Source: a virus
Virus record (IMG/VR): IMGVR_UViG_3300027782_004013
Location: 1-46,278 of that record
DNA: 46,278 nucleotides
Reading direction: 5' to 3' (one strand)
Shown: piece by piece, positions 1 through 46,278 of the stretch
Position numbering within the stretch: position 1 is the stretch's first letter
How the letters are laid out: the number at the start of each line of letters is the position of its first letter
Program-made: the position numbers and the translations under genes
Notes under the pieces: generated by a model
What the model was told of the DNA's origin: nothing
Databases searched by the model: none
The model's input: only the letters and a program-made list of their open reading frames with translations

Positions 1-68
1 GGCGTTAACGGTAGCGTACTCGGCTCTTAACCGATGAGGTGACAGTTCGAATCTGTCGCTAGGGACCA
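1..68 (+). tRNA. tRNA-Lys(CTT), 5' end missing
   Basis: The 5' acceptor strand lies outside the window. The D-arm remnant, an anticodon loop reading CTT, a 5-nt variable loop, the T-arm around TTCGAAT and an encoded CCA are all present. The top pair of the anticodon stem is mismatched. The anticodon register is the one that places U at position 33. Confidence 0.75.
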
Positions 69-72
69 ATAT

Positions 73-146
73 GGGATCATAATTCAAAGGTAGAATAGCC
101 GGCTTTTAACCGGTCTATCCCGGTTCGAGTCCGGGTGGTCCTACCA
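73..146 (+). tRNA. tRNA-Lys(TTT)
   Basis: Full cloverleaf: acceptor GGGATCA pairs with TGGTCCT, anticodon loop CTTTTAA, T-loop TTCGAGT, CCA encoded. The final CCA overlaps the start of the first repeated stem element at 144-228. Confidence 0.93.
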
Positions 147-228
147 TAGACAAACACATTCTAAAACATAAAGATTTAGGATCATCAAGGGGTACTTTCA
201 GCACATCCCCGAGTGTGTTTTTCTATGG
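144..228 (+). ncRNA. Repeated structured element, copy 1
   Basis: CCATAG (144-149) pairs with CTATGG (223-228), and AAACACA (152-158) pairs with TGTGTTT (214-220). The interior holds a CTAAA/TTTAG helix and a GGGG/CCCC hairpin. The same AAACACATT...AGTGTGTTT frame occurs at 335-422 and 3368-3456 with different but still complementary outer stems. The function is unknown. Its left end overlaps the CCA of tRNA-Lys. Confidence 0.6.
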
Positions 229-334
229 TTAGTATCAGAAGATGTGATCGAAACAGGTGTACTAGTCATACACAATGTCGTGACCGGAGGATGAGAAGTC
301 GCAAGAGTAGGCCTGACCGCTAGAGGGTAGCGAC
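229..334 (+). other. Non-coding structured stretch between tRNAs
   Basis: No credible ORF. Hairpins are visible: GTGTA/TACAC (257-273) and GTCGC/GCGAC (298-334). Positions 281-299 (TGACCGGAGGATGAGAAGT) resemble 3187-3206, which also lies upstream of a copy of the repeated stem element. It is probably part of a stable or processed RNA; the function is unknown. Confidence 0.4.
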
Positions 335-422
335 ACCATATAAAAACACATTAGGCCTGGTCATAGACCATCGCGGGTATAGTGCCTTCCGTGCCGCGGA
401 CTTGAGTGTGTTTCTATATGGT
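335..422 (+). ncRNA. Repeated structured element, copy 2
   Basis: ACCATATA (335-342) pairs with TATATGGT (415-422), and AAACACA (344-350) pairs with TGTGTTT (407-413). Inner hairpins are TGGTC/GACCA and CGCGG/CCGCG. The right arm overlaps the first three bases of tRNA-Met, so folding of this element competes with the tRNA acceptor stem or marks its processing site. Confidence 0.6.
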
Positions 423-494
423 AAAGTAGCATAATGGTTGTGCAACACCTTCATACGGTGTCCGGTGTGAGTTCGAATCTCACCTTTACCACCA
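420..494 (+). tRNA. tRNA-Met(CAT), elongator type
   Basis: Acceptor GGTAAAG/CTTTACC, anticodon loop TTCATAC, CCA encoded. It has a normal G1-C72 pair, unlike the initiator-type CAT tRNA at 20182. A tRNA-Ile whose C34 is modified to lysidine has the same anticodon and cannot be excluded from sequence. Confidence 0.88.
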
Positions 495-496
495 AG

Positions 497-721
497 TTTT
501 GTAAGTGTCAGCAAGTGAAGTCACGCTGTCTAGGTTTCTTCGAAGGACCAAAGCAGTAAAAGGCAAATGGGTTCAACTCCCACCCTGCGGGGAACTGCAG
601 GGGTCTGTAAAGGAGACTACGCTGGACGGAGCCCAAGTGATATCCATCGTGCTCGAGGTCAGGCTAGGCGGCCGGTAAGTCCTGAATAAATCTACGATAA
701 AAGCGGCGTAGGCTTACAAAT
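497..721 (+). ncRNA. Putative structured RNA A, closed by an 8-bp stem
   Basis: TTTGTAAG near 498 pairs with CTTACAAA near 713, enclosing about 200 nt with no convincing ORF. Internal helices include CAGC-GTG/CAC-GCTG (508-529), a T-arm-like hairpin with TTCAACT in the loop (568-582), and CCCTGC/GCAGGG (583-602). It sits exactly between tRNA-Met and tRNA-Gln. The T-arm mimic is not followed by a CCA at the right distance, so it is not a tRNA. T4 also encodes stable non-tRNA species in its tRNA cluster; similarity to those is inference. Confidence 0.5.
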
Positions 722-730
722 TCAATTTAT

Positions 731-804
731 TCCCGGATAGTGTAGTGGTAACACAACAGACTTTGACTCTGCTATTGTAAGTTCGATTCTTACTCCGGGT
801 GCCA
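731..804 (+). tRNA. tRNA-Gln(TTG)
   Basis: Acceptor TCCCGGA pairs with TCCGGGT except for a U1-U72 mismatch at the end. The anticodon loop is CTTTGAC, the discriminator is G, and CCA is encoded. A weak first pair is typical of glutamine tRNAs. Confidence 0.88.
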
Positions 805-809
805 CACAT

Positions 810-883
810 GCTCCTATAGTTAAATGGGAGAACACATCCTTGGTAAGGATGAGATACAAGTTCGATTCTTGTTAGGAGCACCA
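810..883 (+). tRNA. tRNA-Thr(GGT)
   Basis: Acceptor GCTCCTA/TAGGAGC, anticodon loop TTGGTAA in a perfect CATCC/GGATG stem, T-loop TTCGATT, CCA encoded. It ends four bases before the start of the methyltransferase gene. Confidence 0.93.
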
Positions 884-887
884 TAGA

Positions 888-1586
888 ATGTTAAGTGAAT
901 TTGAATTAGAAAGAATAAAAGAGAGAATCCTGTGGAACAACACTGGATCATGTATGCCAGATTGGGTATTTGAGTGGATGCAATCAACTATTAAATTTTT
1001 CCCAGCAGGTTCTAAAATTGTAGAGCTAGGGACATTTATTGGAGGTACTACTAGATTATTAGCACTTGCAAATAAAGATAAAGAAGTGCATTCAATTGAT
1101 TTAAATATCTTCAACGAAACTTTCCGTAATACTAAAATTTTAGATTTCGTTAGAACTAGATTTGATTTACAAAATCTAACTCCTGAAAAAGTATTAATAT
1201 TACAAAAGCTTCACGTTGAAGATTTACCTAATGTTAAGTTGTATACAGGAGAAAGTACAACTATTGATGTTGACGATATTGCTGTAGCATTTATTGACGA
1301 CAACAAAGATGAAGAAGGTATGTTAGAAAATTTAGAGTATCTGTGGCCTCGAATGATTGACAGCGGCGTTATATTTGCAGATGATATAGACTCTCCGCAG
1401 ATTTATAACGCTTATGTTAAATTTGCTAAAAAACAAAACATAGAAATTACGTTTTATAGTAAAGCAGTTAAGTTAGTTAAAAAAGACACTAGCAGCCAGA
1501 TTAGAGATTTGTCTTTTCAAGACACTTTAGTTTTTAAATGTCCTCAGGTTTATAACATAGATAAAACTACAGTTACTAGATATTAA
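888..1586 (+). CDS. Class I SAM-dependent methyltransferase-like protein
   Basis: A 232-residue protein inserted between two tRNA genes with almost no spacer. The motif IVELGTFIGGTTRLLA near residues 43-58 matches the glycine-rich SAM-binding loop of class I methyltransferases, followed by an acidic strand end (SIDLN) and a later DIAVAFIDD strand, as in the Methyltransf_24 type. No substrate-recognition domain is apparent. It could act on phage or host RNA, sugar or protein. It is A+T-rich like the rest of the window. The start follows tRNA-Thr by four bases, so translation may depend on tRNA processing. Confidence 0.7.
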   Translation: MLSEFELERIKERILWNNTGSCMPDWVFEWMQSTIKFFPAGSKIVELGTFIGGTTRLLALANKDKEVHSIDLNIFNETFRNTKILDFVRTRFDLQNLTPEKVLILQKLHVEDLPNVKLYTGESTTIDVDDIAVAFIDDNKDEEGMLENLEYLWPRMIDSGVIFADDIDSPQIYNAYVKFAKKQNIEITFYSKAVKLVKKDTSSQIRDLSFQDTLVFKCPQVYNIDKTTVTRY

Positions 1587-1661
1587 CGGGCTTTGGTGAA
1601 ATGGATATCATTCTGGTCTTCGAAACCAGCGGTGGGAGTTCGATCCTCTCAAGCCCGGCCA
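1587..1661 (+). tRNA. tRNA-Arg(TCG)
   Basis: Acceptor CGGGCTT/AAGCCCG, anticodon stem CTGGT/ACCAG with loop CTTCGAA, CCA encoded. It starts at the base after the methyltransferase stop codon. Confidence 0.88.
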
Positions 1662-1667
1662 AACAAT

Positions 1668-1742
1668 GCCCCTGTCGTTCAACGGATAGGATACCATGCT
1701 ACGAACGTGGGGACGGAGGTTCGATTCCTTCCAGGGGTACCA
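1668..1742 (+). tRNA. tRNA-Arg(ACG)
   Basis: Acceptor GCCCCTG/CAGGGGT, anticodon loop CTACGAA, T-loop TTCGATT, CCA encoded. A34 would need deamination to inosine to read all of CGU, CGC and CGA, as in bacterial tRNA-Arg(ACG). Confidence 0.9.
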
Positions 1743-1748
1743 ATCAAT

Positions 1749-1822
1749 GGTGTTGCTGATGTAGTGGTTGCATAACTGACTGTGAATCAGTTTGACAGGG
1801 TTCGATTCCCGGCTTCACCCCA
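1749..1822 (+). tRNA. tRNA-His(GTG), imperfect acceptor stem
   Basis: Anticodon loop CTGTGAA sits in a perfect ACTGA/TCAGT stem. A G at -1 can pair with C73, as histidine tRNAs require. The acceptor stem contains two consecutive U-U mismatches, and the T-stem is one base short or mispaired. CCA is encoded. Confidence 0.75.
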
Positions 1823-1832
1823 AGGAATTATT

Positions 1833-2243
1833 ATGGAAATGCTAAAGACATTAAACACATTAAAAGGTTCGGTTTACAAGTTCGAGGAACTTCTAGGACG
1901 AACATTGTACCGTGCAGAAGCAGATGACAGTGTATTAACTCTGTATCTGTCAAACACAAACTATGTAAGATTCCAACATCACCAAGACTGTTGCGAACAT
2001 GTTTACATAGAAGATATCTGTGGAGATCTCGACGACCTAGTCGGCGCACCATTGATAGAAGCTGAAGAAGTTTCTGATTATGACGCAGGACCACTCAACG
2101 AATATGAAGAATCCTACACATGGACATTCTATCGTTTTCGTACACGAAAAGGTAGTGTAATTGTTAGATGGTATGGGTCCAGCAATGGATACTATTCCGA
2201 AAGTGTTAGTATTGATGTGGTTGATACTACAGTACAAGACTAG
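1833..2243 (+). CDS. DUF7448-like protein
   Basis: A 136-residue acidic protein. The segment VYIEDICGDLDDLVGAPL, followed by an acidic stretch and a WTFYRFRT strand, fits the DUF7448 family seen in many phages. Its function is not known. I start it at 1833, because AAGGA at 1822-1826 is a Shine-Dalgarno site there; reading further upstream would run into tRNA-His. The TAG stop shares its last G with the first base of the next tRNA. Confidence 0.8.
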   Translation: MEMLKTLNTLKGSVYKFEELLGRTLYRAEADDSVLTLYLSNTNYVRFQHHQDCCEHVYIEDICGDLDDLVGAPLIEAEEVSDYDAGPLNEYEESYTWTFYRFRTRKGSVIVRWYGSSNGYYSESVSIDVVDTTVQD

Positions 2244-2317
2244 GATGATTATTTCAGTGGTAGAATACTTGGTCGACATCCAAGCGGTCGCAGGTTCGAA
2301 CCCTGCATCATCCACCA
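2243..2317 (+). tRNA. tRNA-Val(GAC) with C33
   Basis: Acceptor GGATGAT/ATCATCC and anticodon stem CTTGG/CCAAG are perfect. The seven-base loop TCGACAT puts GAC at 34-36 but C rather than the near-universal U at position 33. CCA is encoded. The first base is the last base of the preceding stop codon. Confidence 0.75.
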
Positions 2318-2322
2318 CATTT

Positions 2323-2398
2323 GCCGCGGTAGCTCATCAGGTAGAGCAGCAGACTGAAAATCTGTGTGTGGCTGGTTCGAGTCCAGCTCGTGGCACCA
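2323..2398 (+). tRNA. tRNA-Phe(GAA)
   Basis: Acceptor GCCGCGG/TCGTGGC with G-U pairs, anticodon loop CTGAAAA, T-loop TTCGAGT, CCA encoded. Confidence 0.92.
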
Positions 2399-2402
2399 AT
2401 AT

Positions 2403-2486
2403 GCGAGAGTGGTGTAATGGTAGCCACAGGAGACTTAAAATCTCCCGTCCTCGGGCGTACCGGTTCGACTCCGGTCTCTCGCACCA
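2403..2486 (+). tRNA. tRNA-Leu(TAA)
   Basis: Acceptor GCGAGAG/CTCTCGC, anticodon stem GGAGA/TCTCC with loop CTTAAAA, the long variable arm expected of leucine tRNAs, CCA encoded. Confidence 0.92.
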
Positions 2487-2643
2487 AGTTTCTGAGATAG
2501 ACGCAGGGTTTGAGTCCCGCAAGCCTAGTACAGTTTAGGTCGGCTGTATGACATCACAGGCGGCTATGACGGTAGTATAAACTTGCCCTGTCGAGACAAT
2601 CCAGTGAGTCCTCCCAGGAGGATAGTTGGGCTCTCAGAAAACT
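2487..2643 (+). ncRNA. Putative structured RNA B, closed by an 11-bp stem
   Basis: AGTTTCTGAGA at 2487-2497 pairs with TCTCAGAAAACT at 2632-2643 with one bulged base. The interior has a T-arm-like GCAGGG/CCCGC hairpin and a CCTCC/GGAGG helix. No ORF is supported. It fills exactly the gap between tRNA-Leu(TAA) and the next tRNA-Leu, like RNA A and RNA C in their gaps. Confidence 0.5.
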
Positions 2644-2647
2644 ATAT

Positions 2648-2724
2648 GCTCTAGTGGCGCAATTGGTAGACGCACTATCTTGAGGGGATAGCGAGTGTGA
2701 GTTCGAATCTCACTTAGAGCACCA
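2648..2724 (+). tRNA. tRNA-Leu(GAG), short variable loop
   Basis: Acceptor GCTCTAG/TTAGAGC, anticodon stem CTATC/GATAG, loop TTGAGGG giving GAG. The D-arm resembles leucine tRNAs, but the variable region is only about five bases, whereas bacterial leucine tRNAs have a long arm. CCA is encoded. Confidence 0.8.
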
Positions 2725-2725
2725 T

Positions 2726-2800
2726 ACCGCTTTCGTATAATGGATAATACAGCAGGTTTCTACCCTGCGAATATGGGTTCGATTCCTGTAGGCGGTGCCA
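2726..2800 (+). tRNA. tRNA-Arg(TCT)
   Basis: Acceptor ACCGCTT/AGGCGGT, anticodon stem GCAGG/CCTGC with loop TTTCTAC, CCA encoded. Confidence 0.9.
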
Positions 2801-2809
2801 ACAAATAGG

Positions 2810-2838
2810 TTGACAAGAAACAGATTAGACTATATAAT
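2810..2838 (+). promoter_or_regulatory. Sigma70-type promoter for the second tRNA block
   Basis: TTGACA and TATAAT are both perfect, separated by 17 bases. It lies 57 bases before tRNA-Leu(TAG) and should drive that tRNA, RNA C and the following tRNAs. Confidence 0.88.
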
Positions 2839-2894
2839 AGTCATATACGCTAACAAGTTTAGCACTGTTCTTTAAAATTTTCAAGTAATTAAAT

Positions 2895-2978
2895 GCCCCG
2901 GTGGTGGAATGGTAGACACGTTGGTCTTAGAAGCCAATGTCGAAAGGCGTGGGAGTTCGAGTCTCCCCTGGGGCACCA
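2895..2978 (+). tRNA. tRNA-Leu(TAG)
   Basis: Acceptor GCCCCGG/CTGGGGC, anticodon loop CTTAGAA, long variable arm, CCA encoded. Confidence 0.92.
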
Positions 2979-3143
2979 TTAGTTGATAGCACTCGGCAGG
3001 TATCGTACATGGACGCATGTACTACACGACATCCGCTGGCATGGCGCGAAGTCTGAAATAACTGTTGTTAGATGCTTTGGAACTGTTAGCGCAGGACTCC
3101 TAAATAGACACGTTGTCATAGACGGCGAGTACTATCAACTAAT
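2978..3143 (+). ncRNA. Putative structured RNA C, closed by a 12-bp stem
   Basis: ATTAGTTGATAG (2978-2989) is perfectly complementary to CTATCAACTAAT (3132-3143), and CTCG/CGAG extends the helix. The enclosed sequence has an internal GTACATG/CATGTAC hairpin near 3006-3022. It lies directly behind tRNA-Leu(TAG) and downstream of the 2810 promoter. A reading frame through it has no RBS and no ATG start and is not accepted. Confidence 0.55.
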
Positions 3144-3367
3144 GATAAAGAATATAAAGGACGTTCAGTCTAATCAGCTGATACTGTGACCCGCAGGATG
3201 AGAAGTAGCGTGATAGCTACGGGTGGTAGTCTTCTTACCGAAAGGCCGCTGGCAATGCGAGAACGGAACCCGTCGGGAAGTGGGTGGAGGCTGTGTGTGA
3301 TGTTGTCGTGGATTATTCGTCTAGTCCGATGATTGATGCAGTATAATTACCACCGGGGTTCGCAGAG
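3144..3367 (+). other. Non-coding structured stretch
   Basis: No gene is seen here. There is a GTAGC/GCTAC hairpin (3205-3220) inside an AGAAG/CTTCT helix, a CCCG/CGGG hairpin, and a TGACCCGCAGGATGAGAAGT segment like that at 281-299. TATAAT at 3342 lacks a recognisable -35 box at the right spacing. Confidence 0.4.
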
Positions 3368-3456
3368 CATTATTCTAAAACACATTTCGTATCCGTTGAT
3401 GGTCGCTTAACAGAAATGTTATTCCCAAAGCATAAAGTGTGTTTCAGAATAATATG
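3368..3456 (+). ncRNA. Repeated structured element, copy 3
   Basis: ATTATTCT (3369-3376) pairs with AGAATAAT (3446-3453), and AAACACA (3378-3384) pairs with TGTGTTT (3438-3444). The outer stem differs in sequence from copies 1 and 2 yet remains complementary. The right arm ends where tRNA-Val(TAC) begins. Confidence 0.6.
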
Positions 3457-3530
3457 CCTGGATAGCTCAGGGGTAGAGCGCTTCGTTTACACCGAAGATG
3501 TCCGCGGTTCGAAACCGTGTCCAGGTACCA
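3456..3530 (+). tRNA. tRNA-Val(TAC)
   Basis: Acceptor GCCTGGA/TCCAGGT, anticodon stem CTTCG/CGAAG with loop TTTACAC, CCA encoded. Confidence 0.93.
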
Positions 3531-3543
3531 AAATTATAATATT

Positions 3544-3792
3544 ATGATAGATTACATAACAACATTTTTTGCAATTTTTTTACTTGATATTGTTTACACA
3601 TACTACTTAAGATGTGTGGCAAATGAGAATGTATTAGGTGCGAGTGTTTGGAGTGTGGCCTGTTATATCCTAGGAAGTGTAGCAGTTATAAATTACACGA
3701 CTAATCATTGGTTGATGATTCCAGCAATGGCAGGTGCGTTTTGCGGTACCTATGTTGGGATGAAGATTAGAAAGAAAAAATCACACAGTTGA
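3544..3792 (+). CDS. Small two-helix membrane protein
   Basis: An 82-residue protein with two hydrophobic segments (about residues 5-22 and 36-70, the latter possibly two short helices) and a basic tail, GMKIRKKKSHS. The tail suggests a cytoplasmic C-terminus. It is the only gene between tRNA-Val and tRNA-Ser. There is no clear Shine-Dalgarno sequence, so expression may be weak. No family is recognised. Confidence 0.6.
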   Translation: MIDYITTFFAIFLLDIVYTYYLRCVANENVLGASVWSVACYILGSVAVINYTTNHWLMIPAMAGAFCGTYVGMKIRKKKSHS

Positions 3793-3799
3793 AGAATAC

Positions 3800-3889
3800 G
3801 GTGCGGTCCTATAATGGTATTAGAGCAGATTGCTAATCTGTCGCTCGGCGTAATCCGGGTTCTGAGTTCGAGTCTCAGTCGCACCGCCA
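3800..3889 (+). tRNA. tRNA-Ser(GCT)
   Basis: Acceptor GGTGCGG/TCGCACC, anticodon loop TTGCTAA, long variable arm, discriminator G, CCA encoded. Confidence 0.93.
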
Positions 3890-3913
3890 ATTAATTTTAC
3901 AAAGGAAAAAACA

Positions 3914-4087
3914 ATGAAACCAGGTAAGACATTCAAACTCAGCAAGACTACGAAGCGTATGATGGCCTTAATGGGCGGCACCGATGCTGATCGTAATCAA
4001 TATAAACGTATGATGATTGACGCTGAACTATGTGCGGCAGTACAACCTAAACGAGAAAAAACTCGTGGGCCGTCATCTAATCGATAA
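3914..4087 (+). CDS. Conserved-type small basic phage protein
   Basis: A 57-residue ORF with a good RBS (AAAGGA at about 3901) and ATG. It begins MKPGKTFKLSKTTKRMM and has a basic PKREKTRG tail. The opening MKPGKTFKLSK is of the type seen in small T4-like marine phage proteins of unknown function (from memory, not searched). It lies between tRNA-Ser and tRNA-Ala. A nucleic-acid-binding role is possible from its charge only. Confidence 0.7.
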   Translation: MKPGKTFKLSKTTKRMMALMGGTDADRNQYKRMMIDAELCAAVQPKREKTRGPSSNR

Positions 4088-4097
4088 GTAGAATACC

Positions 4098-4173
4098 GGG
4101 GGTGTAGCTCATTTGGGAGAGCGCCTGCTTTGCAAGCAGGATGTAGCAAGTTCGATCCTTGTCACCTCCACCA
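4098..4173 (+). tRNA. tRNA-Ala(TGC)
   Basis: Acceptor GGGGGTG/CACCTCC includes a G3-U70 pair, the alanine identity element. Anticodon loop TTTGCAA, CCA encoded. Confidence 0.93.
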
Positions 4174-4189
4174 AGATAAGTAATAGTAG

Positions 4190-4263
4190 GCCCTGTTAGT
4201 TAAGTGGCATAACACCTGTTTTGTAATCAGGTATTGGCAGTTCGATTCTGTCACGGGGCACCA
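4190..4263 (+). tRNA. tRNA-Thr(TGT)
   Basis: Acceptor GCCCTGT/ACGGGGC, loop TTTGTAA giving TGT, CCA encoded. The lowest pair of the anticodon stem is a U-U mismatch. Confidence 0.88.
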
Positions 4264-4277
4264 AATAACACAAGCAC

Positions 4278-5036
4278 ATGAATAAATTTTCTCATAATCA
4301 CACAGTAAGAACATTACAGATAATAACTCATCTTCTGGCCGTATGGGGAATAATTCATGTGGCGAATACGCAGATGTACAGTTTGTTGGCACTGTCTGTG
4401 ATCGTATACTGGATAATCGGAGTACTAGGAATCAACATAGGCTATCATAGACTATTGAGTCATCGCAGTTTTAAAACTCACGTATTTTGGGAAAAGTTAT
4501 GCAGCCTAATTGGAGTGATTACTATAGTAGGCAGTCCACTGGCATGGATAGCTGTACATCGGCAGCATCATAGAATCACAGACAGACCAGGCGATCCTCA
4601 CAGTCCTATTCTGTTAGGTAATTTTTCTGCATGGTTTGGATTTTGGAAAATGCCAAAACTAGATCTCAAATTAGTAAGAGATATCAGAGAAAATCAATTC
4701 CAGCGATCTTTGCACAAAAACTATCTGTTGATAATCGCTGCATGGGTATCTTTGTTGTTGATAATCAATCCGTGGTTAGTGATTTATGCATTTGCAATTC
4801 CTGCATGCCTGTGTCTACACAGTACCAGTACTATCATCGTGATAGCACATCGTCACGGATATCGTCCGTATCCCGACGTTAAAGATCACAGTAGAAACAG
4901 TTGGATAGCTAACTTGATCACACTAGGTGAAGGATGGCATAACACCCATCATGCCAAACCATATGCGTGGAACAATCAGGAACGATGGTGGGAATTTGAT
5001 ATACCCGCATATATTATAAGATTTATTAAAGAATGA
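4278..5036 (+). CDS. Membrane fatty-acid desaturase (acyl-CoA/acyl-lipid type), copy 1
   Basis: A 252-residue integral membrane protein with the three histidine boxes of the diiron fatty-acid desaturase family: HRLLSH, HRQHH followed by DPHSP, and WHNTHH near the C-terminus. Hydrophobic helices flank the boxes (roughly residues 15-55 and 140-175). The family introduces a double bond into an acyl chain at the membrane using O2 and an electron donor. Chain length and regiochemistry cannot be told. The stop overlaps the start of the next desaturase (ATGA), so the two are translationally coupled. It follows the last tRNA by 14 bases without its own promoter. Confidence 0.93.
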   Translation: MNKFSHNHTVRTLQIITHLLAVWGIIHVANTQMYSLLALSVIVYWIIGVLGINIGYHRLLSHRSFKTHVFWEKLCSLIGVITIVGSPLAWIAVHRQHHRITDRPGDPHSPILLGNFSAWFGFWKMPKLDLKLVRDIRENQFQRSLHKNYLLIIAAWVSLLLIINPWLVIYAFAIPACLCLHSTSTIIVIAHRHGYRPYPDVKDHSRNSWIANLITLGEGWHNTHHAKPYAWNNQERWWEFDIPAYIIRFIKE

Positions 5037-5797
5037 AAAAATTTGGATTTAATTTTTGGGCAGTGTTTTTGCCCTTTCATTTTTTTGGCATCCTTGCATT
5101 GTTCTACGTACAACAATATTGGCAAGCACTATTAATTTTTTGGTTTCTAATAGGTGTCATTGGCAACGGAGTAGCTGCTCACAGATATTTCGCACACGGC
5201 CAATTCCACACATGGACTCCTGTTCGTTGGGTGTTAGGCATATTAGCCACCCTCGGTGCTATCGGCCCTCTTAACTATTGGGTAATACAACACAAAGCAC
5301 ATCATCTAAGATCAGATACAATCAACGATCCCCACAGTCCTCAGCACAACAGTTGGTTTTATGTTTTTTATGCTTGGACATTCCCACAAGAAAATAATCA
5401 AAAAGAATATCTCAAAGATCGATATGCGGTTAAACTAGCAGTGCAGTTATTGCGAGATCCCTTCTATGCATTCTTCCACAAGCATCATTATAAAATAATT
5501 TTTATATTTTGCAGTATATTGATATTGATAGATCCGGTTTATTTCTTGATCTATTGTCTAGCATACTGTATAGACTTTTTTAGACTAGGTGCTGTGAATT
5601 ACTGGTGCCATCGATCAGGCTATAGAAATTTTGAATCCAATGACGCCACTACCAATAATTTATTGCTTGGCTGGTTGGGTATGGGATTCGGATGGCACAA
5701 CAATCATCATGCACATCCTGGTAGATTAATACTACATCACCGTTGGTGGGAAATTGACATCGAAGGGTATATTGGATGGCTGTTAAAAAAGCCTTGA
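5033..5797 (+). CDS. Membrane fatty-acid desaturase, copy 2
   Basis: A 254-residue desaturase with histidine boxes HRYFAHG, HKAHH and WHNNHH, and four or so hydrophobic segments. It is clearly related to the preceding gene but strongly diverged, so it probably places a second double bond or acts on a different chain. It overlaps the first gene by four bases. It converges on the radical SAM gene, whose stop is only two bases away, with no terminator between. Confidence 0.93.
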   Translation: MKKFGFNFWAVFLPFHFFGILALFYVQQYWQALLIFWFLIGVIGNGVAAHRYFAHGQFHTWTPVRWVLGILATLGAIGPLNYWVIQHKAHHLRSDTINDPHSPQHNSWFYVFYAWTFPQENNQKEYLKDRYAVKLAVQLLRDPFYAFFHKHHYKIIFIFCSILILIDPVYFLIYCLAYCIDFFRLGAVNYWCHRSGYRNFESNDATTNNLLLGWLGMGFGWHNNHHAHPGRLILHHRWWEIDIEGYIGWLLKKP

Positions 5798-5798
5798 A

Positions 5799-7304
5799 TT
5801 ATTTTTTAGTATAATTCAATTTGCCTAATACATAATTCTTAAGATACTGATATACACCAGCATTGTCATAATATGTAGTAGTCTCAGCCGCATGTCCGGT
5901 TATCACTTCTCTAGTATCTACCCATTTTACATTTGCTGCCTGTTCAAATGTCATATTAGCTGTGGTAGCTATCTCGCCAATGAGCCAAATGCTGGTATAG
6001 AATTCTCGATTAGTAATCAACGGATGTGTTAAAATTAACTTCCAGGTATCTTCATATGTAGTACCTGTATGTGTATTTTTCCAATTTAGTACACCTGTGG
6101 TGTTTGAACCGTTGTCTTTGTCTAGATCTACATATCCATATTTCTCATAGTTGTGTGACATTAATGAAATATCATTGCGGTTCCAATTATCTGGATGTGG
6201 TATCCATAACGGAAAACTAGTTACGCGAGTATTGGGTAAATTTTCGTATATCCACGATACTCCTTGTAAAAATCTTTCATGTGTTTCGTATGGCAAACCT
6301 GCTATAAGGCTTATCGATGATCGATACAACATCCTCGCAGAAAAATAATCTTGTATATCTTTTAGACCTTGTTTGATTTTATCAGGGTGCATGCCTTTTT
6401 TAACAGCCTTGCCTGTGGTATGATTTAGAGTTTCAATGCCATAATGATGACCACCGTACCCCATTGCAATCATGCTGTCCCAAGTTTTAGGATTGGATAT
6501 TTTTAGATCAGCTCTGGTAAACCCGCTTATCCATGGCTTGAAATTTAATTGGCCTATTGTTGCATTTCCAAATAGTTCCAGTTTTTCTGGACTCACATTA
6601 CCAGTGCTGTCTGCAGTGAAAAACGTTCGGACACCAAACGTATCATTTAGATATTTTAAATTATCAATATAGTCCTGAACGTCTCTGAAATTATCCCCCT
6701 TGATTCCCAACGGAGTAAAATTACAAAAATCACATTCAAATTTACATCCCCTACTCCATTCAACTCCTAGTTGATCGTTGTGGTGTATAAAATCTCGATC
6801 TTCATATTTTACAAATAACTTTTTCATATAGATGGAAGGGTAATCACTTCCATGTATGAGTTTACCATCGCGATACAATGTGTATTTTAATTTTTCAGTT
6901 CCAGTTCCTAATAGATGTTTAACCAATGCCATTATGGCATTCTCACCGTATCCATTGATATAGTAATGGGCTTTGATTGGACTGCTATTAACTTTCTGAC
7001 TTCCTACAATAATTTTTACTCTAGGAAAATTAGTCTTTATCCAATCAATGATATCATGAAATCCTTGTACTACGTGTTCTTTCGCATGCCAAGTTCCCCA
7101 TGTGTCACTGAACGCCACAAACACTGTATTTGTTGTTATTCGACTTTTGGTAATTTCAAGAAGATAATTGTAAGGTATTATTCCAGCGTAATCAATTACC
7201 TCGACATCCCAGTCTTCATCTCTGAGATGATTGGCTATTCTGTGAGCTCCTAAATTTCTAGCAATATATGTGTTTTGAGCACTGAATATTAATGCGTGAT
7301 TCAT
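5799..7304 (-). CDS. Radical SAM protein with B12-binding-like N-terminal domain
   Basis: A 501-residue protein. Residues 187-194 read CKFECDFC, the Cx3Cx2C iron-sulfur motif of radical SAM enzymes, inside a TIM-barrel-type region (about 180-420). Residues 1-130 resemble a Rossmann-like cobalamin-binding domain, as in B12-dependent radical SAM proteins, but the DxHxxG cobalamin ligand motif is not seen. Such enzymes methylate or rearrange unactivated carbons, often on lipids or natural products. It is the last gene of a three-gene minus-strand operon (diiron protein, radical SAM, radical SAM). The substrate is unknown. Confidence 0.88.
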   Translation of the reverse strand: MNHALIFSAQNTYIARNLGAHRIANHLRDEDWDVEVIDYAGIIPYNYLLEITKSRITTNTVFVAFSDTWGTWHAKEHVVQGFHDIIDWIKTNFPRVKIIVGSQKVNSSPIKAHYYINGYGENAIMALVKHLLGTGTEKLKYTLYRDGKLIHGSDYPSIYMKKLFVKYEDRDFIHHNDQLGVEWSRGCKFECDFCNFTPLGIKGDNFRDVQDYIDNLKYLNDTFGVRTFFTADSTGNVSPEKLELFGNATIGQLNFKPWISGFTRADLKISNPKTWDSMIAMGYGGHHYGIETLNHTTGKAVKKGMHPDKIKQGLKDIQDYFSARMLYRSSISLIAGLPYETHERFLQGVSWIYENLPNTRVTSFPLWIPHPDNWNRNDISLMSHNYEKYGYVDLDKDNGSNTTGVLNWKNTHTGTTYEDTWKLILTHPLITNREFYTSIWLIGEIATTANMTFEQAANVKWVDTREVITGHAAETTTYYDNAGVYQYLKNYVLGKLNYTKK

Positions 7305-8743
7305 CGTCCTTGCAGGCCTTTCAATTGTTCTTTATACAGAGAAAATAATTTGATTTCTTGATCGTACAAATCGCCGGTCAGCGATAAGATCTCTGCTTTA
7401 GGTTTGTTCGCTACATCCTTCAATGTTACTCCTGTGCAGGTAAGTGCTCCTAAAGCCCACATAAAGAATCTGTCACGGTAATTAATATACTGATTTAATT
7501 CAACTGCAAGTTTATAAGCATCCATATAAGTTGAATCGCCCCACCGCCAATTAAACATTTCATTTTCGTCTGGCCATGTAATTTCTAAATCTTTACTGTC
7601 GACTTCCCAAGTACTCTGAGTATAGGTTTTCGAAACACGGTCATCGATCATGATTAATGGTTTGAATTGATATGTACTAATTTTTGATTTAAGAAACCAG
7701 TCGGCGGTTTCAAAATGATGTTCTCTAGATACTCCAGGAATTCCTGCTATTAAGCTGGCATCGATATGTGTATTAGGCCATTTATCTTGTATGTGTAATA
7801 AAAAGTCTTTACCACGTTTTGCACTCCATGGCTTTAGCACCAGTTTAGCTGCCTCAGGATGAAATGTTTCGATACCAAACAATGTACCACGTTGTCCACA
7901 TTCGTGTAAAATATCTTGAGTGTGAGGATGTGCATCTACAAGGTCGGCTCGGTTATATGCTAAAAATTCTAATTTAAATGGTAGTTTATGATAGATATTG
8001 GCTAGATTTTCAATTCTTTTTACATCACTGTTAAATGTTTCATCTATGAAATAATAACTAGTAGTGCCAAAGATTTCATACATTTCTGTAAATTCATCAA
8101 CCATCAGTTCTATATTTTTCTCGTCCGTTCCGCTGCGCTTTCCGAGATTAGGATTACGACAAAACGGACATTTGAAAATACATCCCCGTCCCCATTCTAG
8201 TGGTAATGTTTCGCCGGGTAAAATACAATCATGTTTTTTATACACAAATCTATGTGAACTTATATCAAATTTTTTACGCTGTAATTGTGTCACCATACTC
8301 TTATTGGTCAGCTCGTCTAGAAATTTCAACAGCCAATCTTCACCATATGTGGACTCTGATATATGATCAAAAACTTCTAGGCCTTGTAAAAGATCATGTA
8401 ATCTATGTCCGCCCAAGACTGTTTGTATCTTAGGGAACTGTGATTTTAATTCTGTCAGGGCAGAGTGTATATTTTCTGGAACCGACCTAGCATGAACATT
8501 CATCATGAGATCTCCACTCCAGGTTGACCACATGGTAGAACTAGCACCAATCATCAAGGTGTCTTTGTCGATGAACATTTTTGTTGTATCTATCAGTTCT
8601 TGGGGACTGAATAAATGAGTAAATTCTATTACCTGACAGGTGTACCCGTGCTCTTCAATCCATCTTGCTAGCACATAACAAGATACTATACGCCACATTA
8701 ATGGTCGATACCCTAGCTGACTGTACAAGATAACGTTTGCCAT
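7301..8743 (-). CDS. Radical SAM protein, B12-binding-like N-terminal domain, second copy
   Basis: A 480-residue paralogue of the downstream gene. The Cx3Cx2C motif CIFKCPFC is at residues 188-195, preceded by PLEWGRG, as the other copy is preceded by GVEWSRG. The N-terminal Rossmann-like region again lacks an obvious cobalamin histidine. It overlaps the next gene by four bases (ATGA) and shares one base with the upstream gene, so all three should be made in fixed ratio. Two related radical SAM enzymes side by side suggest successive steps on one substrate (inference). Confidence 0.88.
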   Translation of the reverse strand: MANVILYSQLGYRPLMWRIVSCYVLARWIEEHGYTCQVIEFTHLFSPQELIDTTKMFIDKDTLMIGASSTMWSTWSGDLMMNVHARSVPENIHSALTELKSQFPKIQTVLGGHRLHDLLQGLEVFDHISESTYGEDWLLKFLDELTNKSMVTQLQRKKFDISSHRFVYKKHDCILPGETLPLEWGRGCIFKCPFCRNPNLGKRSGTDEKNIELMVDEFTEMYEIFGTTSYYFIDETFNSDVKRIENLANIYHKLPFKLEFLAYNRADLVDAHPHTQDILHECGQRGTLFGIETFHPEAAKLVLKPWSAKRGKDFLLHIQDKWPNTHIDASLIAGIPGVSREHHFETADWFLKSKISTYQFKPLIMIDDRVSKTYTQSTWEVDSKDLEITWPDENEMFNWRWGDSTYMDAYKLAVELNQYINYRDRFFMWALGALTCTGVTLKDVANKPKAEILSLTGDLYDQEIKLFSLYKEQLKGLQGR

Positions 8744-9495
8744 TATATGCTATAGTTTTGAATTATTAAATCCCAATATTTTTCTCTTGCCTGTATGGCT
8801 TTGATAGCTGCTTGGGTGGCTTCTTGCTGTCTTATTAGATCGTTATCACAGAGTTCCTCGAGTAGGCGTGTTGCTGCTGGTCCATGTTCATTGCCATCGA
8901 TATCGACATGTCTTGCAAGATACCATTTAAATTTATCGCAAGGAACATTTGCTGCTTGTAATTGTGTTAACACAGACTGAAACTGTTCCGGCAATAGATT
9001 TTCTCTACCAAATGCCAGTGCCGCACATATTACCCAGGGTTTTTTAGAATCAATAAATTCAAAAGTAGTCATCATGAACTGCTTGGCAGGTTCGGGAACA
9101 TTTGAATGCGTTACTGCGGATGCAAATCCCTGTTGTTTTACATAGGCTGGCCAGTTGGTTATCCAGGTTGTTTCCAATCCAATTTCTTGCATGGCAGCAA
9201 TGTAACTTTCAAAATGACTGGCATGCTCTCTGTCAATAGTTATATCACTTTCTTCACCTAGTATTATTTCATTTACCCATCTACGAGCAGAACCGCTGTA
9301 TTCTGGCGACCACGGCGATCCGCTAGGTGCAAGTACCTGCTGCAAAGATTTAACCAAACACATAAAATCCCATACGGCAAATACATGATTAACCATAAAG
9401 ATCTGAAGATCCTTAATCGAATTAAGACTCTGTCTTGAGGTTAGCGGATGTTGACGCAATTTCCACTGAGCAGCTTCTATTAATTTCCAGTTCAT
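8743..9495 (-). CDS. DUF3050 haem-oxygenase-like diiron protein
   Basis: A 250-residue all-helical protein with DUF3050 hallmarks: HPL near the start, HVFAVWDFM, EHASHFE and RHVDIDGNEHG. The latter three supply the Glu and His residues expected to bind a di-iron centre in haem-oxygenase-like diiron oxidases. Relatives in that superfamily include UndA, which turns fatty acids into terminal alkenes, so an acyl or amino-acid substrate is plausible but unproven. I start it at 9495 rather than ten codons earlier, because a perfect TATAAATA lies four bases upstream of this ATG, so the message should be leaderless. It is first in the operon with the two radical SAM genes. Confidence 0.83.
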   Translation of the reverse strand: MNWKLIEAAQWKLRQHPLTSRQSLNSIKDLQIFMVNHVFAVWDFMCLVKSLQQVLAPSGSPWSPEYSGSARRWVNEIILGEESDITIDREHASHFESYIAAMQEIGLETTWITNWPAYVKQQGFASAVTHSNVPEPAKQFMMTTFEFIDSKKPWVICAALAFGRENLLPEQFQSVLTQLQAANVPCDKFKWYLARHVDIDGNEHGPAATRLLEELCDNDLIRQQEATQAAIKAIQAREKYWDLIIQNYSI

Positions 9496-9499
9496 GGGA

Positions 9500-9507
9500 T
9501 ATTTATA
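9500..9507 (-). promoter_or_regulatory. T4-type late promoter, leaderless spacing
   Basis: Perfect TATAAATA on the minus strand, four bases before the ATG at 9495. In T4 the late transcript starts about six bases past this motif, which places the RNA 5' end at the start codon. Confidence 0.7.
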
Positions 9508-9573
9508 TGAATGCAATCTCAACAAAATTAAAGTATATGTTAATGAAATTTATAAAAGCCCGTACCGGTTACA

Positions 9574-9581
9574 CATAAATA
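9574..9581 (+). promoter_or_regulatory. T4-type late promoter
   Basis: CATAAATA, 22 bases before the ATG at 9604, with a GGAG ribosome site at about 9592 between them. This is a conventional short leader. Confidence 0.6.
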
Positions 9582-9603
9582 ACAGTATCTTGGAGTAGTA
9601 AAT

Positions 9604-10011
9604 ATGACATTCAGAACAATACATACATTCGAAAAACAAGGTGCAAATTTTTTCGAATTAATTCCAACAATACCAGGTTTGTCCAGTTGCGAGTCTTTTT
9701 TCAACAACAGTCCTCATGTTGAATTCTTTGAATTAAGAATGAACCCAGACAAGTCATACGTAGAAGTACATGTGTATTTCAAAGACGAATCAAATTATCT
9801 CGAGTGGCATAGTACCTGGGGTAATATACACGACGACATTAGAAATAGCGCCTATGAAGTTATGGAAACTATAGGAGTTGATGTAAAAAGATACTGGGAA
9901 ACTACAGACCTTAGTGCTCCGGGGTCTTTGCCTATAACAGAATTTGTCAGCAAGTATATTGTGTATACAGAAATATATGAACCGTTAAAATCATTCACCG
10001 GAACTTTGTAA
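9604..10011 (+). CDS. Small ABM-like (ferredoxin-like fold) protein
   Basis: A 135-residue protein, not confidently assigned. The pattern of a central strand EVHVYFKDESNYLEWHSTW preceded by a short helix recalls dimeric alpha/beta-barrel (antibiotic biosynthesis monooxygenase type) proteins. The N-terminal part of the next gene and the small proteins at 13206 and 13634 show the same pattern. No catalytic residue can be identified. It has its own late promoter and RBS. Confidence 0.55.
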   Translation: MTFRTIHTFEKQGANFFELIPTIPGLSSCESFFNNSPHVEFFELRMNPDKSYVEVHVYFKDESNYLEWHSTWGNIHDDIRNSAYEVMETIGVDVKRYWETTDLSAPGSLPITEFVSKYIVYTEIYEPLKSFTGTL

Positions 10012-10065
10012 TATTTTAATAGATGCTATTTGAAAAATAAATTTATTGGCCGATTATAACATAAC

Positions 10066-11223
10066 ATGACAGCACCATATGTGATTTTTAATGTGTTTAC
10101 TAAAAAACACAGTAATCTATTAAAAATATATGCCGAATGTAACTATGTTCAAAAGACAACCGATCTATTTGAGATCAAAAATGAAATTGTCAATGTCGAA
10201 ACATTTGCCAGTGACTGCAAAGATAAACTAGAAATCCGTATCACTTTCAATGATAAAGAAGGCCATGCTGTTTGGGTTGAACAACATCAACTGTCATACA
10301 ACACGTACTTAGAACAATGGAACGAACATTGTCAAGCCAATCAAGTTAGATGGGATCAATATACCTCGGATGATTGTTATATCAGTGATTTTCAAGGCGT
10401 AACACCATATACTGTAAAAACTCTGATAGATTGGAAATTAACTGCTGTTGAAAAACAAGCATTTATAGATCACATCGCTCCAATCGGATCATACGCCGGA
10501 TACCAAGGCTATGGCAAATTTGAAAGGGGCGGTAATCTTAATGGTGCTAGATATCTCAAAGAGAGGCATGGAAATATAAGACGATTTGGTAAAAGTACTA
10601 AAGCACATAATAAAGATAACTATCCAGCATACATCCTCACCTATCATTTCGATCACATTATCGAAGTGTTGCAATTCCATCTCAGTGACTTATATCTTCG
10701 TTTGAGAAAATTATGTTATGATGTCGAAGCTGTAGCCGAACAGTATATTTCTTCGTGTAATTATGCTATTGTGATAGCTGGACATAAACAGTTAGGAGAA
10801 TCTTTAACCCTACATAGTCATATGCTAGATGATGACGATCGTTATACATTTACCATAGCAGTTAGATTATCAACCGATGATGACAAAGCAGCAGTGTTTC
10901 AAGCATATCCGCCATACCCAGATAATGATCCTATGCTGCCATACTATTTTATTGCCCCTCAAAAATATCCAGACGCTTTAGCTAACCACATAAAAGATTC
11001 AGCCCCAGTGAGTATCCCACTGATCACTGACACCGCTATACTGGCTTTTAATGCATCATACGTTGCACATACTGTAATGTGGACTGATGATATCTATTTG
11101 TTTTTTGTATACGACCATGTTACGTTTAAAGAAGGTGTACTAGAACAAATGAAACAAAACTGTGAACATCAATATTTTTTAGATCACGGTCCTGATAAAT
11201 GTGTATTATATCAAGGAATGTAA
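10066..11223 (+). CDS. Two-domain protein: ABM-like N-terminus plus putative oxygenase-like C-terminus
   Basis: A 385-residue protein. Residues 1-105 repeat the layout of the preceding protein (strand, EIRITFNDKEGHAVWVEQH). The C-terminal half contains HSHMLDDDDRYTFTIAVRL and later YVAHTVMWTDDIYLFFVY, which could be the proximal His/Asp and distal His strands of a double-stranded beta-helix iron oxygenase. That reading is tentative. It is transcribed away from the diiron operon and is followed convergently by the UbiB-like gene. The function is unknown. Confidence 0.6.
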   Translation: MTAPYVIFNVFTKKHSNLLKIYAECNYVQKTTDLFEIKNEIVNVETFASDCKDKLEIRITFNDKEGHAVWVEQHQLSYNTYLEQWNEHCQANQVRWDQYTSDDCYISDFQGVTPYTVKTLIDWKLTAVEKQAFIDHIAPIGSYAGYQGYGKFERGGNLNGARYLKERHGNIRRFGKSTKAHNKDNYPAYILTYHFDHIIEVLQFHLSDLYLRLRKLCYDVEAVAEQYISSCNYAIVIAGHKQLGESLTLHSHMLDDDDRYTFTIAVRLSTDDDKAAVFQAYPPYPDNDPMLPYYFIAPQKYPDALANHIKDSAPVSIPLITDTAILAFNASYVAHTVMWTDDIYLFFVYDHVTFKEGVLEQMKQNCEHQYFLDHGPDKCVLYQGM

Positions 11224-11226
11224 AAA

Positions 11227-12534
11227 TCATTTATTGATTTTTCTTGTTTCAGCAAAGTGCTTTAATAAAACTGGTCCTGCTAAAGATTGTATATTTAAAT
11301 TAGGAGCTATCTGTTTACTGACTCCTTCTACTACCAAAATAGTCTTGGCTAACAACGTAAATTGGTAAGGTACATTTACATCAAAATTTTCCAATGAACG
11401 AAATAAATCAGTTACTACCTTCCCCAAAGAAAAATCTTGTTGTCGTCGATTTACGATTGTTTGAGAAACTGTTTGCAGAGCATTTTCTATTTCCGTACTG
11501 TTTGTGGTCAACGTTAACCAACCCGCTTCTGTGATCAGAGAAATAATTTTTTTGATATTATTAGTATACAATGCAAATAAAATTTTTAATAAAGTAGTTC
11601 GATCCTGTATAGACAGTTCACCCATAATGCCAAAGTCTAGATATATTCTTGTACCGTCGGGCTTTATCCAAAGATTCCCCGGATGTTGATCAGCATGAAA
11701 AAACCCATCTCGAAAAATTTGGACCATTAGACTTTCTAACCCCTGTGATACCAATTTGTCTGTGTCTACTCCTTGAGCACGAAGATCATCAACATGATTT
11801 ATAGGAATACCTTGCATCCTCTCCATAGTCAAAATATTCTTGCTTGACCATTGACTGTATATTCGAGGTATATGAACATATGTAAATTCCTGCATGTTTT
11901 CAGAGAATCGTGTAATACTTGCAGCTTCTTTACGTAGATCTAGTTCAGCTAAAATGCTCTGGCTCAGTTCATCAATGATTTTTGAAATTTTTAATTTCTT
12001 GATGCTTGGTTTATATATTTCAACTAAGCTAACAACTTGACGAAATAGTGTAATGTCTTTTTTAATTTGTATTTCAATATTAGGTCTTAGTATTTTTACA
12101 GCTACCAGTTCACCAGTAATTAACTCTGCATAATGTACCTGAGCCACACTGCCTGCTGCAACAGGAGTTAGATCAAAACTAGAAAAAATTTCATTCAACG
12201 ATAACCCTAGGTCATCCTCAAGAATTTTCACAGCAGTGTGAGAATCGAATGGTTCTACTGATTCTCTTAATAGTTCAAGTTCCTTAACTATACTAGGGGG
12301 AACGATATCCGTACGAGCGGATAACATCTGTCCAAATTTTACATATACTGGACCAAGTTCTTCAAGGGCTTTTCTAATACGGTATCCTACAGTACCGTCG
12401 ATTGGTTTATGTGCAAATACGCTGCGGATTGACTGACCAGCAAATAATAATAATCGTGTTTTGGCTCTTCGGAATAGATACTCATCCAATCTATACTTAA
12501 TCACAACTCCAATGATATCACTTATTCTCAACAT
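11227..12534 (-). CDS. ubiB: UbiB/ABC1 (AarF, ADCK) family atypical kinase
   Basis: A 435-residue protein with the family motifs in order: KFGQMLSARTDI (the KxGQ loop), AGSVAQVHYAE (the A-rich nucleotide loop), VAVKIL, HADQHPGN (catalytic loop) and LDFGIMG (metal-binding DFG). In bacteria UbiB supports ubiquinone biosynthesis and isoprenoid-lipid handling at the inner membrane. A phage copy is unusual. The two hydrophobic C-terminal helices of cellular UbiB are not evident. A start at 12612 would add 26 residues overlapping the divergent gene; I choose the internal ATG at 12534. Confidence 0.9.
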   Translation of the reverse strand: MLRISDIIGVVIKYRLDEYLFRRAKTRLLLFAGQSIRSVFAHKPIDGTVGYRIRKALEELGPVYVKFGQMLSARTDIVPPSIVKELELLRESVEPFDSHTAVKILEDDLGLSLNEIFSSFDLTPVAAGSVAQVHYAELITGELVAVKILRPNIEIQIKKDITLFRQVVSLVEIYKPSIKKLKISKIIDELSQSILAELDLRKEAASITRFSENMQEFTYVHIPRIYSQWSSKNILTMERMQGIPINHVDDLRAQGVDTDKLVSQGLESLMVQIFRDGFFHADQHPGNLWIKPDGTRIYLDFGIMGELSIQDRTTLLKILFALYTNNIKKIISLITEAGWLTLTTNSTEIENALQTVSQTIVNRRQQDFSLGKVVTDLFRSLENFDVNVPYQFTLLAKTILVVEGVSKQIAPNLNIQSLAGPVLLKHFAETRKINK

Positions 12535-12602
12535 AAATAGACCTGAACATATATAAAATATATCATATCTACTTATATGATATAAAATATTAAGGAAAAA
12601 AA

Positions 12603-13217
12603 ATGAGTTCAATCAGACAACTGAACGGCAGTGATGTAGATGCTTTTATAACTTTGGTCAAAACCAGACCTCAAACTTTTATGGGATATAGTGATGATGC
12701 ATTTCAAGAATCAATTACTGAGAATATTCCAAATTGGCTTTCAGATTCCTTGTGTTTTTGTATTGGAGTATTTGATGATACTGAGATGACCGGTGCTATG
12801 GTAGCTATCGAATCACCATACAGTCCCAGTTGGACATGGGCATATTGGGTTAGTAAAGCGGGAATGATAGGTACCATTTTTGATAAAAATTCCGCCAATC
12901 CCAACGAAGGTATTAAAACATTTAGAGAATTAGATAAATTTCTATTTGATGAGATGGAAAAGAAAAGAGGATTGACTAGATTTTATATTGCGTTGAGAGA
13001 TATACCGTCTTCCACTGCCTTGCGTAGTTCTAGATCGTCAGATAGACTATTAACTTTTATGGAAAAAATTAATATGAGCACATCTAGATATAAAGTGTAT
13101 GACGATGTTCTTATACCGGCACAATCCATGCCTAAATATGAATACCAAAAACAAATAATAGGAAATCGAGAATGGCCCATAGATTTATCTATAAAAATGT
13201 GTGTGTTAATCCAATGA
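12603..13217 (+). CDS. GNAT-like acetyltransferase (tentative)
   Basis: A 204-residue protein. The opening IRQLNGSDVDAFITLV is typical of GNAT N-acyltransferases, and a TGAMVAIES strand followed by a long helix is consistent with the fold. The acetyl-CoA loop (Q/RxxGxG/A) is not clear, so the activity is uncertain. It has a good RBS (AAGGA, seven bases before ATG). It is divergent from the UbiB-like gene, and its 3' end overlaps the convergent small gene at 13206. Confidence 0.55.
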   Translation: MSSIRQLNGSDVDAFITLVKTRPQTFMGYSDDAFQESITENIPNWLSDSLCFCIGVFDDTEMTGAMVAIESPYSPSWTWAYWVSKAGMIGTIFDKNSANPNEGIKTFRELDKFLFDEMEKKRGLTRFYIALRDIPSSTALRSSRSSDRLLTFMEKINMSTSRYKVYDDVLIPAQSMPKYEYQKQIIGNREWPIDLSIKMCVLIQ

Positions 13218-13544
13218 CAAGGGTTCGGTAATTTCTCCGGTGTCGCCGTCGATCACAAGCAATTTTATTTCGTGTTTGAAGGCTTCGGTTTCGAATCGAT
13301 TCCAGAACCATTTTTTCATTGGACTGTTTAGAGACTCTTCGAAATGCTTTTTACTTTCCCAAGTAGTAGTAATTTCCCAATTTTGATTTGTAAACACATT
13401 GTCAGTAGCACTGATAAATCCAGAAGGATTGACATTGTTTTTTTTCATAAGCTGTTGAAAAGATAATCCTTGGGTAGTTACTATTCGAAATCGTTCCATG
13501 TTTTCTGGACCTTCGCAGATTAGTTTATATTGTCTGGTATACAT
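13206..13544 (-). CDS. Small ABM-like protein
   Basis: A 112-residue protein. The segment NWEITTTWESKKHFEESLNSP, with a final acidic tail, fits a small dimeric ferredoxin-like (ABM) fold: strand, then a helix with a conserved phenylalanine. RBS ATAGGA precedes the start. The last 12 bases overlap the convergent GNAT-like gene. No catalytic assignment is possible. Such small proteins serve as monooxygenases, cyclases or haem chaperones in natural-product clusters. Confidence 0.55.
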   Translation of the reverse strand: MYTRQYKLICEGPENMERFRIVTTQGLSFQQLMKKNNVNPSGFISATDNVFTNQNWEITTTWESKKHFEESLNSPMKKWFWNRFETEAFKHEIKLLVIDGDTGEITEPLSLD

Positions 13545-13603
13545 TTACAATCATCCTATAATAGTGTTGTATTTAAATAAAATTTAAACACCTAAAATTT
13601 TTT

Positions 13604-13611
13604 TATAAATA
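13604..13611 (+). promoter_or_regulatory. T4-type late promoter
   Basis: Perfect TATAAATA, 22 bases before the ATG at 13634, with a GAAGGA ribosome site between. Confidence 0.75.
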
Positions 13612-13633
13612 TTTCTAACCGAAGGAATAGCAT

Positions 13634-13975
13634 ATGTACTATGGAAGAAGAACCATTATTCGATCAGACGATCTGAGTGATACACAAAAATTAAGAAAAT
13701 GGGTATTCTCATTAACAGAGCATTCGATGTACGGTACAATCGTATCAGACCTAATGTCGATGCCGGGATTTGTACACAAGTTATCGACTGTAAAAGAAAC
13801 AACGGCTGGTCAAGTTTTTATCAATGAAGTTTTGTTTAGCTCAAAAGATTCAGCCGATATGTACTTTAGCGATGAGGGCATACAGGCACTATGGGAATAT
13901 GTAAAAATTGCTGCAGAAGCAGAAGGATTTGCATTAGCTGACGATTACAGGATTGAATTGGATTCAATCGTCTAA
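13634..13975 (+). CDS. Small ABM-like protein
   Basis: A 113-residue protein with MPGFVHKLSTVKE, a central QVFINEVLFSSKDSADMYF strand-helix unit and an acidic C-terminus. It has the same general plan as the proteins at 9604 and 13206. It carries its own late promoter and RBS. The 3' end overlaps the convergent oxygenase gene by 12 bases. The function is unknown; the fold assignment is by pattern only. Confidence 0.55.
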   Translation: MYYGRRTIIRSDDLSDTQKLRKWVFSLTEHSMYGTIVSDLMSMPGFVHKLSTVKETTAGQVFINEVLFSSKDSADMYFSDEGIQALWEYVKIAAEAEGFALADDYRIELDSIV

Positions 13976-14503
13976 CAACAGACCGGGGTCAGGATTAAAG
14001 GACAATGTTAACGTTATCCTGGGAGACCTATTCTCGTCCATGATTACATTATGTCCTTCACTAATACGAACAATAGTGGGTTGGTTAATTTCTACCCGAT
14101 CAACTTCGATATAGTCACGATTAGTAGTGGCATAAAATGGTGCACCAGTAGGCAACATTAGCCTTTTAGATTGCACATTTTCGTAAAAAGTTGTCCAAGT
14201 TCCCTCACAGTTTAGCAATGGAATATTAATTCTCGCAATAGAATCAGTATAATCCTTGTGTGGTATTGAATCATAATTGTTCCACATTAAGTAAATGTTA
14301 GCATCCTCACAAAACAATCCAAGTTTAAAAAATGATTCTTGAATTTCAGGAACGTGTTCTAAGAAATTTAAATGTGTTAGATTAATAAACGGCCCTCGAT
14401 AATTTTTCTTATCAAAGAAGTTTGATTTAGATTCTAAAAACTCTAAACTCTTTTTAATAATGATATCTGTTTTATCAACTTGTATTCTTTTCCAGTATTG
14501 CAT
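13964..14503 (-). CDS. Putative 2-oxoglutarate/Fe(II)-type oxygenase
   Basis: A 179-residue protein. IPHKDYTDSIARINIPLLNCEGT contains an HxD pair, and SEGHNVIMDENRSPRITLTLSF gives the distal His and an Arg that would hold 2-oxoglutarate. This is the arrangement of small jelly-roll dioxygenases. The phrase NIPLLNCEGTWTTFYE recurs almost unchanged in the proteins at 21491 and 23927 (LPIINCEGTYTVWYD, NIPIYNCKDTTCDFYE), so these are paralogues. It is the third gene of a minus-strand set with 14510 and 15409. The substrate is unknown. Confidence 0.7.
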   Translation of the reverse strand: MQYWKRIQVDKTDIIIKKSLEFLESKSNFFDKKNYRGPFINLTHLNFLEHVPEIQESFFKLGLFCEDANIYLMWNNYDSIPHKDYTDSIARINIPLLNCEGTWTTFYENVQSKRLMLPTGAPFYATTNRDYIEVDRVEINQPTIVRISEGHNVIMDENRSPRITLTLSFNPDPGLLLDD

Positions 14504-14509
14504 AGTATC

Positions 14510-15412
14510 TTATAACTCTATTGTATAATTCAAATTGTTGGCATATTTGGAAATGCTGGCCGTTAGCAAAGAATCTAATTTCTTCGAGTGCCACATAGCG
14601 TTGACTATAATTTGATAACTAGTCTTACCGTGATAGTCAATACCATAGACTTGGGTGCCGTTACTCCAACAAAAGCTGTTGGTATCGTCTGGAAGATCAA
14701 TATATCGAGTTTCCCCCGTTTCTATGTCTGACACATATATTGTAGGTTGTGTGTTCTCATCGTACAGCATTATTCGAAACTCAGTTGGACATTTCCAGGC
14801 CCATGATTGTTCTCTATGAGGAACAATATCTTTTTTAGTTTCAACTATTAAAATATTCGACAGAGAATATATTGGGAATTGAAACATAATCTTAGAAATA
14901 AGATCAAAAAATATCTTATGCTTATATAACTTTTTACTAAAGGCACCAATCGGAGTACGACCTTGTATGTGTCCTGTTTTATTAGAAAACTGACTAGTAG
15001 TCATCACTCCGTTATTATATAAATCGTGTAGGTTAAAATCTATTAAACAACCTGATGTAATGTATAATCCATAGAACTCTGCAGAATCAAAAGATTCATT
15101 TGTTTTTGCAAGGTCTATCTTTTCTCTTTCCCAAATCTCTTTAAACTCATCGAAATTGTCAATTTTAAATTTTGGTAGGGCAAGAGGCAACCATTTAATT
15201 CCTTTAAATTTTTCTCCAAGATCAACCATATAAGTTTGATAGTAATCGGGTATCGGATAAGGTTTGGTCCACGATGCGTATGAAAATTTTCCGTTAGATT
15301 GCCTACAAGGTCCGAGTTTAGTTAAACTAGGATTCATTACAGTATTGTCGAACTGATTAACCTTCGCCTGTTCTCGTGCTAGATCAATTAGCTCTTGTTT
15401 GTTTTCTATCAT
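14510..15412 (-). CDS. Oxygenase-like paralogue with altered metal site
   Basis: A 300-residue homologue of the upstream gene, sharing WKCPTEFR, the MLxDENTQPTxYV strand and FCWSNG. Where the upstream copy has HRD, this one has HRE (PHREQSW). The distal histidine region reads QVYGIDYHGKTSYQ instead of SMHGSTYNGKRKF, so the distal His is replaced by Tyr. The 2-His-1-carboxylate facial triad is therefore probably broken or rewired. It may be a regulatory or non-catalytic partner. It overlaps the upstream gene by four bases. Confidence 0.65.
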   Translation of the reverse strand: MIENKQELIDLAREQAKVNQFDNTVMNPSLTKLGPCRQSNGKFSYASWTKPYPIPDYYQTYMVDLGEKFKGIKWLPLALPKFKIDNFDEFKEIWEREKIDLAKTNESFDSAEFYGLYITSGCLIDFNLHDLYNNGVMTTSQFSNKTGHIQGRTPIGAFSKKLYKHKIFFDLISKIMFQFPIYSLSNILIVETKKDIVPHREQSWAWKCPTEFRIMLYDENTQPTIYVSDIETGETRYIDLPDDTNSFCWSNGTQVYGIDYHGKTSYQIIVNAMWHSKKLDSLLTASISKYANNLNYTIEL

Positions 15413-16236
15413 ATTTCAAGTTTATAATTTAATCTATCTTTATATTTTGTAATACTACGCTCAAGCAAATCGTCGGTCTTCTTAGAATGTTGTATCATTG
15501 AAGCACAAAGAATAAATTTACGTTTGCCATTATATGTAGATCCGTGCATTGATTTACCGTTTGACCAACAAAACGTATTTGTGTCGGCTGGAAGATCAAC
15601 AAATACAGGTTCTGAATTATCATCTCCAACATATAAAGTCGGTTGTGTGTTTTCGTCAAACAACATAGATCGAAATTCAGTCGGACACTTCCAATACACA
15701 CCTTTATCTCTATGAGGACTGATAGGCATCTTACTTTCCCAAATATACAAGCTCAAGAGAGTGTGTATTGGATAATAAGTATTAACTTGATCTAATATAC
15801 GTTCAAACATTGGAATCTTACCTGTATATAACTTTCCAGCAAAACTATTGATTTCAAGAGGAATTAAAGGATGCTGAAAAAGATGAAGGCCATTAAATTG
15901 ACTAACATTCCAACTACTTTTATCTTTCCAAGGGTGTTTTTCTTTTGTCCACGGTTCTGCAATATCAGGTTTAACACGTAATACATCGTGACTTTGATGA
16001 TTCCATATATCTAAAAATTCATCATAGTTATCAAATTCAATCTTCGGAGTGTCAATTGGTAACCAAACAATTCCTTTATACTTCTCTTCTAGATTCCGCA
16101 TATATGTTTTGTACTCATCGGAGAATTGATCCCAACCAACCGCCTCTTCTTCTTTTGGAGTACCAACTGCAATCTTTGCATTTTTAAGTAAAGTTTTAGG
16201 ATCTTTTGCTCTAAACGCATCCATAATTTCGCCCAT
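15409..16236 (-). CDS. Putative 2-oxoglutarate/Fe(II)-type oxygenase
   Basis: A 275-residue protein with HRD in SPHRDKGVYWKCPTEFR and a distal His plus basic residue in SMHGSTYNGKRKF, as expected for HxD...H iron oxygenases. The N-terminal 130 residues are helical and of unknown role. The start may be four codons later (16224), where an AGGA sequence lies 11 bases upstream. A TGTAAATA motif at 16252-16259 on this strand is a probable late promoter. It is first in a three-gene oxygenase-like operon. Confidence 0.7.
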   Translation of the reverse strand: MGEIMDAFRAKDPKTLLKNAKIAVGTPKEEEAVGWDQFSDEYKTYMRNLEEKYKGIVWLPIDTPKIEFDNYDEFLDIWNHQSHDVLRVKPDIAEPWTKEKHPWKDKSSWNVSQFNGLHLFQHPLIPLEINSFAGKLYTGKIPMFERILDQVNTYYPIHTLLSLYIWESKMPISPHRDKGVYWKCPTEFRSMLFDENTQPTLYVGDDNSEPVFVDLPADTNTFCWSNGKSMHGSTYNGKRKFILCASMIQHSKKTDDLLERSITKYKDRLNYKLEI

Positions 16237-16251
16237 CCTATATCAGTGATA

Positions 16252-16259
16252 TATTTACA
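16252..16259 (-). promoter_or_regulatory. T4-type late promoter (one mismatch)
   Basis: TGTAAATA on the minus strand, upstream of the oxygenase operon starting at 16236 or 16224. Confidence 0.5.
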
Positions 16260-16277
16260 TAAAATTTAAACCTAAAA

Positions 16278-17444
16278 TTAATATAATGATTCAAAAATAG
16301 CAATAGAGGTTCGACCACCGAACCCAAAACTAGCCTTCATAAAGATATTATTTTTTAACTCTACTGCTTCAGTGATTATCCTTGGATCGTCACTTAACGG
16401 ATTTGACAAATTATAATTAGGCTGTAGGTATCGATTTTTCACAGCTTCTAATCCATACGCAGATTCTATAAGTCCACAGGCACTCATAGTGTGTCCTAAG
16501 TACCCTTTGAATGACACTATAGGAATATTAATGTTTTCAAACACACGTTGAAACACATCTAGTTCAATGTCGTCACCGATTAATGTACTAGTAGCGTGTG
16601 AATTAAAAAAAGAAATATCATGTGCAGATAACTCAGCTTGAGTTAATGCTTGATTTATTATCTTGATTTGATGTTCACAAGACGGATCGTGGGCAGTCAT
16701 ACTAGTTACTTTGGCACCACTGGCTATTGATCTCAATTTGGCTCTAGGTGTTAGATTATGCGTTTTTAAAGTTTCTTCATCGCAGATATACCAAAGTGTG
16801 CCGCCTTCGCCTTGTAAAAATCCATCTCTGTTTTTATCAAATGGTTTACATTGTCCTCCATCCTCTGTAGAGATGGCACTGGTACATTGCCAATAATATT
16901 GTAACGTAGCAAACAGTGGCATATCAACTGCTCCAACAAGAGCAGCAGATGTTTGGCCAGTTTGTATTAACATCGCGGCAAATTGTAGATTGAACATGCT
17001 GCTAGAGCATGCTGCATTTAAACTGGTATTGATACCTTCTAGTTTTAACTTAGAGGATATTATAGCACTGAGCAAATCATGATTAGCACTGAATAATTTT
17101 GTAGGACTAAATCTTCTCTGCTGTGACGAGAACGCCCGTGTAAACTCTTCTTTTACCGCAGCACCGATTCCGAATGACCCGTAAATCACAGCAGTGTCCT
17201 TGGGCATAGAATGCCTGCTAGACATCTCATTTATCAGATCTAACACTAGACGAAATGGAGTATAGCTGTTGTCCACATAGTTCATGTGGAATCCCTTGGT
17301 GCTCATTACATGAGGAAATTCTTCTGTATTATATCGTTTTATGGTTTCAGCTCCAGGAGTAGCTGCCATATTTTTATAATTTTCTTTTATCTGTACTCCG
17401 AGACAATCTCTAACCTGGTAGTCTACGATATAAACATCTTTCAT
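16278..17444 (-). CDS. Beta-ketoacyl-ACP synthase (KAS, FabF-like)
   Basis: A 388-residue condensing enzyme. The catalytic triad is intact: C146 in NAACSSSM, H283 in NSHATSTLIGDD, H318 in GYLGHTMSACG, with the C-terminal GFGG loop. It would condense an acyl primer with malonyl-ACP by decarboxylation. The protein is slightly shorter than E. coli FabF, and its N-terminus is divergent, closer in feel to the KAS proteins of dedicated natural-product clusters than to housekeeping FabF (judgement, not a search). The start overlaps the ACP stop (ATGA), coupling it to its carrier protein. Confidence 0.93.
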   Translation of the reverse strand: MKDVYIVDYQVRDCLGVQIKENYKNMAATPGAETIKRYNTEEFPHVMSTKGFHMNYVDNSYTPFRLVLDLINEMSSRHSMPKDTAVIYGSFGIGAAVKEEFTRAFSSQQRRFSPTKLFSANHDLLSAIISSKLKLEGINTSLNAACSSSMFNLQFAAMLIQTGQTSAALVGAVDMPLFATLQYYWQCTSAISTEDGGQCKPFDKNRDGFLQGEGGTLWYICDEETLKTHNLTPRAKLRSIASGAKVTSMTAHDPSCEHQIKIINQALTQAELSAHDISFFNSHATSTLIGDDIELDVFQRVFENINIPIVSFKGYLGHTMSACGLIESAYGLEAVKNRYLQPNYNLSNPLSDDPRIITEAVELKNNIFMKASFGFGGRTSIAIFESLY

Positions 17445-17809
17445 TTTTTCAACATCTTTGAGGGATCCTGGCTATCTGTGATGTATCCTATTAGATCTTT
17501 CCATTTCAATAGTGTGGCAATTTCTTTGTCATCAATCACACAACCAAATTCTTCTTCGATCTGTATTACCAATTCCAAGATGTCAATACTATCAACCTCG
17601 TTGTTTTTACGCCTTGCTTGGGCTATAGATTCTGGAAGTGATTCTAATTCCTTAGCCAGTTCTTCGTCGTTGAGAATTTTTAGGTCCTTGATGCTCATGT
17701 CTGGCGGAAGTGGGTATGTCAATTCTAATTTGAGATAATCGTTGATCATTTCGATCAATCGGTGCTCAACTTGTTCTTCATTCCTTGGGGTCCAAGATTC
17801 CGTTGTCAT
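17441..17809 (-). CDS. Acyl carrier protein with N-terminal extension
   Basis: A 122-residue protein. EVDSIDILELVIQIEEEFG around residue 74 is the ACP signature; S74 is the expected phosphopantetheine attachment site. Normal ACPs are about 78 residues. Here some 40 extra N-terminal residues precede the four-helix core, which could dock a specific partner. RBS GGAGA precedes the ATG, and TGTAAATA lies just upstream. It sits between FabZ and KAS in one operon. Activation would need a phosphopantetheinyl transferase, and one is encoded at 31160. Confidence 0.88.
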   Translation of the reverse strand: MTTESWTPRNEEQVEHRLIEMINDYLKLELTYPLPPDMSIKDLKILNDEELAKELESLPESIAQARRKNNEVDSIDILELVIQIEEEFGCVIDDKEIATLLKWKDLIGYITDSQDPSKMLKK

Positions 17810-17829
17810 TTAGGGTCTCCGTTGCTGTA

Positions 17830-17837
17830 TATTTACA
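17830..17837 (-). promoter_or_regulatory. T4-type late promoter (one mismatch)
   Basis: TGTAAATA on the minus strand, 20 bases before the ACP start, overlapping the end of FabZ. It would allow ACP and KAS to be transcribed late, separately from FabZ. Confidence 0.5.
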
Positions 17838-18294
17838 TAGATATGCCGGCCACTGCTTTTAATTTTCCGTGGCTAACTGTGATATTATCTACTGAGGCTG
17901 ATGCATCAAATTCAAAAATCTTTCTTGCACGTCTAGTTAATCGAGTGTGTATTACTAGTTGATCGCCGGGAACAACTACTTTCTTAAATCTTACTTGATC
18001 TGCGGCGGTAAAAAGAATGCCGCCTTGAATGAATTCATGTAGTAGGTCATTGTTTTGTAGATATTTGAAAGCCAATACCGTACTAGCCTGTGCCATAGCT
18101 TCGATCATCATAACACCGGGCATTATGTGATTCCCAGGAAAATGTCCTTGTACATAGGGTTCATTAACAGTGAAATTTTTAATCGCTGTAAGAGTACTTT
18201 CATCATAGTCTAAAACTCGATCTATCATCAAAAAAGGATAACGATGAGGCAATATGTCTAACAGTTCAGCGGAGGTGATCGTTTTCATATTCAT
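17833..18294 (-). CDS. fabZ: 3-hydroxyacyl-ACP dehydratase FabZ
   Basis: A 153-residue hot-dog-fold dehydratase with LPHRYPFLMIDRV, the catalytic loop QGHFPGNHIMPGV and the following EAMAQ glutamate. It removes water from 3-hydroxyacyl-ACP to give trans-2-enoyl-ACP. The length is normal for FabZ. An ATG 15 bases upstream overlaps the TATAAT box of the minus-strand promoter and is probably not used. From 18294 the transcript would begin at or next to the ATG. It is first in the FabZ-ACP-KAS operon. No ketoreductase or enoyl reductase is present in the window. Confidence 0.93.
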   Translation of the reverse strand: MNMKTITSAELLDILPHRYPFLMIDRVLDYDESTLTAIKNFTVNEPYVQGHFPGNHIMPGVMMIEAMAQASTVLAFKYLQNNDLLHEFIQGGILFTAADQVRFKKVVVPGDQLVIHTRLTRRARKIFEFDASASVDNITVSHGKLKAVAGISM

Positions 18295-18300
18295 ACTTAT

Positions 18301-18328
18301 ATTATACACTTATTTCAAGAAAAAACAA
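18301..18328 (-). promoter_or_regulatory. Sigma70-type promoter for FabZ, leaderless spacing
   Basis: On the minus strand TTGTTT, 16 bases, then TATAAT; the ATG at 18294 follows the -10 box by six bases. The RNA should start at the start codon. Confidence 0.6.
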
Positions 18329-18353
18329 TTTTTCTTTAACCATTTTCTCTGTA

Positions 18354-18361
18354 GTTAAATA
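18354..18361 (+). promoter_or_regulatory. T4-type late promoter, leaderless spacing
   Basis: GTTAAATA (two mismatches to TATAAATA), four bases before the ATG at 18366. No Shine-Dalgarno sequence can fit. Confidence 0.45.
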
Positions 18362-18365
18362 TCAT

Positions 18366-19253
18366 ATGCAACTATTACATAATAACTATACACAGACATT
18401 CGGTCATGGACCTACCTGGAGTATACAAATACACACATCACAAACCGAGCCCCGTGATTTTTTTACCGAAAGCAAAAGAGCTGCCGAACTAATCTGGAGT
18501 GCTAAACAAGGGATCGTACATGTAATGTACAGTGGTGGAGTAGATAGCGAATATACATTGAAGTTATTTCACAGTTTAGGCATGTCTGTGATTCCAGTTA
18601 TCATAAAACTAAATCCTTCATACAATGACCACGATATCAAATATGCCATTGATTTTTGTGAAGCGCATGGATTGACTCCATTAATAATAGATATTGATTT
18701 TGATGAATTCGTGAGGTCTGGAAAAATTATAGATATTGCCGAATCTGTTCAGCTATGTGTGTATCAGTATGCTGCAACTTTATATGCCACTGCAAATATC
18801 GACGGCACAGTAATATGCAATATAGGTGAGCCTAGTGTAAGACTAGATTCCAACACCAAACAATGGTCTGTGATTTTCGATGAATACAATTATGTGTTTC
18901 CTAAATATTGGCAAACACATGGCGTAATAGGCACACCATTCTTCAATACTTATACTCCAGAGATGATGTTTGCTTTTATCAGCGATCCTAGAGTAAATGA
19001 TTTAGTCAACTTTCGTGTGCCCGGTAAACAAGGACATCAATCCAGCAAATGGCTGATTTATAATAGACACAGCGGATTTAATCATTGCGAAAGACCAAAG
19101 TATCACGGATACGAACACATTGAACATAGTGCGATTGGCAAACATGCGAATATTCTAGCATTTGAAGAATTCAAAACCCAATGGAATGGACAGGTGACTC
19201 AAGAATATCATACCTTTATATCAAAAATCAAAGACCCTGTAATTTCATTGTAA
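18366..19253 (+). CDS. PP-loop (N-type ATP pyrophosphatase) protein
   Basis: A 295-residue protein. VMYSGGVDSEYTL near residues 55-67 is the SGGxDS PP-loop that binds ATP for adenylation, as in asparagine synthetase, ExsB/QueC and tRNA thiolases. There are no zinc-binding cysteine clusters like those of QueC, and no glutaminase domain. Its C-terminal region is rich in His and aromatic residues (KYHGYEHIEH). It could activate a carboxylate for amide or thiolester formation. It is divergent from the FabZ operon, so a role in finishing the acyl product is possible but speculative. Confidence 0.78.
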   Translation: MQLLHNNYTQTFGHGPTWSIQIHTSQTEPRDFFTESKRAAELIWSAKQGIVHVMYSGGVDSEYTLKLFHSLGMSVIPVIIKLNPSYNDHDIKYAIDFCEAHGLTPLIIDIDFDEFVRSGKIIDIAESVQLCVYQYAATLYATANIDGTVICNIGEPSVRLDSNTKQWSVIFDEYNYVFPKYWQTHGVIGTPFFNTYTPEMMFAFISDPRVNDLVNFRVPGKQGHQSSKWLIYNRHSGFNHCERPKYHGYEHIEHSAIGKHANILAFEEFKTQWNGQVTQEYHTFISKIKDPVISL

Positions 19254-19597
19254 GCTAAGACATTTTGCCAAAATCACTTGACACAGAGTCAAAACAGTGC
19301 TATAATAGTTTTGTTGGGACAGAAATGTTTCAACCGGTGAAGTGAAGGGTAGATGAGAATAGACACAAGGCTTAGGCTCCAAGCCTAATCCAACTTACAA
19401 CCATCTGAACAATGGAACGTGTTTATGTGATCCGATCCCTAATAGAATGTCATTTGTTAATCGGAAATATATGAACCTCTGTGTATTGTATATTGCACAT
19501 TGTCAAAGGAAGATTATAACTCTTCTGTTTGCATATTGTCCGGTCTATTACTTGACCTTTCATGGACCCGTCATTGTTGTTTGAATAAAGGAAGAAA
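19254..19597 (+). other. Promoter and long structured 5' leader
   Basis: A 344-base gap with no gene. The sigma70 promoter is at 19278-19306. The remaining leader of about 285 bases contains an AGGCTT/AAGCCT hairpin (19368-19386) and a GTTG/CAAC pairing just after the promoter. A leader of this length is exceptional in this genome and could hold a regulatory RNA. No known riboswitch is recognised. Confidence 0.45.
19278..19306 (+). promoter_or_regulatory. Sigma70-type promoter
   Basis: TTGACA, 17 bases, TATAAT, with an extended TGC immediately before the -10 box. It drives the long leader, the coiled-coil protein, tRNA-fMet, omega and tRNA-Gly. Confidence 0.88.
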
Positions 19598-20173
19598 ATG
19601 AATATCACACTGAGAAAAGCAAATGCTGTGCAGAACAGCATCAACGATACCATCAAAGGTATCAAAGTAGATTTCACCGTGGAACTCAATGAGTTCCAAG
19701 ATGTAGAAGCTGCCATCACCAAGGCCAATTCAGAATTGGTCACCAATGACGGTCGCAGACAAAAACTGATCATGGCTCTGTATAATATCCGTGCATTGGT
19801 TGGCACAGCCAACGCAGCCAGTGGCATTAACACAGCACTGGCTAAGGCAGCGTTTATCGACAAGCGCATCGGTCAGCTAGAAGAACTGGCAAAGGCCACA
19901 GAGATTACTTCTTTGGAAGTGATCAAAGGCAAATTGGAAAAGATCAAGAACGACAAAGGCGAAACTAGCCGTCGTAGCATCTACGGTTATAGTGATACCG
20001 TATCTACATCTATCCTGAGCAAAGATCAGATCACACAAGCCAAAGCAGAGATTTTAAATCTCAAGAAGCAGAAACAACAGATCAACGATGAGGTCTTGGA
20101 ACTAAATATCAAGACTGAGGTGCCTTTGAATGAGGACACCGTGGCAACACTGCAAGCAGAAGGTCTGCTGTAA
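19598..20173 (+). CDS. Coiled-coil phage protein of unknown function
   Basis: A 191-residue, highly helical protein with Lys/Glu-rich heptad-like stretches (residues 85-125 and 145-175) and no membrane segment. RBS GGAAG precedes the ATG. It is the first gene after a strong promoter and long leader, directly upstream of the initiator tRNA and omega. I do not recognise a family with a known role. Its early-type promoter suggests use at the start of infection. Confidence 0.75.
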   Translation: MNITLRKANAVQNSINDTIKGIKVDFTVELNEFQDVEAAITKANSELVTNDGRRQKLIMALYNIRALVGTANAASGINTALAKAAFIDKRIGQLEELAKATEITSLEVIKGKLEKIKNDKGETSRRSIYGYSDTVSTSILSKDQITQAKAEILNLKKQKQQINDEVLELNIKTEVPLNEDTVATLQAEGLL

Positions 20174-20181
20174 TTTTTTAT

Positions 20182-20255
20182 CGCGGGATAGAGTAACGGT
20201 AATTCAGAAGTCTCATAAGCTTCAGATCTTGGTTCGATTCCAGGTCCCGCAACCA
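20182..20255 (+). tRNA. Initiator tRNA-fMet(CAT)
   Basis: The sequence starts CGCGGGA and ends TCCCGCA-A-CCA, giving a C1xA72 mismatch, the hallmark that blocks elongation and permits formylation of bacterial initiator tRNA. The A11-U24 pair of initiators is also present. The anticodon loop CTCATAA is identical to that of E. coli tRNA-fMet. The three consecutive G-C pairs normally at the base of the anticodon stem are absent (GAAGT/GCTTC), so P-site discrimination may be altered. CCA is encoded. Confidence 0.88.
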
Positions 20256-20276
20256 GTTTTTACAAAGGCAAAAAAA

Positions 20277-20504
20277 ATGCAATTAATACAAAGTCGTGGT
20301 CCCAGTATTGACACAGAAAAATGTGTAGAACAGGCAGGAGGCAACAGATTCGATCTTGTGCTGATTGCTTCAGTAAGAGCCAAGGAACTGTCAAGACGTC
20401 ATCGTCAAGCAGAATTAACCACACCTTTGCACAGTCCAGTATCAGCACTGCTGGATATTCAAGCAGGAAAGATCGGACCTGAGTATCTTAAAAGAGTAGT
20501 CTAA
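20277..20504 (+). CDS. rpoZ: RNA polymerase omega subunit-like protein
   Basis: A 75-residue protein. GGNRFDLVLIASVRAKELSRR matches the conserved GNRFDLVLVAARRARQ core of bacterial omega (RpoZ), which clamps the beta-prime C-terminus and helps assemble RNA polymerase. The protein is shorter than E. coli omega (91 residues), lacking part of the C-terminal tail. A following SALLDIQAGKI corresponds to the ALREIEEG helix. It has an AAAGG ribosome site and lies 22 bases after tRNA-fMet, in the same operon. Confidence 0.83.
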   Translation: MQLIQSRGPSIDTEKCVEQAGGNRFDLVLIASVRAKELSRRHRQAELTTPLHSPVSALLDIQAGKIGPEYLKRVV

Positions 20505-20517
20505 CACATAAGGTACT

Positions 20518-20700
20518 ATGACAAAATCACATGAAAAATCAGCTACTGAACTAGCACTGGAAGAATTTTTTGCCAAAGGCGGTGCTGTACAACAGCTGAA
20601 ACCAAATCAGAGCGGCAGAGTAGAAGGGGAAAGTTATTCGGCGTGGTCAAGAAAAAAGCCCACAACATCGCCGTTGGCCAATCCTCCAGATGAAGATTAA
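20518..20700 (+). CDS. Small hypothetical protein
   Basis: A 60-residue protein with an amphipathic N-terminal helix (ATELALEEFFAKGGAVQQL) and a disordered, Pro/Ser-rich C-terminus. It follows omega by 13 bases and precedes tRNA-Gly by 10, so it belongs to the same transcript. The EEFFAKGG motif resembles small T4-like phage proteins of unknown function (from memory). Proximity to omega permits, but does not show, an RNA polymerase-related role. Confidence 0.6.
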   Translation: MTKSHEKSATELALEEFFAKGGAVQQLKPNQSGRVEGESYSAWSRKKPTTSPLANPPDED

Positions 20701-20710
20701 ATAATTGTAT

Positions 20711-20784
20711 GCGGGGTTCGTAAAATGGTATTACCTTAGATTTCCAATCTAAAGTCAGGAGTTCGATTCTCCTACCCCGCTCCA
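20711..20784 (+). tRNA. tRNA-Gly(TCC)
   Basis: Acceptor GCGGGGT/ACCCCGC, anticodon stem TTAGA/TCTAA, loop TTTCCAA, discriminator U, CCA encoded. Confidence 0.93.
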
Positions 20785-20809
20785 TATATTTAAATGCGTT
20801 ATATACACA

Positions 20810-20817
20810 GATAAATA
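20810..20817 (+). promoter_or_regulatory. T4-type late promoter, leaderless spacing
   Basis: GATAAATA, six bases before the ATG at 20824, with no room for a Shine-Dalgarno sequence. Confidence 0.6.
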
Positions 20818-20823
20818 CTGTCT

Positions 20824-21489
20824 ATGTATTATCTACCAACCAATTTCGATCTATCAGACGCTGCAAGAAAATTTACCCTTGACCAATATCGAGATAGATT
20901 TAAAGAAAACTTTTATCACGGCGAGGACACTCTTGAGTGTTCACCGCAACGGCAACACATGTGGAAGAATAGTATTGTGGGCCAAGAAATCAATAAGTTT
21001 TTGCAACAATTTGGCTGTGATATTTATTGGGACCTGATCATATTTTTTATATCAAACACTAAAGAGACTTTTTTAGGAAATCCTCATATAGATTCAAAAC
21101 TTGAAGAAATCGAGGATACTTTTACACACAAGCCAAGTTCAAGAATAAAAACAAGATTCAACGTGCGAATTCTTGGTAATCCTCTAGATACTATGACATG
21201 GTGGGGACATATGTCGTTTGGCGATCCTAGATTAGTGAATCATGAATTTAAGTATATCACCGGTGAAACATATTTTTCAAAAAACATACCCGGAGACAGT
21301 ATGCCTGAACGATGGGAATATCTAGGTAAACCCACCTGCGTGGCAAATAATTATCTATTGCCCAGTGCATTTGTTAAAACTGATTGTGCGCATACAGTGA
21401 CTTGTAGTCCCGGACCTAGACTCATCTTGGCGGTTGCTATTGATAAAACCATTCAAGAATTAATTGATTTCCGTGCTAATAACGTTTGA
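20824..21489 (+). CDS. Putative 2-oxoglutarate/Fe(II)-type oxygenase
   Basis: A 221-residue protein. GNPHIDSK gives a possible HxD pair, and AHTVTCSPGPRLILAVAID gives the distal His and Arg on the last strands. The central part is longer than in the related proteins at 21491 and 23927. It is the first of three consecutive oxygenase-like genes (20824, 21491, 22065) separated by one base. The start is set by the late promoter six bases upstream. The substrate is unknown. Confidence 0.65.
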   Translation: MYYLPTNFDLSDAARKFTLDQYRDRFKENFYHGEDTLECSPQRQHMWKNSIVGQEINKFLQQFGCDIYWDLIIFFISNTKETFLGNPHIDSKLEEIEDTFTHKPSSRIKTRFNVRILGNPLDTMTWWGHMSFGDPRLVNHEFKYITGETYFSKNIPGDSMPERWEYLGKPTCVANNYLLPSAFVKTDCAHTVTCSPGPRLILAVAIDKTIQELIDFRANNV

Positions 21490-21490
21490 T

Positions 21491-22063
21491 ATGAAGGTCG
21501 AAACCAATCCTAAATGGTTGTATAAACCCGTAGAAGTTGATAATTTAAAAGAAATACAACGAGAGATCATTCCTATCATTTTAAAAAAAATCCCCAATTT
21601 TTTTACCATGCTGCCAGATTTTGTACATATCATGAGAGATGAAATAGAACCATTTGCTCCGTGCTATACTGAATTTATAAAAAAACATGGTGTGATATCT
21701 CAGTGGACATGGTGTGCAATTATCACTACTAATCTCAATCTCGACTTTCCTATCCATGTAGACAGTACAGATTGGGAGAAACGCTGCTACGGACTTAATC
21801 TGCCTATCATCAACTGTGAAGGCACATACACAGTATGGTATGACACAGAGATACAGGGTAATGTTTACGATGACCTCGATTTTCGAGCCATGGCTCGTAT
21901 GCAGAAACCCGGCGCATCAGCAGTAGAGATCGGTCGATGGGATATGAGCAAGCCTGCCTGGATTAATACCAGCATACCTCATAAACCAGTTAGTACTCAC
22001 GGATTACCGAGAGCAGTGCTGAGTGCAAGATTTGATCCAGAAATACACGAGCTGTTGTATTGA
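21491..22063 (+). CDS. Putative 2-oxoglutarate/Fe(II)-type oxygenase
   Basis: A 190-residue protein. FPIHVDSTDWEK carries HxD, then LNLPIINCEGTYTVWYD, and finally IPHKPVSTHGLPRAVLSARFD with the distal His and Arg. The same order with closely similar wording is found at 13964 and 23927. The start at 21491 is one base after the previous stop, implying coupled translation. It would need Fe(II), 2-oxoglutarate and O2; the target is unknown. Confidence 0.7.
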   Translation: MKVETNPKWLYKPVEVDNLKEIQREIIPIILKKIPNFFTMLPDFVHIMRDEIEPFAPCYTEFIKKHGVISQWTWCAIITTNLNLDFPIHVDSTDWEKRCYGLNLPIINCEGTYTVWYDTEIQGNVYDDLDFRAMARMQKPGASAVEIGRWDMSKPAWINTSIPHKPVSTHGLPRAVLSARFDPEIHELLY

Positions 22064-22064
22064 C

Positions 22065-22643
22065 ATGTATAATGTAATATCACAAAATGATCTAGTAAAA
22101 GCCTATGATTTCAGTTCTCTAATCACGGTCCAGGACGATGCACAGGCCTGCGACATAGTCAAACAGATTGTAGCTCAAGGCAACTATTTTACCAACAGTC
22201 CTAAGTTTCAAACCAAAGAAAACATTTTTGCCAGACCAGAACCTGTTTGGTTAAAATATCGAATGAGTTTTATGTTCTCAGTGTTCATGTATCTAGGTCG
22301 AGAAGTTAAGGTATCGGAGATGATGGCCTGGAGTTTTATGACCAATCTGCAGGGTGCCGAAAACCGAGATAATCTATGGCATCATCATTGGCATCCAAAA
22401 AATTCCAATGCCTCGATGTTAAGTGGAATTTATTATCTTAAAATTCCCGATGATGTTCAAGATCTCGACTACTGCGGCACAGAAATAGCTCCAAACGGTG
22501 TAGAGGGAGGCGACAAGTTTTTTGTGAAACCCGCAATTGGCAATTGGATCATATATCCCAGCGACACATGGCATCGGCCGGGTATTGTTCAGAGTAATCA
22601 ATTTAGATTTATTTTGGCTGCAGACATAGAATATGTCAAGTAA
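22065..22643 (+). CDS. 2-oxoglutarate/Fe(II) oxygenase-family protein
   Basis: A 192-residue protein of a different type from its neighbours. WHHHWHPKNSNASMLSGIYYL, GGDKFFVKPAIGNWIIYPSDTWHRPG and RFILAADI follow the plan of phage 2OG-Fe(II) oxygenases (metal His, strand, distal H in DTWHRPG, Arg). Similar proteins are frequent in marine T4-like phages. Its start lies one base after the preceding stop. It ends just before a sigma70 promoter. Confidence 0.75.
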   Translation: MYNVISQNDLVKAYDFSSLITVQDDAQACDIVKQIVAQGNYFTNSPKFQTKENIFARPEPVWLKYRMSFMFSVFMYLGREVKVSEMMAWSFMTNLQGAENRDNLWHHHWHPKNSNASMLSGIYYLKIPDDVQDLDYCGTEIAPNGVEGGDKFFVKPAIGNWIIYPSDTWHRPGIVQSNQFRFILAADIEYVK

Positions 22644-22650
22644 TCATCAC

Positions 22651-22679
22651 TTGACATTTGAATTAAATTGTAGTATAAT
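22651..22679 (+). promoter_or_regulatory. Sigma70-type promoter
   Basis: TTGACA, 17 bases, TATAAT, upstream of the metalloprotease and IF-1 genes. An AAGGA ribosome site follows before the ATG at 22707. Confidence 0.88.
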
Positions 22680-22706
22680 AAACATTAAACCACACAAGGA
22701 ACATCA

Positions 22707-23162
22707 ATGGAGATAGAAATCGCTGCTCGTGCCAGTCTCACTAAAACTGTGATAGAAACCTGTGTTGAGCTGTTCAAAAAAGAACTAAAACTAGAGAACA
22801 GTAAATACAGTTTGGTGATTTTAACTGATCGGGGTATGAGCAAAAGAGATGGCTGTCGAGGTACGGTGTTTCACGTAGGACCCAAATCTCTGGGCATGGT
22901 AATCGATACTGCTATGAGCATAGAAAATTTGATAATTACCTTAGCACATGAAATGGTGCATGTCAAACAATATGCTCGTGGACAGATTACCCACGGTAAG
23001 AATCTCAAATCAAAATTTTGGATGGGACAAAGAATTAAATCTCAGTATTATGACAGCCCGTGGGAAATAGAAGCATATAGCAAGGAACGAGTGTTAGCCA
23101 ATAAGATTTTTAAAATCATAGATACAGCTCATGCCAAAGTTAAAAAACATCACAAAAAATAA
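22707..23162 (+). CDS. Zinc metalloprotease, SprT-like
   Basis: A 151-residue protein. [15 protein letters not shown] contains the HExxH zinc motif on a helix. Its size and layout (an N-terminal helix with the metal-binding helix in the middle) fit a minimal SprT/WLM-like peptidase. A third ligand may be the glutamate in WEIEAYSKE. It shares its last base with the IF-1 start (TAATG), so the two are coupled. The target is unknown; in other systems such proteins digest protein on DNA. Confidence 0.78.
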
Positions 23163-23380
23163 TGAGCAAAAATGATTTGATTGAATTAACCGGAGTAGTA
23201 CAGGAAGTACTGCCAGGCAGCATGTACAGAATCAGTGTAGACAACATGCCTAATGTACTGGTGTGCTATACCAGTGGTAAGTTAAAACAGCATAAGATCA
23301 AAATCATCTTAGGCGATAGAGTAAAAATCGAAGTCAGTCCATACGATCTTACCAAAGGACGTGTGACCTACAGACTGTAA
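23162..23380 (+). CDS. infA: Translation initiation factor IF-1
   Basis: A 72-residue protein, the same length as bacterial IF-1. The OB-fold sequence is conserved throughout: [18 protein letters not shown], then [31 protein letters not shown] near the end, parallel to E. coli IF-1 ([49 protein letters not shown]). IF-1 occupies the ribosomal A site during initiation and assists IF-2 and IF-3. It is co-transcribed with a metalloprotease and a phosphatase, under a strong early-type promoter. Confidence 0.94.
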
Positions 23381-23393
23381 TAAGGAAATAATT

Positions 23394-23930
23394 ATGCCAT
23401 GGATTGAAAATGTAGCGGCTGCTGATATCCCAACAGGATTTCATCATGATGCCGGTCCTAACAGTATGTTGATCAGCATTGTAGATCCAGCCGGTTGGAG
23501 GCCCGAAGCCAAACATGAATTCAAAGAGCGTCACAACTTTGAGTTTTTAGACATTGAAGAAAAGGACTTTGCTCTAGACGAAGCTATGCGTTGTAGCCAT
23601 GAGCAGGCCGCAGAATTAGTTCGACTACTACAACATGCACTAGACAATCACATGAATGTGGTTGTTCATTGCTTTGCAGGTATCTGTCGAAGTGGCGCGG
23701 TGTGTGAAGTTGGTGTTATGATGGGCTTCAACGACACTGAAAGATTTCGGAGTCCTAATCTACTTGTCAAGCATCGCATGATGAAGCATTTGGGTTGGAC
23801 TTATGATGAACAGGAACCTCATTCTATCAATGGTGTGCCTGTGCCAGAAGACTGGGCCAACAACAACGAAAAGGTCTTTACACTGGCAGCGGCACGTCGC
23901 GAACGTAGATTAAAAGAAGGTGATGTATGA
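23394..23930 (+). CDS. Dual-specificity/tyrosine phosphatase-like protein
   Basis: A 178-residue protein. VVVHCFAGICRSGAV is the HCx5R signature of cysteine-based phosphatases, with an acidic residue upstream (EEKDFALDE) that could serve as the general acid. A basic C-terminus (AARRERRLKEG) follows. RBS AAGGA precedes the ATG. Its last bases overlap the next gene (ATGA). It could remove phosphate from protein or a small molecule; the substrate is not evident. Confidence 0.8.
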   Translation: MPWIENVAAADIPTGFHHDAGPNSMLISIVDPAGWRPEAKHEFKERHNFEFLDIEEKDFALDEAMRCSHEQAAELVRLLQHALDNHMNVVVHCFAGICRSGAVCEVGVMMGFNDTERFRSPNLLVKHRMMKHLGWTYDEQEPHSINGVPVPEDWANNNEKVFTLAAARRERRLKEGDV

Positions 23931-24541
23931 CCGAACAAATTCGAGAACGTGATTCCATATTCACATATAAGTCTATTGATCTTCCTAATCTAGCATACAT
24001 ACAGCAAGAAGTCTTGTTGGCTGTTACAGCCAAATATACCAGTAACACTCTGCATGATGTCTATCTTCCTGAGTTCTTTGATAATTGTACGCATTTAAAA
24101 CAAGAGGTTGACAAGCTAGTACCTTGGAATCTTTTAAGACAAGTTCATGTAATAAGTCATGAGCCTGGTAAATCGTACTCAATACAAACCAACCTCACCG
24201 CACACATAGATGATCTTAACAGCCCTCGTGGATTATTGAATGGCATAGCATTTAACATACCTATATATAATTGCAAAGACACTACCTGTGATTTCTATGA
24301 AGCCCTATCTCCTCCTACTTTGATGACACCGGAGTTTCTTGCATCTAAAGGCATTGTGTTTGACAAACCGTTTTGGGCATACTCTAACATTAGAAGTATC
24401 GACTCTATGAAAGGTAATACCGCTTGTATATTCAATACACAGGTGCCACACATGCCTGTAAATACAACCAAGTATCATAGAATAGTTATAAGTCTACGCT
24501 ATCCACATGCAATAAACATTACAGAATATTTTAAAGACTAA
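23927..24541 (+). CDS. Putative 2-oxoglutarate/Fe(II)-type oxygenase
   Basis: A 204-residue paralogue of the proteins at 13964 and 21491. TAHIDDLNSPRG has HxD, FNIPIYNCKDTTCDFYE is the shared core, and TQVPHMPVNTTKYHRIVISLR carries the distal His and Arg. It overlaps the phosphatase by four bases and so is co-expressed with IF-1. The substrate is unknown. Confidence 0.7.
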   Translation: MTEQIRERDSIFTYKSIDLPNLAYIQQEVLLAVTAKYTSNTLHDVYLPEFFDNCTHLKQEVDKLVPWNLLRQVHVISHEPGKSYSIQTNLTAHIDDLNSPRGLLNGIAFNIPIYNCKDTTCDFYEALSPPTLMTPEFLASKGIVFDKPFWAYSNIRSIDSMKGNTACIFNTQVPHMPVNTTKYHRIVISLRYPHAINITEYFKD

Positions 24542-24573
24542 TGACAGTTGTGCATATTATAAGGAATTGAAGA

Positions 24574-24765
24574 ATGATAAGTTTAAATATATCTGAATTA
24601 GATAAGATTAAAAAAATCTGCGAAAGTGTTGGTACAGAATCCTTTGTATTAGAACAAAATAGCAGTTCTGGTATTGGCAGTATTCTTACGCTGATATACC
24701 AAACAGAAATTGCAGACTATCCTGCTACAGTAACAATTGAAGTTTCGGGTGTAGACAATTGGTAG
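24574..24765 (+). CDS. Small hypothetical protein
   Basis: A 63-residue protein with RBS AAGGA about nine bases before the ATG. It has a helix followed by two strands (SILTLIYQTEI, ATVTIEVSG), with no recognised motif. It is the last gene of the IF-1 transcription unit. Confidence 0.6.
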   Translation: MISLNISELDKIKKICESVGTESFVLEQNSSSGIGSILTLIYQTEIADYPATVTIEVSGVDNW

Positions 24766-24789
24766 TGTGATTTTGCCACAATATTTTGG

Positions 24790-24818
24790 TTGACTGTTTT
24801 TAATTTTGATGCTATAAT
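24790..24818 (+). promoter_or_regulatory. Sigma70-type promoter
   Basis: TTGACT, 17 bases, extended TGC and TATAAT, upstream of the exported di-haem protein. Confidence 0.85.
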
Positions 24819-24845
24819 AAATGTATTGCAACACAAGAGATTCAG

Positions 24846-27563
24846 ATGAACTCAAAAAAACTTTTACCCAAATTACTGTTATCGGCAATACTAACAGTTT
24901 ATTCATTTAGTTATGCTCAAAATTTAAAAACAGTTGGACATCCTGCCATGGAGAGTCCACATGTTAACCCAATCTCCCTGTGCGGTAATTATGTTTATGT
25001 AACGAACACTCCGGCTGGAACAGTTGATGTAATTGATCGCAAAACTCAAAAGATCTTTACACGAATTAATGTTGGGGTTGATCCAGTTAGTATTGCAGTT
25101 CGACCCGATGGCAAAGAAATATGGGTGTCTAATCATGTATCAGACTCTGTTAGTGTTATCGACTCTGACCCGAAAAGCCCAACGTTTCATATTGTTGTTG
25201 CTACAATACAAGAGTTTAATCATCGTAAGGCTACTTTATTCGATGAGCCGGTTGGTATAGCATTTGCCAGCAACAGTAAGGCATATGTTGCGCTATCATC
25301 AGAACGGCAAATTGCTGTAGTTGATGTAAAGACAAGAAAGGTAATAGATCGTTTAGAAATTAGAGCACAGGATCCCAGAGCTATTTTTGTTCAAGGAGAT
25401 CGACTCTATGTTATTCCTTTTGAATCTGGAAATAAGACTCAATTGTCTGGAGGCTACAAGCAAAATATAGATGGAAACCTAGTTACCTTTGATGCATACG
25501 AACACTCTGTTAAAAACAATAACGCACTTTCTTTAGGATACGTTTCGGATATTGTAAAACATCCAAGGCAACCGGATAAAGATTTATTTGTTTTTGATAC
25601 AAAAACAGATAGACAAATTAAGATTGTAGAAACATTGGGTACCTTGCTCTACGGATTAACTGTGGATTCAAAAGGACGTATCTTTATCGCTCAAACAGAT
25701 GCACAAAATGATGCTAACGGTCGGGCAGGTACCAAGAAACACGGTCTTGCTGAACTACAAAATAGACCGTACCTAAATCAAATCACCAGTGTACAATTCA
25801 ACGACAGCAGAGTAGATAAGAAATTTCTAAACTTAGAACCACTACCTCCTGCCAATCCTACCAAGGATCAAGCACTGTCTACCCCATACGCTATACAAAT
25901 ATCTGATGACGATTCTATAATTATATCCTCGGCTTCAGCATCAGATAAAATTTTTGCACTGGATTCTCGAAGTGGAGAAATTTTAAGTCAGGTAACTGTG
26001 GGTGCAGGTCCTAGAGGCATTGCTCTTGAAAAAGGTAAATTATCTAAAGCATGGATTTATAATGCTTTAGATAATACTGTAATGTTGCTTGATGTATCTA
26101 ACACAACAGATATTAAATTAAGCACAACAATATCTTTAGAAGATCCTACACACGCCACTGTTAAGCGTGGACGTATTGCCTTTAATTCAGCAATGGCAAG
26201 TTCAACTGGTACCTTCTCTTGTGCTAGTTGTCATCCTAACGGACATTCTGATCAACTACTATGGGTACTAGATACTCCTATTGTTTCTGGCGGCAAACAA
26301 ATCATGCCACGACTATCAATGCCAGTTCGGGGACTTAGAGATACAGAACCATACCACTGGGACGGAACCAAAGGCGATCCATACGGCGGTATTAATAGTG
26401 CAAATTTGTTTTTTCCTGCTTCTTCTAATTGTAAAATAAACAATCCTATAAGTTGTCTAAGACAATTAATTGATGATAATCTAGCTACGACTATGAGTTT
26501 AGTATCTAAGGATAAACAAAGAGGCGCTTTAACCGAAGATGAACGTAACGATATGGCAGTATATCTGTTGAGCATTCCATATCCGCCTGCACCAAAAAGA
26601 CCCTATACGAATATACTCACTAATGAGGCACGGCAAGGATTTTCATTGTTTCATGTTGAAGGTGATAACGATCCGAAGTTTAATCAGCCTGTGGTATGTG
26701 GTAACTGTCACCGATTACCCTTTCTTTCTAGTGCAGGTACGATAGCTCCTCGCACTGGTATGAAGGCAACCACTTGGCGCGGTGCATACGACCGTTATCT
26801 AATTAGTCCACAGGCACGGGGCATGATAATAGATTTTCCTTGGATATCGGCGATAGCAGAAAAAGGAAGAGATGAAAGAAGCACCTGGCAATTAACTTGG
26901 AGTGGCAGCACTGGACCAAGACATAGATTTAATCCAGTATGGGACATGGTCTTAGAAGGCAGTACAGGATTTTCAGGAACATTTGCTAGACAGGTGACAG
27001 TGTCTTCGGATGATTTAAAAGACCACCATGATGATGATTTAATTTCTGCAATGGAGAATGCCGCAGGACAAGGCGCAGTGGTACTAGAAATCGATGGAAT
27101 ATTCTTAGACGACATAAAAGCAAAAAGGATTGAACTACAATACGTTACCGGTGTATACGTTGACAAGTCTAATAAAAAATCTTACACAAAAAATGAACTA
27201 TTACAACTAGCATCACAGGAAAAATTTGTTGGAACTTTTACAGCAAGACACGGAGTCAACGCAGATGTTGATAGTCCGCAACCAGCATTGTGGTCATTAG
27301 GGGCAATTCATGATCAACGTAAACAAGACTTTCCAACTGTTACTACTAGACGTCTTAGTATGACTATTAGCGGCCGTCATTTTAAAGACGATGCTCAAAT
27401 ATTTGTAGATGGTGTGCGTGTTAACGGTGCTGTTAGTGTTAAAAGCAATGAAAAAGTAGTAATTACTCTGGCCAATGCACCGACCGCAGGTATGCACTTG
27501 CTACAGGTACAAGTACCAGATGGAATGTTCAGTAACGACTTTATATTCTACGTTAAAGAATAA
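24846..27563 (+). CDS. Exported beta-propeller di-haem c-type protein (YncE/MauG-like) with IPT-like domain
   Basis: A 905-residue protein. Residues 1-24 form a signal peptide (basic start, hydrophobic LLLSAILTVYSF, cleavage after SYA). Residues 40-440 contain repeated beta-propeller strands (VDVIDRKTQKIF, VSVIDSDP, IAVVDVKTRKVI), as in YncE-type proteins. Two CxxCH haem c sites, C459-H463 (CASCH) and C618-H622 (CGNCH), resemble the di-haem cytochrome c peroxidase/MauG layout. The C-terminus (ISGRHFKDDAQIFVDG) resembles an IPT/TIG domain. It should act in the periplasm or at the surface and depends on host haem attachment. Such a protein is most unexpected in a phage. It has its own promoter. 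Confidence 0.85.
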   Translation: MNSKKLLPKLLLSAILTVYSFSYAQNLKTVGHPAMESPHVNPISLCGNYVYVTNTPAGTVDVIDRKTQKIFTRINVGVDPVSIAVRPDGKEIWVSNHVSDSVSVIDSDPKSPTFHIVVATIQEFNHRKATLFDEPVGIAFASNSKAYVALSSERQIAVVDVKTRKVIDRLEIRAQDPRAIFVQGDRLYVIPFESGNKTQLSGGYKQNIDGNLVTFDAYEHSVKNNNALSLGYVSDIVKHPRQPDKDLFVFDTKTDRQIKIVETLGTLLYGLTVDSKGRIFIAQTDAQNDANGRAGTKKHGLAELQNRPYLNQITSVQFNDSRVDKKFLNLEPLPPANPTKDQALSTPYAIQISDDDSIIISSASASDKIFALDSRSGEILSQVTVGAGPRGIALEKGKLSKAWIYNALDNTVMLLDVSNTTDIKLSTTISLEDPTHATVKRGRIAFNSAMASSTGTFSCASCHPNGHSDQLLWVLDTPIVSGGKQIMPRLSMPVRGLRDTEPYHWDGTKGDPYGGINSANLFFPASSNCKINNPISCLRQLIDDNLATTMSLVSKDKQRGALTEDERNDMAVYLLSIPYPPAPKRPYTNILTNEARQGFSLFHVEGDNDPKFNQPVVCGNCHRLPFLSSAGTIAPRTGMKATTWRGAYDRYLISPQARGMIIDFPWISAIAEKGRDERSTWQLTWSGSTGPRHRFNPVWDMVLEGSTGFSGTFARQVTVSSDDLKDHHDDDLISAMENAAGQGAVVLEIDGIFLDDIKAKRIELQYVTGVYVDKSNKKSYTKNELLQLASQEKFVGTFTARHGVNADVDSPQPALWSLGAIHDQRKQDFPTVTTRRLSMTISGRHFKDDAQIFVDGVRVNGAVSVKSNEKVVITLANAPTAGMHLLQVQVPDGMFSNDFIFYVKE

Positions 27564-27587
27564 CTGTTGTATTTTTACAACATCCAA

Positions 27588-27616
27588 TTGACAATAGCAC
27601 CTATTGGTACTATAAT
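27588..27616 (+). promoter_or_regulatory. Sigma70-type promoter, leaderless spacing
   Basis: TTGACA, 17 bases, TATAAT; the ATG at 27623 is six bases beyond the -10 box. The expected transcription start coincides with the start codon. Confidence 0.83.
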
Positions 27617-27622
27617 ACACTT

Positions 27623-27841
27623 ATGAAAAAGGAAAACTACAAAGTAATCAGCAAGAATTTGTCGCCATTGTTTGCCTGTGAAACATTGAACGAAGCAATG
27701 GCCTTTGCCAAAACTGTTGGCGTGTTTGTAACAATCAAAGGTTCAGACTTTGAAGTCTGTGGAGTTTTTGGAGTAGATAGTATAAACAGCGGTATTTGTC
27801 CAGACGGTGTAGAATACAGTTGGAAAAAAAGGAGAATATAA
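27623..27841 (+). CDS. Small hypothetical protein
   Basis: A 72-residue protein of alternating strand and helix (EAMAFAKTVGVFVTIKG) with no known motif. Its ATG lies at the predicted transcription start, so it is probably translated from a leaderless message. The stop overlaps the next start (TAATG). Confidence 0.65.
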   Translation: MKKENYKVISKNLSPLFACETLNEAMAFAKTVGVFVTIKGSDFEVCGVFGVDSINSGICPDGVEYSWKKRRI

Positions 27842-28443
27842 TGCCTAGTGTATTTTTGGTAAGCGATACTCACTTTGGTCACATGGGCGTGTGCAAGTTC
27901 ACTCGCAACGATGGTGTCACAAAGTTGAGGCCCTATTCCACTCCAGAGGAGATGGATGAGGACATGATTGCAAAATGGAACGCACGAGTCAAGCCTACTG
28001 ACAAGGTATACCATTTGGGCGACGTTGTAATTAACCGCAGAGCGTTGCCCACCTTAGCTCGTTTGAACGGTGACAAGGTATTGATCCGTGGTAATCACGA
28101 CATCTTTCGCGATGACGAGTATCGTATGTACTTTAGAGAACTTAGAGCTTATCACGTTATGAACGGTATGATCTTGAGTCATATTCCGTTGCACAGTGAT
28201 TCATTGGGTCGCTTTGGTGTTAACATCCATGGCCATACACATGCTAACCGTGTGCGCAAGGCTCGTGGTGTTGATGCCCGTACAGGAGAGATCTTGTACA
28301 GCGACGAAATTGATCCACGTTATCATTGTGTGTGCGTGGAGCAAACTGATTTTGCACCTATCTTGTTCGAAGAAGTGATTGCACGTATCGAAACAGAAGG
28401 CGGATCGGTAGGTTTTAAGAACGGAAACGGTCCTACTATGTAG
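27841..28443 (+). CDS. Calcineurin-like metallophosphoesterase
   Basis: A 200-residue enzyme with all family motifs: SDTHFGH (DxH), HLGDVV (GD), RGNHD (GNHD) and HGHTHANR (GHxH), which together bind two metal ions. Such small phage phosphoesterases hydrolyse phosphate mono- or diesters; the substrate is unknown. A GGAGA ribosome site lies inside the end of the preceding gene. A strong terminator follows 16 bases after the stop. Confidence 0.92.
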   Translation: MPSVFLVSDTHFGHMGVCKFTRNDGVTKLRPYSTPEEMDEDMIAKWNARVKPTDKVYHLGDVVINRRALPTLARLNGDKVLIRGNHDIFRDDEYRMYFRELRAYHVMNGMILSHIPLHSDSLGRFGVNIHGHTHANRVRKARGVDARTGEILYSDEIDPRYHCVCVEQTDFAPILFEEVIARIETEGGSVGFKNGNGPTM

Positions 28444-28458
28444 TAAACTGCGCACATT

Positions 28459-28486
28459 ATAGGGCTCTTAGGAGCCCTATTTTTTT
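28459..28486 (+). terminator. Rho-independent terminator
   Basis: A 9-bp stem, ATAGGGCTC/GAGCCCTAT, with a four-base loop, followed by seven T residues. It separates the phosphoesterase unit from the late fibre gene. Confidence 0.93.
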
Positions 28487-28492
28487 GGCTGA

Positions 28493-28500
28493 CATAAATA
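28493..28500 (+). promoter_or_regulatory. T4-type late promoter
   Basis: CATAAATA just past the terminator. The fibre gene starts 33 bases on, with an AGGAG ribosome site. Confidence 0.7.
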
Positions 28501-28533
28501 TAATGAGCTAGGAAAATTCCAGGAGTTATAGAT

Positions 28534-29925
28534 ATGCCGTTACAGATTCGCAGAGGCACCGACGCAGAAAGATTAGCAATGACGCAGCCACTAGCACAAG
28601 GTGAGCTGTTATTTGTTTCAACCCCAGGGGCTGAAAGATTATACATCGGCAACGGTAGCACCCTTGGCGGTATCCAGATCACTGGATATACTAATGCTGA
28701 TGCCAAAGATGCAGCAGCAGCATCATTCACAGGTGGAACACACAGCGGTATTACATTCACATACAACACAGCTACCGATTTAATGAGTGCAACTGTAGAC
28801 CTATCCAATTATCAAGGTACACTAAGAGCAGATGCATTTAAAGGATCAGTGTTTGCTGATGACAGCACATTGTTAGTAGATGCCATTTCTGGCACAATAG
28901 TAGGACCAGTTATAGGAAATGTTACAGGAAACGTCACAGGAAATCTTACTGGGAATGTTACAGGTAGTCTCACAGGAAATGTTGTGGGTAATACTACTGG
29001 ATTTCATACTGGTGACGTTAAAGGATCCGTGTTTGCTGACGATAGCACATTATTAGTAGATGCAGTTTCTGGCACAATAATAGGACCAGTTATAGGAAAT
29101 GTCACAGGAAATGTCACAGGAAATGTCACAGGAAATGTCACTGGCAATATATTCACTAACCTAATTGACTCTGCTGATTCATCTGCGATTACATTCACGC
29201 CTGCTGTGGTATTCACCAGTGATGTATTTGTGGATAATCAATTGTTTGCTAATTTACTAGGAAATGTCACTGGTAATGTTATAGGCAATGTCCAAGGAAA
29301 TGTTACAGACATTAATGGAGTTAGTGTTGTAGATGTAGGTAATCGAACATTCAACGGAACTGGTATTAATTTTGGAGTAACTAGCACTATTACTTCAACT
29401 GGTGCAATATTTACAGATAGCCCGTTCTTTGTTTTTACTTCTGCAGAGCCCGCTGGTACCCTTGCACCTGTATCATTATTGGTGGCAAATACCAGCGGTG
29501 CACAAACAGCTCCGTTTGGACTAACTAGATCTAGGGGTAGTGTTACTACGCCTGCAACTGTAATTAACAATGACGAAATAGGAAAACTAGCAAGTATCGG
29601 ATTTGACGGAGTATCATTTATTTCATCATCTACCATAACCACAGTGGTAGACGGAGCCGTGAGTTCTGGGGTGGTTCCCTCACGTATTGAGGTCAGCACC
29701 ACTAACTCCAGCGGTACAAGCGCCATTCGAGTTAACATTAAATCCTCTGTGGTGGAGTTCGCTGTGCCGCCCAAACTACCAGTGGTAGCTAACGACACTG
29801 CTCGCACTGCATTAGTACCAACTCCTTCCACTGGGATGATGATTTTTATGTCATCAGGAACCACACCTGCAGCCACAAACAAAGTGCAGGTATATGACAG
29901 TGCTGCTTGGGTAAATCTACACTAA
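28534..29925 (+). CDS. Tail-fibre-like structural protein with GNVTGN repeats
   Basis: A 463-residue protein. The N-terminus MPLQIRRGTDAERL is the attachment module found on many phage fibres (Mtd-like). A duplicated block, KGSVFADDSTLLVDA followed by a SGTI-GPVIGN strand and runs of GNVTGN, occupies residues about 103-210, suggesting a beta-helical shaft. The C-terminus is strand-rich and likely the tip. The shaft DNA contains four exact or nearly exact tandem copies of GGAAATGTCACA. It is preceded by a terminator, a late promoter and an RBS, as expected of a virion gene. The host receptor is unknown. Confidence 0.88.
   Translation: MPLQIRRGTDAERLAMTQPLAQGELLFVSTPGAERLYIGNGSTLGGIQITGYTNADAKDAAAASFTGGTHSGITFTYNTATDLMSATVDLSNYQGTLRADAFKGSVFADDSTLLVDAISGTIVGPVIGNVTGNVTGNLTGNVTGSLTGNVVGNTTGFHTGDVKGSVFADDSTLLVDAVSGTIIGPVIGNVTGNVTGNVTGNVTGNIFTNLIDSADSSAITFTPAVVFTSDVFVDNQLFANLLGNVTGNVIGNVQGNVTDINGVSVVDVGNRTFNGTGINFGVTSTITSTGAIFTDSPFFVFTSAEPAGTLAPVSLLVANTSGAQTAPFGLTRSRGSVTTPATVINNDEIGKLASIGFDGVSFISSSTITTVVDGAVSSGVVPSRIEVSTTNSSGTSAIRVNIKSSVVEFAVPPKLPVVANDTARTALVPTPSTGMMIFMSSGTTPAATNKVQVYDSAAWVNLH
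29095..29142 (+). repeat. Four tandem copies of a 12-base unit in the fibre gene
   Basis: The unit GGAAATGTCACA repeats in frame and encodes GNVT. The near identity of the copies, compared with more diverged GNVTGN blocks near 28916-28990, indicates recent slippage or expansion. Confidence 0.85.
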
Positions 29926-29989
29926 AAATATAGCCAACTTGCGAATCGTATAACTACTAGTTATAGATATTTGATTTAAAAATAGATAA

Positions 29990-30460
29990 TTATTTCCATA
30001 TCTTATCAGCAATCTCTTTATCGTAAATGCTGTAATCTATAAAGTTTTTTCGACCAACAGTCGGATACCAAGATAATATATCTGTTTCAGCATTTACGAT
30101 CTGATATCCATGATTAATCCAATTTAATGCTGCAAATATCTTTTGTTGAATTACTAGATATTTTGTTTGATATAAACTACTCTTTTCAATATTTTTAAAG
30201 CTGTCTTCACTTTTACAGTCTATCCAATAGTAAAACCCTGTGTCTTTGGTCTTGTCAGAGAAAAAGAACCAAGGCGCCTGATCAGTCACAGATTTAATAG
30301 CAAAACGTACTAATTTATGGTACTTGATGTAATTTAATATTTCTGCGTCACTAACACCCGGTAGATCCATAGTCAACAAAACACTGGGGTCTTGAAACAG
30401 TGCTGCCGGCGTTTCTGATGCACAGGTTATTTTAAATAAGATTCCCGATATAGCTGTCAT
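29990..30460 (-). CDS. Hypothetical protein
   Basis: A 156-residue protein with RBS AAGGA and a late-promoter motif just upstream on the minus strand. It begins MTAISGILFKITC and contains an SFKNIEKSSLYQTKYLV helix; no motif is recognised. It is convergent with the fibre gene. It may be part of the unit downstream of the QueC-like gene. Confidence 0.6.
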   Translation of the reverse strand: MTAISGILFKITCASETPAALFQDPSVLLTMDLPGVSDAEILNYIKYHKLVRFAIKSVTDQAPWFFFSDKTKDTGFYYWIDCKSEDSFKNIEKSSLYQTKYLVIQQKIFAALNWINHGYQIVNAETDILSWYPTVGRKNFIDYSIYDKEIADKIWK

Positions 30461-30481
30461 GGTTGTTCCTTGTTTGTTAGT

Positions 30482-30489
30482 TATTTATT
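30482..30489 (-). promoter_or_regulatory. T4-type late promoter
   Basis: AATAAATA on the minus strand, 21 bases before the ATG at 30460, with an AAGGA ribosome site between. Confidence 0.55.
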
Positions 30490-31093
30490 GCGTAATACCA
30501 TATTCTTCTAACCCCCAGGCCCTTTCTCTGCAACCATTACACACACCGCAGGGCTGAAGTTCGACGTTCTGCTGATCGCAACTGTTGGTATACTGTAATA
30601 ATTCTTGTATTCCCATTTTAAAATATAGATCAATTACATGCCGTTTTGTGAGATTTTTAAGAGGGTATCCTATTCCTAAAATTTCAGGAACTTGTATAAC
30701 TGTTATACCAACAGCATGTTGTGATTGTACCTCTATAATACCCAAATACACATATTCAAAACCCAGTATTGTAAACGCCTGTCTCACTGCTGATTCTACC
30801 TGTTGATGCGCTGGTAGAGATAGATCACCCAATCTCATAGGCAGCAGATCATGCTCAAACAATGCATTTACCTTGTTGACCATTAGCTTAGTCACGTGAT
30901 GATCGGCTGGGCGCTGTATGATTATAGGTTGAATTGTATGTGACGAATTATTTCTGTACTTGAAATACAGTAAAAGATAGTATAACAATACACTGTCTAT
31001 ACCGCCACTGACTAAAACTCCAATCTTGCTCACAGAGGGTAACACTAGATCAAGTGTTCGAATATCGTTGTCCGGGCCGCATTGAATTTTCAT
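30485..31093 (-). CDS. queC: QueC-like 7-cyano-7-deazaguanine synthase
   Basis: A 202-residue protein with the PP-loop LVSGGIDSVLLYY near residues 28-40 and a C-terminal zinc-type cluster: NSCDQQ followed by CGVCNGCRER. These are the two hallmarks of QueC, which converts 7-carboxy-7-deazaguanine to preQ0. With the QueD-like gene at 41654 it points to 7-deazaguanine in phage DNA or tRNA. It is somewhat shorter than cellular QueC. A GATAAATA late motif precedes it. Confidence 0.8.
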   Translation of the reverse strand: MKIQCGPDNDIRTLDLVLPSVSKIGVLVSGGIDSVLLYYLLLYFKYRNNSSHTIQPIIIQRPADHHVTKLMVNKVNALFEHDLLPMRLGDLSLPAHQQVESAVRQAFTILGFEYVYLGIIEVQSQHAVGITVIQVPEILGIGYPLKNLTKRHVIDLYFKMGIQELLQYTNSCDQQNVELQPCGVCNGCRERAWGLEEYGITQ

Positions 31094-31111
31094 ATATTAT
31101 AATCTATGGCA

Positions 31112-31119
31112 TATTTATC
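31112..31119 (-). promoter_or_regulatory. T4-type late promoter
   Basis: GATAAATA on the minus strand, 18 bases before the QueC-like start. Confidence 0.5.
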
Positions 31120-31159
31120 GTGATTTATGCTCGGTGAGACTAAACGAGATAACTACTGT

Positions 31160-31534
31160 ATGATCATAGGCACAGGCATCGACATAGTGGATCTTAGAAG
31201 GTTTCACGACATGGATTCTGATAGATTAAATCGTCTGGCTAAGAGGATACTTACCGACGACGAATTTGTTGAGTTCCAACAACTAGATAAAGTCAAACAT
31301 TCTGTGCATCTCGCCAAAATATGGAGCATAAAAGAATCCATAGGCAAGGCATTCGGCACAGGAATATCCAACGATAGTGTATGGAAAAACATGCGGATTT
31401 ACAAAAACGCATTAGGACAGCCTCAGGTACAGTTTCTAGGTGCATTGGCAAGAAAAACTGTAATCTGTCATATCAGCGTTAGCCACGATGGCGACTATCT
31501 AGTATCTAATGCTGTATTAGATCATGTACATTGA
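31160..31534 (+). CDS. acpS: Holo-ACP synthase AcpS (4'-phosphopantetheinyl transferase)
   Basis: A 124-residue protein. IGTGIDIVDLRRF (the Mg-binding aspartate), KRILTDDEFVEF and KIWSIKESIGKAFGTGI (the catalytic WxxKEAxxKA-type helix) are the AcpS signatures in order. AcpS transfers phosphopantetheine from CoA to the serine of ACP. The start at 31160 gives the usual AcpS N-terminus; an upstream in-frame ATG would add 11 residues. It overlaps the next gene by 11 bases. With two ACPs encoded in the window, the phage appears to activate its own carrier proteins. Confidence 0.92.
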   Translation: MIIGTGIDIVDLRRFHDMDSDRLNRLAKRILTDDEFVEFQQLDKVKHSVHLAKIWSIKESIGKAFGTGISNDSVWKNMRIYKNALGQPQVQFLGALARKTVICHISVSHDGDYLVSNAVLDHVH

Positions 31535-32072
31535 AATTTGGATTCCGGGAACGGACGCAGAGTTAGACAAGTTATTTGAACAATTACGAATTCAACAACA
31601 CAGCGATATCACGCATCCCCTGTATAAAAATTATTCTGCTCAGGACTTCAAATCATGTGCTGCATTGTCTATTACTTTTGACAACAACGATCCTATTGTT
31701 GCCAGCAGTATTTTGGCTAGAACATGCTGGCCCAAAAACACCTACAGGATATTAAACAGATTTTGGAAGGTGCACGAACATAGACTCACAGCTCTTGACA
31801 GATCTACCAAGGCTACAGCACTGTCTGAGACAGCCAAGGCGCATGTAGCGTATGCTGAAAACACATTGGAAGCTGATCTAGTGTTTATGAGCAGACAATA
31901 TGATCATTGGCAAAATCTAGCTGTGCATTACCTAAAAGAAAAAACAGGAATAGAATTTAAATACGACAACTATCGATATCTCGTCTGCGATAATTCTCAA
32001 GATCAAACCTGCTGGCAGAGAATAGCCTACAAAGGTGATGAACAACTTTTAACACAATGGCAAAAACAATGA
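31524..32072 (+). CDS. Hypothetical protein in the AcpS-desaturase operon
   Basis: A 182-residue protein. The segments NDPIVASSILARTCWPKNTYRILNR and a later VAYAENTLEADLVFMSRQ suggest an alpha/beta acyltransferase-like core, but no GNAT nucleotide loop is clear, so no function is assigned. It overlaps AcpS by 11 bases and the desaturase by four (ATGA at 32069), so it is translationally tied to both. Confidence 0.65.
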   Translation: MYIEIWIPGTDAELDKLFEQLRIQQHSDITHPLYKNYSAQDFKSCAALSITFDNNDPIVASSILARTCWPKNTYRILNRFWKVHEHRLTALDRSTKATALSETAKAHVAYAENTLEADLVFMSRQYDHWQNLAVHYLKEKTGIEFKYDNYRYLVCDNSQDQTCWQRIAYKGDEQLLTQWQKQ

Positions 32073-32860
32073 AAGAAATACTCTTAGGTATGATAAGAAT
32101 GTACAGTATTATGCCAGTGCTTGCAGTTGGCTTGTATTCGATATTCTCGATAATTATCGGAACAGCTCCCGGTTGGTGGTGGTGGGCAACAGTGTCAGGC
32201 TATGTTTGTATTATGATGTTGGGAGTGAGCGCAGGTTATCATAGACTACTGAGCCATAGAGCATTCCAGGTGCATCCTTGGACGAAATCTCTGTTGTTAT
32301 GGTTCGCCGCACTGTCATGCCAAGGCAGTCCGATCTTTTGGACTACCATACACAGAGGATATCATCATAGGTATACAGATCAATCAAAAGATCCGCACAG
32401 CCCACAACAGGGATTTTGGCACAGCTATATTTTATGGATGTTTAAAATACGCACAGGAGATCACAACACCAAATTTGTTGTGGACATACTCAAAGATCCT
32501 ATCTGCGTGTTTTTCCATAAGTATTACAATCATATAATCTGGATTAGTCATATCGGTATTGCTGCGATCAGTGTGGACTTATGGTTGTATGCTGTGATAT
32601 TACCTGCATTTATAACCATAAACAGTTTTGCTCTAACAAATACTCTCACACATTTGCCTCACCTCGGTTATAAGAATCATGCCACTAACAATCATGGTGT
32701 GAATATAAGCTGGCTGTTTCCTATAGTACTGGGAGAAGCATGGCACAATAACCATCACGCAGATGCAAAAAATCCTTGTTTGGGCAAACGTTGGTGGGAG
32801 ATCGATCCCACCTATTGGTTGATCAGATTAATTCGCACTGATCAATCTTTGAATCCCTGA
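32069..32860 (+). CDS. Membrane fatty-acid desaturase, copy 3
   Basis: A 263-residue desaturase with histidine boxes HRLLSHRAF, HRGYHHRYTDQSKDPHSP and WHNNHHADAKN, and hydrophobic helices around residues 15-50 and 155-195. The boxes are closest in wording to copy 1 at 4278. The ATGA overlap with the preceding gene favours 32069 over the ATG 12 bases upstream. Its 3' end overlaps the convergent ACP gene by 33 bases. Confidence 0.93.
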   Translation: MKEILLGMIRMYSIMPVLAVGLYSIFSIIIGTAPGWWWWATVSGYVCIMMLGVSAGYHRLLSHRAFQVHPWTKSLLLWFAALSCQGSPIFWTTIHRGYHHRYTDQSKDPHSPQQGFWHSYILWMFKIRTGDHNTKFVVDILKDPICVFFHKYYNHIIWISHIGIAAISVDLWLYAVILPAFITINSFALTNTLTHLPHLGYKNHATNNHGVNISWLFPIVLGEAWHNNHHADAKNPCLGKRWWEIDPTYWLIRLIRTDQSLNP

Positions 32861-33073
32861 GTACAAATCACCCACAGTCCTGGCTGCTTGAGTTTCGGGA
32901 TGATCCATGTCAATTTCGATACCAAATTCATCTTCACAGGCTACCACTAGTTCCGTGAAACTGAGACTGTCTAGTCTGAGATCGTCTTTGAGGGTGAGGT
33001 CTAAACCAACGGGGATATTGGGTTTATGTAATTTTAAGATTATAGCAAATAGTCTTTGTTGGGTATCATTCAT
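32828..33073 (-). CDS. Acyl carrier protein, second copy
   Basis: An 81-residue protein of normal ACP length. LRLDSLSFTELVVACEDEFGIEI carries the DSL motif whose serine takes phosphopantetheine. It is quite different from the 122-residue ACP at 17441, so the two probably serve different partners. It is convergent with, and overlaps, desaturase 3. The late motif ATTAAATA lies four bases before its ATG, giving a leaderless message. Confidence 0.9.
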   Translation of the reverse strand: MNDTQQRLFAIILKLHKPNIPVGLDLTLKDDLRLDSLSFTELVVACEDEFGIEIDMDHPETQAARTVGDLYSGIQRLISAN

Positions 33074-33077
33074 CTGG

Positions 33078-33085
33078 TATTTAAT
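33078..33085 (-). promoter_or_regulatory. T4-type late promoter, leaderless spacing
   Basis: ATTAAATA on the minus strand, four bases before the ACP start at 33073. Confidence 0.5.
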
Positions 33086-33130
33086 AGAAAAATCATTGCT
33101 ATTTGTATTTTATGATTATATACTGTATAT

Positions 33131-33242
33131 ATGGTCGTGAGCAAATTGGCAAAGCTCCCGCCTAGCCCACAGCTAGGAAAGGGGACGGGACGATGAGTAT
33201 AACTCGCAGTCTTTGTAGGTTCAAGTCCTACCGACCATACCA
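33131..33242 (+). tRNA. Aberrant tRNA or tRNA-like RNA with large insert
   Basis: Acceptor ATGGTCG/CGACCAT, T-arm GTAGG-TTCAAGT-CCTAC and encoded CCA are all normal, and a D-arm-like GAGC/GCTC is present. The middle is far too long (112 nt in total). A CCTAG/CTAGG hairpin with loop CCCACAG would read CAC (Val) with C33, but it is offset from the canonical position and enclosed by CCCG/CGGG. A second GAGT/ACTC hairpin follows. It may be a tRNA with an insertion, a long-arm tRNA of undetermined identity, or a tRNA mimic. Confidence 0.5.
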
Positions 33243-33285
33243 AATTTTACAATAAGTAGAATAACATAACTTAAAGGAAACAATT

Positions 33286-33480
33286 ATGTCAAACACAGTA
33301 GAACAACTAAAAGCAGATTTCGAAACATTTCTAGCAGAAGATGCAAAGTTTACAGCAGGTAATTCAGCTGCTGGTACCCGTGCTCGCAAAGCATTGCAGG
33401 AAGTGGCAAAGAGTGTAAAGGCTCGCCGTAACGAAATCACTGAAGAAAAGAACGCTCGTAAAGAAGCCAAGGCAGCTTGA
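33286..33480 (+). CDS. Histone H1-like (Hc1-type) small basic protein
   Basis: A 64-residue, helical, Lys/Arg/Ala-rich protein: AKFTAGNSAAGTRARKALQEVAK is the repeated wording of the bacterial histone H1-like Hc1 family. It probably binds DNA non-specifically. RBS AAAGGA precedes the ATG. It follows the aberrant tRNA and ends one base before the GTG start of the next gene. Confidence 0.75.
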   Translation: MSNTVEQLKADFETFLAEDAKFTAGNSAAGTRARKALQEVAKSVKARRNEITEEKNARKEAKAA

Positions 33481-33481
33481 T

Positions 33482-34042
33482 GTGCAGTTGAATCCGGATG
33501 CTTTTTCCAGTGGTCAGATCCTCAGCAAGCTATGGTTGGCTGAGGAGCTGGAAAATGTCATTGCGGCAGAAGCCGTACCAGGACCAATGACTGTGGCAGC
33601 ACTAGGTGGGTGGTATGGTATGGTGAATTTTATTCTGCGTGTACGTGATCGAATTAAAATAGATAAATTTGTGAACATTGATCAAGATCCAGGTGTCTGC
33701 GACACTGCTGACCAACTCAACGAACCTTGGGTGTGGCAGCAATGGCAGTTTAAGTCGCGGTGTGCTGACGCTAATCAAATAGATTTCAGTGAATTTGATC
33801 TAGTGATCAATACCAGTACCGAGCATTTTCAAGACCATGCATGGTTCGATAACATCGGTGTAGGCACTATAGTAGCAATACAGAGCAATGATATGCCGCA
33901 TGACGAGCACTGCGGCAATCATCACAGTCTTGAAGACGTTATCTCGCAGTTCCCAGTCAGCAGATTATGCTATTCTGGATTGAAAAAATTTACATATCCC
34001 AATTGGGAATTCACAAGATTTATGATCATAGGAATAAAATAA
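33482..34042 (+). CDS. Class I SAM-dependent methyltransferase-like phage protein
   Basis: A 186-residue protein with a GTG start. MTVAALGGWYGMVNFIL resembles a SAM-binding first strand and loop, KFVNIDQDP the acidic second strand, and FDLVINTSTEHF the fourth strand. The methyl acceptor is unknown. It overlaps the next gene by one base (TAATG), in a run of tightly packed phage genes. Confidence 0.65.
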   Translation: MQLNPDAFSSGQILSKLWLAEELENVIAAEAVPGPMTVAALGGWYGMVNFILRVRDRIKIDKFVNIDQDPGVCDTADQLNEPWVWQQWQFKSRCADANQIDFSEFDLVINTSTEHFQDHAWFDNIGVGTIVAIQSNDMPHDEHCGNHHSLEDVISQFPVSRLCYSGLKKFTYPNWEFTRFMIIGIK

Positions 34043-34464
34043 TGTCCGATAATACTTACGATATCAATATTGGCGCAATAACTTCTACATGTATCTCAGG
34101 AGGATACGGCTCAGATACTATTACCTTGGATTATAGTACACCCCCATCTATGGGACATTACACAATGTCCAGTGGAACATTTACTACTACCGGTTCCAAT
34201 GCGATATGGACCAATTCAGTGCCCAGCACCGTTCATATCGACGGCGATGGGCTTACTATGGTTGAAGGCGCCGATATAAAAATCGGTGGCAAGAGTCTAA
34301 CCCAAGCTATAGAAAAGATAGAAGAACGGTTAGGTATATTGCGCCCTAATCCAGCACTAGAAGAACGTTGGGACAAGTTAAAAGAATTGCGAGAGCAATA
34401 TGTAGAAATGGAAAAGGATCTTCTCGAGAAAGAGAAGTTGATGAAGATTTTAAAGGAAGCATAA
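34042..34464 (+). CDS. Probable virion-associated protein with coiled-coil tail
   Basis: A 140-residue protein. The first half is strand-rich and Gly/Ser/Thr-rich (structural-protein-like), and the last 50 residues form a charged coiled coil (ALEERWDKLKELREQYVEM). No enzyme motif is seen. It overlaps its neighbours on both sides by one base. The virion assignment is inference from composition. Confidence 0.55.
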   Translation: MSDNTYDINIGAITSTCISGGYGSDTITLDYSTPPSMGHYTMSSGTFTTTGSNAIWTNSVPSTVHIDGDGLTMVEGADIKIGGKSLTQAIEKIEERLGILRPNPALEERWDKLKELREQYVEMEKDLLEKEKLMKILKEA

Positions 34465-35150
34465 TGAACGTTAAGCTGTTATCCTATAGTCAACCCACAG
34501 CAGAATTTGCAAGTATGGGAATCTCAGATGCGCAGGAACTGATTGCGTATTGTGCCCGTGTATCAAACCCAAGTAATCAACTCAATACAGAAACCAGTGA
34601 GAAACTTATTCGGTACTTGGTCAAACATCAACACTGGAGTCCACTTGAAATGGTCAGTGCCTGTATCGAAATTACCACAACAAGAGATATTGCTAGGCAA
34701 ATCTTGCGACACAGAAGTTTCAGTTTCCAAGAGTTCTCTCAACGCTATGCTGACCCAACAAAGGATCTCGAATTCGTGTTCAGAGAAGCCCGACTGCAAG
34801 ACCCTAAGAACAGACAGAACAGCATAGAGATTGTACTAGACAATCCCGAATCTCGTAGATTTGCACAAGACTGGGAACGTGCTCAGACTCGTGTTAAACT
34901 TGCTGCCATTGAAGCCTATAACTGGGCTATAAACAACGGCATTGCCAAGGAACAGGCTCGTGCTGTGTTACCCGAAGGCATGATCAGCAGTCGCTTGTAC
35001 ATGAATGGTACATTACGCTCATGGATTCATTTCATTGAACTACGATCAGCAAATGGCACACAAAAAGAGCACCAGGAAGTAGCCAGAGCCTGTGCCCAAG
35101 CTATTGCTGCTATTTTTCCGATGGCCGAAAGTCTAACAAAATATGAATGA
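34464..35150 (+). CDS. thyX: Flavin-dependent thymidylate synthase ThyX
   Basis: A 228-residue protein. RHRSFSFQEFSQRY is the ThyX signature RHRxxSxxxxSxRY, and SSRLYMNGTLRSWIHFIELR is the conserved C-terminal flavin/dUMP segment. It converts dUMP to dTMP with methylene-tetrahydrofolate and FAD. It is a common phage nucleotide-metabolism gene. It overlaps the next gene by eight bases. Confidence 0.96.
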   Translation: MNVKLLSYSQPTAEFASMGISDAQELIAYCARVSNPSNQLNTETSEKLIRYLVKHQHWSPLEMVSACIEITTTRDIARQILRHRSFSFQEFSQRYADPTKDLEFVFREARLQDPKNRQNSIEIVLDNPESRRFAQDWERAQTRVKLAAIEAYNWAINNGIAKEQARAVLPEGMISSRLYMNGTLRSWIHFIELRSANGTQKEHQEVARACAQAIAAIFPMAESLTKYE

Positions 35151-35523
35151 CGAATTAAAAGACTTCTGTCGCAACTACGAAGTCAACGTTCTCAACGATC
35201 AAAAACGTAGAGCACGATATAGTCCTCCGAAGTTTTTTACAGATCCCTGTCGTGCCGACATCATCACCCGGAACATGCAATACGAAACCGAACCGGTTAT
35301 TACCTTAGAAATTCCAGAAGGTCGACTACGCACACTTGTAGAAATGGAACGTAAGTTCTACAAATGGCAACGTCATGGCCAATCCGAAGTCGACATGTTT
35401 CAAACTCTTATGGACAAGGAACGGGAAGAGGCACATTACAGGCATACCAATGCTGCTGTCCAAAAAGCCTATGAACAATATTCAATCATGCTTAACCTAG
35501 CAGGATATCAAAGAAAGTTTTGA
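35143..35523 (+). CDS. Hypothetical phage protein
   Basis: A 126-residue, mostly helical, charged protein (MERKFYKWQRHGQSEVDMFQ) without recognised catalytic motifs. It is translationally coupled to ThyX by overlap. It is the last gene before a sigma70 promoter. The function is unknown. Confidence 0.65.
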   Translation: MNDELKDFCRNYEVNVLNDQKRRARYSPPKFFTDPCRADIITRNMQYETEPVITLEIPEGRLRTLVEMERKFYKWQRHGQSEVDMFQTLMDKEREEAHYRHTNAAVQKAYEQYSIMLNLAGYQRKF

Positions 35524-35540
35524 TTCATTTTGAATAGATA

Positions 35541-35569
35541 TTGACAGGTTTTCTAAAAGAATGTATAAT
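35541..35569 (+). promoter_or_regulatory. Sigma70-type promoter
   Basis: TTGACA, 17 bases, TATAAT, followed by a short leader with AAGGA before the ATG at 35606. Confidence 0.88.
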
Positions 35570-35605
35570 TAAGTTGTTCGACTACTAAGTCTGAAAGGAA
35601 ATTAT

Positions 35606-36421
35606 ATGAGAAATTATTGGACCTGCTCTCCATTTGCAGATTGGATTCGAGGAACTACCAAACTCAAGTGCGGTACCGGCAAAGAATGGGCTGACTGGGA
35701 AAAGGCTGCTAAAGAACAATATCCCATCCGTTGGTGGATTGCTGAAGAAGGGTTAGACAAAATACAACACGTATGGTGTTGGATACCAGAAAGAATAAAT
35801 GATATTAGGTATTACGTTAATAATCGTTGGGTTACTCGCAGTCATGCCCTTACTGCCCATACCAGAGATATTGCGCCAGGTACTTGGCGTGATGTGGGTA
35901 ATCGCTTTCTTCCTTGTCTCTTTAACGAGCTTGTGGATTTTGTGGAGATAGAACAGGCATGGCATCACTGTTTATGGAGTAGCGAAGAAAAGAAAAAGTT
36001 CAATTATCCATGGTGGCGCCGTTGGTATCGCAATTGGCGCTCACCAGAAGCAGGTATCGCTTATTTGGAATGGGCCATGAGTCTAACTGATGAAGAATTC
36101 TTAGAAGAAGGCGAAAAGCATTTGGCTGAACCCACCTATCAGGCCAAAGCTGCTAGAGAAATCTTAGAACTGTACCGTTGGTGGACGGAAGTTTATCCAA
36201 ATCGTCCAGACGTCCATGATGCCAGCGGATGGACCGCCTACTGCGATATGCGTCGAGAAAAAGGTTATCACTTACTGGACATGGAAGATAAAAGCCCGGA
36301 AGAAAGAGAATGGTGCCGCACCGCGTTGGACAAAAGTCGAGAAATTGAAAAAGCCTACAACGACGAAGATGAAGCAATGATGATTCGTCTTATCAAAATC
36401 CGCGAAAGCCTTTGGACATAA
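35606..36421 (+). CDS. Tryptophan-rich hypothetical phage protein
   Basis: A 271-residue protein, exceptionally rich in Trp, Arg and Glu (WWRRWYRNWRSPEAG, YRWWTEVYP). It starts MRNYWTCSPFADWIRG and is predicted helical with no membrane segment. The function is unknown. It heads an early-type operon of short genes (35606-37713). Confidence 0.7.
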   Translation: MRNYWTCSPFADWIRGTTKLKCGTGKEWADWEKAAKEQYPIRWWIAEEGLDKIQHVWCWIPERINDIRYYVNNRWVTRSHALTAHTRDIAPGTWRDVGNRFLPCLFNELVDFVEIEQAWHHCLWSSEEKKKFNYPWWRRWYRNWRSPEAGIAYLEWAMSLTDEEFLEEGEKHLAEPTYQAKAAREILELYRWWTEVYPNRPDVHDASGWTAYCDMRREKGYHLLDMEDKSPEEREWCRTALDKSREIEKAYNDEDEAMMIRLIKIRESLWT

Positions 36422-36422
36422 T

Positions 36423-36650
36423 ATGAGTATAGTAGATAAAAACCCACACTGCCTTGAAGATCTTTATGCTAAGTATCTACAGTTCACCGCTGTGATGTTG
36501 GAAGAATATAAAGATATCGAAATAGCAGGTACTATGATTGCACAGGCTCTCAGCATGTATAGAACTGTATTGCCAGAAGAAGATTATCAACGCATGGTAA
36601 AAAGCATATATGAAAGAAGAAATGACGTCAAAAGCTTCAACGGAACTTAA
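36423..36650 (+). CDS. Small helical hypothetical protein
   Basis: A 75-residue all-helical protein (CLEDLYAKYLQFTAVMLEEYKD). It begins one base after the preceding stop codon, implying coupling. No motif is recognised. Confidence 0.6.
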   Translation: MSIVDKNPHCLEDLYAKYLQFTAVMLEEYKDIEIAGTMIAQALSMYRTVLPEEDYQRMVKSIYERRNDVKSFNGT

Positions 36651-36702
36651 ACCGCAGACTCCTGCAACGGGAATCCTTAAACGTAGCAGTTGGGGAGATA
36701 CC

Positions 36703-36975
36703 ATGACATATCAGATTGTTTGTGAATGTCACGACCCCAGTCACGATCATAATGTCTGGGTCGAATCTGACAACACCGGAGTTACTGTTACGACCTATAC
36801 CACACAGAAGTCTCAATGGTGGAGTTTAAATCGCTGGCAGACTATTTGGCGCCTGCTAACTAAAGGCTATGTTGAGTACGAAGCCAACATCATTATGACT
36901 GAACAACAGGCACTCAACTACTCAGAAACACTGAAGAAAGCAATTAAAGATGTCAAAAATTTCAAGCAGTCCTGA
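36703..36975 (+). CDS. Hypothetical phage protein
   Basis: A 90-residue protein beginning MTYQIVCECHDPSHDHNVWVE. The Cys/His cluster CECHDPSHDH could bind a metal. I take the ATG with a GGGGAG ribosome site at about 36690 rather than one 93 bases upstream that overlaps the previous gene. The 3' end overlaps the next gene by 26 bases. Confidence 0.6.
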   Translation: MTYQIVCECHDPSHDHNVWVESDNTGVTVTTYTTQKSQWWSLNRWQTIWRLLTKGYVEYEANIIMTEQQALNYSETLKKAIKDVKNFKQS

Positions 36976-37501
36976 ACGGCATACCTTTCAATTAGAAGGT
37001 GCCAAGCGTCGAGCTGCGATTGAGGGCGAAGAAGTTCCAGAGTACTATGAAAACTTTTGGAAATCGGCCAAAGAGCAAGATGCAGCCAATCTCGTAGATC
37101 CAGAGTGGCAAAAAAACAACATGCAATATGATCTTCGCAGTACCGCGTGGATCTGTGACAAAGCCAAGGCCAGTGATACATATGCTCAAAACTTGTACGC
37201 AGCCATGTGTAATAATGACTTCATTAAATTGGAAGTTGTTCCTATCCTTAGACAAGATCCAGATCGAGATTATTGGTCAGCATCTTGGCGTGGGGCAGGT
37301 GGCATTGTGGCAGATATGCGACAACAAGGTGACTACATCGATTGGTACTGCTCAGGTATAGGTGAAGGATTGGGTAATGGCGACCCTGATCATGTTAAAG
37401 GATATGTACCGGAAGGATGTATTACCGACGAGATCCGGAATGATCTCCAACGTCTTGGCTGGGCAATAGTGCCTGGTGGAGATTGGGAAAAATTTGAATA
37501 G
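36950..37501 (+). CDS. Hypothetical phage protein
   Basis: A 183-residue protein with a charged N-terminal helix and a Trp/Gly-rich second half (DYWSASWRGAGGIVADMRQ, YIDWYCSGIGEGLG). No recognised function. It overlaps the preceding gene and belongs to the operon from the 35541 promoter. Confidence 0.65.
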   Translation: MSKISSSPERHTFQLEGAKRRAAIEGEEVPEYYENFWKSAKEQDAANLVDPEWQKNNMQYDLRSTAWICDKAKASDTYAQNLYAAMCNNDFIKLEVVPILRQDPDRDYWSASWRGAGGIVADMRQQGDYIDWYCSGIGEGLGNGDPDHVKGYVPEGCITDEIRNDLQRLGWAIVPGGDWEKFE

Positions 37502-37518
37502 GAGATTGTGTTAGTATC

Positions 37519-37713
37519 ATGAACTTTGAACTTTACGAAGTTTGGGCAGTAGACGAAACTGGTCACGAAGAGCTTGTAGAAACTACCAGCAGTAGAAAAC
37601 AAGCATTTGAAATAGCAGAAGCTAATCTAGGGTTGGGAGTATTCGAAGCCATTGTATATCAAGAGAATGAAAATGGCGAATTGCACGAAATCAAGAGATT
37701 CGGACATGGTTGA
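37519..37713 (+). CDS. Small acidic hypothetical protein
   Basis: A 64-residue protein with RBS GGAG before its ATG. It reads as strand-helix-strand (YEVWAVDETG, KQAFEIAEANLG, FEAIVYQENEN). No known motif. Its last bases overlap the -35 box of the next promoter. Confidence 0.6.
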   Translation: MNFELYEVWAVDETGHEELVETTSSRKQAFEIAEANLGLGVFEAIVYQENENGELHEIKRFGHG

Positions 37714-37738
37714 CAAACTCTCATTTTGGTGCTATAAT
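37710..37738 (+). promoter_or_regulatory. Sigma70-type promoter
   Basis: TTGACA, 17 bases, extended TGC and TATAAT, upstream of the 390-residue protein at 37771. Confidence 0.88.
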
Positions 37739-37770
37739 ATTAGTATTGTTAAACAACAAGGAGTGATACC

Positions 37771-38943
37771 GTGGCAACCAAACTGAAAAAAGCCAGCATA
37801 GCTATTCGTCAAAACAAAGGTCGAGATCTAAGTCCTAAATGGGACGGACATGAGGCTATGTCTACTGATCAATTCATGAAACACTTTCGTGTAAGCATGG
37901 AATGGTACCGTTTGGAATCCGGTGGTAAGGAACTGAAACCAAAAGTCATTAACTGGATGAGTGGCAACGGCTACACCAAAGAACAAATCAAAGCATTCAA
38001 AGATACCAAAGACAATCGATGTGGTACAACTATGGGCGCCATTGCTGCCAATTTGTTGAGAGGCATGCCTGCTGTCCGTTCGAACTTCAATGAAGGACGT
38101 GACACTGCGGAATGGTTACACAAGGCCATTAAAGCAGTCATAGAAGAAGGCAAGAATGATGAAGTTGAGTCTGAAGACACTGTCACAGAAGTCAAAATCA
38201 CAGCTCAGCCCTCGATCCAAGAACGTGTGAAAGAAGCAGCAATGAAAATGACTGTGGAAATCGAAGACGCTATTGAAAGTTTTCAAACTGATCCAGAAGC
38301 ATTTGATCCAAAAGCATTTAAATTATTAAACCTATTGCGTGGTCGTCAGGTCAAAGCCGCTCATGCTCGTATTATCAAAGAATTGTACAGCCGCAACTAT
38401 AATGAACTTGTAGAAGCAGCGACCACAAAAGATGAACAACTCAAAGAAGCCTATGCTCACCTGAGCAAAGCTAACTTGAAAAAGATCACCTTGTTCTACA
38501 ACGAGATATTATCAGCCTGTGATATGCTGGCACAAGAAGCCAAGATCAATAAAAAACCACGTGCGCAAAAACCCACCGACAAGTCTAAAATTGTTGCCAA
38601 GATGAAGTATCTCAAACAAGATGACAAATTGAAGATCGTGTCTATCAATCCGCAGGACATTATCGGGGCCAAAGAATTGTGGGTGTTTAACGTGAAAACT
38701 AGAAAATTAGGCAAGTATGTGACCACAGAGTTCAGTGAGCTCAATGTCAAGGGCACTACAATTACAGGGTTCGACGAGATCAAAAGTGTAGCAAAAACTC
38801 TACGTAAGCCGGAAGAACAGCTCAAAGAGTTCAAGGCTGCGGGAAAAGTGGTGCTACGTAAGTTCTTAGAGGATATCAAAGCTGTGGATATCAAACTCAA
38901 CGGCAGGCTCAACGAGGATACTGTGTTGTTAAAAGTACAATAA
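37771..38943 (+). CDS. Large helical T4-like phage protein of unknown function
   Basis: A 390-residue Lys-rich protein with a GTG start preceded by AAGGAG. The first 120 residues (SPKWDGHEAMSTDQFMKHF, WMSGNGYTKEQIKAFKD) look like a folded helical domain, the middle is helical and charged, and the C-terminal 120 residues are alpha/beta (KLKIVSINPQDIIGAKELWVF). It is of a type found in T4-like marine phages (from memory). A strong promoter precedes it and a strong terminator follows, so it is a single-gene transcription unit. Confidence 0.7.
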   Translation: MATKLKKASIAIRQNKGRDLSPKWDGHEAMSTDQFMKHFRVSMEWYRLESGGKELKPKVINWMSGNGYTKEQIKAFKDTKDNRCGTTMGAIAANLLRGMPAVRSNFNEGRDTAEWLHKAIKAVIEEGKNDEVESEDTVTEVKITAQPSIQERVKEAAMKMTVEIEDAIESFQTDPEAFDPKAFKLLNLLRGRQVKAAHARIIKELYSRNYNELVEAATTKDEQLKEAYAHLSKANLKKITLFYNEILSACDMLAQEAKINKKPRAQKPTDKSKIVAKMKYLKQDDKLKIVSINPQDIIGAKELWVFNVKTRKLGKYVTTEFSELNVKGTTITGFDEIKSVAKTLRKPEEQLKEFKAAGKVVLRKFLEDIKAVDIKLNGRLNEDTVLLKVQ

Positions 38944-38960
38944 CAAAGTAAATTCTCAGT

Positions 38961-38986
38961 AAAAAGCGGGCTTCGGTCCGCTTTTT
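38961..38986 (+). terminator. Rho-independent terminator with UUCG tetraloop
   Basis: AAAAAGCGG pairs with CCGCTTTTT around a C(TTCG)G loop, with a terminal T run. It isolates the preceding gene from the late structural genes. Confidence 0.93.
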
Positions 38987-38994
38987 CGTTGGCG

Positions 38995-39002
38995 GATAAA
39001 TA
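38995..39002 (+). promoter_or_regulatory. T4-type late promoter, leaderless spacing
   Basis: GATAAATA, seven bases before the ATG at 39010, immediately after a terminator. No Shine-Dalgarno sequence is present. Confidence 0.65.
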
Positions 39003-39009
39003 CATTACT

Positions 39010-40104
39010 ATGAGCAATGTCAATAATTTATTAGCCGCACTAGGTGATGAGATCAATGCTATCACGCAGAAAGCAGCTCCCGATTTCAAAGAAATAGCCC
39101 GTAAACTACCATTAAGGTCTTTAACCGGAGACCACATCTCAGGCGGTAAGATACAGAATTTTGCCAGCACGGGGATCACAGACACTGCTATCAAAACACA
39201 ATTAACCATAGACGATTCAGGTGTACACGCTAAAAATCTGTTTGTAGAAAACATAGACAATCTCACAATCAACGGCACCCTCAAAACTAAAATCCTAGAA
39301 GTTGATGAAATCCGTGCAGACATTAAGTTTGAAAAAGATGTACCTATTGTGTTTTCGGGTGACACTATAGACGGCAAGGGATTGTTGTGGGCTGGACACG
39401 GATACACTAAACAATTTGTTTTTCAGTCATCTCCGGATAGATTCTTTGTATCCGAAAATTTAGATTTCGCACGTGGTAAATCAATTACAATCAATAACAT
39501 CAAGGTCATAGATGAAAAAGAGCTTGGGCCTACTATAACCAAAAGCAATCTCAAAGAAGTTGGTCATCTAACAGGTTTGATAGTAGACGGTGGATTAAGT
39601 GTCGGGCAGTATTTGATATTTGATGCCAATACCAGTCGATTGGGATTAGGGACAGACAGTCCCAATGCCGCTGTCAGCATCATGGACGACGGAGTAGAAA
39701 TAGTTCTCGGCACCAAGGATACTGTGAAAGCATTTATTGGCACCTATGCCAGCAATAATCTGGAATTAGGCACAGACAATACTGCAAGAATAATCATCTC
39801 ATCTAGTGGCAATATCACCTTAGGTAATCCTAAACTAGCTCCTGCACAAATATATGTGCATGGTAAACTGTCAGTGCGGGTATCGACTCCGGATCCAGAA
39901 GTTGATCTTCATGTCAACGGTGCAGTGAGATTTAATAATAGACTGCAGAAATACGACAGCACTTATCCCACAAACGGTTCGTACAACGAAGGTGATATTA
40001 TATGGAACATACAACCAAGAATGAACTCTTATGTAGGCTGGGTGTGCATTCAAACTGGAGCACCTGGTATATGGTCCCCTTTCGGTAAAATTGGAAATTC
40101 ATAA
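39010..40104 (+). CDS. Fibre/tail structural protein, paralogue A
   Basis: A 364-residue protein. A short N-terminal helix (residues 1-40) is followed by strand-rich sequence with DGKGLLWAGHGYTKQFVFQSSPDRFFVSENLDF and DEKELGPTITKSNLKEVGHL. The C-terminal 110 residues contain repeats of the LHVNGAVRFN type and end VGWVCIQTGAPGIWSPFG. The next gene is a close relative, so this is a tandem duplication. The architecture matches trimeric fibre or baseplate proteins. A preceding terminator and late promoter fit a virion gene. Confidence 0.8.
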   Translation: MSNVNNLLAALGDEINAITQKAAPDFKEIARKLPLRSLTGDHISGGKIQNFASTGITDTAIKTQLTIDDSGVHAKNLFVENIDNLTINGTLKTKILEVDEIRADIKFEKDVPIVFSGDTIDGKGLLWAGHGYTKQFVFQSSPDRFFVSENLDFARGKSITINNIKVIDEKELGPTITKSNLKEVGHLTGLIVDGGLSVGQYLIFDANTSRLGLGTDSPNAAVSIMDDGVEIVLGTKDTVKAFIGTYASNNLELGTDNTARIIISSSGNITLGNPKLAPAQIYVHGKLSVRVSTPDPEVDLHVNGAVRFNNRLQKYDSTYPTNGSYNEGDIIWNIQPRMNSYVGWVCIQTGAPGIWSPFGKIGNS

Positions 40105-40105
40105 T

Positions 40106-40948
40106 ATGGCAAGTCAAGAAAAATTAAATGCCCTAACAGCCTTGTTGCAAGAAGTATTGCAAGAAGGTCAAGAAATTAACTCTGCTGAATTTCCATACAT
40201 AATTATCAAGGGTGATATCAATGGCAAGGGTATAATCTGGAGTGGTCAAGGATATAACAAACAATTTCTATTCAACTCCGATCCTGATAGATTTTTCGTT
40301 TCCGAAAGTATTGATTTAGCAAAAAATAAAAATCTATCTATTAATAACATCAAAATACTAGACGAAAAAGAACTAGGAGCCACTGTAACAAAAAGCAGTC
40401 TTCGAGAAGTTGGACATCTCAAAGGATTAATAGTAGACGGTGGGCTAAGTGTAAATCAGTATTTGATTTATGACGCAGTAACAGATCGATTAGGACTAGG
40501 TACTGACCAACCCAAATCAGCTGTGAATATCATAGATCAAAACGTGGATATCATCATAGGTGCATCATCAGCAAACACTGCTATGATTGGCACTTACAAC
40601 TACACTGACCTAGATATTGGCACTGATCACACAGCAAGAATTTCTATCAAGGCCGGAGGCAATGTAGTTATAGGGAATCCCACCACAGGAGATACCAAAG
40701 TCTCTATCATAGGTTCTCTGGCCATCAATGTCAGTAATGCTGACCCCCGTAGTAGTCTGCATGTCAACGGTGCTCTAAAGTTCAATGACAAACTACATCT
40801 CAGTGGTAACGAACCTCCAGTGGGTGGAGGATTCAATGAAGGTGATGTAGTGTGGAACAATTATCCAACTCCAGGAAAATTTGTAGGCTGGGTATGCACC
40901 AAATCAGGTAGTCCTGGAATTTGGAACGGGTTCGGCAGAATCGAATAA
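40106..40948 (+). CDS. Fibre/tail structural protein, paralogue B
   Basis: A 280-residue protein. It shares with paralogue A the blocks GQGYNKQFLFNSDPDRFFVSES, INNIKILDEKELGATVTKSS, EVGHLKGLIVDGGLSVNQY and a VGWVCTKSGSPGIWNGFG ending. It lacks about 100 residues from the N-terminal half of paralogue A. It starts one base after the previous stop. It is probably a second fibre or a partner subunit. Confidence 0.8.
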   Translation: MASQEKLNALTALLQEVLQEGQEINSAEFPYIIIKGDINGKGIIWSGQGYNKQFLFNSDPDRFFVSESIDLAKNKNLSINNIKILDEKELGATVTKSSLREVGHLKGLIVDGGLSVNQYLIYDAVTDRLGLGTDQPKSAVNIIDQNVDIIIGASSANTAMIGTYNYTDLDIGTDHTARISIKAGGNVVIGNPTTGDTKVSIIGSLAINVSNADPRSSLHVNGALKFNDKLHLSGNEPPVGGGFNEGDVVWNNYPTPGKFVGWVCTKSGSPGIWNGFGRIE

Positions 40949-41541
40949 TGCTGTCAGCGTTGGTGATTGGCAATGGTGAAAGCAGACGCCAAATCGATAT
41001 CAGTATGTACACTGATTATGTTCTTATAGGATGCAATGCCATACATAGAGATCTCAATGTCAATCATTTGATCTGCTGCGATCGTAGAATGGCTGAAGAA
41101 GCTGTAAACAATCCCAATACCAAAGACACAGAAATCTATGTACGTGATCATTGGCATCAGTATTTTAGAAAAATAAGAAAAAACAAAAATATTCATCTAC
41201 TTCCCGAAGTACCTACCAAGGGCGAATTAAAAAAAGATCAAGGCGAACATTGGGGCAGTGGCGGATACGCTGTGTTGTTGGCAGCTGTGTTAGGCCATCA
41301 AGAAGTCACGCTGATCGGATTTGATCTACATCCAATCGATCACGCTGTGAATAACATATATAAAGACACCGTGAATTATGCACGAACAGGTTCACAGGCA
41401 GTGGATCCTAGTTATTGGATCTATCAGATTGCCGCAGTGTTCATGTATTATCCTGCTACAAAATTTTTTATACGTAACAGACCAGGCTGGCTCATGCCTG
41501 CAGAATGGCAGAAAAATAATGTAGAATTTGTTGCATTATAA
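40948..41541 (+). CDS. MptE-like/DUF115-type protein, possibly glycan-related
   Basis: A 197-residue protein. SALVIGNGESRRQIDISMYTDYVLIGCNAIHRD resembles the nucleotide-binding opening of MptE-like and phage DUF115 proteins, with GEHWGSGGYAVLLAA and VTLIGFDLHP following. In bacteria such proteins occur with glycosyltransfer and flagellar modification genes. It starts at the stop of the fibre gene, so it might modify a fibre glycan or the host surface (inference). A perfect late promoter overlaps its stop. Confidence 0.6.
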   Translation: MLSALVIGNGESRRQIDISMYTDYVLIGCNAIHRDLNVNHLICCDRRMAEEAVNNPNTKDTEIYVRDHWHQYFRKIRKNKNIHLLPEVPTKGELKKDQGEHWGSGGYAVLLAAVLGHQEVTLIGFDLHPIDHAVNNIYKDTVNYARTGSQAVDPSYWIYQIAAVFMYYPATKFFIRNRPGWLMPAEWQKNNVEFVAL

Positions 41542-41544
41542 ATA
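41537..41544 (+). promoter_or_regulatory. T4-type late promoter
   Basis: Perfect TATAAATA overlapping the stop of the preceding gene. The QueD-like ATG is about 110 bases downstream with an AAGGAG site. Confidence 0.78.
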
Positions 41545-41653
41545 GAAATGTAATATACTATTTAATACACACACAAAGAGGACTCCATGGCATCATCCCT
41601 CTCTAAACATTCTGCAGTCATCAAACTTGCTACCTATATAAAGGAGACTAGAG

Positions 41654-42178
41654 ATGGCAAAATATCTTTCTACAAAAACTTACGGCAACGACAGAGGTCT
41701 ATCATGCTGTTTTAGACAATGGCGTAGTACGCATTCACATTGCTCACTGCTACACGGATACTCAATTGGTATCAAATTAATTTTCGAATCAGAAACATTA
41801 GACGACCGCAATTGGGTCATGGACTTTGGTGGACTCAAAGCATTTAAAGAGTGGAGTGAATATATGTTTGATCACACACTAGTTATTGCTGAAGACGATC
41901 CCCACAGAGAAATGTTTGAAAATATGGCTAAGTTAGGGAAACAGGCCGAAGGCGGTGTCTGCGATATTCGCATCGTTGAAGGTGTGGGCTGTGAAAAATT
42001 TGCCGAACTTGCTTATAAAGAAATGGCCACTATACTACATATCTTTAAAAATGGCAATACCTACTATTGTCCGAATGGTAAACTTCATGATGCTAGATAT
42101 CCTGTAGGGCAAGGCGTTAAGTTGCGTTCAGTAGAAGTATTTGAACATGCTGGTAATTCAGCTACCTACGAAGGATAA
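41654..42178 (+). CDS. queD: QueD-like 6-pyruvoyl-/6-carboxy-tetrahydropterin synthase
   Basis: A 174-residue protein of the PTPS fold. [12 protein letters not shown] supplies zinc-binding histidines, and MDFGGLK, FDHTLV and [13 protein letters not shown] are the conserved QueD/PTPS blocks. QueD makes 6-carboxytetrahydropterin, the precursor of 7-deazaguanines, completed later by QueC (a homologue is at 30485). The 3' end lies next to the KdsA start region. RBS AAGGAG is at 41641. Confidence 0.85.
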
Positions 42179-42187
42179 TGTTCTACG

Positions 42188-42195
42188 CATAAATA
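42188..42195 (+). promoter_or_regulatory. T4-type late promoter, leaderless spacing
   Basis: CATAAATA, five bases before the KdsA ATG at 42201. Confidence 0.6.
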
Positions 42196-42200
42196 ATAAT

Positions 42201-43046
42201 ATGCGCACATTTAATATCAATCGTATTCAAGCCAGCAACTACAATAAGTTATTTCTTATAGCTGGCCCTTGTCAAATTGAAAGCCAAGCCCATGCCGAGT
42301 TCACTGCAGGTTCTATCAAAGAAATCTGTGATGAACTTAATATTGGTCTCGTTTACAAAAGCAGTTTTGACAAGGCTAATCGTAGCAGTCTCGGCACCCA
42401 GAGAGGTGTAGGTATAGACCAAGGATTGGCCATATTAAACTCGATCAAACATCAGTTCGGGGTGCCAGTTCTAACTGACATTCATGAAAGTTATCAGGCA
42501 GAACTGTGTGCTACAGCTGGCATTGATGTCATACAGATACCTGCTTTCTTATGCAGACAAACTGATCTATTGCTGGCTGCTGGAGAAACAGGATGTACTA
42601 TCAATGTCAAGAAAGGACAGTTCCTTGCTCCCCACGATATGAAAAATGTTGCGGCAAAGATTGCTTCAACTGGTAATGAACGCATTATGTTATGCGAAAG
42701 GGGATACACTCATGGATATAATAATCTCGTTGTGGATATGCGCAGTCTACCCATTATGGCAAGCACCGGATATCCAGTGGTCTTTGATGCCACGCATAGT
42801 GTTCAACAACCTGGCGGATTGGGGTCGAAGTCAGGAGGCGATAGGACCATGGTCCCATACCTGGCGAGGGCTGCTGTAGCCACAGGATGTGTTGCTGGAA
42901 TATTTGTAGAAACACACGAAGATCCGGATGCAGCACCCAGTGACGGTCCGAACATGATCAAACTGTCAGAACTGAAATCATTATTAACAGACTTGGTAGC
43001 CATAGATGGAATTGTCAAAAGAACAACGTCAACAAGCCAAGGCTGA
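42201..43046 (+). CDS. kdsA: 3-deoxy-8-phosphooctulonate synthase (Kdo-8-P synthase)
   Basis: A 281-residue TIM-barrel enzyme, the length of bacterial Kds[54 protein letters not shown] and [11 protein letters not shown] are all KdsA-specific. It condenses PEP with arabinose-5-phosphate to make the Kdo precursor of LPS. ATG at 42201 restores the normal N-terminus; upstream in-frame ATGs lie within the QueD-like gene. Its end overlaps the glycosyltransferase by 41 bases. Confidence 0.95.
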
Positions 43047-43821
43047 AAAGAGAGCTGCCAAAATGGCGGCACGTGGAGAATATGCAGATCAAACACCTGT
43101 AATGGTGTCTGTGAATCCCAGTGATCCCATCACTGTACTGTGTGTAAGATTCGGTAACAAGTATGGCCGTGAATATGTAGAACGACTACGCAACATGGTG
43201 TCAAGACATCTCACTGTGCCTTATGAATTTGCCTGCCTCACTGACGATCAACACGACATCGCAGGAGTGCGTAAAATATATCAACCAAATGCCAACTATG
43301 CAAGAGGATGGTGGCACAAGGTTCACATGTTTGATTCTACCCTGCCTCTCAAAGGCAGGATACTGTACATGGATCTCGATGTGGTCATACATGCTAACAT
43401 AGACAAACTTGCAGGATATCACAGCAACAGTTTCATAGGCATACACGATTTCAACAGAAAATTTTTTCCTAGTTGGAACTACCTCAACAGCTCAGTATTA
43501 GCATGGACTCACGGTACACAGAGTCATATCTACGATCAGTTCAAACTCAAACCATCAGAAGCTCAGCGCCTGCAGGGTGATCAAGATTGGATATGGAAAC
43601 TCTGCAAAGATCGAATGAAGTTTTGGCCTCGAGAATGGATACAGAGCTACAAATGGGAAATACGCAGCAGAGACGAACTAACTGTAGTTCAATCAAGAAG
43701 ACAGTTCAAAACAGTTCGAGACGATATACGACCCCCTCTAGACTGTAGTATAGCGGTGTTCCACGGGGAACCAAACCCGCAGGACGTTCAGGATAAATTT
43801 GTCGTTGACAACTGGCAGTGA
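43006..43821 (+). CDS. Glycosyltransferase, GT-A type (GT8-like)
   Basis: A 271-residue protein. A basic N-terminal helix ([18 protein letters not shown]) precedes the GT-A core. [11 protein letters not shown] and [12 protein letters not shown] contain the DxD-type metal and nucleotide-sugar motif, and later GDQDWIWKL fits the acceptor side. It overlaps KdsA by 41 bases, suggesting a joint role in LPS or glycan remodelling (inference). The sugar donor and acceptor are unknown. Confidence 0.8.
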
Positions 43822-43833
43822 TGATGTTATACT
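43805..43833 (+). promoter_or_regulatory. Sigma70-type promoter, leaderless spacing
   Basis: TTGACA, 17 bases, TATACT with TG just upstream. The ATG at 43840 follows the -10 box by six bases. It overlaps the end of the glycosyltransferase gene. Confidence 0.7.
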
Positions 43834-43839
43834 TGTAGT

Positions 43840-44070
43840 ATGACATTTACCACACATCAAAGTCAAGTTCGTACAATCAAACGAGGCGATCCCCGTTTTC
43901 GTATTGTTGACAAAGTTATAACCTGTGATAGAGCAGGATTCGAAATTTCAAAAAGTTGTCCACGCGAGTACAGTTTGATACTATCCGAATGTATCGATCG
44001 AGGTTGGATCCAACCTGTGGCCTATATGACAGAACGTGAACTTCTTATTTCAGGATTGGCTAGAGAGTGA
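43840..44070 (+). CDS. Small hypothetical protein
   Basis: A 76-residue basic protein (SQVRTIKRGDPRFRIVDK). It is probably translated from a leaderless transcript of the promoter at 43805. No family is recognised. The stop is one base before the next start. Confidence 0.6.
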   Translation: MTFTTHQSQVRTIKRGDPRFRIVDKVITCDRAGFEISKSCPREYSLILSECIDRGWIQPVAYMTERELLISGLARE

Positions 44071-44071
44071 T

Positions 44072-44257
44072 ATGAATATTCCATACTCTGATAACGAATG
44101 CCGTAAAAAATTACAAGATCTATACGAAGGTCGTACTTTGATTATACCGGCCGATCTTGACCACGCTTATCAAATGATGAATCTATCAATGATGTATATC
44201 AGAGACGACCAACACCGAGTAATGAGTTATTTAAAACAGGATACTGTAAATGGTTAA
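44072..44257 (+). CDS. Small hypothetical protein
   Basis: A 61-residue helical protein (SDNECRKKLQDLYEGRTL), starting one base after the previous stop with a GAGAG ribosome site. It overlaps UvdE by eight bases. The function is unknown. Confidence 0.6.
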   Translation: MNIPYSDNECRKKLQDLYEGRTLIIPADLDHAYQMMNLSMMYIRDDQHRVMSYLKQDTVNG

Positions 44258-45311
44258 ACGCATAGGCTTTGCCTGCAAATGGATCGACGGACCCAGTCAG
44301 ATCAACGGTGTCAAACAAAAAGATAATTGCAAACAGTACAACACTGGCAGTACCACAGTGGCGTGGTTGAAACGTCAAGAACCCAAAGTAGCAGAACAGA
44401 AGCTGTGGGATCTAATGGTACAGAATATTGAATCAATTCGTAAACTTGTAGAGAAAGTAGGAGGTCTAGATGACGAACTTCGTATGGTACGTCTTGGCAG
44501 CGATATTCTGCCTGTATACACTGAGCGTAATTACAGCTGGTTTTGGCGTCAAGCTGATGTGGTCAACTATGCCGAAACACATTTTGCCGAGGTGGGGCGT
44601 ATTGCTAGAGATCGCAATGTTCGCCTTAGTTTTCACCCTGGTCAGTTCACTGTGTTGGCATCTGATAATCCCGATATTGTTGATCGTAGCATAGAGGAGT
44701 TTGAATATCATGTGGACATGGCTCGTTGGATGGGGTATGGTAAAACGTTTCAAGACTTTAAGATCAATGTGCATATCGCTGGCCGACAAGGCCCGCCCGG
44801 TATCCGCAGTGCTTTGGCACGGATGAGCCCAGAGGCTCGCAACTGTCTCACCATCGAGAATGATGAAATGACCTGGGGTATAGAGCACAGCATTGAACTA
44901 GTCAAAGACTGTGCATTAGTCTTAGACATTCATCATCACTGGATTAAAACTGGAGAATATATTGAACCTACTGACGACCGTGTTAAAAGGATTATTGATA
45001 GTTGGCGTGGTGTGCGTTCTGTGTTACATTATAGTGTATCACGGGAAGACTGTCTTATTGAGCATCCCGGACACATCCGCCCCGATCTTCCGTCCCTCTT
45101 AGAACTCGGATACAAGAAAGCAAAACTCAGAGCTCATTCAAACTTCTACTGGAACACAGCCGTAAATGAGTGGGCGTTAGCTTTCAGAGACCAATTTGAT
45201 ATCATGTGCGAAAGCAAGGCCAAGAACTTGGCCTCATTTGCTCTCCGCGACCAAGACAAAACTGTTAAACAGTTTTTGGCTTGCGAGGAGCCTTTGCTGT
45301 TGCTGTCTTAA
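44250..45311 (+). CDS. uvsE: UV damage endonuclease UvdE/UvsE
   Basis: A 353-residue TIM-barrel nuclease. RMVRLGSDILP, RLSFHPGQF, INVHIAGRQG, LTIENDE, LDIHHHWI and LRAHSNFYW are the conserved strand-end motifs carrying the metal-binding His and Glu residues. It nicks DNA 5' to UV photoproducts. Useful to a phage exposed to sunlight; fits a surface-water habitat (inference). The C-terminus overlaps the convergent membrane protein gene by 47 bases. Confidence 0.93.
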   Translation: MVKRIGFACKWIDGPSQINGVKQKDNCKQYNTGSTTVAWLKRQEPKVAEQKLWDLMVQNIESIRKLVEKVGGLDDELRMVRLGSDILPVYTERNYSWFWRQADVVNYAETHFAEVGRIARDRNVRLSFHPGQFTVLASDNPDIVDRSIEEFEYHVDMARWMGYGKTFQDFKINVHIAGRQGPPGIRSALARMSPEARNCLTIENDEMTWGIEHSIELVKDCALVLDIHHHWIKTGEYIEPTDDRVKRIIDSWRGVRSVLHYSVSREDCLIEHPGHIRPDLPSLLELGYKKAKLRAHSNFYWNTAVNEWALAFRDQFDIMCESKAKNLASFALRDQDKTVKQFLACEEPLLLLS

Positions 45312-45624
45312 CCGCAGTGGCTTTAGCTGGTGCTCGTTTGACTTTGGCTACTGCCTTTGCTTTGTTTTCAGCAGTAGCATCTGCTGCTGTTGGAGCAGGT
45401 GTTTCTACTCGATCTTCACTGCCCGAAACATCAGACACTTTGACATGAATGTTTCCTTCGGACAATTTTTCACCAAACGGCCATTCTTTTTCTGTTGACA
45501 CTGCTTGTTTAGGTGGTTGCCAATTGTCGATGGTCTGATCAGATTCTGTTTTTTTGGTTTTTACATAACCACTCCACAACAGGGCCGCAACCACAACAAC
45601 TGCTACAAAAATAATAATTTCCAT
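45265..45624 (-). CDS. Membrane-anchored protein with Ala/Lys-rich tail
   Basis: A 119-residue protein. One N-terminal transmembrane helix (IIIFVAVVVVAALLW) is followed by an acidic linker and a C-terminal Ala/Lys/Pro tail (KAVAKVKRAPAKATAVKTATAK) like histone H1 or AlgP tails. The tail is probably cytoplasmic and may bind nucleic acid near the membrane (inference). RBS AGGAGA precedes the ATG. It is convergent with UvdE. Confidence 0.7.
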   Translation of the reverse strand: MEIIIFVAVVVVAALLWSGYVKTKKTESDQTIDNWQPPKQAVSTEKEWPFGEKLSEGNIHVKVSDVSGSEDRVETPAPTAADATAENKAKAVAKVKRAPAKATAVKTATAKAPRKPKTV

Positions 45625-45653
45625 GTGTAAATCTCCTTAGGAATTTATTTAGC

Positions 45654-45661
45654 GGTAAATA
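45654..45661 (+). promoter_or_regulatory. T4-type late promoter, leaderless spacing
   Basis: GGTAAATA (two mismatches), five bases before the ATG at 45667. No Shine-Dalgarno sequence fits. Confidence 0.5.
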
Positions 45662-45666
45662 CAAGC

Positions 45667-46224
45667 ATGGCATACAATTTTATACAAAAATTCATAGTTG
45701 AGGGTCGCAAAGACAAACTAATCCAGCTGACTCTTCCTTATGCCGATGATGAGCTTGCACCAGTAAAAAGCAAAGAAACCATAGATTATCACTACGGAAC
45801 ACTGTACAAAGGCTATGTTGATCGATACAACAAGAATGAAGGTGATGACAATTTCAACGAAGCTGGTGCGTTTTTACATAATATCTATTTTGGTCAACTG
45901 CAAAAACCAGAAGGAACCAACAGACCCTATGATGCTAGTTTGGCATTTATAGAAAAACATTATGATACTTTTGACCGTTTCAAAGAAGAATTTGAAAAAA
46001 CAGCCATGAAGATACAGGGCAGCGGATGGGCATACTTGGCTCGTGATGGCAAGATCAAGACTATTGTGAATCACGAAATAAGAAATGATATTGTGCTGTT
46101 GATTGATTGGTGGGAACATGCCTGGGCTTTGGACTATCAAGCTGATAAAAAAAGTTATCTAACCAACATATGGAAGATAATAAACTGGAGAATAATCAAT
46201 GGCGTACTCGGACAAAGTAATTGA
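45667..46224 (+). CDS. sod: Fe/Mn superoxide dismutase
   Basis: A 185-residue protein. LPYADDELAPVKSKETIDYHYG holds the first metal His, FLHNIYFGQ the second, and LLIDWWEHAWALDYQ the Asp/His pair; GSGWAYLARDGKI is the conserved core. It is slightly short, with an unusual N-terminal extension (FIQKFIVEGRKDKL). It removes superoxide. In the last bases it overlaps the IscU start by 26 bases, so the two are co-transcribed. Whether Fe or Mn is used cannot be told. Confidence 0.92.
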   Translation: MAYNFIQKFIVEGRKDKLIQLTLPYADDELAPVKSKETIDYHYGTLYKGYVDRYNKNEGDDNFNEAGAFLHNIYFGQLQKPEGTNRPYDASLAFIEKHYDTFDRFKEEFEKTAMKIQGSGWAYLARDGKIKTIVNHEIRNDIVLLIDWWEHAWALDYQADKKSYLTNIWKIINWRIINGVLGQSN

Positions 46225-46278
46225 TCATTACGAAAACCCCCGAAATGTAGGATCATTTGCCAAAGATGATCCTAGTGT
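46199..46278 (+). CDS. iscU: IscU iron-sulfur scaffold protein, N-terminal part (cut by the window)
   Basis: The first 26 residues (MAYSDKVIDHYENPRNVGSF...) match bacterial IscU almost word for word (E. coli: MAYSEKVIDHYENPRNVGSF). The catalytic cysteines lie beyond the window. IscU carries the nascent [2Fe-2S] cluster. The ATG lies within the end of the superoxide dismutase gene. Iron enzymes (two radical SAM, diiron and oxygenase proteins) are numerous in the window. Confidence 0.9.
   Translation, partial: MAYSDKVIDHYENPRNVGSFAKDDPS

Follow-up and report, generated by a model that had tools for sequence, protein, structure and literature searches.

The 46,278-nucleotide stretch of viral DNA analyzed here (the window; IMG/VR record IMGVR_UViG_3300027782_004013) carries an island of genes for acyl carrier protein (ACP)-dependent chemistry, and nine viral contigs, including the window, share the same gene set. 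We see about an even chance that this is a type II acyl-ACP cluster specific to viruses and for the most part self-contained, carried by large T4-related myophages and yielding an N-acyl lipid or metabolite. A presence matrix placed nine families on all nine contigs: FabZ, ACP1, the β-ketoacyl-ACP synthase (KAS), AcpS, GNAT12603, GNAT31524, ABM13206, ABM13634, and 2OG15409. At least one membrane desaturase was also found in each.

The KAS proteins of the other eight contigs are 57-69% identical to that of the window, and gene order was near-constant across the mapped loci. A shared gene set in near-constant order on nine diverged contigs shows that the island is not a chance assemblage. Synteny in related viruses had been set beforehand as the point on which the proposal of a phage-borne acyl/polyketide-like island could fail; the island was conserved, not absent from relatives, and the proposal holds. 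One carrier, G008, is a phage contig of 364,554 bp on which the KAS island lies together with a T4-type gp23 capsid gene (8e-100) and a terminase gene (2e-23). The carriers of the cluster are probably large T4-related (jumbo) myophages. Island genes had dN/dS values of 0.02-0.18 (NG86) and, by this measure, are under purifying selection. Co-oriented open reading frames overlap in the window at ACP1/KAS (4 nt), des1/des2 (4 nt), AcpS/GNAT31524 (11 nt), and GNAT31524/des3 (16 nt). The T4-type late promoter TATAAATA showed no enrichment, with 3 found against 4.8 expected.

The condensing part of the module lies on the minus strand. KAS (16278..17444) matched the N- and C-terminal Pfam ketoacyl-synt profiles at 1e-20 each, and its active site, C146/H283/K313/H318, is kept in all nine contigs. 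ACP1 (17441..17809; Pfam PP-binding, 2e-4) has an N-terminal extension and carries its phosphopantetheine serine within a DSI motif in all nine full loci. FabZ, a 3-hydroxyacyl-ACP dehydratase (17833..18309; Pfam FabA/FabZ, 8e-29), has in the window both the catalytic GHFP and the glutamate of PGVMMIE, and it scored 154.9 against the NCBIfam NF000582 cut-off of 113. GHFP and PGVM..E were present in all seven FabZ sequences inspected; the PG..E pattern was found in eight of nine, the ninth (G005) reading PGVMLME. Pfam matches and catalytic residues bear out the initial annotation of FabZ, ACP, KAS, and two desaturases with intact active sites.

KAS is nevertheless distinct from its cellular counterparts, although the same annotation had classed each of these genes as cellular chemistry. 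It exceeded no NCBIfam equivalog cut-off (fabF TIGR03150, 159.8 against 493.75 bits) and is 21-22% identical to Escherichia coli FabB and FabF. In our tree, the phage KAS grouped as one clade, with a long branch setting it apart from every sampled cellular group, and its identity to the cellular KAS found was at most 31%. Scanning cellular sequences with two KAS patterns of seven residues each turned up no relative, and a second scan, with universal KAS motifs, returned only KAS of up to about 32% identity over the best segment. No convincing member of the KAS clade or of GNAT31524 turned up in 369 genomes sampled from a single class, the one containing a Pseudomonas genome; the sole GNAT31524 match has 7 stops. 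On these sequence comparisons, KAS is a virus-specific clade and not a recent cellular acquisition, a placement that rests on the long branch, and it is too divergent for chain-length or starter preference to be assigned. KAS matches in a collection of isolate phages were all ≤30% identical and lay in bacterial-looking records (contigs with bacterial fab genes), so they give no evidence for the pathway in cultured phages. AcpS matches in that collection came from the same kind of record, and searching it with the GNAT, 2OG15409, and island DNA gave no matches.

The window module is in two parts, some 12 kb apart. The genes of the initial annotation lie where it had placed them, but its island bounds, 4278-18294, leave half of the module outside, at 31127-33073; AcpS, GNAT31524, des3, and ACP2, encoded there, had been missed. 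AcpS, a holo-ACP synthase (31127..31534, plus strand, likely start 31160; Pfam ACPS, 1e-16), scored above the TIGR00516 cut-off (76.5 against 59.8) and has the GxGIDI and AKxWSxKE motifs. ACP2, a second carrier (32828..33073, minus strand; Pfam PP-binding, 3e-8), has its serine in a DSL motif; it was present in six of the nine loci and found only in loci with des3. In loci L132, L135, and L137, the set of AcpS, GNAT31524, and des3, usually with ACP2, occurs without KAS or FabZ, and searches of the whole L132 and L137 records for KAS found none.

GNAT31524 (31524..32072, plus strand) was predicted to adopt a GNAT fold (AlphaFold pLDDT 93.4; Foldseek GNAT probability 1.00), while by sequence no solved chain matched the window copy. 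Its top PDB structural matches were mostly generic GNATs at a TM-score of ~0.5, and its structural matches included a viral protein annotated as an acyl-homoserine lactone synthetase (E 9e-4). The CoA-binding motif A, [RQ]xxGx[GA], was absent in 17 of 18 members. Two indirect signs, the missing CoA pyrophosphate-binding motif and the neighboring AcpS, ACP2, and des3, make GNAT31524 a candidate acyl-ACP N-acyltransferase; the missing motif only permits an acyl-ACP donor, as GNAT-fold proteins use many. A desaturase gene lay no more than 6 kb away in 33 of the 36 phage loci with GNAT31524 and was its immediate neighbor in 27. GNAT12603 (12603..13217, plus strand) is a probable GNAT-type protein: the resemblance noted in the initial annotation exists at the N-terminus, as a weak PDB match (E = 0.0066), and motif A was missing in all 12 members.

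Three membrane fatty-acid desaturases are encoded on the plus strand of the window, all with the HX4H, HXXHH, HXXHH boxes of the Δ9-type membrane acyl desaturases. These are the accessory des1 (4278..5036; Pfam FA_desaturase, 3e-16; five of nine loci; HRLLSH, HRQHH, GEGWHNTHH), des2 (5033..5797; FA_desaturase, 5e-12; seven of nine; HRYFAH, HKAHH, GFGWHNNHH), and des3 (32057..32860; Pfam, 1.5e-14; seven of nine; HRLLSH, HRGYHH, GEAWHNNHH). Two radical SAM proteins and a DUF3050 protein, also correctly recognized at the outset, proved to be accessory only. Both rSAM1 (5799..7304, minus strand; Radical_SAM, 8e-8), which has a weak B12-binding-like N-terminus (1e-3, below cut-off), and rSAM2 (7301..8743, minus strand; Radical_SAM, 5e-7; three of nine loci) contain CxxxCxxC, and radical SAMs occur in four of the nine loci. 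An analogy with ladderane-type clusters, which join FASII to radical SAMs, was considered and dropped, since the radical SAMs are no constant part of the island. The heme-oxygenase-like DUF3050 protein (8743..9525, minus strand; Pfam, 7e-77), with a solved relative in 9vwb (1e-46), was found in the window alone among the nine loci and also in relative G002. An ABC1/UbiB-type atypical kinase with a KxGQ motif (11227..12612, minus strand; Pfam ABC1, 8e-74; five of nine loci) had been overlooked earlier. Next to FabZ, a PP-loop ATP-pyrophosphatase (18366..19253, plus strand; eight of nine loci) resembles NH3-dependent NAD synthetase (PDB, 1.5e-5) and also has LarE/QueC-like matches.

The best-supported oxygenase is 2OG15409 (15409..16236, minus strand), for which the double-stranded β-helix fold of the 2OG-Fe(II) dioxygenases was predicted (AlphaFold pLDDT 82.7; Foldseek 3e-5, probability 1.00). 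Its matches, at a TM-score of ~0.4, were PHD2 and other 2OG oxygenases, and it resembles ABH2/PHD2; the HxD...H triad of the window copy is H175/D177 and H231. This fold match confirms the "oxygenase-like" label it had been given. Beside it lie a paralogue, 2OG14510 (14510..15412, minus strand), in which Tyr stands at the position of the distal metal His in each of the four members aligned, and 2OG13964 (13964..14503, minus strand; six of nine contigs), a 2OG-oxygenase-like protein with invariant H82, D84, and H151. The uncharacterized u10066 (10066..11223, plus strand), with conserved HxH and H in its alignment, gave no PDB match; L132 and L135 encode it as a fusion with a 2OG15409-like domain. 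No profile bore out the ABM-like (antibiotic biosynthesis monooxygenase) label of the small proteins, which had no Pfam match. They are one at 9604..10011 (plus strand; no family match; six of nine loci), ABM13206 (13206..13544, minus strand; 49-63% identity; no PDB profile match below 0.1), and ABM13634 (13634..13975, plus strand; conserved by alignment).

By the features of type II FAS/PKS systems, the cluster has the carrier Ser, the KAS Cys-His-His plus Lys, the FabZ His plus Glu, and a PPTase (AcpS); it does not have a full set of ketoreductase, enoyl reductase, and malonyl transacylase of its own. The initial annotation had assigned all three to the host. This may well hold for the last two, which we did not recognize among the island ORFs inspected, but a ketoreductase-like SDR, absent from the window island, lies in the island of two of the nine loci and of two variants. 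With those two enzymes not found and the SDR in only two of nine loci, we infer that building the chain relies on host enzymes. In the pathway we propose, AcpS would convert apo-ACP1 and apo-ACP2 to their holo forms, host FabD would load malonyl units, and KAS would condense them on ACP1. Reduction would fall to host FabG, or to the island SDR where present, and FabZ would dehydrate the product to enoyl-ACP. Instead of leaving as a free fatty acid, the chain would be passed from acyl-ACP to an amine by an N-acyltransferase of the GNAT fold. The desaturases could act on acyl-ACP2 or on a membrane-bound product, after which the PP-loop ligase and oxygenases of the 2OG and Rieske types would tailor the molecule further. 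In the infected cell this would give an aminolipid-like N-acyl lipid or a lipophilic metabolite, which may alter the membrane or act on the host or on rivals. More tentatively, and at somewhat less than an even chance, the pathway evolved in jumbo myophages, has no cellular counterpart, and has as its product a desaturated and oxygenated N-acyl lipid foreign to cells.

Other explanations were weighed against this N-acyl pathway. That the island is an assembly chimera, a bacterial gene cluster joined onto a phage contig, would fit its G+C content of 0.34-0.39, below most flanks (0.38-0.45). Synteny across contigs already refutes it; with the same island on nine contigs from different metagenome records, the 364,554-bp record joining it to gp23 and terminase, and a KAS clade not found in the cellular genomes searched, we regard its probability as negligible. 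A loose hotspot, in which unrelated auxiliary genes without a common pathway are kept close by modular exchange, is quite improbable: the radical SAM, DUF3050, Rieske, SDR, and UbiB content does vary among relatives and the window module is split, yet nine families stay together in near-constant order with tight overlaps, low dN/dS, and domain fusions between module members.

Among the substrates that GNAT-fold enzymes acylate are proteins and nucleic acids, so the GNATs might instead put acyl groups from ACP on protein, phage DNA or RNA, or the virion surface, in an HlyC-like or hypermodification-like manner serving counter-defense or virion stability. Two invariant GNATs, ABH2/PHD2-resembling oxygenases whose substrate could be protein or a nucleic acid, and an adjoining QueC-like PP-loop protein are consistent with such a role. 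As no genes for a substrate protein or for modified-base synthesis co-vary with the core, and the desaturase so often beside GNAT31524 points to a membrane-embedded lipid, we consider it improbable. Remodeling of host membranes deserves more weight, although we still judge it unlikely. KAS/FabZ elongation and three desaturases would give longer or more unsaturated phospholipids, keeping the membrane fluid or favoring lysis. Every locus has a desaturase, and no other partner accompanies GNAT31524 as often; such a role has been put forward for the desaturases of cyanophages and sea-ice viruses, PMC7300359 describes viral desaturases in that role, and fabF with a stearoyl-CoA desaturase is reported for freshwater pelagimyophages in passages of PMC7029224. 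Remodeling, however, requires no private carriers, PPTase, or GNATs, which are among the most constant parts; AcpS, ACP2, GNAT31524, and des3 persist without KAS; and none of the 2OG, Rieske, or PP-loop partners is an enzyme of phospholipid metabolism.

The usual picture of phages is one of single auxiliary genes adjusting pathways of the host. A nine-family core with its own carriers, activating enzyme, and KAS lineage suggests that viruses can own a small-molecule pathway, not borrow one. If the virus-specific pathway is real, it would be the first case of a virus lineage owning an acyl-ACP biosynthesis of several enzymes. The defined gene set could be used to find a virus-specific lipid in nature, and the KAS clade, the GNAT, 2OG15409, and u10066 are unstudied enzymes now opened to assay.

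Among known systems, bacterial type II FAS (FabF/FabB, FabZ, AcpP, AcpS) is like the phage module in reaction classes, catalytic residues, and the use of discrete proteins, whereas in the phage module we found no FabD, FabH, or FabI and did find GNATs, membrane desaturases, and 2OG oxygenases. The cispentacin (amc) cluster likewise joins a KAS, a FabZ-like protein, and an ACP to tailoring enzymes. ACP2 has the cispentacin ACP AmcB as its best NCBIfam match (2.5e-11), and FabZ and KAS also match AmcE and AmcF; we rejected membership because all scores fell well below the curated cut-offs (AmcB 43.6/80, AmcE 81.1/140, AmcF 126.2/325). Unlike small type II PKS-like clusters, the phage set has a FabZ that fits ordinary FabZ much better, has a single KAS, and is virus-encoded. 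With the acyl-ACP GNAT N-acyl synthases LuxI, FeeM/NAS, and OlsB, GNAT31524 shares the fold and has no canonical motif A, and it adjoins a dedicated ACP and a desaturase; in contrast to them, its acyl-ACP donor and amine acceptor are putative, and its best PDB matches are mostly generic GNATs. A search of the open-access literature, with subscription papers and preprints outside its scope, found no phage KAS-ACP-FabZ-AcpS cluster described. A review (PMC10452541, which cites Dragos et al. 2021) describes phage-encoded biosynthetic gene clusters as rare and as found chiefly in temperate phages, with bacteriocins as the main products; these too are multi-gene, but here the pathway is an acyl-ACP one in large gp23-type phages. 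The fabG-acpP-fabF genes of Roseobacter prophages also place an ACP and a KAS on phage-assigned DNA, but are prophage-borne in bacterial fab operon order, with no PPTase or GNAT mentioned in the available passages of PMC8224337. The T4-like freshwater pelagimyophages PMP-D carry a KAS and a desaturase, as here; the available passages of PMC7029224 do not mention ACP or AcpS. The PMP-D fabF/desaturase arrangement is probably of the kind seen in two of our loci, L144 and L148, whose KAS form a separate clade and which lack the FabZ, ABM, and 2OG15409 core.

The acyl-ACP island of the window has two parts. On the contigs of related viruses, genes for the dehydratase FabZ, the acyl carrier protein ACP1, and the ketosynthase (KAS) lie near those for a holo-ACP synthase (AcpS), a GNAT-fold protein, a desaturase, and another carrier protein, and it was through this comparison that we recognized the second part of the module in the window, at 31127–33073, ~12 kb from the first. 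Here, the reading frames of AcpS, GNAT31524, the desaturase des3 (32057–32860, + strand), and ACP2 overlap, and AcpS scores above its NCBIfam cut-off. Directly upstream of AcpS is a QueC-like PP-loop protein (30485–31093, − strand; Pfam QueC, 4e-9); related locus L127 likewise carries one upstream of AcpS, 92% identical. In the first part, the headline biosynthetic genes were found where the initial annotation had placed them, with intact catalytic residues. An ABC1/UbiB kinase (11227–12612) was absent from its list, and its “ABM-like” label for the small island proteins found no support in profile searches. Its “oxygenase-like” proteins were borne out for 15409–16236 (2OG15409), which has a 2OG-Fe(II) dioxygenase fold (AlphaFold/Foldseek). 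The neighbor at 14510–15412 (− strand) is a paralogue with an altered metal site. The distal metal-binding His of this paralogue is Tyr in all four aligned members (the window and homologues in G005, L121, and L130), and it is possibly a non-catalytic partner of 2OG15409.

The full module was present on nine contigs: the window, G001, G003, G004, G005, G006, L121, L122, and G008 (locus L130), with L131 left out of the count as its island is the same as that of L130. KAS identity to the window copy was 57–69% (BLAST). Profile searches recovered a core of nine families from all nine contigs, namely FabZ, ACP1, KAS, AcpS, GNAT31524, a second GNAT (GNAT12603), the small proteins ABM13206 and ABM13634, and 2OG15409. 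Each contig also had at least one desaturase, des3 itself being present in seven. Other partners were the PP-loop protein (8/9), ACP2 (6/9), UbiB (5/9), and Rieske-type (4/9), radical SAM (4/9), SDR (2/9), and DUF3050 (1/9) proteins. Because most contigs are fragments, gene absences are weak evidence outside the 364-kb and 355-kb records. For pairs with computable dS, dN/dS was 0.02–0.18 (NG86) across AcpS, GNAT31524, GNAT12603, des3, ACP2, KAS, ACP1, FabZ, and ABM13206. On the single contig G008 (364,554 bp), the KAS stands together with a T4-type major capsid gene (8e-100) and a terminase gene (2e-23), which removes the explanation that the island is a chimeric assembly.

The nine module KAS formed one clade (support 100/100) on a long branch, for which the tool prints a long-branch caveat, and two divergent phage KAS (L124/L125) joined it with moderate support. 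The clade fell outside all cellular groups sampled, in a tree built without named type II PKS, aryl-polyene, or PUFA ketosynthase references. The best cellular matches were ~31–32% identical over the best segment. No KAS of the module clade was found at E ≤ 1e-50 in 369 genomes of the sampled class; viral records belonging to it are recovered by the same query with E-values no worse than 1e-176.

The window, a complete IMG/VR record of 46,278 bp, probably represents part of a larger phage genome. Genes were called by simple ORF picking, and start codons are uncertain for several. There are 19 tRNAs, 17 of them within the first 4.3 kb, together with genes of phage families, among them phrog_8420 (endonuclease, 4e-78) and phrog_11903 (3e-64), and weak tail/baseplate matches. 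Among isolates, the endonuclease has its nearest relatives, <50% identical, in ~260-kb phages infecting Erwinia, Dickeya, and other hosts. In its backbone, the window comes closest to other uncultured contigs: its endonuclease has 65–77% identical counterparts in G001, G002, G003, G005, and G007, and many of its right-arm genes recur in G002 at 40–86%. The protein at 20130–20504 (+ strand) matches the Rpb6/omega RNA polymerase family just above cut-off (6e-6), has a 44% identical homologue in G005, and may be an omega-like subunit. At 24846–27563 (+ strand) lies a 905-aa protein with a signal-peptide-like N-terminus, a YncE/lactonase-type beta-propeller, a TIG-like end, two CxxCH heme motifs (CASCH, CGNCH), and a weak CCP_MauG match, probably a phage-encoded diheme cytochrome c; a 72% identical copy adjoins the island in G005. 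By eye, proteins at L012:5-913, L019:16926-18335, and L030:9022-10431 look TROVE/von Willebrand-like and are highly similar to one another; such proteins adjoin the island in G001, G003, and G005. Tricarboxylate/TRAP-type solute-binding lookalikes were seen by eye on phage contigs at L014:15376-18209 (G002), L023:9769-10686 (G006), and L125:11818-12699, as was a beta-keto-acid-cleavage-like enzyme in G002. Such binding proteins are abundant in Burkholderiales, and the lookalikes may hint at a host there.

Reduced versions of the module also occur. Loci L132 (within a 354,959-bp contig), L135, and L137 have AcpS, GNAT31524, and des3, with ACP2 in L132 and L137; neither KAS nor FabZ was found in these loci, and the complete L132 and L137 records gave no KAS match. 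Among 36 phage loci with GNAT31524 (L154–L188 and L127), a desaturase lies within 6 kb in 33 and directly adjacent in 27, with a PP-loop protein in 26 and a Rieske-type protein in 16; several PP-loop copies are common, and KAS is mostly missing. Because of these loci and the three KAS-less variants, we read the module as built up in layers: a widespread GNAT and desaturase unit, with or without PP-loop and Rieske proteins, then AcpS and ACP2, then FabZ, ACP1, KAS, and the small proteins. ACP2 without des3 was not seen among loci in the profile-search matrix. In L132/L135, the island protein u10066 is fused to a 2OG15409-like domain, a functional link between the two. In G007, which lacks KAS and AcpS, GNAT31524 appears by eye fused to a second GNAT-like domain (L035:9907-11082), adjoining des3 and two 2OG15409 copies. 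T4-like contigs L144, L148, and L149 have a different KAS, in a separate clade; ACP adjoins it in L144 (14579–16817, a region also with a desaturase) and L148 (15150–16567), with AcpS nearby. Around these KAS loci are genes of the replication core, whose products look PhoH-, exonuclease-, and SSB-like by eye.

What the sequences show is gene content, residues, co-inheritance, selection, and the predicted folds of GNAT31524 and 2OG15409. In the mechanism that we propose, AcpS would load ACP1 and ACP2, KAS and FabZ would build a chain using host malonyl-ACP and host reductases, a GNAT would release it as an amide, and desaturases and oxygenases would tailor it. GNAT31524 lacks motif A ([RQ]xxGx[GA]) in 17 of 18 sequences, which is compatible with an ACP donor and is no proof of one; LuxI/FeeM-type enzymes use an ACP donor. 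We regard this acyl-ACP pathway as the best explanation, with an even chance of being right. Its main rival, phospholipid remodeling, seems rather unlikely to us; it leaves the private carriers, the PPTase, and the GNATs unexplained.

The nearest cases that we found in the open-access literature are viral desaturases (PMC7300359), freshwater pelagimyophages with fabF plus a desaturase (PMC7029224), Roseobacter prophages carrying fabG-acpP-fabF (PMC8224337), and bacteriocin clusters borne by phages, as cited in PMC10452541. None of these is described with FabZ, ACP, KAS, PPTase, and GNAT all combined in a conserved virus-specific cluster. Phage-encoded biosynthesis is already known, and there is a fair chance that this module is something categorically new.

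Follow-up and report, generated by a model that had tools for sequence, protein, structure and literature searches.

The window analysed here is a linear IMG/VR fragment, 46,278 nucleotides long, of a T4-like jumbo phage, an uncultured large bacterial virus. It carries a compact set of three open reading frames (ORFs), all on the minus strand, which encode a DUF3050 protein and two radical SAM proteins (A and B):

9496..9603, unstranded: divergent intergenic stretch, putative site of the operon promoter
9500-9507, minus strand: TATAAATA, upstream of DUF3050, candidate motif within the putative promoter stretch
8743..9495, minus strand: DUF3050 protein, predicted HamA-type haem-oxygenase-like diiron oxidase, 250 aa
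8741..8745, minus strand: TAATG, DUF3050 stop and radical SAM A start (1-nt overlap)
7301..8743, minus strand: radical SAM A, B12-type architecture, 480 aa, CxxxCxxC at 188-195
7301..7304, minus strand: ATGA, radical SAM A stop and radical SAM B start (4-nt overlap)
5799..7304, minus strand: radical SAM B, 501 aa, paralogue of radical SAM A (about 27% identity)

The three-gene overlapping operon described in the first-pass annotation was borne out by the sequence in its ORFs, strand and both overlaps; that the window belongs to a phage had escaped that annotation. The start codon of the DUF3050 gene is the ATG at 9495, and close phage relatives use the same methionine. Because the three reading frames are kept at 55-71% identity in other viruses, they lie far beyond what chance would produce. 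The overlapping genes suggest co-transcription and coupled translation, but they do not show the fixed stoichiometry that had also been read from them. The motif TATAAATA was rejected as a promoter element, as its count across the window was no higher than chance, and a sigma-70 scan gave matches no better than those in shuffled sequence.

The first gene product matched the DUF3050 Pfam profile (PF11251) with 258.6 bits, against a cut-off of 22.2, and Haem_oxygenas_2 with 30.3 bits (cut-off 28.9). Its AF2 model (pLDDT 94.4) has a haem-oxygenase-like helical fold, with HamA (9vwb) as the top PDB match (Z 30.7, rmsd 1.9 over 240 residues). Six predicted diiron ligands (Glu82, His94, Glu165, His196, Asp200 and His204) are invariant in all 129 sequences compared (54 of 54 viral, 75 of 75 bacterial), and their spacing matches that in PMC4520260. 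The high-confidence model and these ligands support the assignment, already made on first inspection, of a haem-oxygenase-like diiron protein, specifically of the HamA type, with a metal site predicted at both sequence and model level. Among the segments originally singled out for this site, EHASHFE provides a His and RHVDIDGNEHG a His, an Asp and a His, whereas HVFAVWDFM is invariant but ligand-free. The initial comparison with UndA stands only at the level of the fold (Z 20.2, 17% identity); HamA is much closer, and we preferred it to a UndA-type reading. No significant DUF3050 fold was found in BFVD.

Both downstream products exceeded the Pfam cut-off of 29.5 bits for Radical_SAM (PF04055; 30.5 bits for A, 33.1 bits for B), and the CxxxCxxC cysteines were unchanged in all 43 phage sequences compared. 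The B12-binding profile stayed below its cut-off of 32.1 for radical SAM B (19.1 bits) and gave no match for radical SAM A. The AF2 model of radical SAM A (pLDDT 93.5) shows the radical SAM core fold and resembles OxsB (Z 21.6) and TsrM (Z 20.8), yet equally AprD4 (Z 21.2). By its predicted fold, radical SAM A belongs with the cobalamin-type enzymes and is a candidate cobalamin binder, and the proposal of two B12-type proteins agrees with this fold. Neither protein reached the cut-off of any curated NCBIfam family. The best match of radical SAM B, far below the cut-off of 360, was the lipid-biosynthesis (ladderane) family TIGR04072 (51.6 bits; 31.8 bits for A); the PhpK P-methyltransferase family TIGR04479 gave 54 bits for A and 46.6 bits for B (cut-off 600).

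The contiguous trio was seen in the window alone, but both of its constituent pairs recur in other phages. At the level of sequence and model, neither of the outcomes named beforehand as refuting, a missing metal site or a lack of recurrence, was observed. The DUF3050-radical SAM A pair (class I) is sited between gp32 and uvsX in T4-like phages; the radical SAM A-radical SAM B pair was present on five contigs, with copies of B that are 55-57% identical; and one 364-kb record has both pairs. More broadly, a radical SAM gene adjoins DUF3050 in 30 of 37 viral clusters, compared with 6 of 245 distal viral ORFs and 1 of 57 bacterial clusters. Radical SAM, represented by two different types, was the sole family found beside DUF3050 in at least 4 of 14 lineages. 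The pairing is therefore phage-specific and scarcely extends to bacteria, where a search for the trio had been suggested. Its repetition in viruses and near-absence from bacteria point to a chemical modification, of no known kind, made by viruses.

Among the deposited phages of INPHARED, neither tblastn (two queries each for DUF3050 and for B12-type radical SAM) nor a DNA-level search with the L380 cluster (in which DUF3050 is present) returned a match. Only distant SPASM-type relatives were found there, for example in Achromobacter phage JWF, where the proteins beside that relative are unlike DUF3050. No phage DUF3050 module was named in the literature searched, a body that took in few subscription journals.

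In a sister set of clusters (class III), DUF3050 has different radical SAM partners, as many as four genes. These clusters encode a conserved Cys-rich peptide of 63-89 aa that resembles a RiPP precursor. A gene for a PapB-like radical SAM protein comes directly after it, and DUF3050 is usually the last gene of the cluster. Six precursor loci have the radical SAM array without DUF3050, and so DUF3050 is optional there. A profile search and a Cys-rich scan found no precursor-like or Cys-rich peptide gene near the operon of the window, nor was one found at the class I loci examined.

We favour, tentatively and at somewhat under even odds, the view that the trio is a phage-borne tailoring module whose three proteins act in turn on one substrate. 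One message would yield all three proteins during infection. The two B12-type radical SAM enzymes would attack unactivated carbon, by methylation or rearrangement, and the O2-dependent HamA-type diiron enzyme would oxidise the same molecule by hydroxylation, desaturation or bond cleavage. Consistent with such a module are the overlapping genes, the viral adjacency of DUF3050 and radical SAM, the radical SAM A-radical SAM B pairs elsewhere and the peptide of the class III clusters. By analogy with the sister clusters, in which DUF3050 follows a precursor-like peptide, the substrate would most likely be of amino-acid or peptide nature; the target could be a protein of the phage or its host, or else an amino acid carried on the carrier protein encoded nearby. 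An amino acid or peptide is our first choice and an acyl chain our second. Also in favour of the module are the haem-oxygenase-like diiron oxidases (HDOs), which are said to specialise in amino-acid substrates (PMC13185094), and MgoB and HamA, DUF3050 proteins that belong to biosynthetic clusters (PMC3298696; PMC11659414). Against this reading stand the missing peptide gene, the optional presence of DUF3050 in the six precursor loci and the position of the trio among acyl genes. The latter form an acyl-synthesis island with synteny to a second phage (G016):

4278..5036, plus strand: fatty acid desaturase 1 (PF00487, 60.2 bits), overlapping desaturase 2 and convergent to the trio; syntenic in G016
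5033..5797, plus strand: fatty acid desaturase 2 (PF00487, 46.5 bits), its stop adjoining that of radical SAM B; syntenic in G016
11227..12534, minus strand: ABC1 atypical kinase-like protein (PF03109, 248 bits)
16278..17444, minus strand: ketoacyl-ACP synthase (PF00109, 74.3 bits; PF02801, 74.1 bits)
17441..17809, minus strand: acyl carrier protein (PF00550, 21.7 bits); syntenic in G016
17833..18294, minus strand: FabA/FabZ-type dehydratase (PF07977, 100.5 bits)
31127..31534, plus strand: holo-ACP synthase (AcpS)-type phosphopantetheinyl transferase (PF01648, 61.4 bits); syntenic in G016
32057..32860, plus strand: third fatty acid desaturase (PF00487, 54.8 bits); syntenic in G016 and G025

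The trio is enclosed by desaturase 2 on one side and the ABC1 kinase-like gene on the other. The kinase-like gene is across the island from desaturase 2 in the window and immediately after it in G016, where radical SAM A-radical SAM B are 20 kb away. This setting raises the alternative that the substrate of the trio is a fatty-acyl chain from the surrounding island, which would become, for example, a methylated and oxidised chain for the host membrane or for a secreted molecule. Fatty acid desaturases were found in 14 of 24 phage records with DUF3050 and radical SAM and in none of 15 related controls, and ketosynthases in 4 of 23 and none of 10, respectively, although the controls were fewer and shorter and the genome-level link may merely mark gene-rich phages. 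G025 has a fatty acid hydroxylase 1.5 kb from DUF3050, G024 has two desaturases at 2-3 kb, and G028 has a ketosynthase and a desaturase upstream of its cluster; the distant match of radical SAM B to a lipid-biosynthesis family points the same way. We nevertheless consider acyl tailoring unlikely, if the most serious competitor, as acyl genes were not locally enriched around DUF3050 (3 of 38 viral clusters had one in the flanks retrieved; p about 0.1 in a permutation test of desaturase proximity) and most DUF3050 phages lack a ketosynthase.

That DUF3050 partners two distinct radical SAM types could also mean that the common denominator is radical SAM itself rather than any substrate. In such a support role, DUF3050 would use up O2 or peroxide, or handle iron, and thereby shield the radical SAM enzymes, which are sensitive to oxygen, when the host is oxic. 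IscU and ErpA-type genes come after DUF3050 in three loci, and in Acinetobacter a different HDO, DtpC, keeps hydrogen peroxide in check (PMC13232832). Yet bacterial DUF3050 seldom adjoins radical SAM, HamA and MgoB are located in biosynthetic clusters and some radical SAM arrays occur without DUF3050, which together make this role rather improbable.

A part in modifying nucleic acids or nucleotides while the phage replicates appears very unlikely: class I pairs are flanked by the replication genes gp32 and uvsX, QueC/QueD-like genes and ThyX are present in the window and a FolE-like gene precedes one DUF3050, but the gp32-uvsX site is an insertion hot spot that is empty in 59 relatives, the other DUF3050 classes occupy other sites, often in tail regions, and a search for DNA- or RNA-binding features found none. 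Equally slim is the chance that these are unlinked accessory genes travelling together without a common task; contiguity of all three is limited to the window and the pairs lie apart in other phages, but the pairing is repeated in separate DUF3050 lineages with two partner types, and the frames overlap.

Returning to the tailoring module, a broader version, to which we give about one chance in three, is that tailed phages carry radical SAM and diiron maturation systems in two forms with a common HamA-type oxidase. One form would mature a Cys-rich peptide of its own, the leader of which is similar to a motif in tail-region proteins encoded nearby; the product might be displayed on the virion or set free as a RiPP. 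In the second form, represented by the window, two B12-type enzymes and the same oxidase would act on a target yet to be found. Phages are known for carrying single metabolic genes; a recurrent unit of O2-dependent diiron oxidase and radical SAM would, if true, mean that viruses perform demanding natural-product-type chemistry during infection. The sister clusters supply a candidate peptide substrate for DUF3050 that is directly testable, and the trio offers an entry to a family whose known biosynthetic members, MgoB and HamA, lack a proven reaction, that of HamA being putative (PMC11705231).

Among known systems, HamA, PvfA and MgoB of the fragin-valdiazen and mgo clusters share their Pfam family and fold with the DUF3050 protein of the window, which is 35% identical to HamA over 240 residues and keeps the six ligand positions. 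The partners differ: an NRPS, an AurF-type N-oxygenase or a cyclase was not found among the ORFs scanned in the window, itself a genome fragment, where the partners are radical SAM proteins. UndA, CADD, HrmI and further HDOs have the fold (Z 20-23) and general diiron ligand set in common with it (PMC4520260) at just 14-17% identity, and the fatty-acid decarboxylation, pABA synthesis and N-oxygenation of these enzymes are unsupported for the DUF3050 protein. The radical SAM proteins share a predicted two-domain architecture and CxxxCxxC with the cobalamin-type enzymes OxsB, TsrM and CysS and with the Rossmann-bearing AprD4 (Z about 20-22, 13-14% identity). Phage-borne radical SAM cassettes in pelagimyophages, and fabF with a desaturase in Fonsibacter phages, also resemble the window; the accessible part of that report names the genes singly and describes neither an operon nor a DUF3050 partner (PMC7029224). 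Unlike PapB-type ranthipeptide clusters, the window is without a Cys-rich peptide gene. The class III clusters, in contrast, share with them a Cys-rich peptide that has a SPASM radical SAM gene after it (113 bits to the PapB family, far below the cut-off of 340), to which they add two or three further radical SAM genes and DUF3050.

The trio lies on the minus strand, with radical SAM A and B referred to below as rSAM A and rSAM B.

8743-9495, minus strand: DUF3050 protein (Pfam DUF3050, 258.6 bits)
7301-8743, minus strand: rSAM A (Pfam Radical_SAM, 30.5 bits)
5799-7304, minus strand: rSAM B (Pfam Radical_SAM, 33.1 bits)

The gene ends overlap at TAATG (DUF3050/rSAM A) and ATGA (rSAM A/rSAM B), and phage relatives back ATG 9495 as the DUF3050 start. 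A few bases ahead of it, TATAAATA at 9500-9507 corresponds to the T4 late-promoter consensus, a motif not enriched in the window. This linear IMG/VR virus record (46,278 bases) encodes 19 tRNAs and a conserved protein (37771-38943) whose best matches come from jumbo phages, PA5oct among them (42% over 62% of the protein). DUF3050 and rSAM A had no match among 50,697 deposited phage records. The window also encodes a 905-residue protein with beta-propeller and di-haem peroxidase-like segments (24846-27563; CCP_MauG, under cut-off), unusual for a phage.

The enzyme classes of the trio are well supported. Among solved structures, the predicted DUF3050 model (mean pLDDT 94.4, from 93 aligned sequences) is closest to HamA (9vwb; Z 30.7, rmsd 1.9 over 240 residues, 35% identity), which is in the DUF3050 family too, followed by CADD (Z 22.6), HrmI (Z 22.2) and UndA (Z 20.2). 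The diiron ligands proposed for the family (PMC4520260) map by spacing to Glu82, His94, Glu165, His196, Asp200 and His204, six predicted ligands that do not vary among 54 viral and 75 bacterial sequences. HamA and MgoB are encoded in natural-product clusters, their reaction being putative. rSAM A and rSAM B are paralogues (~27% identity) of B12-type architecture, and the radical SAM CxxxCxxC motif is invariant across 43 relatives. The rSAM A model (pLDDT 93.5) resembles OxsB (Z 21.6), AprD4 (Z 21.2) and TsrM (Z 20.8). No curated NCBIfam model reached cut-off for either protein, and the Pfam B12-binding profile was below cut-off in rSAM B and absent in rSAM A. Both would likely use cobalamin; AprD4 has a B12-type domain but is not known to contain cobalamin.

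A radical SAM gene adjoined DUF3050 in 30 of 37 viral clusters defined at 85% identity, compared with 1 of 57 bacterial clusters and 6/245 distal open reading frames in the same viral loci. Some assignments relied on CxxxCxxC and length; in one array checked against NCBIfam and PHROGs, three of four genes were assigned to radical SAM families; the remaining one, third in order (356 residues), hit only an uncharacterised phage family. Among 14 lineages defined at 65% identity, B12-type radical SAM genes adjoined DUF3050 in five and a SPASM-type set with a divergent third member in five others, the only families to do so in at least four lineages. In a tree, the window's group (12 sequences, support 1.0) stands apart from a 36-sequence clade (support 0.92) containing both other DUF3050 classes. 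Five virus records (G001, G009, G010, G011 and G034; loci L048-L061 and L259) each carry 9-14 radical SAM genes, including tandem arrays amid 2OG-oxygenase-like genes, and in another locus a FolE-like GTP cyclohydrolase gene immediately precedes DUF3050 (L003:6766-8696).

Among the loci compared, the contiguous trio was found only in the window, and its parts recur as pairs. Many T4-like contigs carry DUF3050-rSAM A (58-71% identity), and those that include both flanks place it between gp32 and uvsX. The pair behaves as an insertion cassette, since 59 homologous gp32-uvsX loci of close relatives lack it. The rSAM A-rSAM B pair occurs in records G016 and G015 and three more near-identical contigs. 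G015 (364,554 bp) contains both pairs, at separate places; as its length matches the combined length of G014 and G016 to within 15 bases, it appears to be that one phage's jumbo genome assembled in full, or it may be a false join of two records. In two samples, a partnerless DUF3050 and rSAM A-rSAM B lie on different contigs.

The strongest hint that a phage DUF3050 can act on a ribosomal peptide comes from the class III sister clusters, usually ordered as a 63-89-residue peptide, a PapB-like SPASM radical SAM gene, two to three more radical SAM genes and DUF3050.

L203:2569-8693: RiPP-like phage cluster (Cys-rich peptide, radical SAM genes, DUF3050); also in L185, L186, L191, L195, L202, L204, L207, L209, L216, L217, L219, L220 and L380
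L185:9599-10298, L177:4383-5100 and L186:10261-11560: phage IscU and ErpA/IscA-type Fe-S assembly genes, 3' of DUF3050

The peptide has invariant HxH and DD positions ahead of a Cys-rich C-terminal core such as CECQCQCDCSRGTL, and its leader resembles a motif in adjacent tail-region proteins. A peptide-profile search returned 39 loci, 25 with DUF3050 in the examined flank, several of the remainder being incomplete; six (L352, L363, L364 and L373-L375) pair the peptide with a radical SAM array without DUF3050. IscU and ErpA-type genes follow DUF3050 in three loci. No such precursor gene was found in the window.

The trio is best supported as a co-acting tailoring module, in which radical SAM chemistry and O2-dependent oxidation would both act on one substrate, which we infer to be preferably an amino-acid or peptide unit. 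Acyl tailoring ranks second. An acyl-synthesis island surrounds the trio, which has desaturase 2 on one side and the ABC1 kinase on the other.

Window 4278-32860: three desaturases, ABC1 kinase, ketosynthase, ACP, dehydratase (FabZ), PP-loop protein, AcpS
L335:5458-17725: syntenic island in a second phage, with an extra Rieske protein

The syntenic G016 region (139.4-151.7 kb) has the Rieske protein and no trio at that place. Desaturases occurred in 14 of 24 DUF3050/radical SAM records versus 0 of 15 controls, and ketosynthases in 4 of 23 versus 0 of 10, with records partly redundant and controls shorter. Acyl genes were not locally enriched near DUF3050 (3/38 clusters; permutation p ~0.1 for desaturase proximity), which places this reading second. 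Two adjacent related genes (14510-16236), the first without a Pfam match, are kept as a pair in the G016 island, and a 228-kb phage record has five tandem desaturase genes (L336:6235-10375). Further rivals to a tailoring module are that DUF3050 gives oxygen or iron support to the radical SAM enzymes, that the trio modifies nucleic acid, and that its genes are unlinked cargo.

In the open-licence papers searched, we found neither a phage-specific DUF3050-radical SAM partnership nor phage RiPP-like clusters. The individual enzyme families of the trio are already known, and PMC7029224 notes radical SAM cassettes, fabF and desaturases in pelagimyophages.

Follow-up and report, generated by a model that had tools for sequence, protein, structure and literature searches.

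The region 31160-33073 of a 46,278-bp IMG/VR virus record (the whole of this stretch was analysed, and is called the window below) is probably the loading end of a phage-encoded acyl-carrier pathway, with a holo-ACP synthase (AcpS) acting as its dedicated in-cluster phosphopantetheinyl transferase (PPTase). Because the phages carry their own AcpS near two acyl carrier proteins (ACPs) and acyl enzymes, and because this set is kept together in giant phages, they appear to run a private, partly host-insulated fatty-acyl assembly line. The window also carries 19 tRNA genes (ARAGORN), 17 of which lie within its first 4.3 kb.

The ORF encoding AcpS spans 31127-31534 on the + strand, and the start used by homologues is the ATG at 31160, giving a protein of 124 aa (31160-31534). 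The protein matches Pfam ACPS at 1e-16 and scores above the curated cut-off of NCBIfam acpS TIGR00516 (76.5 versus 59.8 bits), and the B. subtilis AcpS structures 1f80 and 1f7l align to it with an E of 5e-14. The AcpS that the initial annotation had placed here is thus intact. We looked for active-site substitutions and found none; the Mg-binding Asp/Glu, the catalytic Lys and the SH motif (D8, E59, K63 and S108-H109) are kept in 16/16 full-length phage AcpS, the window counted (this number, like the 14 used for ACP2 and the 10 used for ACP1, KAS and FabZ below, includes near-duplicate rows). R14 is present in all 16 and both R22 and R29 in 15 of the 16, and these positions line up with arginines of B. 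subtilis AcpS that we take to be those docking the ACP in the 1f80 complex. In length, catalytic residues and most of the docking arginines, the phage protein therefore equals the bacterial TIGR00516 and B. subtilis AcpS. Unlike them, however, it is encoded by a phage and adjoins GNAT and desaturase genes instead of a housekeeping locus, and it falls under the cut-offs of lineage-specific AcpS equivalogs. Judged by its sequence and setting, it is best read as a dedicated in-cluster PPTase for the phage ACPs.

Four genes make up the region, in the order AcpS (+), a 182-aa gene (+), a desaturase (+) and ACP2 (-). The initial annotation had listed AcpS, the desaturase and the ACP correctly but omitted the 182-aa gene (31524-32072). 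This gene shares 11 bp with AcpS at one end and 16 bp with the desaturase at the other, an arrangement like that of a co-translated operon. Overlapping or abutting ends of AcpS, GNAT and desaturase genes recur across lineages, as does the tail-to-tail layout of ACP2 and the desaturase (a 33-bp overlap in the window). The membrane fatty-acid desaturase (32057-32860) exceeds the PF00487 gathering score (54.8 versus 29.7 bits; 1.5e-14) and has three conserved His boxes (H62/H67, H99/H103/H104 and H230/H233/H234). It had been called the third desaturase, rightly so, since two more, belonging to the wider island, are encoded at 4278-5036 (+; desaturase 1) and 5033-5797 (+; desaturase 2, NF049918 at 2.7e-20, under its cut-off). 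ACP2 (32828-33073, 81 aa) exceeds the PF00550 gathering score (34.3 versus 20.8 bits; 2.9e-8) and carries Ser36 in a DSL motif found in 14/14 sequences, some rows being near-duplicates; it is indeed the second ACP, ACP1 lying at 17441-17809. Just upstream of ACP2 is a tRNA-like sequence (33131-33242, +) that folds to -38 kcal/mol; neither ARAGORN at default settings nor Rfam at its gathering score gave a call, and with introns allowed ARAGORN reads it as tRNA-Pro(agg) with a 16-base insert. The T4 late promoter TATAAATA was not enriched across the window (3 seen versus 4.8 expected).

The other carrier protein belongs to a cassette on the - strand, consisting of a FabF-like beta-ketoacyl-ACP synthase (KAS, 16278-17444; PF00109/PF02801 at about 1e-20), ACP1 (17441-17809, 122 aa; PF00550 at 2.4e-4, just above the gathering score at 21.7 versus 20.8 bits) and a FabZ dehydratase (17833-18309). 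Active sites are preserved throughout: KAS Cys146-His283-Lys313-His318, which fits an elongating beta-ketoacyl synthase (Cys-His-His plus Lys), the ACP1 DSI motif with Ser74 (some rows again near-duplicates) and the FabZ catalytic H56 and E70 are each invariant in 10/10 sequences. FabZ passes the curated cut-off of NF000582 (154.9 versus 113 bits) and narrowly misses that of TIGR01750 (149.7 versus 155.15). KAS misses the cut-off of the FabF KAS II equivalog TIGR03150 (159.8 versus 493.75 bits), and both phage ACPs miss that of housekeeping AcpP, TIGR00517 (34.8 and 31.8 versus 70.45 bits). Most window ORFs of at least 100 aa were looked at, and none of these was recognised as a ketoreductase or an enoyl reductase; the cycle would therefore depend on the host. 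The distance between FabZ and AcpS is 12.8 kb, in agreement with the 13 kb given earlier between the two loci, but the conclusion drawn from it, that the pathway is split across the genome, holds for this contig only. In all nine other records with both genes (six lineages) the gap is 52-2,535 bp, the genes lying on opposite strands, and the whole KAS/ACP1/FabZ cassette is within 2.6 kb of AcpS. The split is a trait of the window's lineage, because its relative G004 has the same gene order as the window from 19598 up to AcpS.

Relatives were found by scans with AcpS, GNAT and KAS, and the records were then searched with profile HMMs; all are metagenomic and most are fragments. The same AcpS occurs in 16 further virus records (G004 is cut off inside the gene), and five more records have distant AcpS homologues. 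By gene identity and gene order they group into lineages: the window with G001 and G004; G002 with G005; G008; G009; G010; G011 with G012; G019 with G020; G003 with G007; and G013-G015. The AcpS contigs of G003 (355 kb) and G011 (365 kb) also carry genes for a Gp23-type capsid protein and terminase, which identifies these AcpS carriers as large T4-like phages. The window and most relatives are fragments with no recognised capsid or terminase genes, as would be expected of host contamination or mis-binned bacterial DNA in a virus record; we consider this very improbable, however, given the two long contigs with Gp23 and terminase and the tail-fibre-like gene that immediately adjoins the end of the cluster in G003 and G007. 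Furthermore, the sole bacterial-genome match of the GNAT gene is a 3.5-kb MAG contig bearing only the GNAT-desaturase pair, without AcpS, and a bacterial source for the 182-aa gene was not adopted on this one contig. The isolate-phage database held no convincing AcpS homologue and only weak desaturase matches; the AcpS matches there were confined to unannotated Listeria, Staphylococcus and faecal records (24-39% identity), in which we suspect host DNA, and were set aside. Two distant phage lineages pair AcpS with KAS, namely G022 (AcpS, ACP and KAS) and G018. The latter, a distant T4-like phage (131-kb record with Gp23 and terminase; locus L111), has AcpS, a desaturase, KAS and, by eye, a FabI-like ORF at 8756-15153, possibly an independent acyl set.

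Since AcpS would load the ACPs, as the initial annotation proposed, the two genes should travel together. We scored co-occurrence by HMMs in all loci found through the GNAT gene, thereby avoiding sampling on AcpS, with dereplication at 90% GNAT identity (31 loci) and up to 10 kb of flank per side. AcpS and an ACP were found together in 13 loci, AcpS alone in none, an ACP alone in one and neither in 17 (Fisher p = 7e-8, a value that ignores phylogeny, and the ACP profiles may miss divergent ACPs). For AcpS and KAS the corresponding numbers were 8, 5, 0 and 18 (p = 1.6e-4, likewise ignoring phylogeny). In L147, one of the 13 loci, the AcpS-like gene is short and divergent (99 aa, 22 bits). It precedes a different ACP (GDSLD motif) at 14025-14577, with two extra desaturases alongside, and this pair looks like a separate acquisition. 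The single exception, L164 (4757-7860), has an ACP (GLDSLD) with no AcpS within 10 kb, sitting between a 476-aa ORF, which by eye resembles the radical SAM proteins of the window, and a 468-aa unknown. The 17 loci with neither gene indicate that in those phages GNAT and desaturase can function with no ACP of the phage's own. With about half of the GNAT loci in this class, the GNAT-desaturase pair forms a core to which the AcpS-ACP module has been added, or from which it has been lost.

The two ACPs, which had been noted to differ, belong to distinct families that are kept separately. Among the 16 records with full AcpS, ACP2 is present in 14 and ACP1 in 10, ACP2 thus being the more constant partner of AcpS and ACP1 the second. 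Neither alone explains AcpS, since some records (G003, which is 355 kb long, G007 and G013-G015) keep AcpS and ACP2 with no KAS, ACP1 or FabZ in the record, and others (G019 and G020) keep AcpS and ACP1 without ACP2. The simplest inference is that AcpS would act on both ACPs where both exist. In a rough mirror-tree test, pairwise identities of AcpS showed only weak correlation with those of the neighbouring genes (rho -0.06 to 0.17), and the test was dropped as support; the modules are therefore reshuffled, and co-adaptation of AcpS to a single ACP is not required. The records with AcpS and ACP2 but no KAS and FabZ would also be explained by a takeover device, in which host lipid synthesis would be starved because AcpS and surplus phage ACP draw CoA as well as malonyl and acyl groups away from host ACP. 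This is improbable, because AcpS never stands alone in the window's family, where the GNAT gene is always close to it and AcpS together with ACP2 has a desaturase nearby, and because the active sites of KAS and FabZ are preserved. Purifying selection acts on the acyl-module genes, as pairwise dN/dS values of 0.02-0.17 among close relatives show; together with the matches at curated scores and the 38-60% identity to distant relatives, this excludes chance.

The wider island contains enzymes of other kinds. Next to the KAS/ACP1/FabZ cassette is a PP-loop ATPase gene (18366-19253, +) that adjoins FabZ and AcpS in most relatives, and the AlphaFold2 model of its product (pLDDT 80.5) resembles, by Foldseek, beta-lactam, carbapenam and asparagine synthetases and LarE. 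A QueC-like PP-loop protein (30485-31093, -; PF06508 at 4.2e-9) is encoded by the divergent neighbour of AcpS in the window, G001 and G004, and its gene is beside or near that of desaturase 1 in G003, G007 and G008. Two radical SAM enzymes are encoded at 5799-7304 (-; PF04055 at 7.6e-8, with a weak match of the N-terminus to B12-binding PF02310) and 7301-8743 (-; PF04055 at 4.8e-7), and in some relatives Rieske proteins, SDRs and a fatty acid hydroxylase are encoded as well. Such company is more than fatty-acid synthesis alone would call for and may point to a specialised acyl product. A ladderane-type lipid cluster was considered and rejected, the first radical SAM protein scoring 51.6 against a cut-off of 360 for the lipid radical SAM family TIGR04072.

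Several further genes were noted. A DUF3050/haem-oxygenase-like protein (8743-9525, -; 7e-77) adjoins the radical SAM pair, and a UbiB/ABC1-type atypical kinase (11227-12612, -; 7.6e-74) is also found in the islands of G009, G011, G012, G019 and G020. A 905-aa ORF (24846-27563, +) has a signal-like N-terminus, a beta-propeller, weak similarity to di-haem cytochrome c peroxidase and a 70% identical homologue in G009. The stretch 41654-46224 encodes a 6-pyruvoyl-tetrahydropterin synthase (QueD-like), a DAHP/KDO8P synthase family protein, UvdE and an Fe/Mn superoxide dismutase. In loci L142, L015 and L161, several tandem PP-loop homologues adjoin the GNAT-desaturase pair.

The 182-aa protein (31524-32072, +) is a putative acyltransferase. 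Its AlphaFold2 model, built from a nine-sequence alignment, has a mean pLDDT of 90.4, and its best PDB matches (Foldseek, VIA-align) are all GNATs, with Z up to 11.7 over 142 residues, which supports a GNAT fold; the modelled fold does not single out a donor or an acceptor. Enzymes using acyl-ACP or acyl-CoA are among the matches (LasI, Z 10.2; FeeM and TofI, both 9.7; RpaI, 9.6), but equal or higher scores are reached by generic GNATs that use CoA (1xeb, 11.7; ElaA, 11.1), and no Pfam match to the LuxI or FeeM families was obtained at E 0.01. The protein thus shares the GNAT fold with the LuxI/FeeM acyl-ACP N-acyltransferases but differs from them in having no sequence-family match, and we did not assign it to either family. 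The isolate-phage database gave no match to it at E<=1. FeeM is partnered with a cluster ACP. By the same logic, the product of the cluster could be an N-acyl amino acid or N-acyl amine, for which the GNAT would receive an unsaturated acyl chain from ACP2, a proposal that we hold only tentatively. The position of the GNAT gene between AcpS and the desaturase, the acyl-ACP users LasI, TofI and FeeM among its structural matches, and the likeness of the neighbouring PP-loop protein to amide-forming synthetases all favour such a product. Against it stand the scores of the CoA GNATs, the missing LuxI or FeeM family match and the many GNAT loci with no recognised ACP.

A plainer reading is that these are ordinary membrane and fatty-acid auxiliary genes with no special product, boosting host type-II synthesis and membrane unsaturation, where AcpS would raise the supply of holo-ACP and the desaturases would alter membrane fluidity. 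KAS, FabZ and ACP are standard parts of FASII, and precedents exist. Cyanophages reportedly have lipid desaturases, as Roitman et al. are said to have described in 2018; the window shares phage membrane desaturases with them, although theirs are said to be single genes that come with neither a private carrier protein nor a PPTase. The pelagimyophages of Ca. Fonsibacter, which are freshwater myophages, carry fabF and a stearoyl-CoA desaturase, and so share with the window the combination of KAS and desaturase. In the passage describing them, however, there is no mention of AcpS, an ACP pair, GNAT or FabZ, and the freshwater genomes it covers are without radical SAM genes (PMC7029224). Predicted Rhodobacteraceae prophages carry fabG-acpP-fabF, again with an ACP and a KAS; that set, however, copies the order of the bacterial fab operon and includes fabG, and no AcpS, desaturase or GNAT is mentioned with it (PMC8224337). 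Phage desaturases, fabF and acpP are already known (PMC7029224 and PMC8224337). We nevertheless find the auxiliary reading rather unlikely: the phage ACPs and KAS fall under the housekeeping equivalog cut-offs given above, FASII does not need GNAT, radical SAM, Rieske or PP-loop proteins, and an AcpS of the phage's own would add little to a mere boost of host fatty-acid synthesis. Three of the proteins also resemble those of cispentacin, AmcB being the top NCBIfam match of ACP2 while KAS and FabZ match AmcF and AmcE, but all three are under cut-off (43.6 versus 80, 126 versus 325 and 81 versus 140 bits, respectively). A search of the open-access literature turned up no paper on a phage AcpS or on a cluster of the present kind; priority cannot be claimed on this search.

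The private pathway, in which the enzymatic activities, the pairing of AcpS with each ACP, the order of steps, the acceptor and the product are all inferred, would run as follows. AcpS would move 4'-phosphopantetheine from CoA onto the DSL or DSI serine of the phage ACPs, its substrates being the adjoining ACP2 and probably also ACP1 of the KAS/FabZ cassette. KAS would then extend acyl groups on holo-ACP and FabZ would dehydrate the hydroxyacyl intermediates, with keto- and enoyl-reduction coming from the host or, in some relatives, from phage SDRs. The membrane desaturases would introduce double bonds, and the 182-aa GNAT, probably co-expressed with AcpS, may pass the completed acyl chain on to an acceptor, possibly an amine. 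Cluster-encoded PPTases secure carrier activation in some natural-product clusters of bacteria. The in-cluster AcpS could likewise secure it during infection and, as first suggested in the initial annotation, would make the phage independent of the host enzyme.

The lipid genes of phages have so far figured in the literature as isolated auxiliary genes, each supplementing a pathway of the host. The retention of a private AcpS together with phage ACPs suggests instead a carrier-protein pathway that is in part shielded from the host and follows the logic of natural-product clusters. We regard the set as a case of phage auxiliary metabolism and possibly as a phage biosynthetic gene cluster. It is conceivable, if still somewhat short of probable, that large T4-like phages carry a modular biosynthetic cluster, with its own PPTase and carriers, making a phage-specific acylated molecule or lipid. 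As a part of this reading, and with the same reserve, the product might be, for example, an unsaturated N-acyl amide serving, in the course of infection, in signalling, membrane remodelling or host control. Whether infection yields a new lipid or acylated metabolite becomes a directly testable question, and the AcpS-ACP2-GNAT-desaturase set is small enough for reconstitution in E. coli.
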